Source: Polyporus tsugae
Lineage: Eukaryota; Basidiomycota; Agaricomycetes; Polyporales; Polyporaceae
Assembly: GCA_024305745.1 (NCBI GenBank)
Contig: JAHRBS010000009.1
Coordinates: forward strand, 62,001-126,000
DNA: 64,000 nt
Direction of reading: 5' to 3'
Both the position numbers and the translations under genes were made by a program. Shown here one piece after another: positions 1 to 64,000 of the stretch. The notes under the pieces were generated by a model. The model searched no databases, was not told where the DNA came from, and was given only the letters and a program-made list of their open reading frames with translations. The first letter of the stretch is position 1, and every line of letters starts with the position of its first letter.

Positions 1-1225
1 AATATCGATGCAGAGACCTGTGGGAGTGGGCCAGGCTTTTTGTATATACACTCAGACAGCGCAGGACTCACCTCGGTTCTTAGAAGCTGGTGTCAGATCA
101 GGCTCCCCAGGGATCCATCCTTACCGGAGGCCGCTGTAGTATAAAACACCTGGAATCGAATGAACTTCCGAGTTTACATAGCTCGTGTAACCTGCCAGGC
201 TGCGGCACTGAGAAAGCTGGATTGTGGGATTGAGGTCGCGACTCAGACGACGGTCTCTGAAAGTTCGCCGGTGTACTTAGCAGCCGCAACTTAGAGCCAT
301 TCCTAATGCGGACTGGATTTGTCGTAAGTGGGGGTGAGGCAGTGGTTCAGCGCAGAGTCGAAGTTGTAGTATCCTTGGCACCGAAGGAAGTTGCTGGGAC
401 TCGAGAGCGGCAGTAACGAAAGTTTACTTGGATGTGTGGCGTGCGGCAGTGCCAGTACGGGTGACCCCGTGACGTCACGCATTCCGGACCCTGCCGAGTC
501 GTTGCAGCCTCTCAACTCACCCGTTGTGCATGGTATTGTCGTAGCGCCTTCCTTTATGTGCATACTCATTCCATCAAGTGCCCAACGTGTTCAAATATTG
601 AAGCACGTACTTGGTGAGCGTTCTCTCTGGCTAAGGCTTTGCAGTGCACACAGTACGGGCGGCGTAAGCCTGAGAAGAGCCGGACACAACATCTCCAAGT
701 GGTCGGGTGTCCTTCAGGTGGAACGTTGAACCTCCACCGCTTCATTGGTAAGTTGTTCCTCCTGTCACCGTTCTCCGTCAACGCCTGCCACTTGTTGACA
801 TGCACGTCCGTGTAGATACCGGCACCACGACGGACATTGACTAGCCGCACGACGGTGGCAACCCTCAGCAGGATCCGGTGTGCTCGGCACTGAAATCAGG
901 ATGATGGGCCCTCTTTTCATTTCTTTCCCCGCGGTATACACGCACGTGCTGTTGTGCCCGCCTCATTCAAGTTCAAAACTGGGTTCTGCTTTGCGTCCTC
1001 GTCGATTATGGACCCGCTCTCCGTGAACTGGGATTTGGAACCTGATCCATAGCCCACAAGGGCGGTGAAGCATCTCATGTGCCGTGCGGACTCCGACGCC
1101 ACAATGATCACCCAGCTTGCGGCAGCTGTAGCCGGTCATCTCGGCGCGCATGAGTGCCTCGATCGCATGTGAACCACATAGGCTGATACTTATCTGCTTT
1201 CTCAATCAGGTTGTGTTTGACCATC
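1..1225. other. No recognisable gene
   Basis: Open frames on both strands here are short, overlap one another and show no protein family I recognise. I see no RNA gene and no clear repeat. Confidence 0.5.
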
Positions 1226-1248
1226 ATGTTTCAAACAGCTCTCGACGT

Positions 1249-1694
1249 TCACGACAGGCACGGCAGGCGGTTCGGGAGTAGGGAAATGGAGGGGAAACCA
1301 GTGTCGAATTTTCAAGTTTCTTTGTGGTTTCCGAGGTGTTCTTTGGTTGTGTAAATGCCATGTTTCCCCATTGTTTCTCATGTGTTTCCAGAGATTGGAA
1401 ACAGGTTGCGGTGTATCCATAAAGGGGAAACAAAGAGAAATTCTGGGAAAACACGCCGGAAACGGGGGACATTGTCCCGAAACACCACGTTTCCGGATTG
1501 TTTCCCGAGCATTTCCTTTGTATGGACACACCATGAACCATTTCCGGTCTCTGGAAACTTACTGAAAACACCCGGGGAACTTGTCGTTTTCCCGAACTCC
1601 GAAACACCCCGGAAACTACCAAGAAACTTGAAGTTTCCACTGGAGTTTCCACATTGTTTACCGACTCCCGAAACAGGTACCTTGCCCGTCGTGG
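1249..1694. repeat. Long near-palindrome (fold-back element)
   Basis: The two halves are imperfect reverse complements around a centre near 1472, where GGGACATTGTCCC is itself almost palindromic. Outer arm pieces pair, for example CACGACAGGCACGG at about 1249 with the reverse complement of CCTTGCCCGTCGTG near 1681-1694. GTTTCC/GGAAAC words recur along both arms. Weaker similarity (CATCATGTTTC against TTCTTCATGTTGC) may carry the arms out to about 1226 and 1736. The sequence could form a hairpin of about 200 bp per arm. This is typical of fold-back or MITE-like elements and of hairpin small-RNA precursors; which one is unknown. Open frames on both strands here follow from the symmetry and are not genes. 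Confidence 0.75.
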
Positions 1695-1736
1695 GTGTTG
1701 GATGTGTGTGGCGGGACGCTTCGGGCAACATGAAGA

Positions 1737-2492
1737 ACGGCGTGCCGATGACAGGTCAAGGGTAGGATCACCTCTCTTACTTCTTGCCCGGGTTGGCGGT
1801 GCTGACCTGTGTTCTTGCCGCCACGCCAGGACTCGCGAGTGAACTTCCTTACCGTCACTCACGTACGTTGAACATGGCATTAAGATGTGATGATGATGAT
1901 GAAGATGATGATATCTATGTTTTGCTGGTACGTATCTGCCAACCCAAGCATCACTCAGCGTTGTAGTGACGGGCCACTCTTCGTAAGTTCTGACTGGCCA
2001 CGTTCAGCGTATCGTCGCCGAGTATCTGATTCGAAGCACAGCATCACCTGGATTGCCTGATACTGACACTAGCGCCATTCGAGTGTGGGAAGTGCTCGGA
2101 ACACACAAGGCGTATTATGTATATGCGACCTGGCGCATCTTCCAGCATCGCTCCCTTCAGCCACACTCCCGCATCCCTTGGAGCTGACACCTCAAATGCT
2201 CCAGGCACAACGTAACCAACTGGCAGCAGGGAAGGAATGTCGGAAGATTCAGCATCGCCTGGATGAGACCCCCGGCGGCGTCCTGAGGGTGGGCGGCCTT
2301 TGCTGATGACCGCTCATGATGCTTGTCAAGCCTTCGAATTCTTTGTGCGCGCAACTTTCCCCTGTCAATTCTCGCCCTCCCAACTCCCTTTTTACCCTGT
2401 TGTGCAAGGTTCGCCTCCTCACTGTGATCCCACTGCGATCCACTAGCTCATCGTCTCCTATTTCTAGCCCGTCAATTATCCTCGACGTCGGG
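1737..2492. other. Intergenic; short GAT-rich repeat
   Basis: No gene is supported. A short (GAT)n-like tract lies at about 1884-1912. The last few hundred bases presumably carry the promoter of the gene starting at 2493. Confidence 0.4.
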
Positions 2493-4513
2493 ATGACTAG
2501 GTGGTCTAGTTTCTCCCTTCTGGCAGCAATCCTCATCGCTGCGCTGTCGGTCCAGCCTGGCAAAGCAGGCAACACTACCTGTGTGAGTAAACAGCTTGAC
2601 TGGTACTCCAGCGTTGTTGGAGAGTCACCCTGTAAGTTATCATATCATCCCCTTCGTACGTGCCGCGCATCAACGTTTGAACGGCTGTTCTCCTCAGGCG
2701 TGACGTATCAACGCCTTCGTCAAATATGCAACAACGACTGTAAGTAATTTCGCAATGCGTCTATCCACGGACGAAGCTAACTTGTTACCGGATACCGCTC
2801 TCAGATCAAGTACCAAACTTCGACTCACAAGTTCCTGGTGATCGGTGCGACGATCAAGTGTGTACGTAGTTCAATCGACCTTGGGAGCATCTACGCGCAT
2901 ACTTACTCGATACTTACTCGATACATCCTCCAGCCGCGTGCTGTTGCAATACGATCGCTTTCCAACTCAGCATGTTATGCATGGTGTGGGTATCGAGCGT
3001 TTCGCTTGACTACAGGTAAACTGACCGCACTCAGTTGCCAGCAGGATACCCAGGACACCGGTGGTATCGGGATTGATGCGCGTAAGCACTGTCACGCGGT
3101 CTCTAACTGTCTGAAGCCTCACACAACATTTTCAGCCAAACCGGGAACGTTCGATGTGTACGGAGATTCATGCCATCCAGTCGTAAATCATACGTGAGTA
3201 ACCTCAGTTGAAGGAAGACATGTGAGCATGTATATTCCATCGTATCTGATAATTCGCTGTAGGCTCCCAAACGACATCCAGTCTGCAGTATGTAATGAGA
3301 ATATCCGGATAGACAACTTCCTCTACGGCGGCTGGGACGATGGCACTTGGTACGGCGTTTTGTATCTCCGGTCCCATCGTTCACCCCAAGTTCTCATGGC
3401 TTGTACCGATGCGACAGGTTCTAGTAAGTGTCCGCGGCGATCTGGTACATTCATCACTGGTCAGCGCGCTCATGCAGGTCGGCCATTGTAGCGTGTGGAC
3501 CAAGGAGAACGCGGAACGCGACCATGCCGCGAACAACAACAATACTTTCACACACTGCCCAAATCAGATATCCATATCTGTATCTTCGAGTCCTGCATCA
3601 ATATTGAACGCCGGCGCTACCGAAGCGACTACCAAGCCTACTTCGTCGAGTTGGATCTCGGTCAGTAGCCCCACCGTGTACCACACGATGCATTCTCCTG
3701 CTCATATTAACTATCCTCATACTATGCTTGTACGTTAGGCTTCCTCTCCAAACGCACCAATTCAAACGACCGGCGCGGGCCTCGGGAGCGATGAACAATC
3801 CAAGTTGAAGTTGCATGGGGCTCTAATCGGTGGAGTTGTCGGAGGCATCTTGTGCCTCATCCTCATCGTGCTCGCAACTATCGTGTGGACACGCCGGAAA
3901 ACCAGCAACGAACGACTCAAGCGGGCACGGAACGATCGTTTCGGGTACATGCACCACGAAATCCCACCGTCCGCCAGTGCAGTGGCAAAGAGTTCACTTG
4001 CGCCAAGCGGATTAGGCACAGGACTCGGAGGTGAGTACGAGTCGTCGTTCCCTGTTGCCGCCTGCCACCCCAGAGAGCAATTTCTTCTCCTTTTGCGTTC
4101 GTTTGGCGTAGCTTACATCACCTTACACTGCAGCTTTATCGTCACAATTCTCGTACTCTGACTGCCTCATGTCCGGAACCAGCACGACTGCCCCAGGAAC
4201 TTCATGGAGTAACGCCTGCAACACCTCCCCAAACGAACTCTCTCCCCGACACGACGACAGCGACTCGCTCTACGCGCTTAGTCGTTCCAACTCTGGACTA
4301 CTCTCGGCCGGGTACGATGACGCCCCTCGGACTGGGGACAGTGACCGCGCGACTAAGACTAAGCATACTCGTTCTCAGTCAGGCGCGGCGGCTTCCGTGT
4401 CGCTGTCGGCGTTCGACTTCACAGGCTCGCAGGTTCACGATGACGGGCAGACGATGCGCAGCTTCCCTCTCTCCGTGACGAATGAGTTCGTCACCTTCCA
4501 CCGCGGCCCATGA
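2493..4513 (+). CDS. Cys-rich single-pass membrane protein, multi-exon
   Basis: The start at 2493 opens a hydrophobic signal peptide (MTRWSSFSLLAAILIAALSV). After it comes a Cys-rich extracellular domain with CVSKQLDWYSSVVGESPC, then, across introns, VTYQRLRQICNNDY, a DDIQSAVCNENIRIDNFLYG block and NNNNTFTHCPNQ. A Ser/Thr-rich linker follows. One transmembrane helix (GALIGGVVGGILCLILIVLA, about 3817-3885) is followed by basic WTRRKTS and a Ser-rich cytosolic tail. An intron at about 4031-4132 joins the juxtamembrane exon to the tail exon, which ends at 4513. This layout is common among basidiomycete surface proteins with a SKG6-like TM/tail arrangement. The function is unknown; a cell-wall or signalling role would be a guess. 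Exon edges between 2760 and 3500 are approximate. Confidence 0.75.
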
Positions 4514-4880
4514 ATGTGAACCCCCCGGGCCTAGGCCTTATCATGAACGGGACTTGCGCTCCGACTTGAATGCACGAAATATAATATAAATATTGGGGTC
4601 TCCGAATCGATCCGGGATCATTCATACTACAGTCACGGTTGAGTAATGCAATGTTGGTTTCGACATACATCCATCCATAGACTGGTTTGTATACACGGAT
4701 TGCTTCTCGATTCACCTTGTGTTGGCCCGCTTGTCACATCCGTCACCGTTACCGACAAATCCCGCCTCGCCAGCTTTGTGGCGGGACTGGCGGCACGCAC
4801 TGTGCATCGCGTCTGCATTCACTTACAAGTTACTCATGGGTCGCATCTAGCAGCGTCTCCTGCCGTGTTCTGAGGATCCC

Positions 4881-5476
4881 GTGGTGAGTCCCATGGCTTT
4901 TCCTACTAGTAGTACACATCATGGACTGGTCCAACGTCCCGGCTGCAGGTTACTTACCACATTGACACAGCATCCTCCCAGGCGGAGCGCGATGTATCTC
5001 GATGTTAGGGACGTTTCGTCCAACGTATCGTGGATCGTCTCGTCGCACGACCTGTCACCAGCGCATTCGAACGGTGTGCAAGAGTGCCTGGTCGCGTTGA
5101 CGGTGAGTCGTACCAAGCTTCAATCCTCGGCCTCATACCCGCGACCCCCGGGGCCTCATTCCATTTCCACATGTAGGAGGTCCACCCGACGCTCATCATC
5201 GCCCTCGTCTCACTCGACGAGTTCGAGAGTACTAGTGAGAAGCACTCTTTCGTGTGGTCCACTCCTGCCGCGGTCGCGCGCCTCTCTGGCGGCTCTTTTT
5301 GTCGACTACTACTTTTAGAAGTTCATTTTTACCCACCGGCCCTCTCGTTTATATTCTACTGTTGTATTGCCGTCGTTATTAGGGTCGGAAGTTGTCCGAG
5401 ATATCGTCGTGCGCGACAGACGAAGCTGAACCATACAACGGTAAACGCGGGCGGAATCCGGCGGACGGCTGCGTAG
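4881..5476 (+). CDS. Possible small two-exon gene, unrecognised
   Basis: An open frame from 4881 contains MYLDVRDVSSNVSWIV and runs to a good donor at 5103 (GTGAGT). An acceptor at about 5176 restores the frame as LT-EVHPTLIIALVSLDEFES, and the frame then continues to a stop at 5476. The phase-0 join and the 74-nt intron are typical of this genome. No domain is recognised and the C-terminal part is of low quality. It could be a real orphan gene, a shorter gene starting at the internal ATG near 4992, or chance. Confidence 0.25.
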
Positions 5477-5578
5477 TACTACTTATCAGAAATTACGGCT
5501 ATGTAACTCCAAATACAGACTTATCAACATTTTAACGCCGGCAAAGAAAGTCAATTTGCACCGCGGACAGACTCGAGA

Positions 5579-7165
5579 ATGGCGTCCTCTTCCTCTTCCC
5601 ACCTCGCGCCCTCTGTCTTCAACCCCCGACGCCATGTTGGCGTGCATCGAGAGCACGTCTCAGATGTCTCCAACACAGAATTCCCCGGACACTACCCTGA
5701 TGAAGACCACAGCTGGAGTCTCGCAAAATTCAAGGAGGTACGCGCTCGCCGGAGGCTCTGTGCGAGTTGGTTTCTGACCAAGTTCTCCTTGACAGAACCT
5801 GAGAGTGTCGGTGAAGAGGTTGTCACAACGTTCCGTAGAATTTGACTTGGTTGGAGTGGATGCGTCGATCGCGAACGCATTCCGTCGGATATTGATCGCC
5901 GAGGTGAGCCCGTTCAGTTCCATAGTCCGTTTCAGCTCGCGACGAGGGCGTAGGGCTGGGGAGGAGGTGCCGGAAAATGGAAGGAAGGATAGCACTGGAG
6001 CTATGCGCACGATTCTGCTCGCGCGTCGAGCTGCATGATGCTTCTCCCGTCATAGCCGAAGACACCTTGCCCCACACTTACGATCGCCGTTGCTGACCGC
6101 CACCAAGGTCCCTACAATCGCAATAGAGGACGTCTTCGTGTTCAACAACACCTCCGTAATACACGACGAAATCCTATCGCACCGTTTAGGTCTCATCCCT
6201 CTAAACGTCGACCCCCGACTATTCGAGTTCCGAGCCCCAGGAGGAATGGCCACGGACCGGAACACTCTCGTATTCAAGTACGTCCCTCTCTCTCGTTATG
6301 CTTTCCCCCATCCTGTAACCTCGCCCCCAAAAGGCTCAACGTAAAGTGCGAGCGTGCAAAAAAGGCGCCAAAAGACGCCCCGCAGATCATCCACGATGTT
6401 GTAACGACCGGAGACCTCGTCTGGGAGCCACAGGGCGAGCAGGGCGCCGTCTTCGCCGCGAATCCGCCAGCGGCGACGAACAAGGACATCGTCCTCGCAA
6501 AGCTGGCGCCGGAGCAGATCCTCGAGATCGAGATGCACGCGCTCAAAGGGCTCGGGAAGGAGCACGCGAAGTGGAGTGCCGTAGGTTCGTCCGTCCGTCC
6601 GACGGATGCAGCCCGTGGAATTTGAACTTATACCCCCGCAGCGACCGCGTCGTACCGCCTGCACCCGCTCGTTATCTTGAACCCATCAAAACCCGTCCCG
6701 CGCGAACACGCCGGAAAGTTCGCGACGTGCTTCAGCCCGGGCGTCGTCAAGGTCGGTGCGCACGGGGAGGTTTCGATCGACGAGCACCACCTCCGCAAGG
6801 AGACGATGTCGCGCGAGGTGCTCCGGCACAAGGAGTTCGACGGCTGCGTCGAGCTCAAGCGGATCCGCGACTGGTTCATCTGTGCGTCTTCCCCCGTCCT
6901 TTCTTATATCTTTTACTGGGCCGCGAAGGACGGTACTGAGAGTGGTTTTCCCCCCCGCCTGTGCACGTATACAGTCAGCGTGGAGAGCGAGGGGCCGTAC
7001 ACGCCCGAGTCTCTCCTACCCGAGGCGATCAAGGTCATGCGCGGCAAGCTTGCGTCGATCCGCGCCGCGGCGGAGGCGCTCCTCGCGGACTCTGAGGACT
7101 TGGGCAGCGGGGCAGTGGTCGGCGGTCCGGACGCGGATGGCGACGTTGAGATGAATGGAGAGTAG
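5579..7165 (+). CDS. RPC40: RNA polymerase I and III subunit RPAC1 (AC40)
   Basis: This is the alpha-like assembly subunit shared by RNA polymerases I and III; it pairs with AC19 in the nucleus. The exons give a hallmark RpoA-like N-terminal region: [20 protein letters not shown], then [13 protein letters not shown], then after an intron [20 protein letters not shown] and [17 protein letters not shown]. These are followed by the insert domain, [13 protein letters not shown] and the dimerisation segment [20 protein letters not shown] near the C-terminus. The acidic tail ends DGDVEMNGE. About six exons with short GT-AG introns yield roughly 350 residues, normal for the family. The start at 5579 opens [20 protein letters not shown]. 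It looks intact and is a housekeeping gene. Confidence 0.95.
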
Positions 7166-7875
7166 TATAGGTAGAAGTGGGAGTGCTGGTACGATGGTAC
7201 GGGAACATCCGCTTTGCTGACGTCTGGCTGTGTACGCTGACATTGGACATTGGATGTGTTGCTACTGTTGCGTAGGCGGAGCCTTTTTCCTTCCGACTCT
7301 CCTTTTGCAATTGTTTATATATCTCATGCCAGTTAATGGCCTATCGGGCTCAGCCATGCATAGTGACCATACATCTCCCCGAGACTCTCTGCTTGCGGCC
7401 TCCTGGAAATGAAATGTGCTATACCTTCCCAACCGGCAGTACTTGTTGTCTTCACAAACATGCATCGGTGTTTCTGCACTGGACATTGGGCGTCGAGGTT
7501 ACCTCTTTTGGCGCCTCCTTCCGTGTTGCCACCGTCACGGTAACCTGGGCGTCCAGTCCAGTGCCTTCACTGTGACTGCAACCACCTTTGTCGCGGCCAT
7601 GATTCCAGTGAGTCCTGAACAGACCTCATTTCCGGCTGCAGCTCACCTTTTATAGACTACCATCCCTACAGACCGCCGCTTAATCTTCCTGGGATGCGCT
7701 CGCAGACTCACCTCCGATGATCATGCGGCAGACCGCCACCACACCACACCACAGATCCACAGCTCCACAGCCAGAAGGCCCTTCATGGCGCGTGCGGGGG
7801 GCGCCATTTGCGCGACGCACGCCAGCCTGAGCGTAGACTCGGAGCGCGACATGCGTCCACGCGTTTGGTCACTGA
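7166..7875. other. Intergenic
   Basis: Between the converging RPC40 and K1 genes. Only short open frames without recognisable domains are seen; the region presumably holds both 3' untranslated ends. Confidence 0.4.
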
Positions 7876-9416
7876 TCACGCTACACACAAGGGTGACTCT
7901 ACTATGCATACGTATATTGTAGAAATACCGTAACCAACCTCATCTATATAATGATACGACCTAATCGCCTCCGTCCGCTTGGCTTGGTGGTCTATTAAAC
8001 AATGTGTACTGGACTGAGTATTGCTCATAACCTCCTCCGCGCACTGACGATCCGTAGTCCGTCCACGATTGTACTCTGGAGGCTCCTCTATCAACTCTAT
8101 CGCGCCCGTCACGATCTCCAGCTCGTCGCCCAGCAAGTCCGAAGGGCACAGCGCGGTCGGCTCGCCCCAAGACGAGCCATGAAGAGGCAAAAAGCGCACC
8201 TTTCCCCCCAGGTCCGAACCGGTCCCGTACACGCGCCGGTCCATCTCCTCCTCGTGGTCGTCCAGGAAGATGAGGCCTGCCGTCGGACACGGCTCGATCG
8301 TCAACTCAGGTCCGGTCCTCACCCCGACGCGCGGCAGACTGGCGTCATGCCTGTCGAACAGCGGATACTCTGGGAGGCCCGGTGTGGCCAGCTCGCGAAA
8401 CGCCTCCCGCCATCGCCTGTACTCGGCCGTTTCCGCGAACTCGAGAGCACGGGTGTAGTCCACGAAACGGGCGAACACCGAGTGGTACGAGCCGCAGAGT
8501 GTCGTTCCGCCGACGCGCGTGGGCGGAATCGCGAGATATTCCTCCGGCGGGTTGTCCCAGGGGAGGGAACCAGTCAGGAGTTCGACGATGGTGTACGCCA
8601 AGGACTCCATGTCGTCGCGGCGGGCGGGAGCTAGGGCAAAGGGAAACGAGCTCAGCACGATATCACAGCGCATCGCAGGCGATAAGTGTACGTACGGTGC
8701 CCCCTGAGGACTCGCTCGCTGGTGTAGCAGTAGGTGCCCATGGACAGCCGCTTCTCCGTCTCGTCATCGGACCAGAATCGGCACAATCCAAAGTCGATCA
8801 GATAGAGGCGGCCGATGTTTTCACCTTGACCGAAGACGAAGTTGTGGGGCTTGATGTCGCAGTGTATTATACCCTTCTGGTGGACGTACTCGATCGCATC
8901 CATCTGAGGCCAACGCCGGGATGAGACTTTGGCATGCATGAGGGTATTCTAGCCTGAGATAGTGCGTACCATTTGGCATATGAGGACGATCAGGTTTCGC
9001 AGGCTGAGGCCGGACTCTTCGACGATGTCTACGAGATTCTTTCCTAGGTGTTCCATCGCCAAGTATTCGAAATACTGAGACCGCCCCCACGCGAACACCT
9101 GGGGGATACTCGGGTGTCCTAACGTTTGATCCATCAGTACTTCATGAATCTGGCCTTCGCCGCCAGACGCACCGCGCAACGTAAGAAGGGCACAGGCCTC
9201 GTGGAGAACCAGAGGGTGCCGCACATGGTTGGTAACCCGGGCCTTCTTCATCGCAACGACAGTGTTGGCAAGTGCGACGGAGCTTGTACCGATGACCCGC
9301 GCGGCGAAAACTATCCCTGTCAAGTTGATGAGGGTATGGGATGGTGATGCGGAGGGGATCGACTTACCATACCCACCGACCCCGAGGGTTTCTCTCCAGG
9401 TGTAAGATAACTTCAT
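7876..9416 (-). CDS. Casein-kinase-1-like protein kinase K1
   Basis: Four or five exons encode a CK1-type kinase. They carry the glycine-rich loop LGVGGYG (start MKLSYTWRETLG), the ATP lysine in VVAMKKARVTNHVRHP, then HPSIPQVFAWGRSQYFEYLA, the catalytic loop GIIHCDIKPHNF, IDFGLCRFW, and the CK1 signature RRDDMESLAYTIVELLTGSL. HRD is HCD, as in its paralogues. A divergent C-terminal domain of about 150 residues follows. The family's C-terminal NTQSSTHC motif is present, but the usual nearby stop is lost and the frame runs about 25 residues further to 7876. Introns of 50-70 nt separate the N-lobe, hinge, catalytic-loop and C-lobe exons. It is likely functional as a Ser/Thr kinase; substrates are unknown. 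Confidence 0.85.
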
Positions 9417-10274
9417 TCCCCAAAGTAAGAGGAGAGCGGCGAATCTGGATTATGAACAGTGCGACTCGGACGATGCGGTTGAAGTCAAGGACTGTGATCC
9501 TCCACCAGCCTGAGTGGACGCTGGGGCCTGAAGTGAAGGGGTGTGTGCGCATGCGTTCGCAACATTGAAGCTAAAATTGAAGATAGAAATCCATGGGGAG
9601 GCTAGTGAGTCGGCAATTGGACGGAGAGCAGAGACTCAGTGACCGGAGTTGGCCCGGACCAGGTTGTCAAGCATGCTCAAATATGGCAACCTAAACGCCA
9701 ACCACTGCCTCGCTCCACTTTTTCGACACATCATAATCTCGCTTCATGTACCTCCGAAGATAGTGCTGCTACTCCGCCACCGCGCCATACTAGGTCTGTG
9801 CCATCGAGCTGCTGAGAACCGTTCTCGTCAACTCCTGGGACCTGGATGGCGCCGAAGTGGTCAAGGTGGTCAAGGTGGTCGACTTCTACTTCATTGTCGC
9901 GAGGTGAACGTGCCTTCATCCTCCCACTCAACTATGATACCAGACGTTCAATTTGGCGAGCAGTCACCCCCGCCCTCCCCGTGGCATTGTACTCAGACAA
10001 TGCTCCGGGGAAGGGGCCGGGACGCTCGTGAAAATGAGCGTCCCTACGCCCCTCGAAAGACACGTCGAGGTTGAGACAAATGCGGAGCGATTGGCCTGAA
10101 TAAGAGTATTAGACAGACGATGGTGTCCTTTATCCGGCCGCGGCCGCGGATCCCCACTGTTCACTTGTACCCAAGCGCTCTATCTCACGACCTCTAATAG
10201 TCGCTGAACTCCGTGTTCCATTTGCCATGTCCTACTGCAGTAGCCTCACGGAGCACCCTCGTGTAGTGCATGTT
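9417..10274. other. Intergenic between K1 and K2
   Basis: No gene supported. Some low-complexity sequence is present (GGTCAAGGTGGTCAAGGTGG near 9857). Confidence 0.4.
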
Positions 10275-11661
10275 TTAAGAGCCTATACAATGAGTGTCGG
10301 ACTGGGTATTGTTCATAACCTCTGCAGCGCAATCGACGTCGACGGTCCGCCCGCGATCATACTCCGGAGGTTCCTCTATCAACTCTACAGCGCTCGTTAC
10401 GATCTCCAGCTCATCGCCCAGCAGGTCAAAACGGGACAGCGCAGTCGGCTCGCACCAAGTAGAGCAGGAAAGAGAGATGAAACCGAGCGTCCCCGAGTTG
10501 GAGTGGGAGCCGGTTCCGTACACGCGCCGTGATATCTCCTCTTCGTCGTCTTCCACGATGATGCAGTCCTCCTTCGGACACGGCTCGAACACTATGTCAG
10601 GTCCGCGTCCCACCCCGACACGGGGCAGACTGTCGTCGTGCCTGTCGAACAGTGGACACTCGGGGAGGTCTGGTGCCGGCTCGCGAAACGCCTCCCGCTA
10701 TCGTGCGTACTGAGGCGTTTCCGCGAACTCGAGAGCACGGGTGTAGTCCACGAAGTGGCCGAAGACTGGGGGGTAGGAATCGCAGAGGGTCTTTCCGTCG
10801 AAGCGTGTCGGTCGTCCCGATTGGCCCACGGGAGGAAACCGATCAGGAGGTGGACTATAGTGTACGCCAAGGACTCCATGTCGTCGCGACGGGCGGGAGC
10901 TAGGGCAAGCGGACATCCGCGAGCTTACCATGACCCCTGAGGACGCGCTCGCTGCAGTAGTCAAGAGTACCAATGGCGAGCCGCTTCTCTGGGGTGTCGC
11001 GATCGGACCAGAATCGGCACAACCCAAAGTCGATGAGGTAGAGGCGTCCGAGATTCGGGCCGCGCCCGAAGATGAAGTTGGAGGTCTTGATGTCGCAGTG
11101 GATGATACCGTTCTCGTGGATGTACTGGATCGCGTCCAGCTGCCAGGAGAGCGGACGTGATCGTGAGACTCGAGGACATGCGGGAAGGAACTAGGTCATC
11201 GCACCATTTGGCATACGAGAATGATCAAGTTGCGCTGGGTGAGCCCGAACTCGCCGACGGCGTGGCCCAGGTTCTGTCCTAGGGGCTCCATTGCCAGGTA
11301 TTCGAAGTACCGGGATCTGCCCCACGCGAAGACCTGGGGGATGCTCGGGTGTCCTAACGTTTGATTCCATGAGTACCGAGTCAAGTCGCGACGACACTCG
11401 CCATTCGACGCACCGCGCAACACGAGCAGGGCACAGGCCTCGTGGAGTCCCTGCGGATGCCGCACATGATTCGTGACTCGGACCTTCTTCATAGCGATCG
11501 TCGTGTTGACGAGCGCACCAAGGCACGAATTAGTGACCTGCGCAGCATAGACTGTCCCTGTTGATTCATCTTGAGGTTGTAGTATGTTGAGAGGTCGACG
11601 CGATGAGCTCACCATATCCACCAACTCCAAGCACGTCTTTCCACTTATAAGACAACTTCAT
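10275..11661 (-). pseudogene. CK1-like kinase K2, disrupted
   Basis: It starts MKLSYKWKDVLGVGGYG at 11661 and keeps the kinase exons: IAMKKVRVTNHVRHP, HPSIPQVFAWGRSRYFEYLA, IIHCDIKTSNF and IDFGLCRFWSD. After RRDDMESLAYTIVHLLIGFL PWANRDDRHAST the frame shifts near 10815. The true continuation (FVDYTRALEFAETPQYAR) then meets a TAG at about 10697 where K1 has Trp (RRWREAF). Beyond the stop the C-terminal domain is open to the end, finishing NTQSDTHCIGS. One frameshift plus one nonsense codon make it a recent pseudogene unless these are sequencing errors. It is the closest neighbour and relative of K1, in the same orientation, suggesting tandem duplication. Confidence 0.8.
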
Positions 11662-12371
11662 TCCTAGGGGGTATATCCGAGCAAATCGGAATAACGAAAG
11701 CCGGCGATGTGGTGCGGCTGAGCGGGCGTTATCTAACGGACGGGTGACGGTGGATATTTGCCTCAATTAACTCGTTCCCCTAGACTTCTGACTCGCTGCT
11801 AGTGGGCATTGGAGGCCTCAGGGGTACCTGATAGTCCGATATGGACGGATGCGACGGAAGAAAAGTTCCTAAGAGACCATCCAGCTGCGATCAGACGAGC
11901 TAGAGGAGGAGACGTTGCGGGGAGGACAAACGTTCGAAGCCAAGTGCAATAGGTGGAGGTCCGTTACGTCCGCCTTTGGGGACGGCGCTTCCCTTCCATG
12001 GCGCTTACAGCCATCTCGCCAGATATGGCAATATAGACGCCGTGCGGTCGAATATTCTTATCCAGCGCGCGGCCGGCATGAACTTCAACGTTTCAACCAT
12101 CGCGCACTCAGGGAACAACCATATATGCCTCTTCGCCGGAACATCATCGCTTGAACTGAATGTCTCGCACCCTATGACGAACGGCGGTACCGTGAGCGAG
12201 TCAGCCCGGGGCGGAACGCCAATGTGAATGCTCCTATTCCGAGTGGCTGGCCGGACCTTAATGAAGCAACGCAACCTCGACTCGGAGCATCTCAACGCCT
12301 TCTCCCTCTCGTCATCTGGCTTCTCTCGTGTCTTCATCTTCAGTCGACAACGTTCCTCACTCAGTTGAACG
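11662..12371. other. Intergenic between divergent K2 and K3
   Basis: About 700 bp shared by the divergent K2 and K3 5' ends. Open frames on both strands at 11976-12382 have no recognisable domain. Confidence 0.4.
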
Positions 12372-13824
12372 ATGCGGATCACTTACGGTTCGGAGCGCCT
12401 TGGATGGGGTCGTCACGGTGAGTTAGTCCAGACAATCTCTTCCGGGGGAAGCCTCTACCAATGTGGATTCACCAGGCCAAGTTTACGCCGCAACTTCGAC
12501 CATGGCGGCACGCAGTGAGGACGTTGGACGGGTGTTTGCGCTGAATAAAACCTCGGTCACAAACCACGTCCGACACCCTATGTTGCTCCACGAAGCTTGC
12601 GCTCTTGTTCTGTTACGAGGTACGTCTAGATCGAATCCTTACGAAACTCGCGTTGGCTTATGCCAGAAGACCATCAGGTTAGTCAGGCTTTCCTCGAGCC
12701 ATCGCATGGGGGAGATCACAGTACTTCGAGTACCTAGTGATGGAACGCCTGGGACGTAGTCTCAAGGACACGATCGACACGATAGAGGCAACCCGGCTGA
12801 CTCTGCGAAACCTAGTCGTCCTCATCTGCCAAATGGTACGTCCTTGGCGGTACTTCAATGTGCTCGTCTCACGCATGCAACGACGGGAGCTAGACATCAT
12901 CGAGCAGCTCCACGAGAAAGGAATCGTTCACTGTGACCTCAAACCACACAACTTTCTCTTCGGGTTGGGGCAGAATGCGGGACGTCTTCACCTCGTCGAC
13001 TTTGGGCTCGCCCGGCCTTGGATCGATCCCAAAACCGGAAAGCCGTTCCAGGAAGAGTCGAGTTTCGGTTTCAGAGGTACTCCTCCGTTCGCCAGTCGAC
13101 ACGCCCACCAGGGTCACAGTAAGCATTGTCCTCCTCGAGTCTCGAACCGGAGCTTCACGTTGACTGAGCATTCATCACAGCTCCCTCCCGTCGCGACGAC
13201 ATGGAGTCCATTGCATACACCGTAGTCAATCTCCTGACCGGTACCCTTCCTTGGGCCGACACTAAATCGGACGCCGAGTTATTGCCGATCCTCTACGCTC
13301 ATAGCGGGCGTACGCTCTGCCAGGGCTATGACGACGTTTTCGCCCAGTTCGTCGACTACACGCGTGGCCTCGACTACGAGGATACCCCCAAATACCGATA
13401 CTGGCGACGCGTCTTTCGCGAGCTCATCCCGGGCCTCTCTGAAGACGCTGTGTTCGACCCAGAGGACTACAGCGAGCCGCGCGTCGGGGTGCAGAGGAAC
13501 TTCGATCGCCTACGCAGCGAAAACTGGCCGAAATCGGCCGAGCGCGACGACAGCGACCCGTGCCTGGAGCGCATATTCGGAGGGGACTCCCGGTCGTCGC
13601 ACGGGGGAACGCACGGTTTTGCACCTAACTGGGGGTCGTCTTGGAGTTGTGGGGCGGCGATTCGAGCTGGCGATGTGTTTGGTGACGAATTTGCGATCGT
13701 GAAGGACAGCACGGTTGAATTCATCGACGCGCCTCCGGACTACAGTCTCGGGTCGTGCGTCTATCCTGGGCTGGCTCCCCCAGAACAGATGAAAAACGAC
13801 CAGTCTGACTTTAGGTGTATATAT

Positions 13825-13827
<3 letters not shown>
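12372..13827 (+). CDS. CK1-like protein kinase K3
   Basis: The first exon starts at 12372 (MRITYGSERLGWGRHG), giving a glycine loop degenerated to LGWGRHG. Exon 2 carries GQVYAATSTMAARSEDVG and VTNHVRHPMLLHEACAL; the ATP lysine position reads LNKTS rather than IKK. An acceptor at about 12685 restores FPRAIAWGRSQYFEYLVMER and omits the short HPxIP stretch of its paralogues. Later exons hold GIVHCDLKPHNFLFG, LVDFGLARPW, FRGTPPFASRH and RRDDMESIAYTVVNLLTGTL. The C-terminal domain ends QSDFRCIY. No frame break is seen, but the altered glycine loop and lysine region leave catalytic activity uncertain. It is most similar to K5 and K6. Confidence 0.8.

Positions 13828-13874
<47 letters not shown>
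13826..13874 (+). repeat. (AG)n microsatellite
   Basis: An uninterrupted AG dinucleotide tract of about 49 nt starts within the stop codon of K3 and extends into its 3' flank. Confidence 0.95.
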
Positions 13875-13877
<3 letters not shown>

Positions 13878-14384
13878 ATATGCTCTTAAGATCTTTGAAT
13901 GTGTTCCGACTGTATACCTTGACGCTCCTCGCCAAGTGGACCGCCGCTTGTTGTCTTCAACCTCTCGCTAGCTATCTTTGAGCTATCTCGCTACTTAGCT
14001 GTCCTCCTGCCTGCTCAATGACACTGTTACACTCTGCTGTTGTTCTCTGGTTTCCACCACCTGTCTCTATCGTAACTGTCACCACTGCGTGAAAATTAGA
14101 CTAGGGCGGGGCAACAACTTTGGAACCGACGACTTTGCTGTTGAGAGTCTTGGAGGTGAGGAAACGGGGAGGACGAGGGTACACGGGAACCAGCGTAGGC
14201 AGTGTAGTATGGGTACGAAGTACAACGTTCCCGCGAAGACGAACCCCCTCAAACATCGTCTGCCGAGTGTGTATAGCATGAGCCCTATTGTCAGTTCTGC
14301 CGTACTGAAGGCTACATCCAGGGATACAAGGCCCCGCTAGCCTCGTTGCAGCCGCGACCCATCTCCTACCAATCCACACCCACG
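13875..14384. other. Intergenic
   Basis: No gene seen between the converging K3 and the unknown-protein gene ending at 14385. Confidence 0.4.
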
Positions 14385-15413
14385 CTACATGTGCCGCTTC
14401 ACGTACGCCCTCATCTGCCTTCCAAAGTCCATGTACCGCAACTTGTTCGGAGACACTCCCGTCTCCTTCACAACCGCACCTGCCGCCTCCGGTCCCAGCA
14501 CCTGCACCGTCTTCCTCATCGACCGCATCTGCGACTCATGACCCCCCGAGAGCCTCGCTCGCCGCCTCACGCTCTTGCGCCGCAACGAACTGACTGTGCT
14601 CAGCTCGCTCGTGTTCGACACCTCCGAGAGCCACGACTTGGCCGAGCCTGGGGTCCGCCGGCTCTTCATGCTCCTGGGAGACCGCTTCGGCGTCGTCGGC
14701 GCGGACACCGTTTGGGCTGCGAGGGAGGGGAAGGTCACCCACTGCCCAGACGGCGTGCTAGGGTTGGGGAACGGGAGTCCATCGTGAGTCTCCATCCGTT
14801 CGTCTTCCGCCAATTCTCCCCCGCGGGCGTCGCCCGCGTCGCCTTCCATCGCATGCTCGTCCCCAAAGGGGCTCTGTGCGCCCGTCGCGCTCTCGGCCGC
14901 GAGACTCGGCCGCATCACTCGCCCGAAGAGCGTCGGCGGCCCCGACTTGTCCGCCTTCCGCCTGCGGAAGGGGATGAACCCGGACAGCCTCTGCCGTACC
15001 TTGCCCTTCCCCCGCACATCGACTTCGTCGTCCAGCGCGTCGATGAGCGGTTGTCCTTCGACGTCAACCCCAGTGGCGCTTGCGCTTGCGTAGGACCACG
15101 CCGCGGGGACGTGCCACCGTTCTGAGTGGCTCTCGTCCTCTCGGTCTGCCTGGCCGAACCGAGGAAGCGGGTCAGCGTCGTCTCTTCCCACCGCGCTGGG
15201 CGGGCCGTCCTCGCGCGCGACGGTGATCCCGAGGAGCTGGGCCAGTTTGCGGTCCGAGCGGCGCTGCGTGCGGAGGACGCCCGGGTCGACGGCGTTGTTC
15301 GTCGGAGGCAGGGGCGCGGACGGGACTTCCACGTCCGTGTCCATGTCGCAGTGTTCGACGGCCAGGTCGGTGGACACGCGGAGAGACATTCTGGGAAGAG
15401 CGGAGGAGGACAC
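14385..15413 (-). CDS. Unknown Ser/Arg-rich protein, founder of a local family
   Basis: A single-exon frame of 342 residues starting MSSSALPRMSLRVSTD. No known domain is recognised; it looks largely disordered. Conserved blocks also appear in the fragments at 18179-18691 and after 63637: RLSGFIPFRRRKADKSG, SPFGDEHAMEGDAG, SGQWVTFPSLAAQT and RSMKSRRTPGSAKSWLSEV. A basic stretch (SSLRRKSVRRRARLSGG) is followed by a more ordered C-terminus ending RYMDFGRQMRAYVKRHM. The long GC-rich antisense frame at 14346-15125 is a shadow. Conservation of blocks across duplicates, with this copy alone full length, supports a real gene. The function is unknown. Confidence 0.65.
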   Translation of the reverse strand: MSSSALPRMSLRVSTDLAVEHCDMDTDVEVPSAPLPPTNNAVDPGVLRTQRRSDRKLAQLLGITVAREDGPPSAVGRDDADPLPRFGQADREDESHSERWHVPAAWSYASASATGVDVEGQPLIDALDDEVDVRGKGKVRQRLSGFIPFRRRKADKSGPPTLFGRVMRPSLAAESATGAQSPFGDEHAMEGDAGDARGGELAEDERMETHDGLPFPNPSTPSGQWVTFPSLAAQTVSAPTTPKRSPRSMKSRRTPGSAKSWLSEVSNTSELSTVSSLRRKSVRRRARLSGGHESQMRSMRKTVQVLGPEAAGAVVKETGVSPNKLRYMDFGRQMRAYVKRHM

Positions 15414-16069
15414 GGAGTTGGGTGGCGGGATCGACTGGAAGAAACTTGAATGCGAAGAGTGGAAGAGTTATGGGGATAGGGAGTTTGAGGAGGTCCGTGG
15501 CCGCTTTTGACCCCGCATGCGTGCTCGCGCCACCGTCATAAACACCTTTGTCTTCGTGGGGTTGCATTGTGTCCGGCCGGCGTGAGAAAGCGTTCCAGAG
15601 TTTGCGCTTTACATGGCTGTTCCTTTGTCACGCGCTAGCGTTTGTTCGTGATCAACCAGGGACTGCCCCGGTCGACGACGTGGGCTGTGGAGAGGGCTGA
15701 ACTGGCGGTTTCATGACAGTTCCTGCATGACTCGAATAACTCGAACGAGATGTCAACGTTGAGACCGATGCGGAACGAGTGCCAGTACACCGTATACGAG
15801 TGTAGAAAGTGCAGAGAGCCACGTTCTGCTTTATGTTTGTCGTTACCTTGCGTCCGATAGCTATACGAGGACTTCCAGTCGCTGAACATGCTTGTTCTGC
15901 CAGGCTGAACCGTGCAGACAACATTTTGTCAGTGTTACAGGTCGGCTAGAGTCGGCGGACAAGGGTACCCCGCCTCACTGGCACCTCACCAAACTCGGAA
16001 CTCCATCCTGTATAGAGAGTTGCCAAGATTCCACTCTAATCCCGATCCTAGGGGATATACATGTATGTA
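15414..16069. other. Intergenic
   Basis: Upstream region of the 14385-15413 gene and 3' side of K4. No gene is supported. Confidence 0.4.
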
Positions 16070-17519
16070 CTAAAGATGTATGCAGTGTGAGTTCGACTGG
16101 GTATTGTTCATAACCTCGGGAGGGCTCCTATCCTCCACAGACCGCCCGCCATCGTACAAAGGAGGCCCATCGATGAAATCCAAGTGTCTCGAGACAACAT
16201 CGAACTCGTTGCTTATCACGTAGCGAGGCGAAATACCAACCGGAAAGTACCACTCGGAGGGTTCTAAGCCGTCGAAACCATGATCTCCCCCCATCTCCGA
16301 CCGCGATTCCGGTCCACCGAATACGTGTTTCGCGTCCTCCAACATGTATTCACCCTTTCCGTCATCGTGCAGATGGTCATCACCCGGAGTGGGTGCTATC
16401 CATCTCACCCAGAGACGACGGCCACCCCTGTCTTCGTGGTTGAACATTGGGTGTTTCGGGAGGCTTGGCTTCAGCCCGCGAAAAGCCTCTCGCCAGCGTC
16501 GATACTGCAGATCATCGGTAGGACTGAGGCCGCGTGCGAAGTACACAAACTGGGCGAAGACGTCGGGGTAGCCTTGGACGAGATCTCTGCCGCTCACAGC
16601 ACTTCCATCGAGCCTCTGCCGAGATGACCAATAAGCCCACGGGAGAGTGCCGGTCACGAGGCGGACTATGGTATATGCAAGGGACTCGAGGTCGTCGCAA
16701 GGCAGGGGGGCTGCGAAAACGACTCTTAGTTGTATTTGGGCTATTGGCAGGATACACATATAACCACTTACCTTCGCCCCCGAGAACACGCAAGCTGGAG
16801 TACGGAACGGTACCCCTCCGACCGCCACGCTTGAAACCCGGGGTCCATTGCCAAGCGAGCCCGAAATCGATGAGATAAAGCCGTCCGGCATTGTCGCCAC
16901 GGCCGAGGACGAAATTGGATGGTTTGATGTCGCAGTGGACGATTCCCTTACCGTGGATGTGTTCGATCGCATCTAGCTACACAAATCCTCGTCACAAGAT
17001 TAGTGGGATTGATCAAGTAACGGTGAAAGTGCGGTACCATTTGACATATCAGCGCAGCAGTGTTTCGCTCGGTGAGGCCGAACTCCTTCACGGTGTGTTC
17101 GAGGTCCGGTCCGAGGTGTTCCATGACCAAGTACTCGAAATATTGCGATCTTCCCCATCCGAGGACACGTGGAATATTGGGATGCCCTTCAGTGAGGTCC
17201 ACGAGCAACGTCATACTATGCACCAGACCCATGGGAGCGAGATCCGGCTTACTTACCACGCACCAGAATGAGAGCCCACGCCTCGTGGAGCAACAGGGGG
17301 TGTCGGATATGATTCGTAACCCTAGCCTTTTTCAAAGCTACGTCCGTTTCCCCCGTTTCTCCGACTCCGTTGTCGCGCACACCGGTGATTTTGGCGGCGA
17401 AGACCTTCCCTTCAGGGAAACAATGAGCTCGAGAATGGCAGCTTGTCGCCACTGTGTTCGAAAAGCTTACCGTAACCCCCCTTGCCGATGCGATCCTTGG
17501 AAAAGTAGCTCAGGCGCAT
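16070..17519 (-). CDS. CK1-like protein kinase K4
   Basis: The start at 17519 gives MRLSYFSKDRIGKGGYG, the best preserved glycine loop of the cluster. Exons then give GKVFAAKITG, the lysine region VALKKARVTNHIRHPLLL, HPNIPRVLGWGRSQYFEYLV, GIVHCDIKPSNFVLG, LIDFGLAWQW, and DDLESLAYTIVRLVTGTLPW. The C-terminal domain has diverged from the other copies and ends VMNNTQSNSHCIHL. No internal stop or frameshift is seen across four introns. It is likely an active Ser/Thr kinase. The terminal CIHL has the form of a CaaX box. It shares orientation with K1, K2 and K5. Confidence 0.85.
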
Positions 17520-18178
17520 CGTAGAAAGACCATGCGAATATCTAGATAGATGTTGAAAGATTATGACAAGAGGACAAGGTCATTGGGGGAGAAATTAGTA
17601 CAAGCCGACAGCCAAGGCGCTGGAGGAGGTTTGAGGTTTGGGCGTCAGACTCGGCACTTGCCGCTCAGCTTTTGACACGCTGGCGTCTAACATACTGTAT
17701 GCGCACATTAACGAAAAGTGCCGTCGACAGCGTACAACATCAGACTCTTTTCTTTGTCGACGCAGTACTTATCCTCCACCGCCCAGCACCTCTACTTCCC
17801 CATACTCTGAACACTTCTATGAGAAACGCATTTCACCTACAGCTGGTGGTAGCGCCATCTTCCCCTTTCGATCTCCACCTTCCAGCGCGATCTAGAAGTT
17901 CTTGTCTGGAGCGTGCGCCCAACTCATCCAACTGGCTCGACATCTTCGCAAGATTTTCTGCATCCCTGAAAGCGATCTGAAGCAGACCCGCAGTCCATTG
18001 GATCTCAACGAGGAATCATGAGTTCTGGGAGTGCGCCGAGTTGCATGCCAGACAGTGTACTATGTAGATGTAGTGAGTCCCGCCGCTTGCTTTCCTGCTA
18101 GAAGATTCCTCGCCGCGACCTTACTGTCTTCTTCTCAGGCCTTTGTGTATCCCACGACGTTCTCACGCACTCGCTCAC
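17520..18178. other. Intergenic upstream of K4
   Basis: No gene is supported. Pyrimidine-rich stretches between 17740 and 17880 are the only notable composition. Confidence 0.4.
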
Positions 18179-18691
18179 TCAGTTCCAGTTCGCCACCACC
18201 GAAAGCCACGACTCAGCTGGGCCCGGGGTCCGCTGGCTCTTTCCGCTCCGGGATGACCGCTTCTGCTGCATGGTTGGGGCAGAAGATGTTTGGGCCACGA
18301 GGGGAGGGAGAGCTACCGACTGTCCAGAGGACGAGCCGGGGGAAAGGAATGGCTCATCGTCGCGGTGAGTTCCCGTTTGTTCGTTCTGCAGCATGGTGTC
18401 GTCTCCTCCCCCGTCTTCACCGCCGGCGTCGCACCTTACCATGTGCTCGTCCCCAAAGGGGTCCTGCTTTGTTGGGAATAAAACTCGCCGCGCAAGTCGT
18501 CCGGAGAGCATGCGCGGGCCCGGGGTCGGGGTCCGCGCCCTCGGCCTGCGGAAGGGGATGAACCCGGCCAGGTTCTGGTCCACCTCGCGTATTGCAGCCT
18601 CATCGAGACCGTCGTCGGAACGCTGCCTACCCACTTCATGTCGCCTGATGTTCAAGTAGGGTTGCGCCGCAGGGACCTCAGGCCGTCCCAA
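18179..18691 (-). pseudogene. Truncated copy of the 14385-15413 unknown protein
   Basis: The frame keeps the middle blocks of the family (NLAGFIPFRRPRA, DPFGDEHMVRCDAG, SSGQSVALPPLVAQT, RSGKSQRTPGPAESWLSVV) but ends at VANWN. It lacks the basic and ordered C-terminal part of the full-length copy as well as its long N-terminus. It lies at the left edge of duplicated segment A. It is probably a decayed partial duplicate; translation as a short protein cannot be excluded. Confidence 0.6.
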
Positions 18692-19097
18692 GCGACTCTC
18701 GTCTTTTCGGTCTGTTTTGCTGAGCCAGTGAAGCGAGCCCCATTTTCTCTTCTCTTTGCCTCATTATTCGCGAGGATTCCGGGGCTGAAATGCGATACAT
18801 TACTGGACTAAATTGCTTCTGGTAGTCGGAGGTTTTGAGGCCGGCGAGCATGATGATCAGCGTGTGGTACACATTGAGGGCTGGACATCGTAAGGTTAAG
18901 GTTGATCTACGAATGGCTCCTTCGAGTGCCAAATACCATAGCTTGTGGCAAACACTGGGTGGCATCGAACACTGGATAGGATCGCCAATCGATTGCTCTG
19001 ATCAGCCAGAATATATGCAGTCGCGATACTTTGCTAATGACCCTCCCTGCAGATATAAGGGCTGCAGCGGCAAGCGCAAAGACACCGCTTACGAGTC

Positions 19098-19654
19098 ATG
19101 ACAAACAAACCTGTACAACGTCTCTTCATCTCCCACATAGATGTGAAGTTAACATCACCGCTCTTCTTCTCACACGGCTGACAATGCGCACCTCCATCAC
19201 AGGTCGTATACGGCGACCAGCCGTCTCAGGCTCCCTCTGAACGCGTCCGCGACCTCAACGGGGAGAGCGACGACATCAACTACCAGTACGGCGGAAAGTA
19301 AGGACTCCTTGTCTCCCTCCCGCAAGGATCCTCTGACGAGTTCCGTTCAGGTACGTCTGGCTCGTCCCGCGATACACCACCCAACGTAGCGCGGCCGTCA
19401 TCGGCTTCGAGGTCGCCATCCAGGAGGGTGCCGACGGGTCGCTGAAGGACCTCGCCAAGGGGGTGGGCGGCGACTTCCGCTACCTGCTCCCCATCAAGGA
19501 CGTCACGAAGGAGGCCAAGGTCACCCAGGTGGCTCTGCTCCGCCTCAACGGCGGTCTCGGCCAGCGTCCTACCGGGTGGAGCGGGAACACAGTCGACATC
19601 AATAAGAACCGTGGCAAGACGTTCCTGTATCTCCTCTGGAAGACCGCCGTCTGA
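19098..19654 (+). CDS. Small beta-prism (MABP-like) protein, copy A
   Basis: Three exons: MTNKPVQRLFISHID, then after an intron VVYGDQPSQAPSERVRDLNG ending QYGGK, then YVWLVPRYTTQRSAAV to the stop at 19654, about 140 residues in all. The last part (VTQVALLRLNGG, RPTGWSGNTVDINKNRGK, FLYLLWK) resembles the MABP/beta-prism pattern: VTxI, PPGY, VDLN with a glycine or lysine step, YLCYK. That is fold-level inference only. There is no signal peptide or TM segment. The second copy at 62668-63225 keeps the same splice sites and an open frame, with K/V to F/I and V/A changes, so both copies may be functional. The role is unknown. Confidence 0.65.
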
Positions 19655-19801
19655 AGTGAGCTGTTTGCCATGTCTGGTTCGCGTTTATCGTCGCTAAGAT
19701 CTCTAGTACCCCTCCGGCCATTGTTTCTCTAGGGACGGGGTCGATGCTGATTGAGGTGTCACGTACGACGAGTTGTACTCCGATGAGCACAAGAGGAGTT
19801 G

Positions 19802-21175
19802 CTATATACACCGAGCGTCAGACTGGGTGTTCTTCACCTGCTCGGGGGGAGCCGCTCCAGGATAAGTGCATGACCCGTATCTGTAGTCCGGAGGCGCGTC
19901 AATGAACTCAAGGCTCGCCTCGACGATCGCGAACTCGTCACCGAACAAATCACCCGCTGGGATGGCCCCCCTCCCACAACCCCAAGACGAGCCTACGTTG
20001 GGCACAAACCCGTGTCTTCCCCCTTGTGACGACCGGGAATCCGCTCCGAGTGTACGCTCAAGGAACGGATCGCTGTCAGAGCGAGGCTCGGCGCGTTTCG
20101 GGCAGGCCTCGCAGCGGAGGCGGTCGACGTTCTTCTGCACCCCGACGCGCGGCTCGCTATCGTCGTCCGGGTCGAACGACGCGTCTTCAGCGAGACCCGG
20201 AACGAGTTCGCGAAAGGCTCGGCGCCAGTCCTGGTACCTCAGCGTTTCGTCGTACTGCATGCTACGCGTGTAGTCCACGAACTGAGCGAACACGTCGTCA
20301 TAGCCTTCGCAGAGGGTCCTGCCGCTGTGGCCATAGACGATGACAAGCAACTCGTCGTCCGAGTCAGTTTTGGCCCAAGGGAGGGTGCCAGTAAGCAGGA
20401 GGGCTACGGCGTACGCAAGCGACTCCATGTCGTCACGGCGCGACGGGGCTGCAGCGAAGGCTCAGTCCAGCTCTTTGTTCAAGACGTGACGCGTGGAAGG
20501 CAGAGTATCAATTGCTTACTGTGACCCAAGTGGACGTGTCGGCTGGCGTACAGCGGCGTGCCTCTGAACCCGAAGTTCGGCTCTGAGTCTGGGAACGGCT
20601 GTCGGGTCTTGGGATCGATCCACGGCCGGGAGAGGCCAAAGTCGATCGGGTGAAGTCGACCCGCGTTTTTCCCGGTACCGAACACGAAGTTGCGGGGCTT
20701 GATGTCGCAGTGGACGATGCCTTGCTCGTGGACGTGCTCGATGATGTCGAGCTGGGATGATCGTATTTGTATTCGTATCGGTAAGACCGACGCGGTCTCT
20801 TAAGCTTCATGCCATGGTAGCGCCGTACTCAGGCTACTCACCATTTGGCATACAGGGACGGCCAAGTTTCGCAGGCGGCAGAGTGAGGCGGTTCGCCCCT
20901 GTAATCTTCTTGACGGTGGGGCCCTCAAGGTTCGGTCCCAGGTGTTCCATCACCAGGTATTCGAAGTATTGCGATCGTCCCCATGCGATGGCTCTCGGGA
21001 TACCTGAGTGTCCTGCGGATGCATATGATTAGGCTCTGCGTGAGCCCGTGCCAATGTCGCCCGCTTTCGAACTCAATCGGACGCACCTCGTAGCAGAACA
21101 AGAGCGCACGCTTCGTGGAGCAAGATGGGATGCCGCACATGGTTCGTGACCGGTGCCTTCTTGATTGCATTCCAA
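19802..21175 (-). pseudogene. CK1-like kinase K5, 5'-truncated and frameshifted
   Basis: It retains KKAPVTNHVRHPILLHEACAL, GIPRAIAWGRSQYFEYLVME, GIVHCDIKPRNFVFG, IDFGLSRPW, RRDDMESLAYAVALLLTGTL and a C-terminus ending NTQSDARCI. The glycine-loop exon and the start of exon 2 are missing: at about 21170 the kinase sequence jumps straight to flanking sequence that lies 0.55 kb further away in copy B. A 7-nt insertion (CCGCCTG within CTCTG-CGAAAC, near 20880) shifts the frame in the hinge exon. It lacks a usable N-terminus and is a pseudogene. It is nearly identical to the split K6. Confidence 0.85.
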
Positions 21176-21427
21176 GAATCGCAACAAAACGTTGCAAGGA
21201 TGTGAAAACCCCTGAATATCCTCTCAGCAATATAAAGTAGAAATGTTACACCCGCTCTGGTATCTATCGGGAGTTGTACTACTACCGAACCAACATGTGT
21301 CACAGGCTAATGAGCGAGGCGGTCGCAGAAGAAAGCCCGCCAATACCCTAATCAATTCGTTGATTCTGAAGCAAGCCCCTTCTCCAAAGGTTCATGCGAC
21401 ACACGAGATTTCGTTAAACAGAAGGCG

Positions 21428-22198
21428 TCAGGCCGAAGCGTGCGTCGAGAGCTTCAGCGTCTTGAACCGCGCGAGCATCGCCTCGGTCTCCGGCAGCTTC
21501 GCGCTCCTCGCAAGCTGCCCGTGGTCGATCATGAAACGCTGTAGGTCGTCGATGAACCTCTCGACCTCGCGCGCATACCGCGACGACGTCTCGGGTTCCC
21601 GGTATTGGGACACCTCGCTGCCGAGGGAGAGCGCGGTGGATAACAAGAGGAAGCTAAGGATCAAGGTCACGATGGCTACCTGTGGAGATGGTATACATGC
21701 GTAGAACAAGGAGAGAGAAAGCGAAGGAGAGGGCAGCGGCGATTCGGACGATGGACAAAGGCAGAGGCGAGCATGATCAGCTCCCGACTCGCGAGAGGAT
21801 GAAAGCACTTACCGATCGCTCCAACCTGATTGCCACTCGGAGGCCAAGCATAAACGTGAGCGCGCAGAGGGCCCATCCATATATCCTCACTACGTATGAT
21901 TGAGAATCAGCACAAGCCTCCCCTCCTCCCAGAAACGCTTCCATCCGAATCCATCGCAAAGCGACTCACCCGCCCTGACAAACTCCTGCTGCGCGGCCTC
22001 GAGCGTTGGCTGCAGCACCTCCTTCACCGACTTCTCTCGCTCCCTCAGGGGAGGAGGAGGAAGCGGAGGGGCCACTGGCACGGGCGTGTCAATGCCCCCC
22101 CGGTGCGTGCTCGCACCTTCGTTCACACTCAGGTTGGCCATGTATGGGCTCCACCGCAGGCTCTCGGCCTTGCTCGGCCGGCCCCCGTTCGCACTCAT
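21428..22198 (-). CDS. Two-TM membrane protein, copy A
   Basis: Spliced exons read MSANGGRPSKAESLRWSPYM, a proline-rich segment, EVLQPTLEAAQQEFVRA, then TM1 RIYGWALCALTFMLGLRVAI. An intron follows, then TM2 VAIVTLILSFLLLSTALSLG and the cytosolic-looking tail AREVERFIDDLQRFMIDHG ending KLSTHASA. Donor and acceptor sites keep the frame (A-VRIYGW and RS-VAIVTL). The layout of two adjacent TM helices followed by a helical tail resembles fungal SLATT-type two-TM proteins, but I cannot confirm that. The N-terminus is uncertain: an upstream exon at 23137-23054 (MSTTTKKVQTEEGKEALFKD) sits next to the TM1 exon in copy B and may be the true first exon. Confidence 0.55.
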
Positions 22199-23053
22199 AC
22201 CCCCTGCGTCCCCATCCGGTTCCCCTGGCCAGTTGGCTGGGATCCACTGGCAGAGACATGCGGCACGCCGGGCACGACCCGGTCGAGGTCGGAGCGGGGC
22301 GACTTCGACGCGGCATCGGCCTGAGGCGACATGACTTTACCCGAGCCGTGCGCGGGCGGGGGCAACTTGGGGAGGCTATATGAAACACCAGCATTTAGCT
22401 CGGGCACGTTCGGGTTCGTCATAGGCAAGCATAGGCATCGGCAAGCATAGGCATCGGCTTGGCGTACCTGTCGACAGCGCGCGCGGGGTCCGTCTGGCCG
22501 TTGTACATGCTCATCGTGCGGATCGAGGTGCGGTGGGGTGGCCAGTGGGCTCGACTTTGTGGAGCTTAAAGGTGCGTGTCTGTTCCTATGAATGCGCGGG
22601 ATGTTATAAGTAACTGTTTCCAGCGCCAGTGACGTAGCCCCTGCGCTGTTTTCATGACGGCCTCCAAGCTCGGGTGGAGAGATCGGCGAGGGGCATAGGA
22701 GGAGGAGGACGGCCACTATTCGGCGCGTAGTATCGATATGGTAGCCCGGGAGTCTCCGATTGGAGGGGGCGAGTCTAGGTTCGGCACAAGCACCTCACAT
22801 GTAACAACGGGCAGCCACGAGCCGCTCCGATATCTGCCGCCATCGCTGCCGCATGTGCTGCAAAGGTCGTGCAGTACAGCGAAGGTACCGGGGAGGGGGC
22901 ACGCTGGATCCACCAGCTCGAGTGGAAGGATGCAGGGGAAGAGAGTAGGGGGAGTGTAAAGACAAGCAATTGCTCGTCTTGTTCGAGTGCATCAAGGAGA
23001 AAAGACGGCGAGCCGGGTAGATCACTTGATGCTGGTGCTGGAAAGCTCTTACC

Positions 23054-23137
23054 TGCAAGTACAGACCCACTCGTTCTGTCCTTGAATAGCGCCTCCTTCC
23101 CCTCCTCCGTTTGGACTTTCTTCGTTGTCGTAGACAT
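23054..23137 (-). CDS. Possible first exon of the two-TM protein
   Basis: It starts MSTTTKKVQTEEGKEALFKD and ends at a good donor (GTAAGAG) near 23053. The same exon is conserved in copy B (MSTATEKVQAEEGKEA, from 53909), where it lies directly beside the TM1 exon. Either it is the true 5' exon, with 22198 downstream being internal, or the genes are separate. Confidence 0.4.
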
Positions 23138-24640
23138 GGCTGATGATGGGTCTTGAGGGCGATAATGGTTGACCTAGTACGAGCGTTGTAGAAAGGTGTG
23201 AGGAAGGAGGCCTTTGAAGATTGACTCGGAATCGGGGAGCGGATGTGGTGAGAAGGAGCAATGGACCATGGCGGGTGGTTGCGCAAACGTAGTAGTAGTA
23301 GTACTTAGTAGTAGTAGTACGTGAGCGATAGGCGCGTGCATGAACATGGGCGTCTACAGCGCCTGTCTCGACCATCTCATTCTTCCGTCCTTCCATCACT
23401 TCCTCTACAAAGCTAATGCCTCTGCATGCTGCCCCATCTGCAAGACCGTGCTGGAGGGGAACTTGTCCACTGGCACATCAAAGTACACGCTGGATGCGAT
23501 GATGTCGATGGCGTCGGGCGACCCTCTGGACGAACAGCGCAAGAAGCGTTGGCCGAACCGCGCCGTCACGAACGGCCAACCAGTTCGCATAGTGGGAGCA
23601 AGACTCCAACATGTCCGACATGAAGGGCATCTTTGAGCTTCACGCTGAACTGCGAGGTGGGCCCATTGTGAGGCTAGGCTAGTATTGGTGTTGCATTCTA
23701 TTACCCTTCGGCCCTTTTCATCCACTTCAACATCAACGTTTCTGGTACGCAACCCAGAAATGTTTGTATTCTGCGTATCTCTGACTACATGAATTCACAG
23801 ACTTCAACCGCTACACAAGTGTTTACTACGAAGACCGGCGCCCAATCCACCCCGGAAACTTCTCGTCCCATTCACGGTGTCAAGGGTCACGGCTCCATCG
23901 TGTTCTTCAACCAAGCATCTGTCGTTCAATTTCGGAGCTCGGGTCTCCAGTTACGAAAGCTGCGGCGCAGGGTACGGCCAACGTGGCCAACAACGAGCCC
24001 GAGCCTTCCATGACGGCAATGCCAGTCTTTAACACGCAGTACACCTTACAGTTGTATGTACACGCAGTAGGATATTTCACAACCAGTGTGCCATAAGACT
24101 TACCTGTGACCGTGCCTCCCAACGAACAAGACGCGCACCGCACACTACCGCCCACAAGGTCGCTGCCGCAGCATGTGGCACTTCTACATAGCTAGTAAGT
24201 AAATACTCCGTTTCTTATCATTGACTCTTACGCGGCGCTAACACTCGACAAGTTGAACCTCGACCTCAGACCTCAGCCTTGGCGTCGGGCCGCCGTAGGA
24301 GATGATGTGGGTAGGGCATGAGCATGCAGAGTGGCACGAAATGGGTCTACAGAGACTCGACCTCACCTCCAGCCGCACCCGTCGTGCTCGCACGGGCACA
24401 TACCCGTACGTGGGACCGGTATTCCCGACCCGTGTCCTTCATTAACGTTTAGCCAGACGGCCTTCTCATATCTCCAACTATGCTCGCGCTGAGGTCATGG
24501 GACGGGCTACCACACGGATGTCGCGCTAACCAGGACATGGTTCTCTCCAATTCGTTCCCTCGCTATCTCGTTCTCCAACATCCATATCATGCTCCACCTA
24601 CTCTCGTTCTCCGACGCTCTACTCTTCCCTGATACTTGCC
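23138..24640. other. No supportable gene; TAG trinucleotide repeat
   Basis: A TAG/GTA trinucleotide tract lies at about 23289-23322. Open frames at 23340-23752 on both strands and at 23907-24155 have no recognisable domain. The last 100 bases before 24641 are pyrimidine-rich, as is usual before fungal starts, and probably are the promoter and leader of the carboxylase gene. Confidence 0.4.
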
Positions 24641-27600
24641 ATGGTCACCCAGCCTCCATCTTCGCTCCACAAGCTTCTCATCGTAAATCGTGGCGAGATC
24701 GCGGTGCGCATCCTCCGCACTGCACAGCGCTTAGGCATTCGCACAGTCGCAGTATACACCCGCTCCGACGCGACGGCTCCACACGTCGTCCTTGCGGATG
24801 AGGCGGCCGCACTCCACCCGGAAGACGCGGACCCCGTCTCGAACGCGCGCGGCTATCTCGACGCGGACGCCATCGTCGCCCTATGCAAGGAACGCGGCGT
24901 GACCCTCCTCCATCCCGGCTATGGCTTCCTGTCCGAGGACTCCCGCTTTGCCCAGAAGGTGGTAGATGCCGGCGTGACGTGGCTGGGCCCGCGGCCCGAA
25001 ACGATCGCCGCAATGGGGCTGAAGCATCGTGCGCGCGACCTGGCGCAGGCGGTGGACGTCCCGCTCGTACCCGGATCGCACGGATTGTTGCAAGACGTCG
25101 ATGGAGCCGTTGCGTCTTCAGAGGAGATAGGATTCCCCGTCATGCTGAAGTCCACGGCCGGGGGAGGTGGCATGGGTCTGGTGGTGTGCGGCACTGCTGA
25201 CGAGCTCCGAGCCAAGTTCCCGAGTACTCAAGCCCGCGCACAGGTGCGTTTACGCGGGACATTCTCTACTAGCGTTGACGCGTAACTTCCCCTCCAGGCG
25301 CTCTTCCAGAACGATGGACTGTTCGTCGAACGATACTATCCAGCTGCACGGCATGTCGAGGTGCAGGTACGTTCCTGAATGCCGGTATTTTCCGTGTCAC
25401 GGGCCTTGACCGTTCCGGTGCAGGTGTTTGGGGATGGGACCGGCCACGCGATCCACATGAGCGAGCGGGAGTGTAGCATTCAGAGGAGACACCAGAAAGT
25501 GATAGAGGAGACACCGAGTCCCTTCCTACGCAGTCGTCCTGGTCAGTGAACATCGTCGTCGGTCCCGAAGAGGCATGCTCAGGGAATGCAAGGTACTGCA
25601 GATGTCCGTGAGAAGATGTGCGGTGCGGCGGTCCGTCTCGCGAAGCACGTCAAGTACGAGTCCGCCGGAACGGTGGAGTTCCTGGTCGATGATGCCACCG
25701 GACAGTTCTTCTTTCTCGAGATGAACACGCGCCTGCAGGTCAGCCCCTCGAGCTCCTTGCGTGCATCGGCTCTCAGACTGATGTGGCCCGGAAAAGGTGG
25801 AACACCCTGTGACGGAGCAGGTCTATCCGGGCCTCGATATCGTAGAACTGATGATCCGACAAGGCATTGCACGACGCGACAAGGCGGATGGGGGGATCTT
25901 ATCCCACAGCTCCTTCGATCAGTCACTCTACGAGATACCCCCTGCCCGCCATGCCATCGAAGTCCGCTTGTACTGTGAAAACCCAGCTGCTGAATTCAAG
26001 CCTTGCCCCGGTGTTCTGCAGCACGTCAACTTCCCGAACGTCGACTGGCTCAGAGTCGACTCGTGGGTCGAAACCGGAACCACCGTCACGCCGTACTTCG
26101 ACCCGCTCGCGTGCAAACTCATCGCGACAGGGTCGACTCGTGCGGAGGCCATTGAGCGTCTCGCGGAGGCATTAGACCGGACGGAGATGTACGGTCCTCC
26201 CAACAACGTGCAATATCTGCGGGCGGTGTGCGCCTCTGAGTCCTTTCGTTCGGGAGACGCTACGACGACGTTCTTGAGTACATTCTCTTTCGTACCAAGG
26301 TTTTATTCTTCTTTCATGCTCATAGTGCCGCGCTGACTGTCGTCTAGTGCGTTTACAGTACTTAGTGGCGGGCTGGAGACAACAACACAAGACTATCCTG
26401 GGCGATGCATCGGACTCGGCATCCCTCGCAGTGGTCCGATGGACTCTCTAGCTTTCCGCATCGCGAACATCCTCGTCGGGAACGATCCCGGGACAGAAGG
26501 GCTTGAGCTGACGCTCACAGGGTGTCGTCTCCTTTTCCACACCGCCGCTGTTGTCGCTGTCACCGGAGCGTCTGCGAAAGTGACGGTGGATGGTAAAGAG
26601 GTGCGGATGTGGGAACGGATTATCGTCCCTGCGGGCGCGAGAATTCTTGTCGGCCCGGTGCTGCATACCGGCATGCGTGCGTATCTCGCTGTGCGGGGAG
26701 GGTTCCCGGAGATACCCAAGTACCTAGGATCCAAGTCGACGTCGATGGGATTGGGCGGGTACCAAGGGCGTGCGCTGACGGCCGGAGACCACGTCGGGCT
26801 CGGCGAGTGCGGACCTACCGCCTCGGACGCCTTCCCTCTCGCTCTCCCTGCAAGTCTGGTACCTGCCTATCCCTCCGAATGGACAATCCACGTCCTCCCT
26901 GGTCCGCAATGCGACCCGACGTTCATCACCGGAGAAGGGATTGCAGACTTCTTTGCTACTAGATGGACTGTGAGCGCGGCGAGCAATCGGATGGGTGTGC
27001 GTCTGGAGGGACCGCGTATCGCGTGGGCGCGAGAGAATGGGGGCGAGGGTGGGTCGCACCCGAGCAACATCCTCGACAACGGATACGCGTTTGGGACGGT
27101 CAACGTGAACGGCGACACCCCCGTCATCCTGACGAACGAAGGACCCGATATGGGTGGCTATGTGTGCGTGTGCACTGTCGCGAGCGCAGAACTGTGCGTT
27201 TTTGTTTTTTTGTGCAAGGCCGCCGGTCCTATGCGAGTGTGCTGACAGACAGACGGCGTAATAATAGGTGGAAGCTGGGACAACTACGGGCGGGGTCCAC
27301 GATCCGGTTCCAGCGTGTCTCATACGAACAGGCAAGGGACCTATACCGGGCGCAGGAGGGATTCTTCCGTGAACTTCGAGTATCGATCGAGTTTCCGTCA
27401 TCCTTCCCGCCATCTTTGCCTCCCTTCCAAACGACTGACAGCGATATCGATCCACGCCTGCATGAGACACCCCCCGAACTTACACCGAGACGTCCTCCAG
27501 TCGTATTCAGACAAGCCGGCGATTCTGCCATACTGGTCGAATTCGGCGACATGGAGCTCGACTTCGCCATCCGTGCCCGGATACACGCGTTTGAGACGGA

Positions 27601-29187
27601 GGTTCGCAAGCGCGCTCTCCCTGGAGTCTGGTTCCTTGCGCCGTGCATCCGCTCGACGATGGTGAATTGTTTCTTTGGTCCACAGCCGGGCTTACTTACA
27701 TATGATGAAGGTGCATTTCGATCCACTCGTCACGACGCAAGGAGACGTGCTTTCAGCACTCATCGACGCTGAGGCTTCGCTTCCCGCCGGCGTCGAGTCG
27801 CTGACCTTCCCAGGTCGTCGCATTACCTTCCCCGTCGTGCTTGACGATAGGTGGAACCGTGAAGCGCTGGAAAAGTACATGCGGAACACCCGGGACACAG
27901 CTGCGTACCTGCCGCGCAACATCGAGTACCTGGCCAGGAACAACGGGTTGTCTTCCGCGGAGGAGGCATTGAAGAAGTTGGTGACTACGGACTGGGTGAG
28001 TTCGAACTCGGTGGATTTGCAGTCGTTTGCTGACGCAAACCGTCAGCTTGTGTTTGGTGTCGGGTTTTACTTGGCATGTCCGTTCTTAGTCCCTGTGAGT
28101 GGAGATATCGAATGGAGTAACAGAGGATTGGTCGACTGATGTCGCGATATCCCTAGATAGACCCACGCTGCCGTCTCGTCGGGCAGAAAATGAATCCCTC
28201 GCGCACATTCACGCCTCGCGTGCGTACGCTGCCCTCTCAGTGAACCTCTCCCTCCCGCCGACTCATTGCCATATCTAGGGCGCGATTGGTATCGCTGGTG
28301 TTGTGGGTGCGATATATCCAATCGAGTCTCCGGGCGGGTACCAACTCTTCGGACGGACTCTTTCCCCATGGCAGACATGGGGTAAGGGGGAAGACTTCAA
28401 CACAGACAATCCGTGGTTATTGCAGCCCTTCGATCAGGTGAACGTTATGCGTCATACTTGAACGGTTATAAGTAACACATGTACTCAGGTTGCGTTCGAG
28501 GTTGTGGACGAGGAGCAATACCTGCAGGCAAGTCCAGCCCCTCCTCTCAACTACTTCGTATATTCTTTACCCTCACGTTCAGGCAGAAAGGCAGTTCGAC
28601 GCTGGGCGATATGGATTCAAGATTGAAGACCGGACGTTTTCTATGACAGAGTACTCTGGCTTTTTACGTGGTATTGGCGACGAAATCAAAGCATTCAAGG
28701 AGAAGCAGGCACTCGGGGTAGCTTTAGAGGATGCTCGGTAAGTCCACGCCGTACGGCTTGGAAGGTTGAAGAATCGCCTTGGTTGATGTCGTTCCTAGTG
28801 AAAGGACGCTGTTTACGGAATGGGATGCACAACGCCGGAAGGAGCTCGAGGCCCGACGGTCTGAGGATCCTGCTCCCGTCGCACTGAGTAGGTTTTCACT
28901 GGTCCTTCATCTCAAACGGTCATGAACTTAGCTTGTATCGTGTAGGGTTTGAAGGCGCCGCGTGCGTAATCTCTTCTCTCTCCGCACACGTATGGAAGAT
29001 CAGATGCACGGTTGGAGACGTGGTCAAGTCTGACGAGGACGTTCTCATCATTCTTGAGGCGATGAAGACGGAGGTCAACGTCACTGCGGGAGAGGAGAAT
29101 GTTGGACGACGAGTGGTGGGCTTCGGACAAGGCGTCGGAGAGGGCAGTATCGTGCAAGCAGGTGCCCCACTAGTGTACTTCGAGTAA
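24641..29187 (+). CDS. Stand-alone urea-carboxylase-family enzyme (biotin-dependent)
   Basis: The domain order is that of urea carboxylase. Biotin carboxylase comes first: [30 protein letters not shown], the ATP-grasp loop [48 protein letters not shown]. The KipA-like (AHS2) and KipI-like (AHS1) carboxyltransferase domains follow ([48 protein letters not shown], then [33 protein letters not shown]). A C-terminal biotinyl domain has EAMKTEV. About twelve introns keep the frame, including 27194-27268 (AEL-WKLGQL) and 27661-27709 (RSTM-VHFDP). Start ATG at 24641 sits in GCCATGG. No allophanate hydrolase domain precedes it, unlike yeast DUR1,2. It would carboxylate urea or possibly guanidine in the cytosol. 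Confidence 0.92.
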
Positions 29188-29709
29188 AACTCTATGACAT
29201 TGAATGACAATATTTGAGGCCGGTGGCAACATCCAATGAGGGGGAGTTATAGGCCGCACGGATGTGTACTTCAATTTTTCGACAAAGCAGGCAGTCTGGC
29301 AAGCACATTGATATCCACTTGCAAGCAATACCAGTTGGCTCGGCTCGTTGCCTCCTCAGAAGGCGGGGAGACTATCCGATCGGGTGGTGTCCAGCCCATG
29401 GGAGGCCAAACATGTATGTATACGTCTAACAGCCAGGTACAGTGATGCAATGCAGAGGGCGCGTTCGACGACGCTTTCAGACGCATACGAAGTAGGTACG
29501 GGGGTGACCGAAAAAACGACGTACACACCCAAAACCATCGTCCAAGATCGTATAGATACACCCATAAAAGAATGAAATGGCGATACATCCGTGAAAAGAC
29601 GGGAGGTGGCCGTGACCGATGGATGGTGGAATGATTGTCCTGTGCCCGATGCGTTCAAACGAGTCCTCGGGTGGCGTCTAACAAAACAGACCATGGCTGG
29701 GCGAAACGT
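29188..29709. other. Intergenic
   Basis: Between the converging carboxylase and GH16 genes; nothing recognisable. Confidence 0.4.
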
Positions 29710-31306
29710 CTACTGGTAGATCTTCAGCCAGGCGATATCGAAGTACGCGTCCCTGAATGCCGACGGATTCTGGTTAACGCGGGCTGGAACAAGAAGTCGC
29801 GTGTCAGTGCGGGATAGGCTACAACACCTGCTTCCATCGATGTGTACTCACAAACGCAGTCGCCAGGGCAACCCGAATAGCCGTATTGGGGACCCGCCCA
29901 GTCGCCGCAGAGTGTGAGGTTGATGATGATGTTCTGCGGGCCGAAGTGCGTGGTCATGTTGCAGTTCGTGTTTGGGAAGTCCGCGAAGGGCAGGCCCTAT
30001 GACGAACGATACGTGTTAGGGTCATTCCCCGCAAGGACTCAACGCCGAACTAGACCAGGATAACGTCATGGTGAGCTTACCCAGCTGCTGGTGTCAATGA
30101 AGAGTGAGCCGTATCGGATGTCCGTAGGGATGTCGGTGTCGTTGCGTTGCCAGTGCCAGACCTTGATGTATGTGTCGGTACGCTCCATCGCGTACCAGCC
30201 CCCACCAACGGCGTTGAACGACGGGCCGTAGCTAGATGTGCGAGGAGCCTGCACGCCGCAGCCGCCGGTCGGACCGTACTCATTGCAGTCAGTCCCGGCG
30301 ATCGTTCTGTCAATGAAGAGTAGACGAATCGCGTTTCAGAACAGTGAGATAGAATGCACGGGAGGAGAAGAAGGTCCCCCGCTCGAGTGCAGGTCTAGAG
30401 GGGGGAGAAGGAGAGAAGGGAGAAACACACCCTGATTGATTGCGCAACGCCGGCATCGAGCACCCTAGAACGTACGGCCGCTTATAAATCGATGCACGGA
30501 GGATATAGCGTGTGCGAAAGACAAACCTGACGTTGTGTGTAAGGTGGCTTGGTTTCGGCCCCGGTCGTTGATACCCTCGAGGACGTCGATTTCACCTGTG
30601 AGCATAAACACACGTCGATGACATCAGCTTCACGAAGAGCGGTGACAGCTACTACTCAACACTTGCCATTATTTGGCCAGTTCGAGCCTACTTCCCATAT
30701 GGCTGGCCAAGTGCTGAAGGTCGTATACTGTTAGCTAGGGCTCAGGTTCAACCGAGTAAGTCCAATCGACACTCACCCGCATCCTTGCGGCATGTGACGG
30801 ATATTCCAACTGCAGGGCAATAGATGAGCAACAGACTAGCTATACTGATAGACGAGGCGAAAGCCTGGTGCTCACACAGAGACGTGCTTCGTGTACTGCT
30901 TGTTGCTCTGTAGCCTGAACGAGTCGCGCCCAGGACCGTTTGGGTTCAGCACCGTCGTATAGTCGGTACGCAGGATGAGTGTGTCGCCGTTCGCGTACGT
31001 CAGATTCTTCGCCAGCGCGGTCGTCTGTGAGACATAATTCCTAAAAACATGGTTGGAAAAGTAAGCTGCGGGTGCAAACGAGTCTTATGCTCCACGGTGC
31101 TGCGAAGCGAGCCCGTGGAGGAGAACAGGCAGGGATGGAGAGCATACGTACACTCGACCATGAGTGGGATCAGGAATCGTCTGGTGAGTGAACGCCGAGA
31201 GGAACTGGGACCCTGTAAGGTCGTCGGACAGGAAGTATGTGGCACCAAGGACGCTAGCCGGGAGGGCGGCAAGGACGAGCAACGGGCTGGCTGCGAGCAA
31301 CATCAT
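29710..31306 (-). CDS. Secreted GH16 endo-beta-glucanase-type hydrolase
   Basis: The start at 31306 (or the adjacent ATG at 31303) gives signal peptide MMLLAASPLLVLAALPASVL. Exons then read NYVSQTTALAKNLTYANGD, RHMPQGCG, TWPAIWEVGSNWP and GEIDVLEGIND, which holds the GH16 catalytic ExDxxE acids. These are followed by FNAVGGGWYAMERTD, IIINLTLCGDWAG and AYFDIAWLKIYQ at the stop. About seven short introns are used. GH16 enzymes of this type act outside the cell on beta-1,3(1,4)-glucans; substrate choice cannot be read here. It looks intact. A paralogue on the other strand starts at 43119. Confidence 0.9.
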
Positions 31307-32394
31307 TTCGCAGCACTGAAATACGGAGGAAGAAGGGCGCGACGAGGGAGGTACGGTGCAAGCGTCCTCGGGCTCCGTATCGAGTGAGAGTGTGAGAAGT
31401 GATGAGCCTCGCTGCGGAGAAGGGTGAGCTCGTTGACGGTCGCGTCGAGAGTGCCTGTACCCTTGTTGCCGAATCGAATCCCAGAGGTGGAAGGTGGAAG
31501 AGTGGCACTGAAGGCTCGCAAGATGTACCGCCTGGAGGTGACGAGCGAGCAGCGGTGGCTGACAGTAAGCGGCGGGGAGATCCAGATTCATCGAGGCTAG
31601 TTGGATTTTGATCGAGGCCATTGCGACTCGCCGTATATCATGTAGAGGAGGGTTCCAACGATACCAGCGTACAAGCGCATCTGAGCGAGAATAGTGTATC
31701 CTTGGCGTGAGGGCCCTACGTCGCAGACTCGCAGTAGTATACGGTAAGTGATTTTCGAGTGAACAGTTGGAATATTAACCAAGCTCGGCAAACGGATGAC
31801 ATAAGCCGAGGTGAAGAGAGATCTTCGGGTCGGGCCAGAGTCAGCCTCTCGATCTCAGTTGCCGAACAGACCGGCCTGATGCAAGTTGAGTGACGCACCA
31901 ACAAGATGGCCAGGAGACTCCCCCAACCGGCTTCTCAATCGATCCAAGTCTTCGTTACTTGTAGGGACCTTATGGAGCTTGTTACCGAGGCAGAGAGAAA
32001 TACGGTGGTGCGTGCGATGCGGTGCGTGGAATACTTTGTCGTGGCGAAACTTCCTATGAGGCGTTGGTTTGAGCGGTTGAGTAAACCCGTCAGAAGAATA
32101 CGGCCGCGTTGGACGTGGATGGCCTCTATTGGCCGATAGTGAGATTGATCTTCGGAAAGACCAACTCGGGCGGGGTCAACAAAGTCGACAAGAAGGCGCA
32201 AGTATCTCGACTGGACGCATGGCGCGGCTCGCACTCATCCTGAAAGTGGTTTAGGCATCGACGAGCGGAACAGTCCATCAATACATTACCGACAACACAG
32301 AGGTCTACAAACGGCGTTATACAGAATGATACCTCAATAAACTAGAACGTACTACATGATAGAGCATATGGTGCTTGAGGGTCCATCCGCCTCA
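31307..32394. other. Intergenic
   Basis: Promoter side of the GH16 gene and 3' flank of WDR48. No gene is supported. Confidence 0.4.
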
Positions 32395-35300
32395 TTATTG
32401 ACCGTGAATGGCGGGGCGCACGGGGGCCTTACGGCGATAATGCATGACGAGCTCCCCAGACTGCCGCCAGACGTACTGCCGGACTGCGGCGAGGGTCATG
32501 TCGAGCGGAAGGACGGCGCCATTGCAGATGATCTCGTACAGCTCATCGGCGCGCGGCCGCGAGTCGTGGTCGCGAGCGCGCGCGGAGGATGTGGAGCGGC
32601 GGTCGATCGAGGAGCGAGGGGTCATGCTCATGGACACTGGTGAGTTGCCGCCACCGTTTGCGATCTTGTCGAGCTTGTCCTGTACCTGGTTAAATGTTGA
32701 GCACAACCGTTAGAGGGACGATAGAGGGAGACGTACATGAACGGTCAGCTTGCGGACACGCAAGAAGCGACTTGCGGTGAGCTTCGACTGCTGCCTACAG
32801 CCACAAGTTAACATCAGCCTGCGGCGCCCGCACTGATACATGACGAAACGTACGTATTCAACAGTTCCGGTAAAGGCTCGACTCCTGCCTCTTTGAACGG
32901 GAGTAGCACAAAGCTGACCTTCGTTACCTGCGTTGCCGGTGTCTTGTTCTGCAAGATGCACTCAAGCAACCACAGCGGCATCGCTTCCTCCAGTAGCCGC
33001 ACATCCAAGCCGGTGCTCGAGACGTGTCCACGATGCAATGTGACCCAACCCGATGGCGCCTCCTCAGAGATGACGATAGTAGTATTCGGGGGGATTGGAA
33101 GCGTCGGTGCTTCGCTCGACGAGGGCGGGGTGATGGGTCCGGAAAGGAGTGCTTGAGCAGGGGTCTTGATTGGAGGCGTTGGGTCCTAAGAGAATAAGCC
33201 ACGAAGTTTAGCAATGAAGCACGAAGGAGCTATGTCGCACACTTACCTCCGTTGAGGTCTCAGCATGTGTGCTAGTCGCAGTGCCACCCTGTGACGTCGT
33301 CCCCGCATTCTCACTTGGCTGTCGCTTCGTCTTGGAAAACGCCTTGTTCAGCCGGCCCATCAAGCTCCCCATCGTGGGCGTGATCGGAGTCTGCAGGAGC
33401 GCTGTATCCAATCCGGAGCCAACAGACGATGTCGACTTGCCGCCCCATCCGGAGAAGTCATCTGGGGTCGTCGGGCCACCTGGCGTTGAGACGGACGGAC
33501 GCCGGGTAGATCCATGGTGCGAGAAGTAGTCGTTGTTCATGGTGCTGTATGCAGAGGGAGGAACAGCCGATCCAGCGCTGTTGTCTGAGCGCTGGCTGTC
33601 ACGGAGGGCGTGAGAGATGGGCATCGGCGTTGTGTCGGCGAGATTGGGTGACTGGGGGATGGTGGGCAGTCCCGAGTCTCGAAGTGTGCTATGCAGCGGG
33701 ATCATAGGCGTCATAAGCGGTGACGAACGGAGTGCGGCAGAGATCGCAGGAGAGACGGCGGGAAGCATATTAGGGGAGAAGGTGATGCTAGTGGGGCTTC
33801 GGGGGCCCATGGTAGCCGAGGATGAGCTACGCACGGAGACGTCTGACGACGCACGACTTCTGGCATGCGTGCTCGCGTTATTCAGATCGATGTGCGCAGG
33901 GACGCTCCCGCGCTGTAGCCGATGCTGGGACGGGTCGTGCGCGCCGTGTTCTCTCGCCCGTCGTGATGCTTGACGCTGTTCTTCGCGGATGAAACCATAA
34001 AACAGATTCCGCAAAACCCATTTGCCGATGTTGACTACATCCAAATTCGGTGGTCAATCATTGCCCGTTGCGATGAATCAAACATGCAACTTACATCTTA
34101 TCTCTTCATTGTGCCGCTCGTGCCCATACCCAGCCTCGTCCGCATAAATCTCCGCCTCGAAACATCTCTCGCTCACATGCACCGTCAGCACGCCCGTCTT
34201 GGTGTCCAGCGACGACCAAGACGGTACGACCGCCTCGCCCTCAATCCGCTCCCTCACCGTCTCCAGTGCTTCCCTCGGGCTCCGCTGGGTCTCTGATGCG
34301 TCGACATCTCGCCCCCCGTTGCACCCACTCCTTTCGCTACCGCAGAAGCTTGCAGCTGCGACGTCCTCGCATGGATACCGCCCGAGACAGACCCCACGCA
34401 CAACATCCCACACCGCGACCTCGCCTGCGGTATCTACCGTGAGCGCGTGCACGCGGTCGTTGAGCATCATGCACCTCACGAGTCCATGCTCCCCATGAAT
34501 GACCTCATCAGCCTCCAGCCGCAACGGAATGGCGTCCGCCGCGACCTCCCGGATTTCGTATGCCGCGCGCGGCCGCGGGGCGTGGAGCGTTTGACTGTCC
34601 TCGTTCGGCAGCCTTGTCGATCGAATCATGTCGCTTCTGAATGGGCTCGCGCTGCGCAGCGCCGCCCCGGAGCCTGGCTGGCTGAACATGTTCTGTATTG
34701 GGGAGCGGACCATCCGCGGCACGCTCCTCACCGACGCCGCGGAGTATAGCGTTGCGATCTCGGCGTCGTGCCCACGAAGGGAAGGGCCACCCATCCCGAA
34801 GCCGGAGTCATTGGGCGACGTGAGGCGGACAAGGCTTTCGAAGGGTATGCCGTACCACGTCTCTTCTCCCTCGCGCTCGGGGTCGAGGTCGAGGTCGGCG
34901 GTGGTGTTGCCGTTGTTTGAAGTAGAGGAGGGCGCCAGCGAAGCGCGGGGGGACCGCGAGGCGAGAGGGCTGCTGCTCCTCGAGTTCTGTTGGGACAACG
35001 AAGGCGACCGCACAACTGCTTTCGACCGGGTGGCAGAAAGATCAAGTGGGTCAGGCTGCCGGTAGTCCAAAGGCGGCGGGGAAGACACTGGACCGTCGAC
35101 GGCACCCTCCGCACTCAACACCGTAGCCCGGAGTGCGCGCCGAGGAGGTACACGCCACCGCTTCACGCTCGAACTGCCCGAAGCTGTCCAGAGCAGGTTA
35201 TCATCCATGGCGACGATCTTGTTGATGCCTTCAGAACCAGAACCAGAAGTGCCAGGTCGGTCCGAACCGGAGTCTTGGCACAATAGGATACACTCTCCTT

Positions 35301-37264
35301 CAGCGACGTCCGCACAACCTTCGACGTCGACCTTGCAGACCAACCCTGAACGATCGCCGGAGTAAAACACCTCCAGTGCGGGATGCGAAGAGAAAAGTGA
35401 CCAGACAGATTCGGTGTGGTGTGTGAATGTGTGCAAACAGCGCTGGGAGGACAGGGACCAGAGTTTGATGGAGGCTACCACTAAGGCTCAGTCAACAATC
35501 CCTCCGTAAATTGTCTAGACGTACCATCCGCAGAACCTGTAAGCAACTAGCAAACCATTAGCTTGGGACAATTGGCGACTGGAACAGGACGCAGCTCACG
35601 TATTTCGCGTCCTCAGAGATCAGGATGGCCCGAATGTTGTCGGTATGTCCGACGAGCTTTGCTATTCGCTTGCCCGACCTAGGGTCCCACATTCGAACAA
35701 CGCGCTCAGGCGATCCTGAAGCGATCACAGAACCATACGGATCTGTCGATAGGGCGTACACAGATGACTTCGCACCCGCGCCTTCAGGTGTATGTAGCGT
35801 GATGAGAGGTTCGCTCCGGGAGGATGTTGACGCGAGGTCCCAAAGCTTGATGGTACGGTCAAATGAGCCAGAAGCGAACCATTGCTGTTCACGGCTACGC
35901 AACGTGAGCCGCATGGTCAAGAGACGTCGAATGTGCTCACCAGTACGCCAAACAGCGAACGTAGTCAGAGTGTGCTCCAATGACTGTAGGCTCGTGAAGG
36001 GGGGCACTCTGACCATGGGTGTGGGGCGACCAGGCCTTGATCGTCCCGTCGGAAGATGCAGTTACAACTGCGAAATTATCAACGGCTGCTGGCGTGGAGA
36101 CTACGGAACAACGTACGAGTCTGATTATAATTACACAATATCATATCGTTGATCCAGTCCGAATGCATTTGGACAGCTTGGCGGAAATGTGACGTTGGTG
36201 GGTGCGTCTATTATTCACGGAGGAAGTCAGGTATGTCCCTACGGTGATACAAGCCATGGCCAGAACGATCAAAATGGAACTCGTCCAGAATACCAGAGTC
36301 TCACTATTTTCCGACCAGTGGAGTTCCACTTCCGCTGCCATTGCTCCGTCGCTGGCGATGTGGCTGACGAGGGGACGTCATACCCCGCCTCACCGCCGCC
36401 GGGACTCGAAACATGCTGGTTTCAGCATACTCGAAAGTGATTTTTCAAGGTTGTGGAGCATGCGCTAGACACGTTCAAATGAAATGATAGAAGGAATACC
36501 GGAGCCCCACTAACTTGCATTGAACGGGTGTACGTCCCTTGCGATCCTCGCCGTCACTCGCAGTTGGACCACATCCCAACCCACGGCTTGCTTCGCCCTC
36601 TGGTGGTGGACTCATCCCTCATCCAGGCGCAAAGGGGTGAAACACCGATATCCTGGACGAGTTCCACTTCCACTGTTCTCACATAGACTCGATTGTTATT
36701 GACTAACGCACGTACCTTCAGAGTCTGGTATGCGTCAACGTCCGTCTCCCACTGCTCCTCGTAGGGTATCGCGTTGTCGGTGGGTATCCTGCGGCGCACC
36801 TTGCCCGTAACCTCGCCCAAGACGTCGCCGTCGCTCCGATAGCCGTCCCCCTCTTCCGCTTCCTCCTCGATGACGTCGTCCACCCAGTTCGTCATCACCT
36901 CCCACCTCCTCAAGCTCCTGTCCGCGTAGCCGTACCGCTGCCCACGTCGCGTCGTAGGGACACCCAAGTCCCAAGCGATAGCCATCCCGTCACGGCCTCC
37001 AGTGTAGAGGATGCCCTCCGGTGACGCGCGTCCGACGAGTTGCGTGGACGTGTCCAACGCAAGGCAAGATACTCCCAGTCGATGTCGTGGATGCTGAGTC
37101 CATTTCGGCGTCGGCGGTGGGGGAGGACCTGGCAATTGAATGGGAAGGAGAATCGGTCCTATCGATCCATTTCGAGGGATGCCGTGGGGCGGTAGCTGTA
37201 GCCGTGGTGGTGGGTCGGCTGGGGGTGGTATCACGTACGATACCCGACGGCGAGCAGGCGCCAT
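32395..37264 (-). CDS. WDR48: WDR48/Bun107-type WD40 deubiquitinase cofactor
   Basis: The start at 37264 opens [20 protein letters not shown], as in basidiomycete WDR48 homologues. WD40 blades are visible: [67 protein letters not shown], then across a small exon [17 protein letters not shown] and further blades. A linker and the DUF3337/SUMO-like C-terminal region follow ([16 protein letters not shown] near 34040, [12 protein letters not shown] near 32970, [19 protein letters not shown] near 32450). WDR48/UAF1 and fission-yeast Bun107 activate ubiquitin proteases (USP1/12/46, Ubp9). Between the exon ending [10 protein letters not shown] (about 36720) and VVTASSDG (about 36080) the usual WVND segment of the first blade is not found. 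Confidence 0.88.
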
Positions 37265-37395
37265 GAGGTCGGGGGCGGGCGGGGAGGGGAGGACGTTGAA
37301 CGAAGACCATGAGCTCATGGATATTGATTCTTGATTCAGGCACCAGGAACCCAGCAATTCATAGTTATGGACCATCAAACAGATGCTTGGATAGG

Positions 37396-37467
37396 TCCGA
37401 TATGGTGTAGTGGCTAACATTATCGCCTCTCACGCGATAGCCCGGGGTTCGATTCCCCGTGTCGGAA
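37396..37467 (+). tRNA. tRNA-Glu (CTC)
   Basis: A 72-nt cloverleaf. The acceptor stem TCCGATA pairs with TGTCGGA; the D-arm is GGTGTAGTGGCT; anticodon stem ATCGC/GCGAT encloses loop CTCTCAC with anticodon CTC; the T-arm CCGGGGTTCGATTCCCCGT is perfect. There is no intron and the discriminator is A. It lies between the divergent WDR48 and HNH genes. Confidence 0.95.
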
Positions 37468-37799
37468 CATTTTTGGTTGTGTTTTCTCCACCGCAACACA
37501 ACCTTAAACCTCCCCTTGCACCCTCGAGACCGTGTGATCTGCGACGAGCGACTTGACCACCACGGATCTCCTTTGGTGTTGGCTACGGGGCCGTACATTG
37601 CAGCGTCGTTCTTCAAGTGCATTCGACATCGTCCAAAAACGGAGGTGAGGCTGAAACGTACAAACCAGTACCTGTGAGTCCACTGCTTGTTATCGTACTA
37701 GTAGGCCCTCGACTTGGCGTTATCACAGTTTGAAGCGGAGTAGGGGTTATGACCTTTGCACGCCCGGATCGTTTCTGATCCATTGCTTTCATGTGTAGG

Positions 37800-38537
37800 A
37801 TGACACAAACCCCACAGTTCTCCATCTTCAAGGACTGCCTTGCTCGCCGTGTACTTTCCAACCAAGGCATCCTCGACCACTCTGAACCCGGAAGCCAGGA
37901 CAGTGGGTCCGACGCACTTGACGAGTTCACTTCGTATCTCGCAGAAGAGATATGGCCGTTCCTCCCGGCGGAAGTGCGAGACGCAACGTACGAGAACCGC
38001 GATGCCGTGCCAGATGTCGACGATCTCCCTCTCGAGAACATACCCACCGCGTTCTCAGACACCTTCATCTCCTGCGGCCTGACGGACGACCCCGACGCCG
38101 CGACGATGTTCCTGCGGAAGGTCCTCAAGGGCTACGTCGCCGAGGCGTGCGCCGCGCCTCCAGTGTGGTCGAAGACGCGCACAACGGAGTGCGAGATATG
38201 CGAGCGAGAAGTCCCGTTGACGTACCACCACCTCATACCGCGCGAGGTTCATGAAAAAGTGCTGAAGAAGAAGTGGCATCCCGAGGCGCTGGTAAACTCC
38301 GTCGCGTGGTTATGTCGGTGCGCACCCCCATGCAATTCCTCAGAAGAAGCTAGAACATGAGGCTAACTGAACCTTGTACCGAAATCCAGGCCCTGTCATT
38401 CAGCCGTGCACAGTGTCGCGAGCAACGAGGTCCTGGCAAGGGAGTTCTACACGGTCGAGCTACTGTTGGCACGCGAAGACATTCAGAAATGGAGGAAGTA
38501 CGCCGCGAAGCAAAGGTTTGGGGTGCGTCGCGGATGA
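37800..38537 (+). CDS. HNH-domain protein
   Basis: Two exons. The N-terminal 150 residues (MTQTPQFSIFKDCLARRVLS, ALDEFTSYLAEEIWPFLPAE) form an unassigned helical region. The HNH core follows: CEICEREVPLTYHHLIPRE gives the CxxC and HH positions, VNSVAWLCR gives the Asn, and after an intron PCHSAVH completes the second CxxC and final His. The acceptor at about 38389 restores LCRPCHSAVH. The protein ends KQRFGVRRG at 38537. HNH domains bind zinc and often cut or nick DNA; many fungal stand-alone versions have no assigned role. An in-frame ATG at 37791 is an alternative start. Confidence 0.8.
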
Positions 38538-38801
38538 AGTCGGATCTGTGGGAGCATTTCATACCCGTTTAAACTGTATTTTTATTTCGTGATCATGAGG
38601 GCGTTGCGGGCAGACAACGGAGCTCGGGGTTTCAACATCTACAGCCTCCCGTAACCATGCATAGAGATGAAGTACGATGTTTCGCGTCCTGCAACTTAAG
38701 AATGAAGGGAGGGGCAAGGGAAGTGGATTACAACCGCGAACGGGTCTCCAGCATGCATAAGTAGGTGCACTAATACAATACGCATCATTCGTTAGTAGTA
38801 T

Positions 38802-41372
38802 CTAGGCGGGCGACGTCTCCTTGCCCTTCTCCGCCTGCGACGGCGTATTCGCAATCTCAGGGCTTTTAGACCGCGTCCGTTGCGCCTGAAGGCGGCCCCT
38901 CTTCTCTATGTGGCGCACAAGCCAGGTGAAGACGGTGAGCGTGGCACACGACATGATTATCCAGGCGATAATGACCGCCGCATTGCGTCCGAGGTGGGAC
39001 TCAGTATTGAACATAATCGTCCGTAGCGCTTGTGACCTGCGTGTGAAGGTATCAGTGAACGGTGCAGGCGATGTCAGCAGGCCGCCGCTTACAGGTTCCT
39101 GGAGGCACAATATCAGCATAGATTACGTGAAGGACGAGCGAGGAAGACGTACCAAATAGGGAAGCCGGTTCCGTAACTGTAAAGCGAGTTCTGAAGCTCG
39201 TTAGGGAGAACGACGGGCGAGATGTTGTAAATAATCTAGCGGACAAGCATGTTAGTTAGGATAATAACTAACTGGACGTGGCACGCACCAGGATGAATAG
39301 GAAGAACGGTACGAATCGCGGCGTAAAGATAGTGATCATGGCCTCGAGCGACAGGCCAAGTGCGGCCATTCCGAGGTAAAGGTACACGAAGAAAAGGATA
39401 AAGCCGACCCCTTCACCGAACTTCGTCCCCAGGGGGAGCTTGAACGCGACGTTGACGAGGGCGAAGGACATGCTCAGAGGCAAGTAAACCAGCAGCGGTA
39501 CGGCAATGCGGAGCCCGATATACGGTAGAAAATTCATGTGTGGGCTGACTATAGCCCTTGCTGTAGAGTTTGCCATCGTCTGAACGCGTCGTCAGCAAGA
39601 GGTCTTCTGGCACGGTGAGAAATACGTACGATCATAAACCTAAGTAAACGCGTCAACAATGATCAGGTGCACGTCAGGGCGCCGGCAACTCACGAAAATA
39701 TGCATAAGAATATGTTTCCGACGAGCGTGGCAGCCTGCGCAGCCGGGGCGCTTTGGGATAGTTTGTAAATGTCTTGGCGGACCACGAGTATGGGAAGGAC
39801 CTACGTGTATGGCCGAAGGTTGACCATCGTCCAGCTGATTCCCGGCACAATAGTTTGAGGGGCTGTGGCGATAAGCTGGAGCGCGGTTGAGTTCGGCTCC
39901 CCATTTGAGTTGATCTGCGCAAAATAGCGCTGTGCGCTGGCCGTGGCGTAGCTGGTAGTTGTTGACTGCAGCATGGCGGTCGTGAGCGGAACAATGTAGT
40001 TGCCCGTTGCGATTTCTTGGCGGGCCTGTAAGAACACCTGTCAGTGAGGGAAGGGATACTCGAGAAGGTAAGCCCTGGCTCACCTGGGAGTAGAAGACCT
40101 TGATCGCCGACGCCGGATCGTAGGTTGTATCACCGACCATTCGGGCGCGCGACAACGTCTGAGTGGCATTTGGTTGTACTGTAGCATGGCTATCAGTCCA
40201 GGAAACCTATCGCAAAGCGTAGTGAACCGATGGAAAGTGCTCAGCAGAAAGAGCGGCAAGGGGAGCCATATCTAAGTCGATGACCCTCGTAGCGACGCTC
40301 ACTCCGGTGATTTGATTCCCGTCACACCGGGAAGCCAAAGCTTAGAGTCGCCCGTCCACCTTCTCGTTCCATGCCGGGCATTCCGATCGGCACAGTCGTG
40401 CTGTAACCTAAGCCAAGTGCCGAGCGTGCCGAAACGGGCGCTATAGATGCCGAGAGGTTCATATAACGCAGCATTCCAGCGGCGACATCAAACATTATCC
40501 CATGCCCGAATCCAACGACGAAAACATCGACCGCCGCGAGGATACAAACCCGCGATTCCGGCCATGACGGAGCAAAGAACGACGAGGGACACTCACCAAC
40601 AACAGCAACCCAAACTTGCTCTCGAAGAACCATATCCGCCACGCTGTCGTCGTCACCGACGACATCCGGCTTCATGAACTTCCAGTTCAGCCGTGGGCCG
40701 GGCGGCGCATACTTGCCCACCGCCGACGTCAAATCCTGGCCGATGCGAGCGCCGTCCCGGTCGATGAACCATGCCTCGAGGTTCCCGGTGAGTTTTGCGG
40801 AGTTGGCCAGAGCGCCCCAATACCTACGAGGTGAGCATTAGCCACACTTGTGCACGGTTGATGGGGAGAGGAGAGTTCGATTGCGTGCAAATAACTCCAT
40901 AGCAAGACTGCCACGTCAGGAAATGCGCCTTCGGACAACAGACACTGGTGTTCAAAATGCCAAGGAAGAAGCGTGCTTACACGGGAAGGGTGATCCACAT
41001 CAATGCCATGATCAAGACCGTGGCACGACCGATTAAAAGGAAGTAGTCTCTCCGTTCAGGAGCGAATCCAGGCGAGAACACTGTTCCGAAGTTGGAACGG
41101 CCACAGATGAGCATGCTGCCGAAGAGTGGTGAATGACGGCTGGAGAACTCACGACCATCGTTGCCGGGGATTTCCGCGACCTCCTCGGCGACGAAAGAAG
41201 ACTTCCTCGAAGGCTTATTCTGGTCCAGCTCCTCTTCCAGGATGCCGCTGGAGGCTTGGTGTGATTCCGTCGTGTGGTCGGCATGCCGATCTGCCGAAGA
41301 CCCGTGGCCAATGGATTCCGCAGCGTGGAGGGACTCTACAGCATCCGTTCGGCTGGAGGAAGACACGTTCAT
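38802..41372 (-). CDS. SNG1-like (DUF3533) multi-pass membrane protein
   Basis: The start at 41372 gives MNVSSSSRTDAVESLHAAES, a polar N-terminus. TM1 is DYFLLIGRATVLIMALMWIT, followed by the family hallmark YWGALANS (exon near 40820), then a long extracytosolic loop. TM helices FLPYIGLRIAVPLLVYLPLS, GVGFILFFVYLYLGMAALGL and RFVPFFLFILI come next, then AAVIIAWIIMSCATLTVFTW, and a basic tail ends GKETSPA. Around eight introns are used. Yeast SNG1 gives resistance to nitrosoguanidine and drugs and affects plasma-membrane lipid asymmetry. The family assignment is solid; the local role is inferred. Confidence 0.85.
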
Positions 41373-41552
41373 CTGCCAGGGGGCGTGGGGGCGAGACTCA
41401 GGGAGCACAAAGCCGTCACCGTCGAGGAGAACGGCGAACAACGTACTCGACGGTGTCGACCGCACGCCTCACTCAGCCATCAATCTATTAGTATTAGGCA
41501 GCAAACAGTGATTTGTAAGTATATGTAGACCATGTCCTATGTTTGGGGCACT

Positions 41553-41625
41553 TCCGATATGGTGTAGTGGCTTCCGCCATCAAGTTCTAGTTCTCTCGCC
41601 TTGGGTTCGATTCCCTTTGCCGGTA
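41553..41625 (+). pseudogene. Partial tRNA-Glu-like sequence
   Basis: The first 20 nt (TCCGATATGGTGTAGTGGCT) are identical to the tRNA-Glu at 37396. The middle does not form an anticodon stem, the T-stem pairs only GGG/CCC around TTCGATT, and the 3' acceptor half is mismatched. It is a decayed or chimeric copy rather than a working tRNA. Confidence 0.65.
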
Positions 41626-43118
41626 CTTTCCCAAGTTTTACATCGTTTTTCAACTTTCATTGAACTGGCAATCCGTAGCTTTTGTATCAACCGGCAAGTG
41701 AGTCGGAATAACTCTCACTTTCTTTTGTAAACGTCGATTCCCGGCGTAATTAGGACGAACGCTTACCTTATGGCATTGTACGGGAGACCGAAGCGCCCGT
41801 GCGCGTCGAGCTTAGAATCGAACCATCATCACGATTGGTACTTGTCACTTGTACCTCTTCCAAATCCCGGCGGTCCTTGCATTTCATCTTCGGGTGTGTT
41901 CTGACATGATAGATCTGGGACACAGTCCCAGCTCTCCTGCAACAGGTAAGTGGCCGACTGAGTACGCGCTCGCGCGATCGGCGGATGTCCCTGGGCGGCG
42001 ATGCCTCCGGAACACAAGCTCCTGGAGCCCAAAGCAAGATCATCGGTACCCACTGGAGGGAACCCCGAACGTACGTGGTCACATAAATGCTGTAGGTCAA
42101 GTGCTAATCATGAATTCACCGGCGCGCGACGCAGGACAGAACTTCGAAGTGCACGATCCTACTAAGGCCTGATGCATATGGCCCGAGCGCCGTTTGGGTT
42201 TACTTCAGCCGTTTCAATGTAATCCGATGCAGACTAGAAACTCCGAGTCTGTTCGTCCGTCACTCGGCCTTTTGGCGCACGAATGCGATGTTGGTTGCAG
42301 ATAACGTGCGTATTTACTTGGTTGTTCAAGCCTCCAGGATAACGCTCGGGTACCTGGATACCTTAGACTTTCGCAATACAGGAATGTCCAGTTGAATAGT
42401 CTGTAGTAGACAATGTCAACAGATCGGGCATCCACAGTGCCAACTCCACCCACCCTATCTGACGACTTGCGCTGTACGGGTGAGTCTACGCAGATCTTTC
42501 TACTGGTCGAGGTAATATGATCAAGCAAGGAATTCGCTGGTTTCACAGCTCATCTCTGGTCAATCTGGCGCCCGCATCAACCGACGGCCACCCAGATGGG
42601 GTTATTCCATGCGGACAAAGCCTTCATCCCGTACAACGCTGTTCTTCGCCATCGACCTCCTGCAGTATCCCTGGCTCTGCGGTGGATTATCATACGGCTT
42701 ATTACAACCCGCGATGCCCTCTTGGATATCCATCCGCGGTCGCTGCATCAATAATCCTATGTCATGCCCAAGGCGCTGTCGTGCGATGGCGTTAACCACT
42801 GGGTGCGCTTTCCCCGTTTGTATCGGATGCGGCACGGTAGGCGACCACACTCGCGCTCCGCTCGAGCACGTCCATAGCCGGGACCGCTGACCACTATCAC
42901 AATCTGGTCCGCACCGGGTGGCGCACTTTGAGAGATCGCTTTCGTCCATCGCATTTGGGGACATCGCGTTTTCCTATAAATGCGATGGCTATTTCGTTCG
43001 CTGTTCGGCATCCATTTCTAACCCCCTTCTTTTGTTTTCCATTCCGTGGTTCAGCTGGAGAACACCTTCTTCGCTATACTCAACTTGCTCTTTAACACAT
43101 TCTAGTCCTACTTATCCC
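41626..43118. other. Intergenic, promoter side of the second GH16 gene
   Basis: No gene is recognised in 1.5 kb. Short frames at 41768-42100 and 42214-42964 lack family features. Confidence 0.4.
42975..42980 (+). promoter_or_regulatory. TATA box candidate for the GH16 gene
   Basis: TATAAA lies about 140 bp upstream of the ATG at 43119, followed by pyrimidine-rich sequence; this is a common spacing for highly expressed fungal genes. It is assigned by motif and position only. Confidence 0.45.
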
Positions 43119-44632
43119 ATGTTCGCTGCCCAGTCCCTACTAGTCCTGGCCAGCCTAGCTGTGAACGTCCTCGGTGAACAGTGGCATCTGGCCGACAGCC
43201 ACATCGGCAAAGACTTCCTCTCGGCGTTCGTCTACCAGGCAATCAAGGACCCCACGCTGGGCCGCGTGTATGTCCGCCAGGTTAGTATCTCCGTCGATTC
43301 CGCTGACGTTCGCGTTTCTAGGAACTACGTCTCCCAGGCGACGGCGCTCTCGAAGAACCTGACGTTTACGAACGCCGACTCGTTGATCATCCGAGCGGAT
43401 CATACGAGGACGCTGAGCGCGAGCGGTGCCGGCCGTGACTCTGTCCGGCTCATGAGCAAGAAACAGTACACCAATCATGTCACCATGTCAGTATCACTCT
43501 GATCTTCCCTTCGGGGCCGGTAAAGCTGATCTGTGCTTGCATGTACACAGCTGGAACATTCGCCACATGCCGCAAGGATGCGCGTGAGTATCGAGTACAC
43601 CTGCACTCCAGAATTCTGCCTGATATTCATGGTTATCGCAGCACCTGGCCCGCCATTTGGGAGGTAGGCTCTAACCACTGGTCCGAGACGGGTGAGTACG
43701 GCGGCTGTCGTGTGCTCCGATCTGCATACCTTGCATTGCTGATCATGTCGATCGTCCTATCCGCTTGCAGGCGAGATCGACATCCTCGAGGGGACCAATG
43801 ATCACGCCCCGAATCTGTCTACGCTGCACACGGGCGCAGGTCCGTTATGCTCCTACCTCTGCCTCCCTGGTGCCTCCATCACTAAGCGTCTTCCCGCACC
43901 GTCAAGGTTGTACGATACCGGCAAAGCGCAACGAAACTGGGTAGATTTGTCGCTTTCTTCTACGAACAAGGTCCCTAGTCATCTCCGTCTGTTATCAAAC
44001 TCATTGGCGATCCGGTGCTGAACTCGGGGTGTGAATTATGTACAGAACCAGCACTGGCAGTAATTGCGACTCGAATGCTACCAACTACGAGAGTTGCGGC
44101 GTGAAGGCGCCCCAGAAGAACAGCTTCGGGCCGCAGTTTAACGCGGTCGGCGGAGGCTGGTACGCGATGGAGCGCACGGACAAACACATCAAGATCTGGT
44201 ACTGGCTCCGAAACGATCCCAAGGTACCCGCCGAAGTCCGCGACGGCAAAGCGACAATCAGCACCGGCAGCTGGGTACGTTCGTTATTTCCTGTCGGGCT
44301 TCGTTCGGCGTTCCACTTTGTGAGAAAACGGGTCTCACATGTGCATGGCAGGGCGTTCCTGTAGGGTTCTGGCCCGGTGGAAATACCTGCGACCTGACGA
44401 AGCACTTGGATCCCCACAACCTCATCATCAACCTTACACTGTGCGGCTCGTGGGCTGGCACGACGTTCAACGCAGACAGCTGTCCCGGCACCTGCGAGAG
44501 TACGTAGTTTCTCCTCTGCGCAAATGTTGTGCATTTCTCTCAACTAAATTGCTGCTCTGTACACTGACAGCTTACCCGACGGCGTTCAAGAACGCATTCT
44601 TCAACATCGCCTGGGTCAAGGTCTACGAATAA
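43119..44632 (+). CDS. Secreted GH16 endo-beta-glucanase-type hydrolase (second copy)
   Basis: The signal peptide MFAAQSLLVLASLAVNVLG is followed by FLSAFVYQAIKDPTLGRV. After an intron comes NYVSQATALSKNLTFTNADS, then HMPQGC, TWPAIWEVGSNHW and the catalytic motif GEIDILEGTND, which supplies the GH16 nucleophile and acid/base. NATNYESCGVKAPQKNSFGP, FNAVGGGWYAMERTD, NLIINLTLCGSWAG and AFFNIAWVKVYE at the stop follow. A very short exon near 43913-43946 supplies GCTIPAKRNETG. It is the paralogue of the 29710-31306 gene, on the opposite strand, with the same exon plan. No disabling change is seen. It is probably secreted and acts on cell-wall or plant beta-glucans. Confidence 0.9.
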
Positions 44633-45106
44633 CGTATTCCTCCCACTGGCACGTCCACGCCCTTTCATATCTTGCCCATTCGTCGCTACCCTTACGACCT
44701 CTCACACCGGGCGGTCAGGACCTAACGCTCATCCCCCTGCACTTCTATCATGATCATTATTGGCTTTAGTAGTAATCCAATCTATGGGGCGCGGTCATCG
44801 CGCACGCTGCTTGTATATCATCCATTCGTCTTGGGTTGCGAATACGAATACGGGGAACTTGAGATAAATTTCGTCCAAGTTCCGCAATCTTGATTCCACA
44901 GGCCATCGTCATGTATCATGTTCAACTATAGTATGTAACTTCAAATGTAGCATGTCAATGATCGTGCATGATATCGAGCATGCGTTCCTAGTATTGGTGA
45001 AAGGCGAGTGTGCCAGTACTGAGTATATACTGTGTAGCGTGAATTGTACTCCCATCATTGTACGCTTGAGGAGTCCCCGACCAGTGGAAGAGTCCCAGTC
45101 GGCTGA
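44633..45106. other. Intergenic up to the retrotransposon
   Basis: 3' flank of GH16 up to the target site of chromovirus 1. No gene is supported. Confidence 0.4.
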
Positions 45107-45111
45107 GCACA

Positions 45112-45384
45112 TGTGGTGGCAGAGGCCACACACGAGCCTCACGGCCTTTCTCGACGTCAACGAGCTTCCATAAATAGTACCTTGCGGACGTCCGTCAGCC
45201 TCCATAAGTAGTAATACGTCCGTGCGCGCTCCAGCTTAGTCATACGGGCTCTCTTACCTCGCGTCCTCCCTGTACGGCTCTTCTTCGTGGATTCAACGCC
45301 GGTTTTGGGCTAAAGCTTCGTCTCCGTTTCTCTATTCTATCTGCGTGCTTCTCGACGTTCTCTCTCTGGTTTTCTCCCATCACA
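45112..45384 (+). repeat. Chromovirus 1, 5' LTR
   Basis: It starts TGTGGTGGCAGAGG and ends CCCATCACA (TG...CA), 273 bp. It is preceded by target duplication GCACA (45107-45111). The partner LTR is 54906-55175 on the minus strand, followed there by TGTGC, the complement of the same duplication. The pair differs by 12 substitutions and a 3-bp indel. Confidence 0.92.
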
Positions 45385-45496
45385 AGTTTGAATCCACCCC
45401 TTCCTGTGTTTTTTTCGGCTTCCGTGCCGATCCCCGGTTTTCGATAACCCTCCATTCCCAACCTCTGTTTCCTTTTCTCAGCTCTTTCTTGGCAAC

Positions 45497-46915
45497 ATGG
45501 ACGGCCCTCCTGTACCGCCTTCTTCAGCGTACTGGTCGCAATCCGACGCCTTTTCCGGAGGTTTTTACGACCCTCGGAATCTCGCCACGGCTCAGGGGTT
45601 TACTGCACCCCAGCCTCAGGTGGCCCAACCACAGCCCACGGCCGAACAATTGGCCCAAATCACTGCTCAAATGCAGGCTCAGCAGGCCCAGCACATGCAG
45701 GAGGCAGCGCAGGCTCAGGCTCAGCTCGAGGCCCAAGCAGCGGCTCAGGCCGCCGCCCAGGCTCAAGCTCAAGCCGCCCAGCAACAGTCTTCCTCGCTCA
45801 ATGAGCAGGACACTCTTCGTGAGTTATTCCAAGCTATTTTGAATTCGAATTCCCAGAATGCGGCCCTACGCGCGCACGCGCAGCAGCAGGACGCTGCTTT
45901 GGAAGCTCTGCGCACGCGTGTTGTTTCGGGCGATGAGCAGGTCGCTCATCTGACCCATGAGGTTCTCGATAAGGTTGCACAATCATTCTACAACCTGCCC
46001 GCAGGTTCTGGGAGTTCTGGCGGCTTACCTCGCCCCACTGCCGTGAAGCTCCGCGAGCCTACTAAGTTCAAGGGCAAGTCGGATGAAGTCGAGAACTTCA
46101 TCCGCGACGTCACCGTAAACATTCGTCTTCAAGGCTCTGCGTTTTCCTCCGACCAAAATAAGGTCGAGTACTTCTCCATGTACTTGGAGAAGGGCAGTCC
46201 ATTGTCCTGGTTCAACGCTATCACGCGACAGAAGCCCCAGCTTATCCACAACTGGGTTGAGTTTGTCGCCGAGTTTACGCATCGTTTCCAGACGTCTGAC
46301 CTTGTCGCTAAGTATATGCGCAAGGTCGAGGCTCTTGAACAGAGGGGTTCCGTTGCAGAACTCGTCAATCAGTTCCAGGAATGTATGGCGTATCTTAACT
46401 GGTCCGAGCAGACCAAGATCGTCATGTTCCGTCGTAAGCTCAAGCCTGACCTTTGTCGGGCTCTCCTAGTCGTTCCAGATCAAGCTACGTTTGACGAGTG
46501 GGCTCCGCTCGTCATTGAGAAGGATAACCAGCTTCACGAGCTTGAGCTCGATTTGAAGCGTGACGAAAAGGCTGGGAAGGCTAAGCCTTTGAATCCTGGC
46601 CACCGCGACCATCCCGATCATACGTTGTTGAGCTGGCGGTCATACGACCGTACCGGGCCTTCGACTTTCCCGTCCGTTCAGCCCCAGTCGGGGTCTGATC
46701 CGAACGGGCCGGCACCTATGGATGTCGACGCTACGTGTCGTCCCCGTGGTCCTTTATCCGCTGAAGAGAAGGCATGTTGTGCCAAACTCAGTCTTTGCCC
46801 CTACTGTGGTGGCAACCACCAATTGAAGGACTGCACAAAATGTCCCTCTGGTAAATCTCCTCCGTCTGGCCAGAAGCCGGACAAGAAGGCTGATCCCGGT
46901 AAGGGAAAAGCCTGA
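45497..46915 (+). CDS. Chromovirus 1 Gag
   Basis: An intact frame of 472 residues starts MDGPPVPPSSAYWSQSDAFS. A long Gln/Ala-rich low-complexity stretch (about residues 40-95) is followed by the retrotransposon Gag core: LREPTKFKGKSDEVENFI, SPLSWFNAITRQKPQLIHNW, EFTHRFQTSDLVAKYMRKVE. A CCHC-like zinc knuckle CPYCGGNHQLKDC lies near the C-terminus, and the frame ends GKGKA. It would form the virus-like particle that packages element RNA. It is the only full-length open Gag in the window; pol of the same element lies inverted at 55237-59426. Confidence 0.9.
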   Translation: MDGPPVPPSSAYWSQSDAFSGGFYDPRNLATAQGFTAPQPQVAQPQPTAEQLAQITAQMQAQQAQHMQEAAQAQAQLEAQAAAQAAAQAQAQAAQQQSSSLNEQDTLRELFQAILNSNSQNAALRAHAQQQDAALEALRTRVVSGDEQVAHLTHEVLDKVAQSFYNLPAGSGSSGGLPRPTAVKLREPTKFKGKSDEVENFIRDVTVNIRLQGSAFSSDQNKVEYFSMYLEKGSPLSWFNAITRQKPQLIHNWVEFVAEFTHRFQTSDLVAKYMRKVEALEQRGSVAELVNQFQECMAYLNWSEQTKIVMFRRKLKPDLCRALLVVPDQATFDEWAPLVIEKDNQLHELELDLKRDEKAGKAKPLNPGHRDHPDHTLLSWRSYDRTGPSTFPSVQPQSGSDPNGPAPMDVDATCRPRGPLSAEEKACCAKLSLCPYCGGNHQLKDCTKCPSGKSPPSGQKPDKKADPGKGKA

Positions 46916-47145
46916 CGGGTGTCTCAGAAGTCCCGGAGGCTCCCGCATCATGAGGGACTGCAGCCCGCGTGAATGAGTCTTCGTCTCATGTCCGTTCTAG
47001 CAACGGACAATATCGTCTTCGTTCTGTTTCCTTTGCTCCGCAGTTCCGTCTCTCGTCTCATATTTCAGAAAATGTCTCTTCTTCTGATCATTTCTTTCTT
47101 TCCATCACACTCCGTTTTCCCGACCGTAAACCCATAAAAACCTTC
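46916..47145 (+). pseudogene. Chromovirus 1 Gag-Pol link and protease N-terminal part
   Basis: The frame from 46969 (SSHVRSSNGQYRLRSVSFAP) ends in ITLRFPDRKPIKTF, the strand just before the protease active site of this family. At 47146 the coding sequence is cut by the LTR of chromovirus 2. The continuation (TLVDCGATSSCVS) is at 59426 and downward on the minus strand. Confidence 0.8.
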
Positions 47146-47340
47146 TGTTACGATACAATTCTTACAATTAGTAATGTCACCTGTAACGACACGTATGACC
47201 TGCCCTGAAGCACCTGGTCCGTGCACGGGCTCCAGCACAATATATAAACCCCTCGGTAGCTGCGGTAATTCCCCAGCTTCAAGTTGGTCTTTAGTCCTCC
47301 AGTCCTCCGCTTATTGCTAGCGTGTGGTCTGACCTTATCA
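47146..47340 (+). repeat. Chromovirus 2, 5' LTR
   Basis: 195 bp, starting TGTTACGATACAATTC and ending GACCTTATCA. It is preceded by CCTTC (47141-47145), the 5-bp target duplication; the other copy of CCTTC lies beside the partner LTR at 59427-59431 (GAAGG on the plus strand). A TATATAA motif at 47241-47247 is the likely promoter element. It differs from its partner at four positions. Confidence 0.93.
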
Positions 47341-47385
47341 TAACTCGAAGCTACCCTCTCATCGACCTACGGCGCACCGTCTTCG

Positions 47386-47940
47386 TTGCCAACCGTGGTG
47401 TCCTCATCATCCTCCACCCCTCTCACTGCTCCGAACACCCAGCTTGTTGTGCGTCTCGCCGACGGCACCACCCATCACCTAGTCCCCATCGACACCCTCA
47501 CCGACTCGTCTCCGTCGTCGATACCGCCTATCCCTATCCCACCCCCGCACCTCCATCACCGATCCCCAGTTCCCACAATCGACTCCGACTCCGACTCCAA
47601 CACAGCCGTCAACTCAGACTCCGATTCAGACGCCGACATCCCCGTTCACATCACCGTTTCCCGACTTGTCAACCCAGCGCACGCCACCTTCATCCAAACA
47701 AGGGTCAACACCCCGCTGTTCCAAGGAACAGAAGTCACGGCGTACGTCCCCCGCTCCCTCTACCCCGTCCTCCCCGGACACGTCATCTTCCGCTTCCCCG
47801 CCACCCCAACAACTCCCGCCTATTCCCTTTACGGCATCACGGTATCCATACAACCCACCTATTGGGTATTTCATATTACCCTTATACCTTACGTTACCGA
47901 TCAGACTGCCGTATTACACATGTCCATTCCAACCGAGTAG
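47386..47940 (+). CDS. Extra ORF between LTR and gag of chromovirus 2
   Basis: A 184-residue open frame starting MPTVVSSSSSTPLTAPNTQL. The first half has proline and Asp/Ser repeats (IDSDSDSN, NSDSDSDAD); the second half is more ordered (VNPAHATFIQTRVNTPLFQG, SLYPVLPGHVIFRFPATPT). No known Gag or Pol domain is seen. The sister frame at 47322-47984 is a Pro/His-rich shadow. It is open although gag and pol of the same element are broken, which may be chance or may mean it is conserved in the family. Confidence 0.45.
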   Translation: MPTVVSSSSSTPLTAPNTQLVVRLADGTTHHLVPIDTLTDSSPSSIPPIPIPPPHLHHRSPVPTIDSDSDSNTAVNSDSDSDADIPVHITVSRLVNPAHATFIQTRVNTPLFQGTEVTAYVPRSLYPVLPGHVIFRFPATPTTPAYSLYGITVSIQPTYWVFHITLIPYVTDQTAVLHMSIPTE

Positions 47941-48066
47941 TCAGTGACCACATGTCACAACTCGGCGTAGGAGACCCCGGTTAGCCATACCGCGGTAAAA
48001 CTGCTATTGTAACCTATACCTTGTCACGTACTATACACTTACCCACACCTTCTTTGTATCTAGTGA

Positions 48067-50084
48067 ATGGACCCTTGGGATCTGCTGCTCGAATCGTACC
48101 CAACCCCGTCTCCATCCCCTCCACCGGTCCTCCGCGCTATAGATGCACGGGAAGCTAGGGAAACACGGCTTGCACAGGACAGCGGCACTGTCAATTCCAG
48201 AAATCAGATGACATCCAAGTCGACGCACACATCCTCGACAACAATCTCCATCAGTGCCATCAACAACTGTGCCCCAACCGGTACCACAGCTCGAACCCTG
48301 ATGAGTTCCGATCCCCACAATACATCCCTATCCCGCGCGAACCGCCACTGAAACCAACAGCTCCAGTATCTGGAACGGCTCACGCAAGAACTCATGCATG
48401 TCAGCCGACCCCTGAGCCCGTTGAACGACCTGGAAGCCCGTACCCACGCACCCGTCCAGAACGTCAGCAAGAACCTACCCCACCGGTCGCACACATCCCC
48501 ATCCCCATCCAAGTTGCGGGATCCACGGAAGCGTCCCCGATCGCTGGAAGCAGCCGATTCGAATACTGAGAGCTCCCGGAAGAACCCTCGCCTCCAACAG
48601 ACTCCGACGATGATCAAGAACCTTCCAGACATCATAGATCGGACTCAGACGGGTTCATCCGTGCCCTTGAGAACCTCGGCCTCCGCGCTTCCCCCACGAC
48701 CACAGGACCCTTATCCGCTCCCCAAAACCCCATCCAACCTCCCGTCCAAACCGCCGGCGTCAGCCAACCACCCCGTGCTCATCGAACAATGGTGCAAATA
48801 TTTTCATTTGACGCGGCAACGCAAGCGTGGATCTCGGGAGAGATCGCAAACTTCATCGCGGCAACTCAACCACAACGCGGAGGCAGGAACCACGCCCCGC
48901 CTAGACTCGCCCAGCCCGAGTACTTCGATGGCATCAGCCCAGACTTCGAACAATGGAAGTCTGACGTCCAGGTCTACGTGGCCAGCTTGGACAAAGATCC
49001 AGCAATATCTGCCGTCTTAGGGTTGATTCATGGGACAAACGTGAATAGATGGAAGCGTAATCTCATAGAGGACAAATTTGTGGCAAACGGGAATAGATGG
49101 AACTACCCGGACGTAGCGGCATTCTGGGCCGAGTTGACAGCAAAGTTTAGACCAATAAACTACGTTAACGACGCAATCATTGCACTCGATCAGATTCACA
49201 TGGGCAACTGCCAGGCCGAAGACTTCTTTGACGAATGGGAAGATCTGACAGCCCGTGCCACGGAGAACAAAGACACAGCCAACAACATCTACCAGCTCAA
49301 AAACGCACTACCATCCAGCTACCTAGTTGCGATCAGCACGATGCCGGTAAAACCTGTCACCTACGCCCAATGGAAGTCTACGATCATCGCCATGGACAAT
49401 GATCGCATCATCTTCAATTGCCAGATCTGTGACTTCACACATTGACCACCCCCGCAACAATTACCCCCACGTGCCCCACCTCGTTACCCACCATCAAATG
49501 CCCCTCCGCGCTATAGCAACCCTCCCCCGCGATACCCGGGAAATGCCCCACGGTATCCGTCACGATACCCGGAACACGCCCCAGCGTTCCCTCCTTCACA
49601 ATATCCGCCGTACGCCCCAGCCTCACAATACCCTCCACCCCGGCCGTACTACCTGCCGCGTCCCCAAGTACCCATGATGCCAGGAGACAGACGCACAGGC
49701 ACAGGGGTCACGTATGGAGGAGCCAGACAGCCGATGGACATTGATCGGCTCAGGGCCCAGCCATGCCGAAAGTGTGGCGCAAAGCAGACCGAGAAGGGCT
49801 CGTGCGGAGACATGTGGCACATTCCCAACCGAACCGGCGCAGCCGCGGTACAGAAACGCCGGTGGGAAGAACACAACAATCGCGAAGAATTCCTCGAAGA
49901 GGTCAGACATTTCCACCAAGAAGACCCCGAGGACTTCCTTGCACAGATTGCCGGGGTATCGGTCCCTACCTATCACGAGGACCCAGAACCACAGCACGCA
50001 CCGGAGGAATACACGGATGGATATGACAAGATACGGTACCAGATGGACGAGTATGAGCAGCATTTTCCCTACGGTCCCACGTGA
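48067..50084 (+). pseudogene. Chromovirus 2 Gag, frameshifted
   Basis: It starts MDPWDLLLESYPTPSPSPPP. The frame shifts near 48180, meets a TGA near 48565, and recovers as the Gag core at 48789-49445 (MVQIFSFDAATQAWISGEIA, PEYFDGISPDFEQWKSDVQV, NYVNDAIIALDQIHMGNCQA). It shifts again near 49430 in the region before the Pro/Tyr-rich stretch. The C-terminal zinc-binding part (CRKCGAKQTEKGSC, DMWHIP) is open at 49674-50084. Order and motifs are those of a Ty3/gypsy Gag; several breaks prevent a full-length product. Confidence 0.8.
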
Positions 50085-50314
50085 GTGCACACACGCGGCG
50101 ACCATCATTTTACAATAGTTTTCAGAACTGGTTTTCTGTTTTGGACTCCGATGTACCCGTCCCGGGTTGTACCATACCTATGCCTACTTATTCACCAGAC
50201 AACTCCACCATTCCCCACCCTACCCAGTTACCCACTGTACTTATTAAAAACAACGAGATGACTGATAGTCGGGGCTGACCTACAGGCAACAATCAGCGTG
50301 GCGGGGTAGAACCC

Positions 50315-52519
50315 ATGCTTAATTTCTCGTCCAAAAATAACAAAAAATCTAAAACAACTCCTAGTGTGCCCATTAACGCCATCCGAGTAATGTCCTACGG
50401 TCCCGCGTACTTCAAAGTCACACGAGGTACGGGAAGTAAACAACTGGACATACCGGTCATGATCAAAAATCTACAAACTCTTCAGGTTTATGACACTAAG
50501 GCTCTCTGCGATACCGGTTGTACCGGTTCGTGTATCAATAGAAACTTCGTTCAGCGCGCAGGCCTATCACCTAAACCATTCCCACATCCCATCGACATGT
50601 TCAATGCCGATGGATCTCCCAACATAGGTGGTAGAATCACGCATTATGTTGACGTACAACTACAGATTGGAGACCATGCGGAACAAATCCCGCTTTTAGT
50701 CACCAATCTTGGCAAAATGGACATCTATCTTGGGCACGACTGGATTGAGCACCACAATCCATTGATACATTGGAAGAACAAAACCATTGAGTTCGACCGA
50801 TGCCCGAGCACTTGCCATCACATTGTCAGCGCTGGTGATCGAATCTTCTCCCTACATATCCGATCGTGGCTTGATGCCCGATCAGTCCACGTACGTGCGA
50901 AAATGTCGGTAGCAATAGAAATCGCAATTAAACAGAATGAGGCCAAGGCAGAACAAATGTTCGAGGAAATGATCCCAGAGTATTACCGAGATTTCCGCGA
51001 CGTCTTCGACGAAGCGACGTTCTCCACTCTTCCCGAATGACGGCCTTATGACCACGTGATTGAATTGACCGAGAACGCTAAGCCGTATTGTGGAAAGATA
51101 TACCCCATGACCCTAGACGAACAACAAGCGCTAGACATGTTCTTAGAGGAAAACCTGTCCACGGGTCGAATTCGTCCATCAAAATCCTCGTGGGGTGCTC
51201 CGTTCTTCTTCGTCAAGAAAAAAGATGGCAAACTGCGTCCCGTTCAGGACTACAGACAGTTAAACGCCTTGACCAAGAAAAACGTGTACCCTCTTCCTCT
51301 AATGCTAGAGATCCTAGATCAGCTGAAAGGCGCCCAGTACTATACCAAGTTAGACATACGTTGGGGATACAACAATATTCGTATAGTCGACGGCGATGAG
51401 GAAAAAGCAGTGTTTATCACGAATCGCGGCTTATACGAACCTCTCGTCATGTTCTTCGGCTTAACAAACTCCCCAGCGACTTTCCAAATGATGATGAACT
51501 CGATCTTCCAAGATCTGATTCTTTGTGGAAAGGTCATTGTGTACTTGGACGACATCATCATCTGTACAGCCAATTTAAAGGAACATAGACACATAGTGTG
51601 ACAAGTCCTACAGATCCTTCGAGACAATCACCTTACGTGTAAACCCCAGAAGTGCGAGTTCGAAACTCAAGAAACCGAGTACTTAGGCCATATCATCACC
51701 CCCGGCGAAATCTGCATGGACCCGGGCAAGGTCAAAGGTGTTACCAATTGGCCAGTACCCACGTGCAAACGTGACGTACAGAGTTTCCTCGGATTCGCAA
51801 ACTTCTATAGACGGTTTATCAAGGACTTCTCAAAGATCGCTGGACCTCTGAATCATCTCACGGGTCTTAACGAATGGACATGGACTCTAGAGCATCAACT
51901 CGCTTTTGAAGGGATCAAGGGTGCAATCACACACGCCCCCGTGTTAGCCATACCCAATGACACAGATCCCTTAAAAGTCAAATGTGATGCCTCGAACTTT
52001 GCAATCGGAGCCGAGCTCTCGCAGTGCCAGAACGGACTATGGAAACCTATTGCCTTCCTATCACATTCCTTAACACCCGCACAAAAAGGATACGAGATTT
52101 GGGATCGAGAAATGTTGTCAGTTATCACCGCGTTACAGGAGTGGCATCACTTCCTCCAAAACGCTCGAGAATTTGAGGTTCATAATGACCATAAGAACCT
52201 TGAATACTTCCGAAAACCACAACGGCTAAACGCTCGACAAGCGCATTGGGCAACTACTCTCTCAAATTACCATTTTAAGTTAATCCATAAGCCAGGTCGT
52301 ACCATGGGCAAAGTAGACACTCTGTCTAGACGCGTGGACCACGAGACCAGTCCCGTGATCAACGACTTCACGTTGCTCAAAGAACACTGGTTTGCGGCAT
52401 CTCATACAATAGACAGAGCGGACAATCTAAAGAAAATGTATTTGAAACACATTAATCTTTATGATCGTCTTGTCGTTGAGAAACTAGGAAAGGACAATGA
52501 TTGGGAATTATTCGTGGAG
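50315..52519 (+). pseudogene. Chromovirus 2 Pol, protease-RT-RNase H part
   Basis: The protease has ALCDTGCTGSCI with the DTG active site and YLGHDWIEHHNP. A TGA at 51038 separates it from the reverse transcriptase, which contains WGAPFFFVKKKDGKLRPVQD, LFYEPLVMFFGL-type motifs, and the intact catalytic VYLDDIIIC. A second TGA at 51600 interrupts RT; both sit where CGA (Arg) is expected. RNase H follows (KCDASNFAIGAELSQ, DHKNLEYFRKPQRLNARQA). The frame ends at FVE (52519), where sequence changes to antisense kinase K6. The integrase half lies at 59830-61233 on the minus strand. Confidence 0.9.
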
Positions 52520-52751
52520 CAAGATGGGATGCCGCACATGGTTCGTGACCAGTGCCTTCTTGATTGCAAACACCCGCCCGACGTCCTCGCTGCGCGCCGC
52601 CATGGTCACAGTTGTGGCATAAACTCCGGCTGGTGAATCAATATATCATTAGTGCATAGAGGCTTCGAGGCCATAAGTACAGTTCTGGCTGGATTTCGGA
52701 CTGACTGTCTCGACCCATGCCAAGGAGCTCCGCACCGTAGCTGATTTTCAT
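52511..52751 (-). pseudogene. CK1-like kinase K6, N-terminal fragment
   Basis: Read on the minus strand, an ATG at 52751 opens MKISYGAELLGMGRD, the glycine-loop exon, followed by an intron. The second exon carries MAARSEDVGRVFAIKKALVT and NHVRHPILLH, matching K3 and K5. It stops at the TTCGTGGAG junction with chromovirus 2. The missing remainder of the gene begins at 61234 on the plus strand. Confidence 0.88.
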
Positions 52752-53106
52752 CGTTAAAGTGAGTGGCTCGAGGTTGAATGTTGTCGCCGACTGATTCGGA
52801 TAAAGCTTGAAGATCCAACAGCCCCATGCCTGGAGAACGTGGTCGTAGAAGTGCATAATGCAATGCCCGACGTTGCAGTCCTTCGTTAATCGGAGAATTC
52901 GGAGTCAGCCTGAGCCTTCGTCGGAAGGGGGCACGGTCACCCAAGTCAACTGATTCGACAAATAGGAATATTCCGAACCCCGGCGGTTTTGCCCCTTTCC
53001 CTGAACTGAGACCATTCCGCCATACCAGTACTAGCAATATATTCAATATTCATGCACGGGTCATCACTATCCATGCCCAAACCGCAGAGTCTGTAGCCCA
53101 TTTGTA
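52752..53106. other. Upstream region of K6, absent from copy A
   Basis: 5' flank of K6 read on the minus strand. The sequence near the ATG resembles the K3 upstream region. Copy A has lost it together with the first kinase exon. Confidence 0.5.
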
Positions 53107-54020
53107 TTCATTCCAAGAATCACAACAAAACATTGCAAGCATGTGAGGCCCCCTGAATATCCTCTCAGCAATGTATTAGCAGTAATGTTACCGCCGCTCT
53201 AGTATCTATCTGACACAGCGGGAGTGCTACTGGCTACCAAACCAACTTGTGTCACAGGCTAATGAGCAAGGCCGTCACAGAAGAAAGCCCGCCAATCAAT
53301 TCGTTGATTCTGAAGCAAGCCCCTTCTCCGAAGGTTCATGCGACACACGAGATTTCGTTAAACAGAAGGCGTCAGGCTGAAGCGTGCGTCGAGAGCTTCA
53401 GCATCTTGAACCGCGCGAGCATCGCCTTGATCTCCGGCAGTTTCGCACTCCTTGCAAGGTGCCCGTGTTCCGCCATGAAACGCTGTAGGTCGTCGATGAA
53501 CCTCTTGACCTCGCGCGGGTGCCACGATGGCTCCTCGGGGTTCCCATATCTGGACAAGTATCTGGACACCTCGCTGCCAAGTCAGAGCGCGGTGGCGTAC
53601 GAGAGGAGGCTAAGGACCCAGGTCACGATGGCGAACTGTGGAGATGGTATATGTAGAACAAGGAGAGAGGAAGCGAAAGCGAGGGCAGGGCCGAATCGGA
53701 CAAAGGCAGAGGTGAGCATGATCAGCTTCCGATCGAGAGGATGAAAGTGCTTACCGATTGCTTCATCCACATTGCCGTGGTTAAGCCAAAGGTAAAGGTG
53801 AACCCGCAGAGGACGACTAAGTACAGACCCTCTCGTTCTCCTCACCGACGTCCTCGATTGGTGCCTCCTTCCCCTCCTCCGCCTGGACTTTCTCCGTTGC
53901 TGTAGACATGGCTGATGATGGGTCTTGAGGGCGATAATGGTTGAGCTAGTACGAGTGTTGTAGAAAGGTGGCCTTTGAATATTGATTTGGACTCGGGGAG
54001 CAGGTTGTGGTGAGAAGGAA
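53107..54020. repeat. Segmental duplication, copy B (inverted part)
   Basis: Matches 21168-21870 and 23091-23275 of copy A in direct orientation, from TATTCATTCCAAGAATC through the two-TM gene to GTGGTGAGAAGGAACGATGG. The equivalent of about 21870-23060 is missing. Its orientation relative to the rest of copy B (61234-64000) is explained by the inversion. Confidence 0.85.
53372..53909 (-). pseudogene. Two-TM membrane protein, copy B, disrupted
   Basis: It starts MSTATEKVQAEEGKEA at 53909. The TM1 exon (LYLVVLCGFTFTFGLTTAMW) is out of frame with the first exon, and in the TM2 exon ATAL is followed by TGA where copy A has Ser (ALSLGSEVS). The tail REVKRFIDDLQRFMAEHG to KLSTHASA is well kept. 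It is a decayed copy of the 21428-22198 gene. Confidence 0.75.
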
Positions 54021-54114
54021 CGATGGTGCAAGTGAGACAGGCCTGGCCCAGCAGGATGGTGACGGTTCGTTCCAAGCGCGCATGGGCACTCAGAGACTTC
54101 GTTGCCGGTTACAG

Positions 54115-54850
54115 CAGTTTCCAAAATTGGTGTCCGCGTGCGCTTTGCACGCAAAAATTCAGAAAAAGCAGAAATTCATGACCTCGGATCCCGACCCATT
54201 TAATGGTCAGAATTTGGTTCTATTACATTCAGAACTTATCCGAGGGAACGAATGAAGTTGAATCAGGAAGATACAGCAAGTTTCCCACGAGAAAGACGTG
54301 AATCGTCACTGGATGCGGAATTCACGTTCCTGCTCCAGTTGAACATGTTTCCCGCAAAATTCTGGCTCAGTGGTACTCCCTAAAGGCTTCTTACACATTT
54401 CAATTTGTCAGATATGCTCTATGACCCTTAGAAGTTGAAGGATGTTTGTAACTCGTCCAACCGACCTCACGGCTGGATAGACACCGGAAGGTCGTCGAGG
54501 AGGCAATCGCATTCTACCCCACCAATCAACCTCTGGGCCTCCGAGTTGGTCCCTAAAAATCATGAAGGGGTATACAAAGGTATTTCAGATGAGACCAGGC
54601 CGATCCCGCCCAGAGAAACAGCCTCCTCTCCGTAAAAGATGTGGAGCGTGGTCTGGATGATGAGGCATGCTACCACTACCATATCCCATGTCTTTCTCCC
54701 TCACCTTGTTCTCTAACACTCAATGGCTGCTTACAGAGGTTCTACATATAGAATGGAGTGGTTTGGGAGGCTTGATTCATACCTCACGAATTTCTGCATT
54801 TTCTGATTTTTCGCGTGAAAAGCGCGCGCGGACACCAATTTCGGAAACAG
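54115..54850. mobile_element. Non-autonomous DNA-transposon-like element
   Basis: Terminal inverted repeats of about 68 bp: 54115-54183 begins CAGTTTCCAAAATTGGTGTC, and the reverse complement of 54783-54850 begins CTGTTTCCGAAATTGGTGTC; both continue with GCGCGCTTT- and GCAGAAATTC-like words. The 600-bp interior has no coding frame of note. No clear target duplication is seen, so the exact ends are uncertain. It sits 50 bp from the chromovirus 1 insertion site. Confidence 0.65.
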
Positions 54851-54905
54851 CTCAGTCCGGGCAGCTGCTGCGAAGCAACGTTCAATTTTGCAAGCTGACC
54901 TGTGC

Positions 54906-55175
54906 TGTGATGGGAGAAAACCAGAGAGAGAACGTCGAGAAGCACGCAGATAGAATAGAGAAACGGAGACGAAGCTTTAGCCCAAAACTGGCATTGAATC
55001 CACGAAGAAGAGCCGTACAGGGAGGATGCGAGGTAAGAGAGCCCATATGACTAAGCTGGAGTGCGCACGGAGGTATTACTTATGGAGGCTGACAGATGTC
55101 CGCAAGGTACTATTTATGGAAGCTCATTGACATCAAGAAAGGCTGTGAGGCTCGTGTGTGGCCTCTGCCACCACA
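54906..55175 (-). repeat. Chromovirus 1, 3' LTR
   Basis: On the minus strand it starts TGTGGTGGCAGAGG and ends CCCATCACA, 270 bp, followed by target duplication GCACA (TGTGC at 54901-54905). A polypurine tract GAGGAGGAGGTAG lies immediately before it (about 55176-55188). Relative to the 5' LTR, eleven of twelve substitutions are CpG to TpG or CpA, all in this copy. Confidence 0.92.
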
Positions 55176-55236
55176 CTACCTCCTCCTCAAGGGGAGCACG
55201 TGCAACAAACTAACTGTGATTCCAGCCGGACGGCTC

Positions 55237-58200
55237 TCACAGGTTAAGCCTATCGGGTGGATGTGCAACGCGACCGGTACACGTCATCATCTGAGAAGGC
55301 GGTTCATACCAGACGCGAGGGTCAACGCGTCGAGGTTTCGGTGATGGCGTATGCGGGGCTGCGTGCGGGATTGAGGATAAGACGGGAGCGGAGTCTTCTT
55401 CGGTAGGTGGATGGTTTTCATCGGCAGGAGCGGCGCGGTCTTCATCGGCAGTGAGGAGGTCTTCTTCAGCTGGGGACGAGGGCGCGGGATCAGACGGACG
55501 TAGGAGCAAGGTGGGTGGAGGGCAAGGAGCGCGAGTATGGCGACGGTGGAATCGCTCGAGGAGCTCATTGGCGGTAGACGGTATGTCAGAGAGGGGGACC
55601 CAAGAATCCTCATCTTGCGGCTGGTCGTGCCAGTGGACGAGGTACTCGTATTGCTGGCCAAGTTTGCGGCAGTTGAGGATCGAGTGGATGGTGAGGTCAG
55701 GAGCTTCCTTGGCGAGTTGGAACGGGACGGGATTGGTGCTTGGAGAGGCGGCAGAGGTGTCACGGTAGGGCTCGAGGAGGGAGACGTGGAAGACGGGGTG
55801 AAGACGAGAGAGGTAGGATGGGAGACGGAGCTTGTAGGCGACGTCGGAGATGGCATGGTTGATAGGGAAGGGACCGAGACGACAATGATCTAACTTATCA
55901 GAAGGTCGGTTAGTTTTAATGTGCCGACGAAGCAACCAGACGAGTTGCCCTGGCCGCAACATTGGGGCGATCTTCACGTGTTCGTTGTAGTACCGGGATT
56001 GACAATCCTGCGCAGCATGGAGCTGTGTCTGGAGCTCGGCGTGTATGCGCGAGAGACGCTGCACCATGTCATTCGCCGCGGGGACCGTGGCCGTCGGGGT
56101 GACCATAGGGTTGAAGGTCGGATGGTAGCTGAGGTTGGCGTAGAATGGGGACTTGCCAGTTGAGGAGCTCGCGTGGTTGTTGTACGCGAACTCGGCAAGG
56201 GGCAAGTAATCGACCCAGTCATCCTGTTGGGACGACACGTACGCACGGAGGTAACACTCGAGTGTTTGGTTGGTGCGCTCGGTGAGACCGTCCATCTGTG
56301 GATGATGAGTGGTCGAAAATTTGAGCTCTGTGTGAAGCAAAGAAGTCAGTGCGCCCCAAAACTGTGATACAAACACGGTGCCACGATCTGAAACGATGGA
56401 CTCCGGCATGCCGTGATGGCGGAAAATGAGGTCGAAAAACAACCAAGCCAATGCTGGCGCATCCATGGTCTCATTGCACGGGATAAAATGGCCGTGGCGC
56501 GTGAGACGGTCGCAAACGACCCAAATTGAATCAAAACCATGTGAGAGTGGAAGTTTCACAATTGTGTCCATCGTGAGACCCTTCCAGGGACGGTCAGGGA
56601 TCTCGAGCGGCCGCAAGAGGCCAAACGGTGTGTGACGAGGAGCCTTAATGCGACTGCAAGTGTCACAGCTCTGGACGTACTTATGGATGTATGTCTGGAG
56701 ACCAGGCCACGAAAAGTCGTGCTTGACGAGCTCAAAGGTGTGCTCGCGACCGAAGTGACCGGAACGGGCCGAATCATGATAGAACCGGGTGACGTCTGAA
56801 TGGAGCGAACGTGGAACATAAAGACAATTGTCGTGGTACACAACATTACCTTCAGAGCAGAACTTGGAGTTGTCGCACAAAAACGCAGCTCTCCACTCTG
56901 GGTCAGCCTGGACAGCATCGGAAAGACGCTGCTTGAAGTCTGAGCGGTCGACCGAAAGCTCAGTGAACGCAGAAATAATAATGGGAGAAGAAGAGGAGCC
57001 ACGGATGAAAGCAAAAGAGGAAACTTGTTGAGGCCAGGCGGTCAAAGGCTTGCGATGCCACAAGTGCTCCGTGTGCGACGGAGTCAAAAGAGCTTTAAAG
57101 TTCTCTTCGACCACCTCATCCCCCTTCTGAGGAGCGAAGTCGGCACACCGCGAAGGCGCATCGGCAGGGTTCCTCAAGCCGGGAGCATAGTCGAGGCAAA
57201 AGTTGAATTCGGAAAGAAAGATCGACCACCGAGCTTGTCGACGGTTGAGGATATGGGAAGACATGAAATATTCAAGGTTTTTGTGGTCGGAAACGACAGC
57301 GACAGGGTCGTGCGTACCAATTAACCACGTGCGCATGTCGCGGAACGACTCGACAATGGTGAGAAGTTCCTTGTCGTAGATCTGATAATTGATCTCAGCC
57401 GGCAACAGCTTGCGGGAGAAGTACGCGACAGGATGAAGGTGACCTGCACCATCGGGTTGATGAAGTACACCTGCAATGGCAAAGTCTGAAGCATCAGTAG
57501 AGAGGGTGCACGGGTGAGAGGGATTGAAGTGAACGAGAACAGGCTCGGAGAGGATAGCTGTGCACAAAGCTTCAAATGCGTCATTAGCCTCCGAAGACCA
57601 ATGGAACGGCGCATCACGCGAAGCTTTCTTAGTGAGCACGTGCATGGGAAGTGCTAACTGGGCGTAGTTGTCAATGAATCGGCGGTAGAAGTTGGCGAAG
57701 CCAAGGAATGACTGAACGTCTTTGACGGACTTGGGGACGGGCCAGTCAGCGATGGTGCTGAGCTTCTTGGGGTCCATCCGAATGCCATTGGCGTTGAGAA
57801 GGTAGCCGACGTACTCAACTTCGGACTGGTCAAAGTGACACTTCTTCGCGTTGGCGAAGAGGCCCGCTTTTTCGAGACGCTCGAGAACCATTGCAATGTG
57901 ACGGTCGTGCTCCTCCTGGTTGTGGGAGAAGATAAGGATGTTGTCAATGTAGACGACACACACAACATCGAGGAGGTCGCAAAGAGTGTCTTGAATATAA
58001 GCTTGGAACGTGCCTGGAGCGTTAGTAAGACCGAACGGCATAACAAGATACTCAAAGAGGCCAAGGTGAGTGCGGAAGGCGGTTTTCCATTCATCTCCTT
58101 CGCGGATGCGGATGAGATTGAACACGTTCTTCAGGTCTAGGGTCGTAAAGACCTTGCACCCTTGGATGCGGTCAAGTAGATCGCCGACGAGTGGAAGCGG

Positions 58201-58302
58201 GTGATTGCGTTGAGACCCCGATAGTCGACGCAGAGGCGGAGCTCGCCTGACTTCTTGTGCATGAACAGGATCGGGGCTGCTGCGGAGGACGTTGAACGAC
58301 AA
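55237..58302 (-). pseudogene. Chromovirus 1 Pol: RT, RNase H, integrase, chromodomain
   Basis: One open frame of 1021 residues. RT motifs are [20 protein letters not shown] and VVYIDNILIF, where the second catalytic Asp of YxDD is Asn. RNase H has TDASDFAIAGVL and SDHKNLEYFM. Integrase has the HHCC finger (HDSARSGHFGREH, CDTCSRIK) and DDE residues (MDTI, SDRGTVFVSQF, GLTERTNQ). A chromodomain ends the protein (HSILNCRKLGQQYEYLVHWH, EDSWVPLSDI), defining a chromovirus that would target heterochromatin. Upstream the RT N-terminus ([10 protein letters not shown]) is in another frame: a small deletion removes residues before PLPLVGDLL. The first 30 or so residues of the frame are therefore not native. 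Confidence 0.92.
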
Positions 58303-58429
58303 ATGAAGCCCTTCTTGAGGTTCGTTTCGATGTAGTCGAGGACGTGGGCTTGTTTGTCTTCCGAGAGGTGATAGAGAGGACCGTATGGCGGGGTCTTGCC
58401 GTCCTCCAGCTCAATCGTGGTGTCGAAAC

Positions 58430-59431
58430 CCGGTCAATGCGGAGGGAGTTAGTTGACCTCAATCGGAGAGAATATGCGCGTGAAGCGCGCGTACTTGTCA
58501 GGGATATGTTGAGACGGGTCGTCCGGAGGCGGCGGCTCGGGCGGCGGTGAGTCGGGTGGTGTTGTGTCGCCCAAGTCGTGACGCATTGCGGCCAGAGTAT
58601 AGCCAGTGATGCCGACTGGATGGTAGTAGAGCATGGCTATCTCGTTGGAACGAGCGTACTTGCGAAACCGTGCTGAATTGATGAACTTGATGTCGAGGTT
58701 GGGAGGCGACTCGGTCCAACCGCAGCCAGTTTGAGCCTCCTCGAGTGGAAACGGCGGGAGCTCTGTTCGACCGCGGCTGAGGCAAGCATCGCCGAGGGGA
58801 GAGAGTCGAGGGCGGAGGACACTGTCAATAGAGAAGATAGACCCGATTCGACCGCAGCCGAGTTGGGTAGTGAGTCGGGGAGCATGCCAAGGCCGCGCAC
58901 TCGCGGACAACACCGAGACATGCAGGAGAGACGTAGATGAGGGTAGAGACAAGGACGTGTGATCAGGGCGCCTCGTGGGATCCCAGCGCGACTCGCGCGC
59001 TGAAAACGGTGGAACAGAAATACCAAATCCAAATCCAAGAGACGTGGGAGCACAAGAACGTGCAGGAGATGAGAGTGTGTGTGCGGACTCTCGACGTGCA
59101 AGGGCATGCACGACGGAATTATCGCTGCAACACAAGAATTGCAATTCACGACGGACCCAATGAATCTGTGGGTTATGGTGTTCTAACCAGTCAAGTCCCA
59201 GGATCACAGGGTACGGGACCTCGACAACGCCAAGGAAAATATTTTCAGAGTGAGAATTGACGGAGAGAGATGTTACTACGTCATACTCGACGAGGCCTGA
59301 CGCAATAGGGCAATTATCAACGGCAAGAATGGGAACAGGCTCGTCCTTCAAATGACGAGGTAAATTATGACAATTTGCAAATGACAGCGAGACACAAGAG
59401 CTGGTCGCGCCGCAATCGACGAGCGTGAAGG
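58430..59431 (-). pseudogene. Chromovirus 1 protease region and Pol linker
   Basis: Reads FTLVDCGATSSCVSLSFANC, the aspartic protease site (DCGA in place of DSGA), then VILGLDWLEHHNP. A variable region and IFSPIEVN follow before a TAA at 58449 and, a few codons on, a TGA within the linker to RT. The N-terminal part lies at 46969-47145. The first bases here abut chromovirus 2's LTR, with GAAGG (59427-59431) as target duplication. Confidence 0.85.
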
Positions 59432-59626
59432 TGATAAGGTCAGACCACACGCTAGCAATAAGCGGAGGACTGGAGGACTAAAGACCAACTCGAAGCTGGG
59501 GAATTACCGCAGCTACCGAGGGGTTTATATATTGTGCTGGAGCCCGTGCACAGACCAGGTGCTTCAGGGCAGGTTGTACGTGTCGTTACAGGTGACATTA
59601 CTAATTGTAAGAATTGTATCGTAACA
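59432..59626 (-). repeat. Chromovirus 2, 3' LTR
   Basis: The reverse complement starts TGTTACGATACAATTC and ends GACCTTATCA, 195 bp. A polypurine tract AAAGAGGGGGGTAA lies just before it (59627-59640, minus strand). It differs from the 5' LTR at four sites, all explained by CpG decay (TG against CA, C/T and A/G). Confidence 0.93.
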
Positions 59627-59829
59627 TTACCCCCCTCTTTAGCTTCATGTCCCAGGAAGCCGCAAAGTGTTAGTTAGTGGAGTAGTCGTTAATACCATGG
59701 GTTAACTAGTTGTAAGCAAAGTGTCGTATATAGTCCTGTTGTGTATTACCGTCATTAGGGTTTCGTCTTTTCCAATCATTATATCTACGTGTCCAAAAGT
59801 CATAAGAGTCTGTATTGTACGTAATTATT

Positions 59830-61233
59830 TGTCCATGTTTGTCCGTAGCGGTGAGTATGTAACGAGCGTGGATGTGTGGTGCAAATTTGTTTGCTGCATA
59901 GAAGGCGGTGATGAGCTTTTTGGCATCATCCGTCCGAAGTTTGTCTGTATCCGAAGGTATCCATTCGCGATCAGCTCGCGTGAGTCCACACCATTGAACG
60001 AGATAGTGAACTTTGTGAGATCAGCCTGATCCTTCCACGCTCTTTGAATCTAAGATTGATTCGACTTCTCGATCGGGTTCCAGGAGGGTGGGTACTTCTC
60101 AACTGGTTTTCCCTTGATTTGGGAATTTGGGATCATGTGCGGGGGTTAGGAGTACTTCGTTGAATACGGGATGACGCAACTTCCACTTGGGTGGGAGCTT
60201 TAGGCGATATGCACTAGCACCGACTTTTTCTTCCACTCGGAAAGGGCCGTAGCGCTTATCCTTGAGTTTTTTGTTTGGTCGGTCGGTGGGAAAGTTTTGT
60301 GCATCTATGTATACGTAATCGCCTATCTTGTAGTCTTGTGACGGTTGTCGATGCTTGTCGTAATGTCGTTTCATCGCTTCTCGCGCTATCTCCAGTGCCT
60401 GCGCTGCTTGTTTCCCGATGTGTTGCATTCGCTCAGCGAATTGCTTGGCGGATTCATTGATGCCGTCTTTCAAAGTCTCAACTCTGGTGTTGGGTTCATG
60501 ACCGTGAGTCATGAAGAAAGGGGACATCCCTGTGGACGTGTGTACACGACATCGGTATGCGAACTCTGCTAACAGTAGCCATTCGACCCAGTCGTCCTGC
60601 TTGTGATTGATGAAGATCCGTAGATAGGTCTGGATCTCTTGATTCATGCGCTCGGTCTGTCCGTCGGTTTGGGAATGATAGGCTGTGCTGGGATTGCCTT
60701 TGATTCCCATCTGTCGATAGACTTCTTTGGTAAACGAGGATACGAGGGTGGGGCCTCGATCCGACCATATGTGCTCGGGCAGGCTATGGGGTGCGACTAC
60801 GTGTTTGATGAAGAGTCTTGCTTGTCCTTCCGAGTCTAACATTTTTGAACAGAGAATAGTGATGTAGTCCTTTGACTTCATATCAACAAAGACTAATATG
60901 GCATCATGTCCGTTACATTCGGGTAGTCCGGTCATATAGTCCATGGTGACGAATTGCCAGTTCTGATTGGGAATAGGGTTGGGATGGAGTGGTGCGGCAC
61001 GGGGTTGTTGATCAATCTTGACGCGCTGACACGTGATGCATCCGGCGACGTACTTGGCAACGTCTTTCCAAATGGACGGCCACCAATAAGATCTCATGAT
61101 CAGATCTTGTGTTTTGGCTGCGCCCGGGTGTCCAGCCATGATTGAATCGTGATGTGAAGCAATGACACGTCCGCGAAGCTCCAGATGGTTTGGAATGACC
61201 AATTTCCCCCTCCTGTAGATTAAGCCGTCCTCG
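59830..61233 (-). pseudogene. Chromovirus 2 Pol, integrase and chromodomain part
   Basis: It begins at the inversion junction with DGLIYRRGKLVIPNHLELRG. The HHCC zinc finger is HHDSIMAGHPG...CITCQ; DDE positions are TMDYMTG, WSDRGPTLVSSF and GQTERMNQE; the GPFRVEEKVGASAYRL module follows. The long frame ends with a TGA at 60099. In the same frame beyond it a chromodomain is visible (PDREVESILDSKSVEG, then a second TGA, then HKVHYLVQWCGL, REWIPSDTD). Both TGAs could derive from CGA. The integrase core is otherwise intact. Confidence 0.9.
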
Positions 61234-62520
61234 GCGTGTGCTCTTGTTCTGCTACGAGGTGCGTCCGACTGAGTTCGAAAGCGGGCGACATTGGCACGGG
61301 CTCACGCAGAGCCTAATCATATGCATCCGCAGGACACTCAGGTATCCCGAGAGCCATCGCATGGGGACGATCGCAATACTTCGAGTACCTGGTGATGGAA
61401 CGCCTGGGACCGAACCTTGAAGCTTGAGGGCCCCACCGTCAAGACGATAGGGGCGACCTGCCTCACTCTGCGAAACTTAGCCGTCCTTATATGCCAAGTG
61501 GTGAGTAGCCTGAGTATGGCTCTGCCGGCACCATGGCATGAAGAGACGGTCTTACAGAGTCGAATCTGATCGTCCCAGCTCGACATCAATGAGCACGTCC
61601 ACGAGCAAGGCATCGTCCACTGCGACATCAAGCCCCGCAACTTCGTGTTCGGTGCCGGGAAAAACGCGGGTCGACTTCACCCGATCGACTTTGGCCTCTC
61701 CCGGCCGTGGATCGATCCCAAGACCCGACAGCCGTTCCCAGACTCAGAGCCGAACCTCGGGTTCAGAGGCACGCCGCTGTACGCCAGCCGACACGTCCAC
61801 TTGGGTCACAGTAAGCAATTGATACTCTGCCTTCCACGCGTCACGTCTCGAACAAAGAGCTGGACTGAGCCTTCGCTGCAGCCCCGTCGCGCCGTGACGA
61901 CATGGAGTCGCTTGCGTACGCCGTAGCCCTCCTGCTTACTGGCACCCTCCCTTGGGCCAAAACTGACTCGGACGACGAGTTGCTTGCCATCGTCTATGGC
62001 CACAGCGGCAGGACCCTCTGCGAAGGCTATGACGACGTGTTCGCTCAGTTCGTGGACTACACGCGTAGCATGCAGTACGACGAAACGCTGAGGTACCAGT
62101 AGTGGCGACGAGCCTTTCGCGAACTCGTTCCTGGTCTCGCTGAGTTCCACCCGGACGACGATAGCGAGCCGCGCGTCGGGGTGCAGAAGAACGTCGACCG
62201 CCTCCGCTGCGAGGCCTGCCCGAAACGCGCCGAGCCTCGCTCTGACAGCGATCCGTTCCTTGAGCGTACACTCGGAGCGGATTCCCGGTCGTCACAAGGG
62301 GGAAGACACGGGTTTGTGCCCAACGTAGGCTCGTCTTGGGGTTGTGGGGGGGGGGGCCATCCCAGCGGACGATCTGTTCGGTGACGAGTTCGCGATCGTC
62401 GAGGCGAGCCTTGAGTTCATTGACGCGCCTCCGGACTACAGATACGGGTCATGCACTTATCCTGGAGCGGCTCCCCCCGAGCAGATGAAGAACACCCAGT
62501 CTGACGCTCGGTGTATATAG
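61234..62520 (+). pseudogene. CK1-like kinase K6, C-terminal part
   Basis: Continues the fragment at 52511-52751. Seen are CALVLLRGASD-type sequence, IAWGRSQYFEYLVMER, QGIVHCDIKPRNFVFG, IDFGLSRPWIDPKTRQPFPD, RRDDMESLAYAVALLLTGTL and the C-terminal domain ending NTQSDARCI at 62520. Besides the inversion it carries a 7-nt insertion (AAGCTTG near 61421), a TAG at 62100 where K5 has Asp (RYQDWRRAF), and an 11-G run near 62346 that shifts the frame. It is a pseudogene several times over, nearly identical to K5. Confidence 0.88.
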
Positions 62521-62667
62521 CAACTCCTCTTGTGCTCATCGGAGTACAACTCGTCGTACGTGACACCTCAATCAGCATCGACCCCGTCCCTAGAGAAACA
62601 ATGGCCGGAGGGGTACTAGAGATCTTAGCGACGATAAACGCGAACCAGACATGGCAAACAGCTCACT

Positions 62668-63225
62668 TCAGACGGCGGTCTTCCAGAGGAGATACAGGAA
62701 CGTCTTGCCACGGTTCTTATTGATGTCGACTGTGTTCCCGCTCCACCCGGTAGGACGCTGGCCGAGACCGCCGTTGAGGCGGAGCAGAGCCACCTGGGTG
62801 ACCTTGGCCTCCTTCGTGACGTCCTTGATGGGGAGCAGGTAGCGGAAGTCGCCGCCCGCCCCCTTGGCGAGGTCCTTCAGCGACCCGTCGGCACCCTCCT
62901 GAATGGCGATCTCGAAGCCGATCACCGCCGCGCTGCGTTGGGTGGTGTATCGGGGGACGAGCCAGATGAACCTAAACCGGAACTCGTCAGAGGATCCACA
63001 CTAGTGGCGAGAGGGTCCTTACTTTCCGCCGTACTGGTAGTTGATGTCGTCGCTCTCCCCGTTGAGGTCGCGGACGCGTTCAGAGGGAGCCTGAGACGGC
63101 TGGTCGCCGTATATGACCTGCGATGATGGAAGTGCGCATTGTCAGCCGCGTGAGAGGGAGGACGGCGATGCTAAATTCACGTCTATGTGGGAGATGAGGA
63201 GACGTTGGCCAGTATTGTTGGTCAT
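62668..63225 (-). CDS. Small beta-prism (MABP-like) protein, copy B
   Basis: The start at 63225 gives MTNNTGQRLLISHID. Introns at the same places as in copy A join VIYGDQPSQAPSERVRDLNG and FIWLVPRYTTQRSAAVIGFE, and the frame runs open to KTAV at 62668. Changes relative to copy A are few and mostly conservative in this exon set. Both splice acceptors (CGCAG, TTTAG) are intact. It is the one gene of the duplicated block that is open in both copies. Function unknown. Confidence 0.65.
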
Positions 63226-63636
63226 GACTCGTGAGCGGTGTCTCTTCGCTTGCCACTACAGCCCTTATATCTGTAAGAATAATCGATGGGCGATGCTATC
63301 CCATGTTCGATGCCACCCCGTGTTTGCCACAAGCCATCGTATTTGGCACTCGAAGGAGCCATTCGTAGATCAACCTTAACCTTACGGTGTCCAAAGACCA
63401 CACGCTGATCATCATGCTCGCCGGCCACAAAACCTCCGACTGCTAGAGGCAAATTAGTCCAGTAATGTATCGCATTTCAGCCGGAATCCTCGCGGCAAAG
63501 AGAAGAGAAAAATGAGGACCACGTAACGGGTGAGACGAACGGAGATGACGTCGGCTCGTTTCGTCGGTTCAGCAAAACACACCGAGAAGACGAGAGCCGC
63601 TCGGGACGGCCGGAGGTCCCTGCGGCGCAACCCTAC

Positions 63637-64000
63637 TTGAACATCAGGCGAAATGAAGTGGATAGGCAGCGTTCCGACGACAGTCTCAATGATGCTGTAA
63701 TACACGAGGTGGACCAGAACCTGGCCGGGTTCATCCCCTTCCGCAGGCAGAAGGCGCAGACCCCGGGCCCGCGCATGCTCTTCGGACGACTTGCGCGGCC
63801 GAGTCTTATCCCCGACAACTCGACGGATAGGCACGATCCCTTTGGGGACAAGCACATGGTAGGGTGCGACGCCAGCGGTGAAGACGGGGGGGGGAGGCGA
63901 CACCGTGCTGCAGAACGAACAAACAGAGACTCACCGTGACGATAAACCATTCCCCTACCCCGGCTGGTCCCGCGGACAGTCGGTAGCTTTCCCTCCCCTC
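63637..64000 (+). pseudogene. Partial unknown-protein family copy, runs off the window
   Basis: Contains NLAGFIPFRRQKAQTPGP and DPFGDKHMVGCDASGEDGG, as in 18179-18691 and 14385-15413. A 9-G run at about 63885 adds one base, so the frame ends RDSP at 63939 while the family frame (QNEQTETHRDDKP) continues in another phase to the window edge. Probably a pseudogene fragment. Confidence 0.6.

Follow-up and report, generated by a model that had tools for sequence, protein, structure and literature searches.

An apparent 8.7-kb inversion splitting a nested retrotransposon and a kinase gene in Polyporus tsugae

Retrotransposons and kinase pieces at the locus

The window, which is the whole 64,000-nt stretch of Polyporus tsugae DNA analyzed here (assembly GCA_024305745.1, contig JAHRBS010000009.1, positions 62,001 to 126,000), contains two nested Ty3-type LTR retrotransposons, of which element 1 bears a chromodomain and has the make-up of a chromovirus, and two separated pieces of a kinase gene, K6. 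A protein search in which the 7994 candidates with the most words in common were scored produced few named hits, with Lentinus brumalis (70% over 69% of the query) as the nearest among them, in keeping with an agaricomycete host that is probably a member of the Polyporales. The features are listed by position in the window, with TSD denoting a target site duplication.

45107-45111, plus strand: left TSD copy of element 1, GCACA, the reverse complement of 54901-54905
45112-45384, plus strand: left LTR of element 1 (TGT...ACA, 273 bp), inverted match to 54906-55175
45385-47145, plus strand: left body of element 1 with the gag ORF (about 45392-46915)
47141-47145, plus strand: left TSD copy of element 2 within element 1, CCTTC, the reverse complement of 59427-59431
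47146-47340, plus strand: left LTR of element 2, 195 bp long and matching 59432-59626 at 98% in inverted orientation
47341-52510, plus strand: left body of element 2, with protease, reverse transcriptase and RNase H (PF13975, PF00078, PF17917), stopping at the left breakpoint
52510-52511: left inversion junction, Pol and then antisense kinase, blunt, with no common bases
52511-61233: inverted segment, about 8.72 kb, defined from Pol copies, kinase paralogues and LTR pairs
52511-52765, minus strand: N-terminal piece of K6, antisense to Pol, contiguous in the paralogues with the sequence from 61234 onward
54901-54905, minus strand: right TSD copy of element 1
54906-55175, minus strand: right LTR of element 1, 270 bp long and in the opposite orientation to the left one
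55176-59431, minus strand: right body of element 1, with protease, reverse transcriptase, RNase H, integrase and chromodomain
59427-59431, minus strand: right TSD copy of element 2
59432-59626, minus strand: right LTR of element 2, in the opposite orientation to the left one
59627-61235, minus strand: right body of element 2, the integrase half of Pol (PF17921, PF24626)
61234-61235: right inversion junction, a 2-bp GC common to kinase and Pol
61234-62583, plus strand: remaining, C-terminal part of K6, matching the paralogues at 12675-13823 and on C16

The gag ORF of element 1 scored 41.8 bits for Retrotrans_gag (PF03732; cut-off 24.1), and the right body of this element matched PF00078, PF17917, PF17921, PF24626, PF08284 and PF00385, the last of which (Chromo) scored 41.0 bits against a cut-off of 25.1. 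The integrase core (rve) remained under its cut-off (19.8 vs. 32.6 bits), while the zinc-binding domain was above its own. Element 1 has the layout of a chromovirus, with reverse transcriptase, RNase H, integrase and chromodomain placed between LTRs that are bordered by the GCACA duplication. Apart from a match of 127 bp and 74% on C9, a genome search that ignored very common words showed no further copy of element 1, and because of this there is no empty-site copy of it either. Element 2 is highly repeated, with at least 40 copies; the search gave 45 candidates, one of which is the query's own source, and all 40 that were scored are colinear across the position of the break. The stop-to-stop frames of element 2 in the window close at 50084, 51040 and 51601, ahead of the junction. 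The chromodomain expected after its integrase scored 17.0 bits in the window piece, below the 25.1-bit cut-off, and 32.1 bits, above it, in the corresponding piece of the sister copy L004.

The two K6 pieces were compared with kinase copy A and with the paralogues at 12.5 kb and on C16, which are unbroken where K6 is split. The sequence from 61234 to 64000 is 89% identical to copy A, and beyond the N-terminal K6 piece similarity to the flank of copy A resumes at 53109 and extends to about 54026. Eight internal indels, some of them perhaps in introns, separate the K6 piece from copy A over about 660 bp. The paralogue ORF at 12683-13222 matched Pkinase with 38.1 bits against 31.7, and its best solved relatives were CK1 kinases, while the Pfam search returned no family for the copy A ORF at 19805-20461 or the paralogue ORF at 13168-13824. 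K6 may be casein kinase 1-like; the CK1-type domain was scored on the paralogue, and K6 itself was placed by DNA similarity.

The inverted segment and the order of events

Reversal of 52511-61233 in silico brings back the order of the element 2 Pol, the order of K6 and both LTR pairs, and the Pol order obtained in this way is the one seen in all seven fetched copies as well as in the 40 scored ones. The earlier note had proposed that such a reversal restores both reading orders and also reunites the two halves of element 1; the first proposal is borne out by the Pol copies, the kinase paralogues, the LTR pairs and the TSDs, and the second agrees with the LTR pair and the GCACA duplication of element 1, which match in inverted register. 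What the reversal gives back is reading order, without intact genes. Both 5-bp duplications, GCACA and CCTTC, are perfect, and only in the inverted register, while random 5-mers agree by chance with a frequency of 0.0009 per pair (20,000 draws). The inversion is thus well above chance.

Since the TSDs and LTR pairs are matched once the segment is reversed, the order of events can be read from the sequence: element 1 was inserted, element 2 was then nested in it, and the flip came last. These sequence comparisons strongly support one inversion that accounts for the Pol of element 2, for the kinase and for the two halves of element 1, although a rearrangement in two steps would leave almost identical letters. 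A query from copy A spanning the kinase joint detected no further, uninverted version of this locus elsewhere in the genome. It gave 13 matches, with 10 candidates scored; other than copy A, those exceeding 90% were the two K6 pieces of the window, and the best other match crossing the joint among the 10 scored candidates was one of 73% on C16.

The locus presents a three-step history of insertion, nested insertion and inversion, base-resolved from one genome, in which the TSDs serve as internal proof of the order. It also illustrates that a retrotransposon and a gene can be divided by the same inversion, and the flip turned both LTR pairs from direct into inverted repeats. Recombination between LTRs inverted in this way could flip the intervening segment but no longer reduce it to a solo LTR by deletion.

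The distribution of CpG losses was compared across the same region. They are one-sided in the inverted host flank (18 vs. 2 at 53109-53812 and 4 vs. 2 at 53819-54026) as well as in element 1's right LTR (11 vs. 0), and balanced in the uninverted kinase body (15 vs. 14). In the ancestral order the change lies no more than about 0.6 kb from the breakpoint. It is conceivable, but unlikely, that the flip parted methylated from unmethylated DNA, leaving a dated boundary; if this were true, CpG decay could clock the inversion. In element 2, where the share is the number of CpGs lost by the window over all CpGs of a copy (shared plus lost), about 26-32% were lost to the left of the Pol joint and 31-38% to the right, relative to the six copies that fully cover both sides. 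The share was higher on the right for all six copies, with almost no gap for L005, and all of these comparisons use the one window copy. L002, which was left out because its right side amounts to only 534 bases, gave 28% on the left and 33% on the right. As the left-right shift is slight, a link between CpG decay and the inversion through element 2 is kept only as a low-odds idea.

Junctions and rejoining

At the left junction, the last 1.7 kb of the element 2 left body are colinear with all seven fetched copies up to the joint; these copies extend to 52518 and then resume at 61235 in descending direction. Positions 52511-52519 read TTCGTGGAG, which is kinase sequence, while Pol copies have GCCGAGGA at the same place. 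In all seven fetched copies GC stands in place of the window's TT, and among 45 pattern matches TT occurs in that of the window alone, with GC in the other 44, although the search pattern itself included GC and was biased toward copies that carry it. The exact overlap at this junction is 0 bp both upstream and downstream. As the earlier note described, Pol stops after RNase H and is followed by antisense kinase, but the breakpoint, which it had put at 52519|52520, is moved by the sister copies to 52510|52511, and the sequence TTCGTGGAG that it considered common to kinase and Pol is absent at this point from the seven fetched copies and the 44 other pattern matches. On the right, the integrase half does lie on the other strand and abut the C-terminal part of K6, with Pol reading downward from 61235 on the minus strand, rather than from 61233, and the kinase starting at 61234. 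From 61235 down, six of the seven sister copies continue over about 1.5 kb, while L002 continues for 416 bp and then again past a gap. Instead of the loss of about 5 bp supposed before, the net loss across the inversion is 2 bp, and the right joint has a 2-bp GC common to both sides.

Very probably, these observations reflect two insertions, the second nested in the first, and then one balanced, reciprocal inversion (about 8.72 kb) whose ends were sealed by canonical non-homologous end joining (NHEJ). Element 1 would have inserted first beside K6, making the GCACA duplication, and element 2 would then have inserted into element 1, making the CCTTC duplication. We infer that two later double-strand breaks occurred together, one cutting element 2 between its RNase H and integrase domains, the other falling in a putative coding exon of K6, and that the middle piece was rejoined in reverse, with one joint blunt and the other on the 2-bp GC. 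Canonical NHEJ depends on Ku70-Ku80 and ligase IV. Two breaks followed by end joining fit the blunt left joint, the 2-bp right joint and the lack of homology at the breakpoints, whose 1.2-kb neighborhoods have only 9-11-mers in common (best E 0.27). A blunt joint paired with one of 2 bp is what end joining usually leaves when long microhomology plays no part. The joints are reciprocal, with nothing duplicated, as in a balanced inversion, and their common sequence, 0 and 2 bp, is within the approximately 4 bp allowed for this pathway. A review of fungal repair (PMC9779921) gives up to 4 bp of microhomology for canonical NHEJ joints, 8-20 bp for microhomology-mediated end joining in two S. cerevisiae studies, and, for TMEJ, about 1 bp in the case of C. 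elegans and 2-4 bp in that of Xenopus; given these TMEJ values, the 2-bp joint by itself is also compatible with alternative end joining.

The alternative that survives best, though quite improbable, is an assembly misjoin that placed the 8.7-kb piece in the wrong orientation, as a highly repeated element such as element 2 is a typical spot for assembler errors. The window has no N, however, and the contig begins in telomere repeats in an assembly of 18 contigs and 43.2 Mb. The base-exact reciprocal joints have too little in common to mislead an overlap, low-copy kinase sequence lies on one side of each, and the 2 missing bases look like a trace of repair, while mere misorientation should cost no letters. 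Replication-based template switching (FoSTeS/MMBIR-type) or other alternative end joining as the source of both joints is less probable still. Template switching usually leaves a copy-number change, while this event is balanced and has no duplication or templated insertion at either joint. In its favor, it is compatible with the 2-bp overlap at the right-hand joint, and a yeast chromosome study cited in the same review (PMC9779921) found that canonical NHEJ falls toward the telomere, with microhomology-mediated break-induced replication, among others, in subtelomeres; the position of the locus, 114-123 kb from the contig end bearing telomere repeats, is a point against canonical NHEJ. Even less credible is an inversion mediated by microhomology through TTCGTGGAG, so that of the earlier proposal of one microhomology-mediated inversion the single inversion is supported and the microhomology is not. 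The kinase TTCGTGGAG and Pol GCCGAGGAC agree at five of nine bases, which about 5% of random 9-mer pairs reach, and microhomology at the left joint was rejected on the GC of the sister copies; the broken copy could in principle have differed from them, yet the right-hand Pol piece in the window still reads CGAGGACGG. Ectopic homologous recombination between inverted LTRs or element copies has a negligible probability and was rejected, because, although parts of the region are now bordered by inverted LTR pairs, their inverted orientation is a product of the flip, no LTR pair lies at a breakpoint, and the breakpoints fall in unlike sequences, Pol and kinase, without a common repeat or homologous copies in the 1.2-kb neighborhoods.

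Comparison with known systems

Among the titles and abstract openings surveyed, none resembled this locus. The inversion attributed here to canonical NHEJ resembles Drosophila chromosomal inversions that arise by breakage and non-homologous end joining (PMC3355041) in having two breaks in unrelated sequence, rejoining free of homology and a gene altered at a breakpoint. It differs in its size of only 8.7 kb and, relative to the staggered-break examples with inverted duplications at their ends, in its blunt or nearly blunt joints and the loss of 2 bp (PMC3355041). One of the two broken sites is in a mobile element, which recalls the inversions that transposons such as Galileo in Drosophila generate by ectopic recombination (PMC2775673). 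On the other hand, the hallmark of those inversions, chimeric copies of the element at both ends whose TSDs have been exchanged (PMC3355041), is absent, as only one broken site is in an element and the TSD pairs belong to the two insertions.

Like the intrachromosomal inversions of Dothideomycetes (PMC3516569), this one lies inside a fungal chromosome. The former were tied to simple repeats within 500 bp and inferred between species (PMC3516569), while the present inversion is a small one, base-resolved in one genome. Both elements have TG...CA LTRs and 5-bp TSDs, as chromoviruses do, and element 1 has the gag, protease, reverse transcriptase, RNase H, integrase and chromodomain of a chromovirus, while the element 2 copy departs from a typical chromovirus in being split and in its chromodomain match under the cut-off. 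The inversion looks genuine and is an ordinary case of the repair of broken DNA, of a well-known class, which is very cleanly resolved at this locus.

The inversion and the sequences it divides

The ~8.72-kb segment 52511-61233 is inverted; it is a genuine and well-resolved structural variant of a familiar type that splits a Ty3-type LTR retrotransposon (element 2) and a kinase gene (K6). The earlier note had proposed such an inversion, and the proposal was borne out by the colinearity of sister Pol copies, the contiguity of kinase paralogues and the inverted orientation of two LTR pairs. The two pairs, each with its own target-site duplication, likewise agree with the two elements that it had described. 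The window corresponds to bases 62001-126000 of contig C11, in a genome of 43.2 Mb in 18 contigs; C11 starts with CCCTAA telomere repeats, and the inversion lies ~114.5-123.2 kb from that end. No N was present in the window or in five further stretches fetched. The self-comparison of the window and further searches gave the following features:

8000-21200, both orientations: cluster of kinase-like paralogues, ~66-84% DNA identity in the listed pairs
18299-21111, matching 64000-61234 inverted: kinase paralogue (copy A) against K6
21112-21169, matching 52511-52568 directly: adjoining part of copy A
34081-35487: WD-repeat ORF, nearest named relative in a protein search from Lentinus brumalis (70% over 69% of the query), which points to an agaricomycete host, probably one of the Polyporales
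45112-45384 and 55175-54906, mutually inverted: LTRs of element 1, a second Ty3-type retrotransposon
47146-47340 and 59626-59432, mutually inverted: LTRs of element 2
54113-54852: element resembling a DNA transposon or MITE, its terminal inverted repeats ~69 bp long and 88% alike, with a 92% relative on contig C13 and further partial relatives

All seven sister copies of element 2 that were fetched, out of 39 others scored, follow the window to 52518 and then resume from 61235 downwards; past this point six of them run for ~1.5 kb, and L002 runs for 416 bp and, beyond a gap particular to this copy, reaches as far as the LTR. When a 400-base query from sister copy L004 spanning the breakpoint was used, all 40 copies scored among 45 candidates, L004 itself included, were colinear across it, while none of the 39 other copies scored (44 candidates) passed base 198 of the window's own 420-base query. 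At the equivalent site the kinase is unbroken in copy A, in the 12.5 kb paralogue and in a paralogue on contig C16. A misassembly rather than a biological inversion is unlikely, as both joints are base-exact and reciprocal, they lie in unlike sequences with low-copy kinase on one side of each, and 2 bp are missing that a merely turned-round piece would keep.

Pfam searches of the pieces showed that element 2 was cut after its RNase H domain and before its integrase; its frames are interrupted by stops, and its chromodomain was below the cut-off in the window piece and above it in L004. Element 1 gave matches above the cut-off for gag, RT, RNase H, the integrase zinc-binding and SH3 domains and the chromodomain, and one below it for the integrase core. 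Element 2 is repeated at least 40 times in the genome, and element 1 is apparently single-copy (one match to a gag-side query; its own two sites and a weak 127-bp match to a right-end query).

K6 is a member of the local kinase cluster, in which one paralogue ORF matched Pkinase, with casein kinase 1 as its best relatives among solved structures; Pfam assigned no family to two further ORFs of the kinase loci. The break in K6 falls in a codon row reading LLHE|ACALVLLRG in the paralogue, and the remaining part has eight internal indels relative to copy A over ~660 bp, some perhaps intronic. Copy A is itself probably truncated, since ~540 bp of the K6 locus (52569-53108) are missing from it at 21168-21169, and the first part of this stretch resembles the N-terminal region of a paralogue. 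Related kinase stretches at ~42.1-43.8 kb (L029 2115-3757) and ~2417.2-2418.8 kb (L030 3244-4807) of C11 are 83% alike over 1.67 kb, each within ~90 kb of one end of the contig, with both ends represented; their likeness perhaps reflects exchange between chromosome ends.

Order of events and CpG loss

The target-site duplications are GCACA for element 1 (45107-45111, and 54901-54905 on the reverse strand) and CCTTC for element 2 (47141-47145, and 59427-59431 on the reverse strand); in the present order the LTR-adjacent bases match in neither element. Random 5-mers from the region agreed at a frequency of 0.0009 (20,000 draws), so that two chance matches would be expected about once in a million. 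The inversion came after the two insertions, and element 2 lies within element 1. The LTRs differ at 4/195 positions in element 2 and at 12/270, plus a 3-bp gap, in element 1.

At 11 of these 12 element 1 positions a CpG of the left LTR stands as TpG or CpA in its partner, and the reverse never occurs; a CpG-type C-to-T bias is known in basidiomycete elements (PMC4352252). The K6 host flank inside the inversion (53109-53812) lost 18 CpGs versus 2 in copy A (21168-21870), the flank further out inside the inversion 4 versus 2, and the kinase body outside it (61234-64000) 15 versus 14. It is very doubtful that this contrast between inverted flank and uninverted kinase body is tied to the inversion. 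Element 2 has no more than a slight rise in CpG loss on the inverted side, and the inverted Pol1 shows no CpG depletion (observed/expected 1.11).

Junctions and repair

Sister Pol copies read GGGAATTA (GGGAGTTA in L006) and then GCCGAGGA, the left junction of the window reads GGGAATTA|TTCGTGGAGCAAG, and copy A at the kinase breakpoint reads CACGC|TTCGTGGAGCAAG. The comparison of these letters places the left joint at 52510|52511 with zero shared bases, 9 bp from the position proposed earlier. On the reverse strand the right junction reads CACACGC|CGAGGACGG, where GC at 61234-61235 is common to both sides and 2 bp were lost, not the ~5 bp first estimated.

A genome-wide pattern search gave 45 matches at up to three mismatches (31 were exact, and 9, 1 and 4 had one, two and three, respectively), and its reversed-pattern control gave one. 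TT at two diagnostic bases was found only in the window's match and GC in the other 44 of the 45, where the pattern itself carried GC and so leans towards GC copies, and some three-mismatch matches may be due to chance; the seven fetched sister copies were chosen without this lean. A single match to the left-junction pattern was found when up to two mismatches were allowed. Since the sister Pol copies and the other search matches carry GC, not TT, TTCGTGGAG is kinase sequence only, and the earlier claim of microhomology through it fails, as the left joint shares no base.

Homologous recombination was ruled out, because the 1.2-kb breakpoint neighbourhoods share only 9-11-mers (best E 0.27). 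The breaks were probably rejoined by canonical end joining (C-NHEJ), whose usual traces fit the 0 and 2 shared bases and the 2 bp lost; a fungal repair review (PMC9779921) gives C-NHEJ joints of up to 4 bp, and MMEJ joints of 8-20 bp in two S. cerevisiae studies. The same review also speaks for other routes, either TMEJ, with joints of ~1 bp in C. elegans and 2-4 bp in Xenopus, or microhomology-mediated break-induced replication, to which it assigns a role near yeast telomeres, together with less C-NHEJ there. Since these points count against canonical end joining, we infer it as the pathway rather than assert it. The present inversion, which is without any inverted duplications at its ends, differs from staggered-break inversions in Drosophila, which bear such duplications (PMC3355041).
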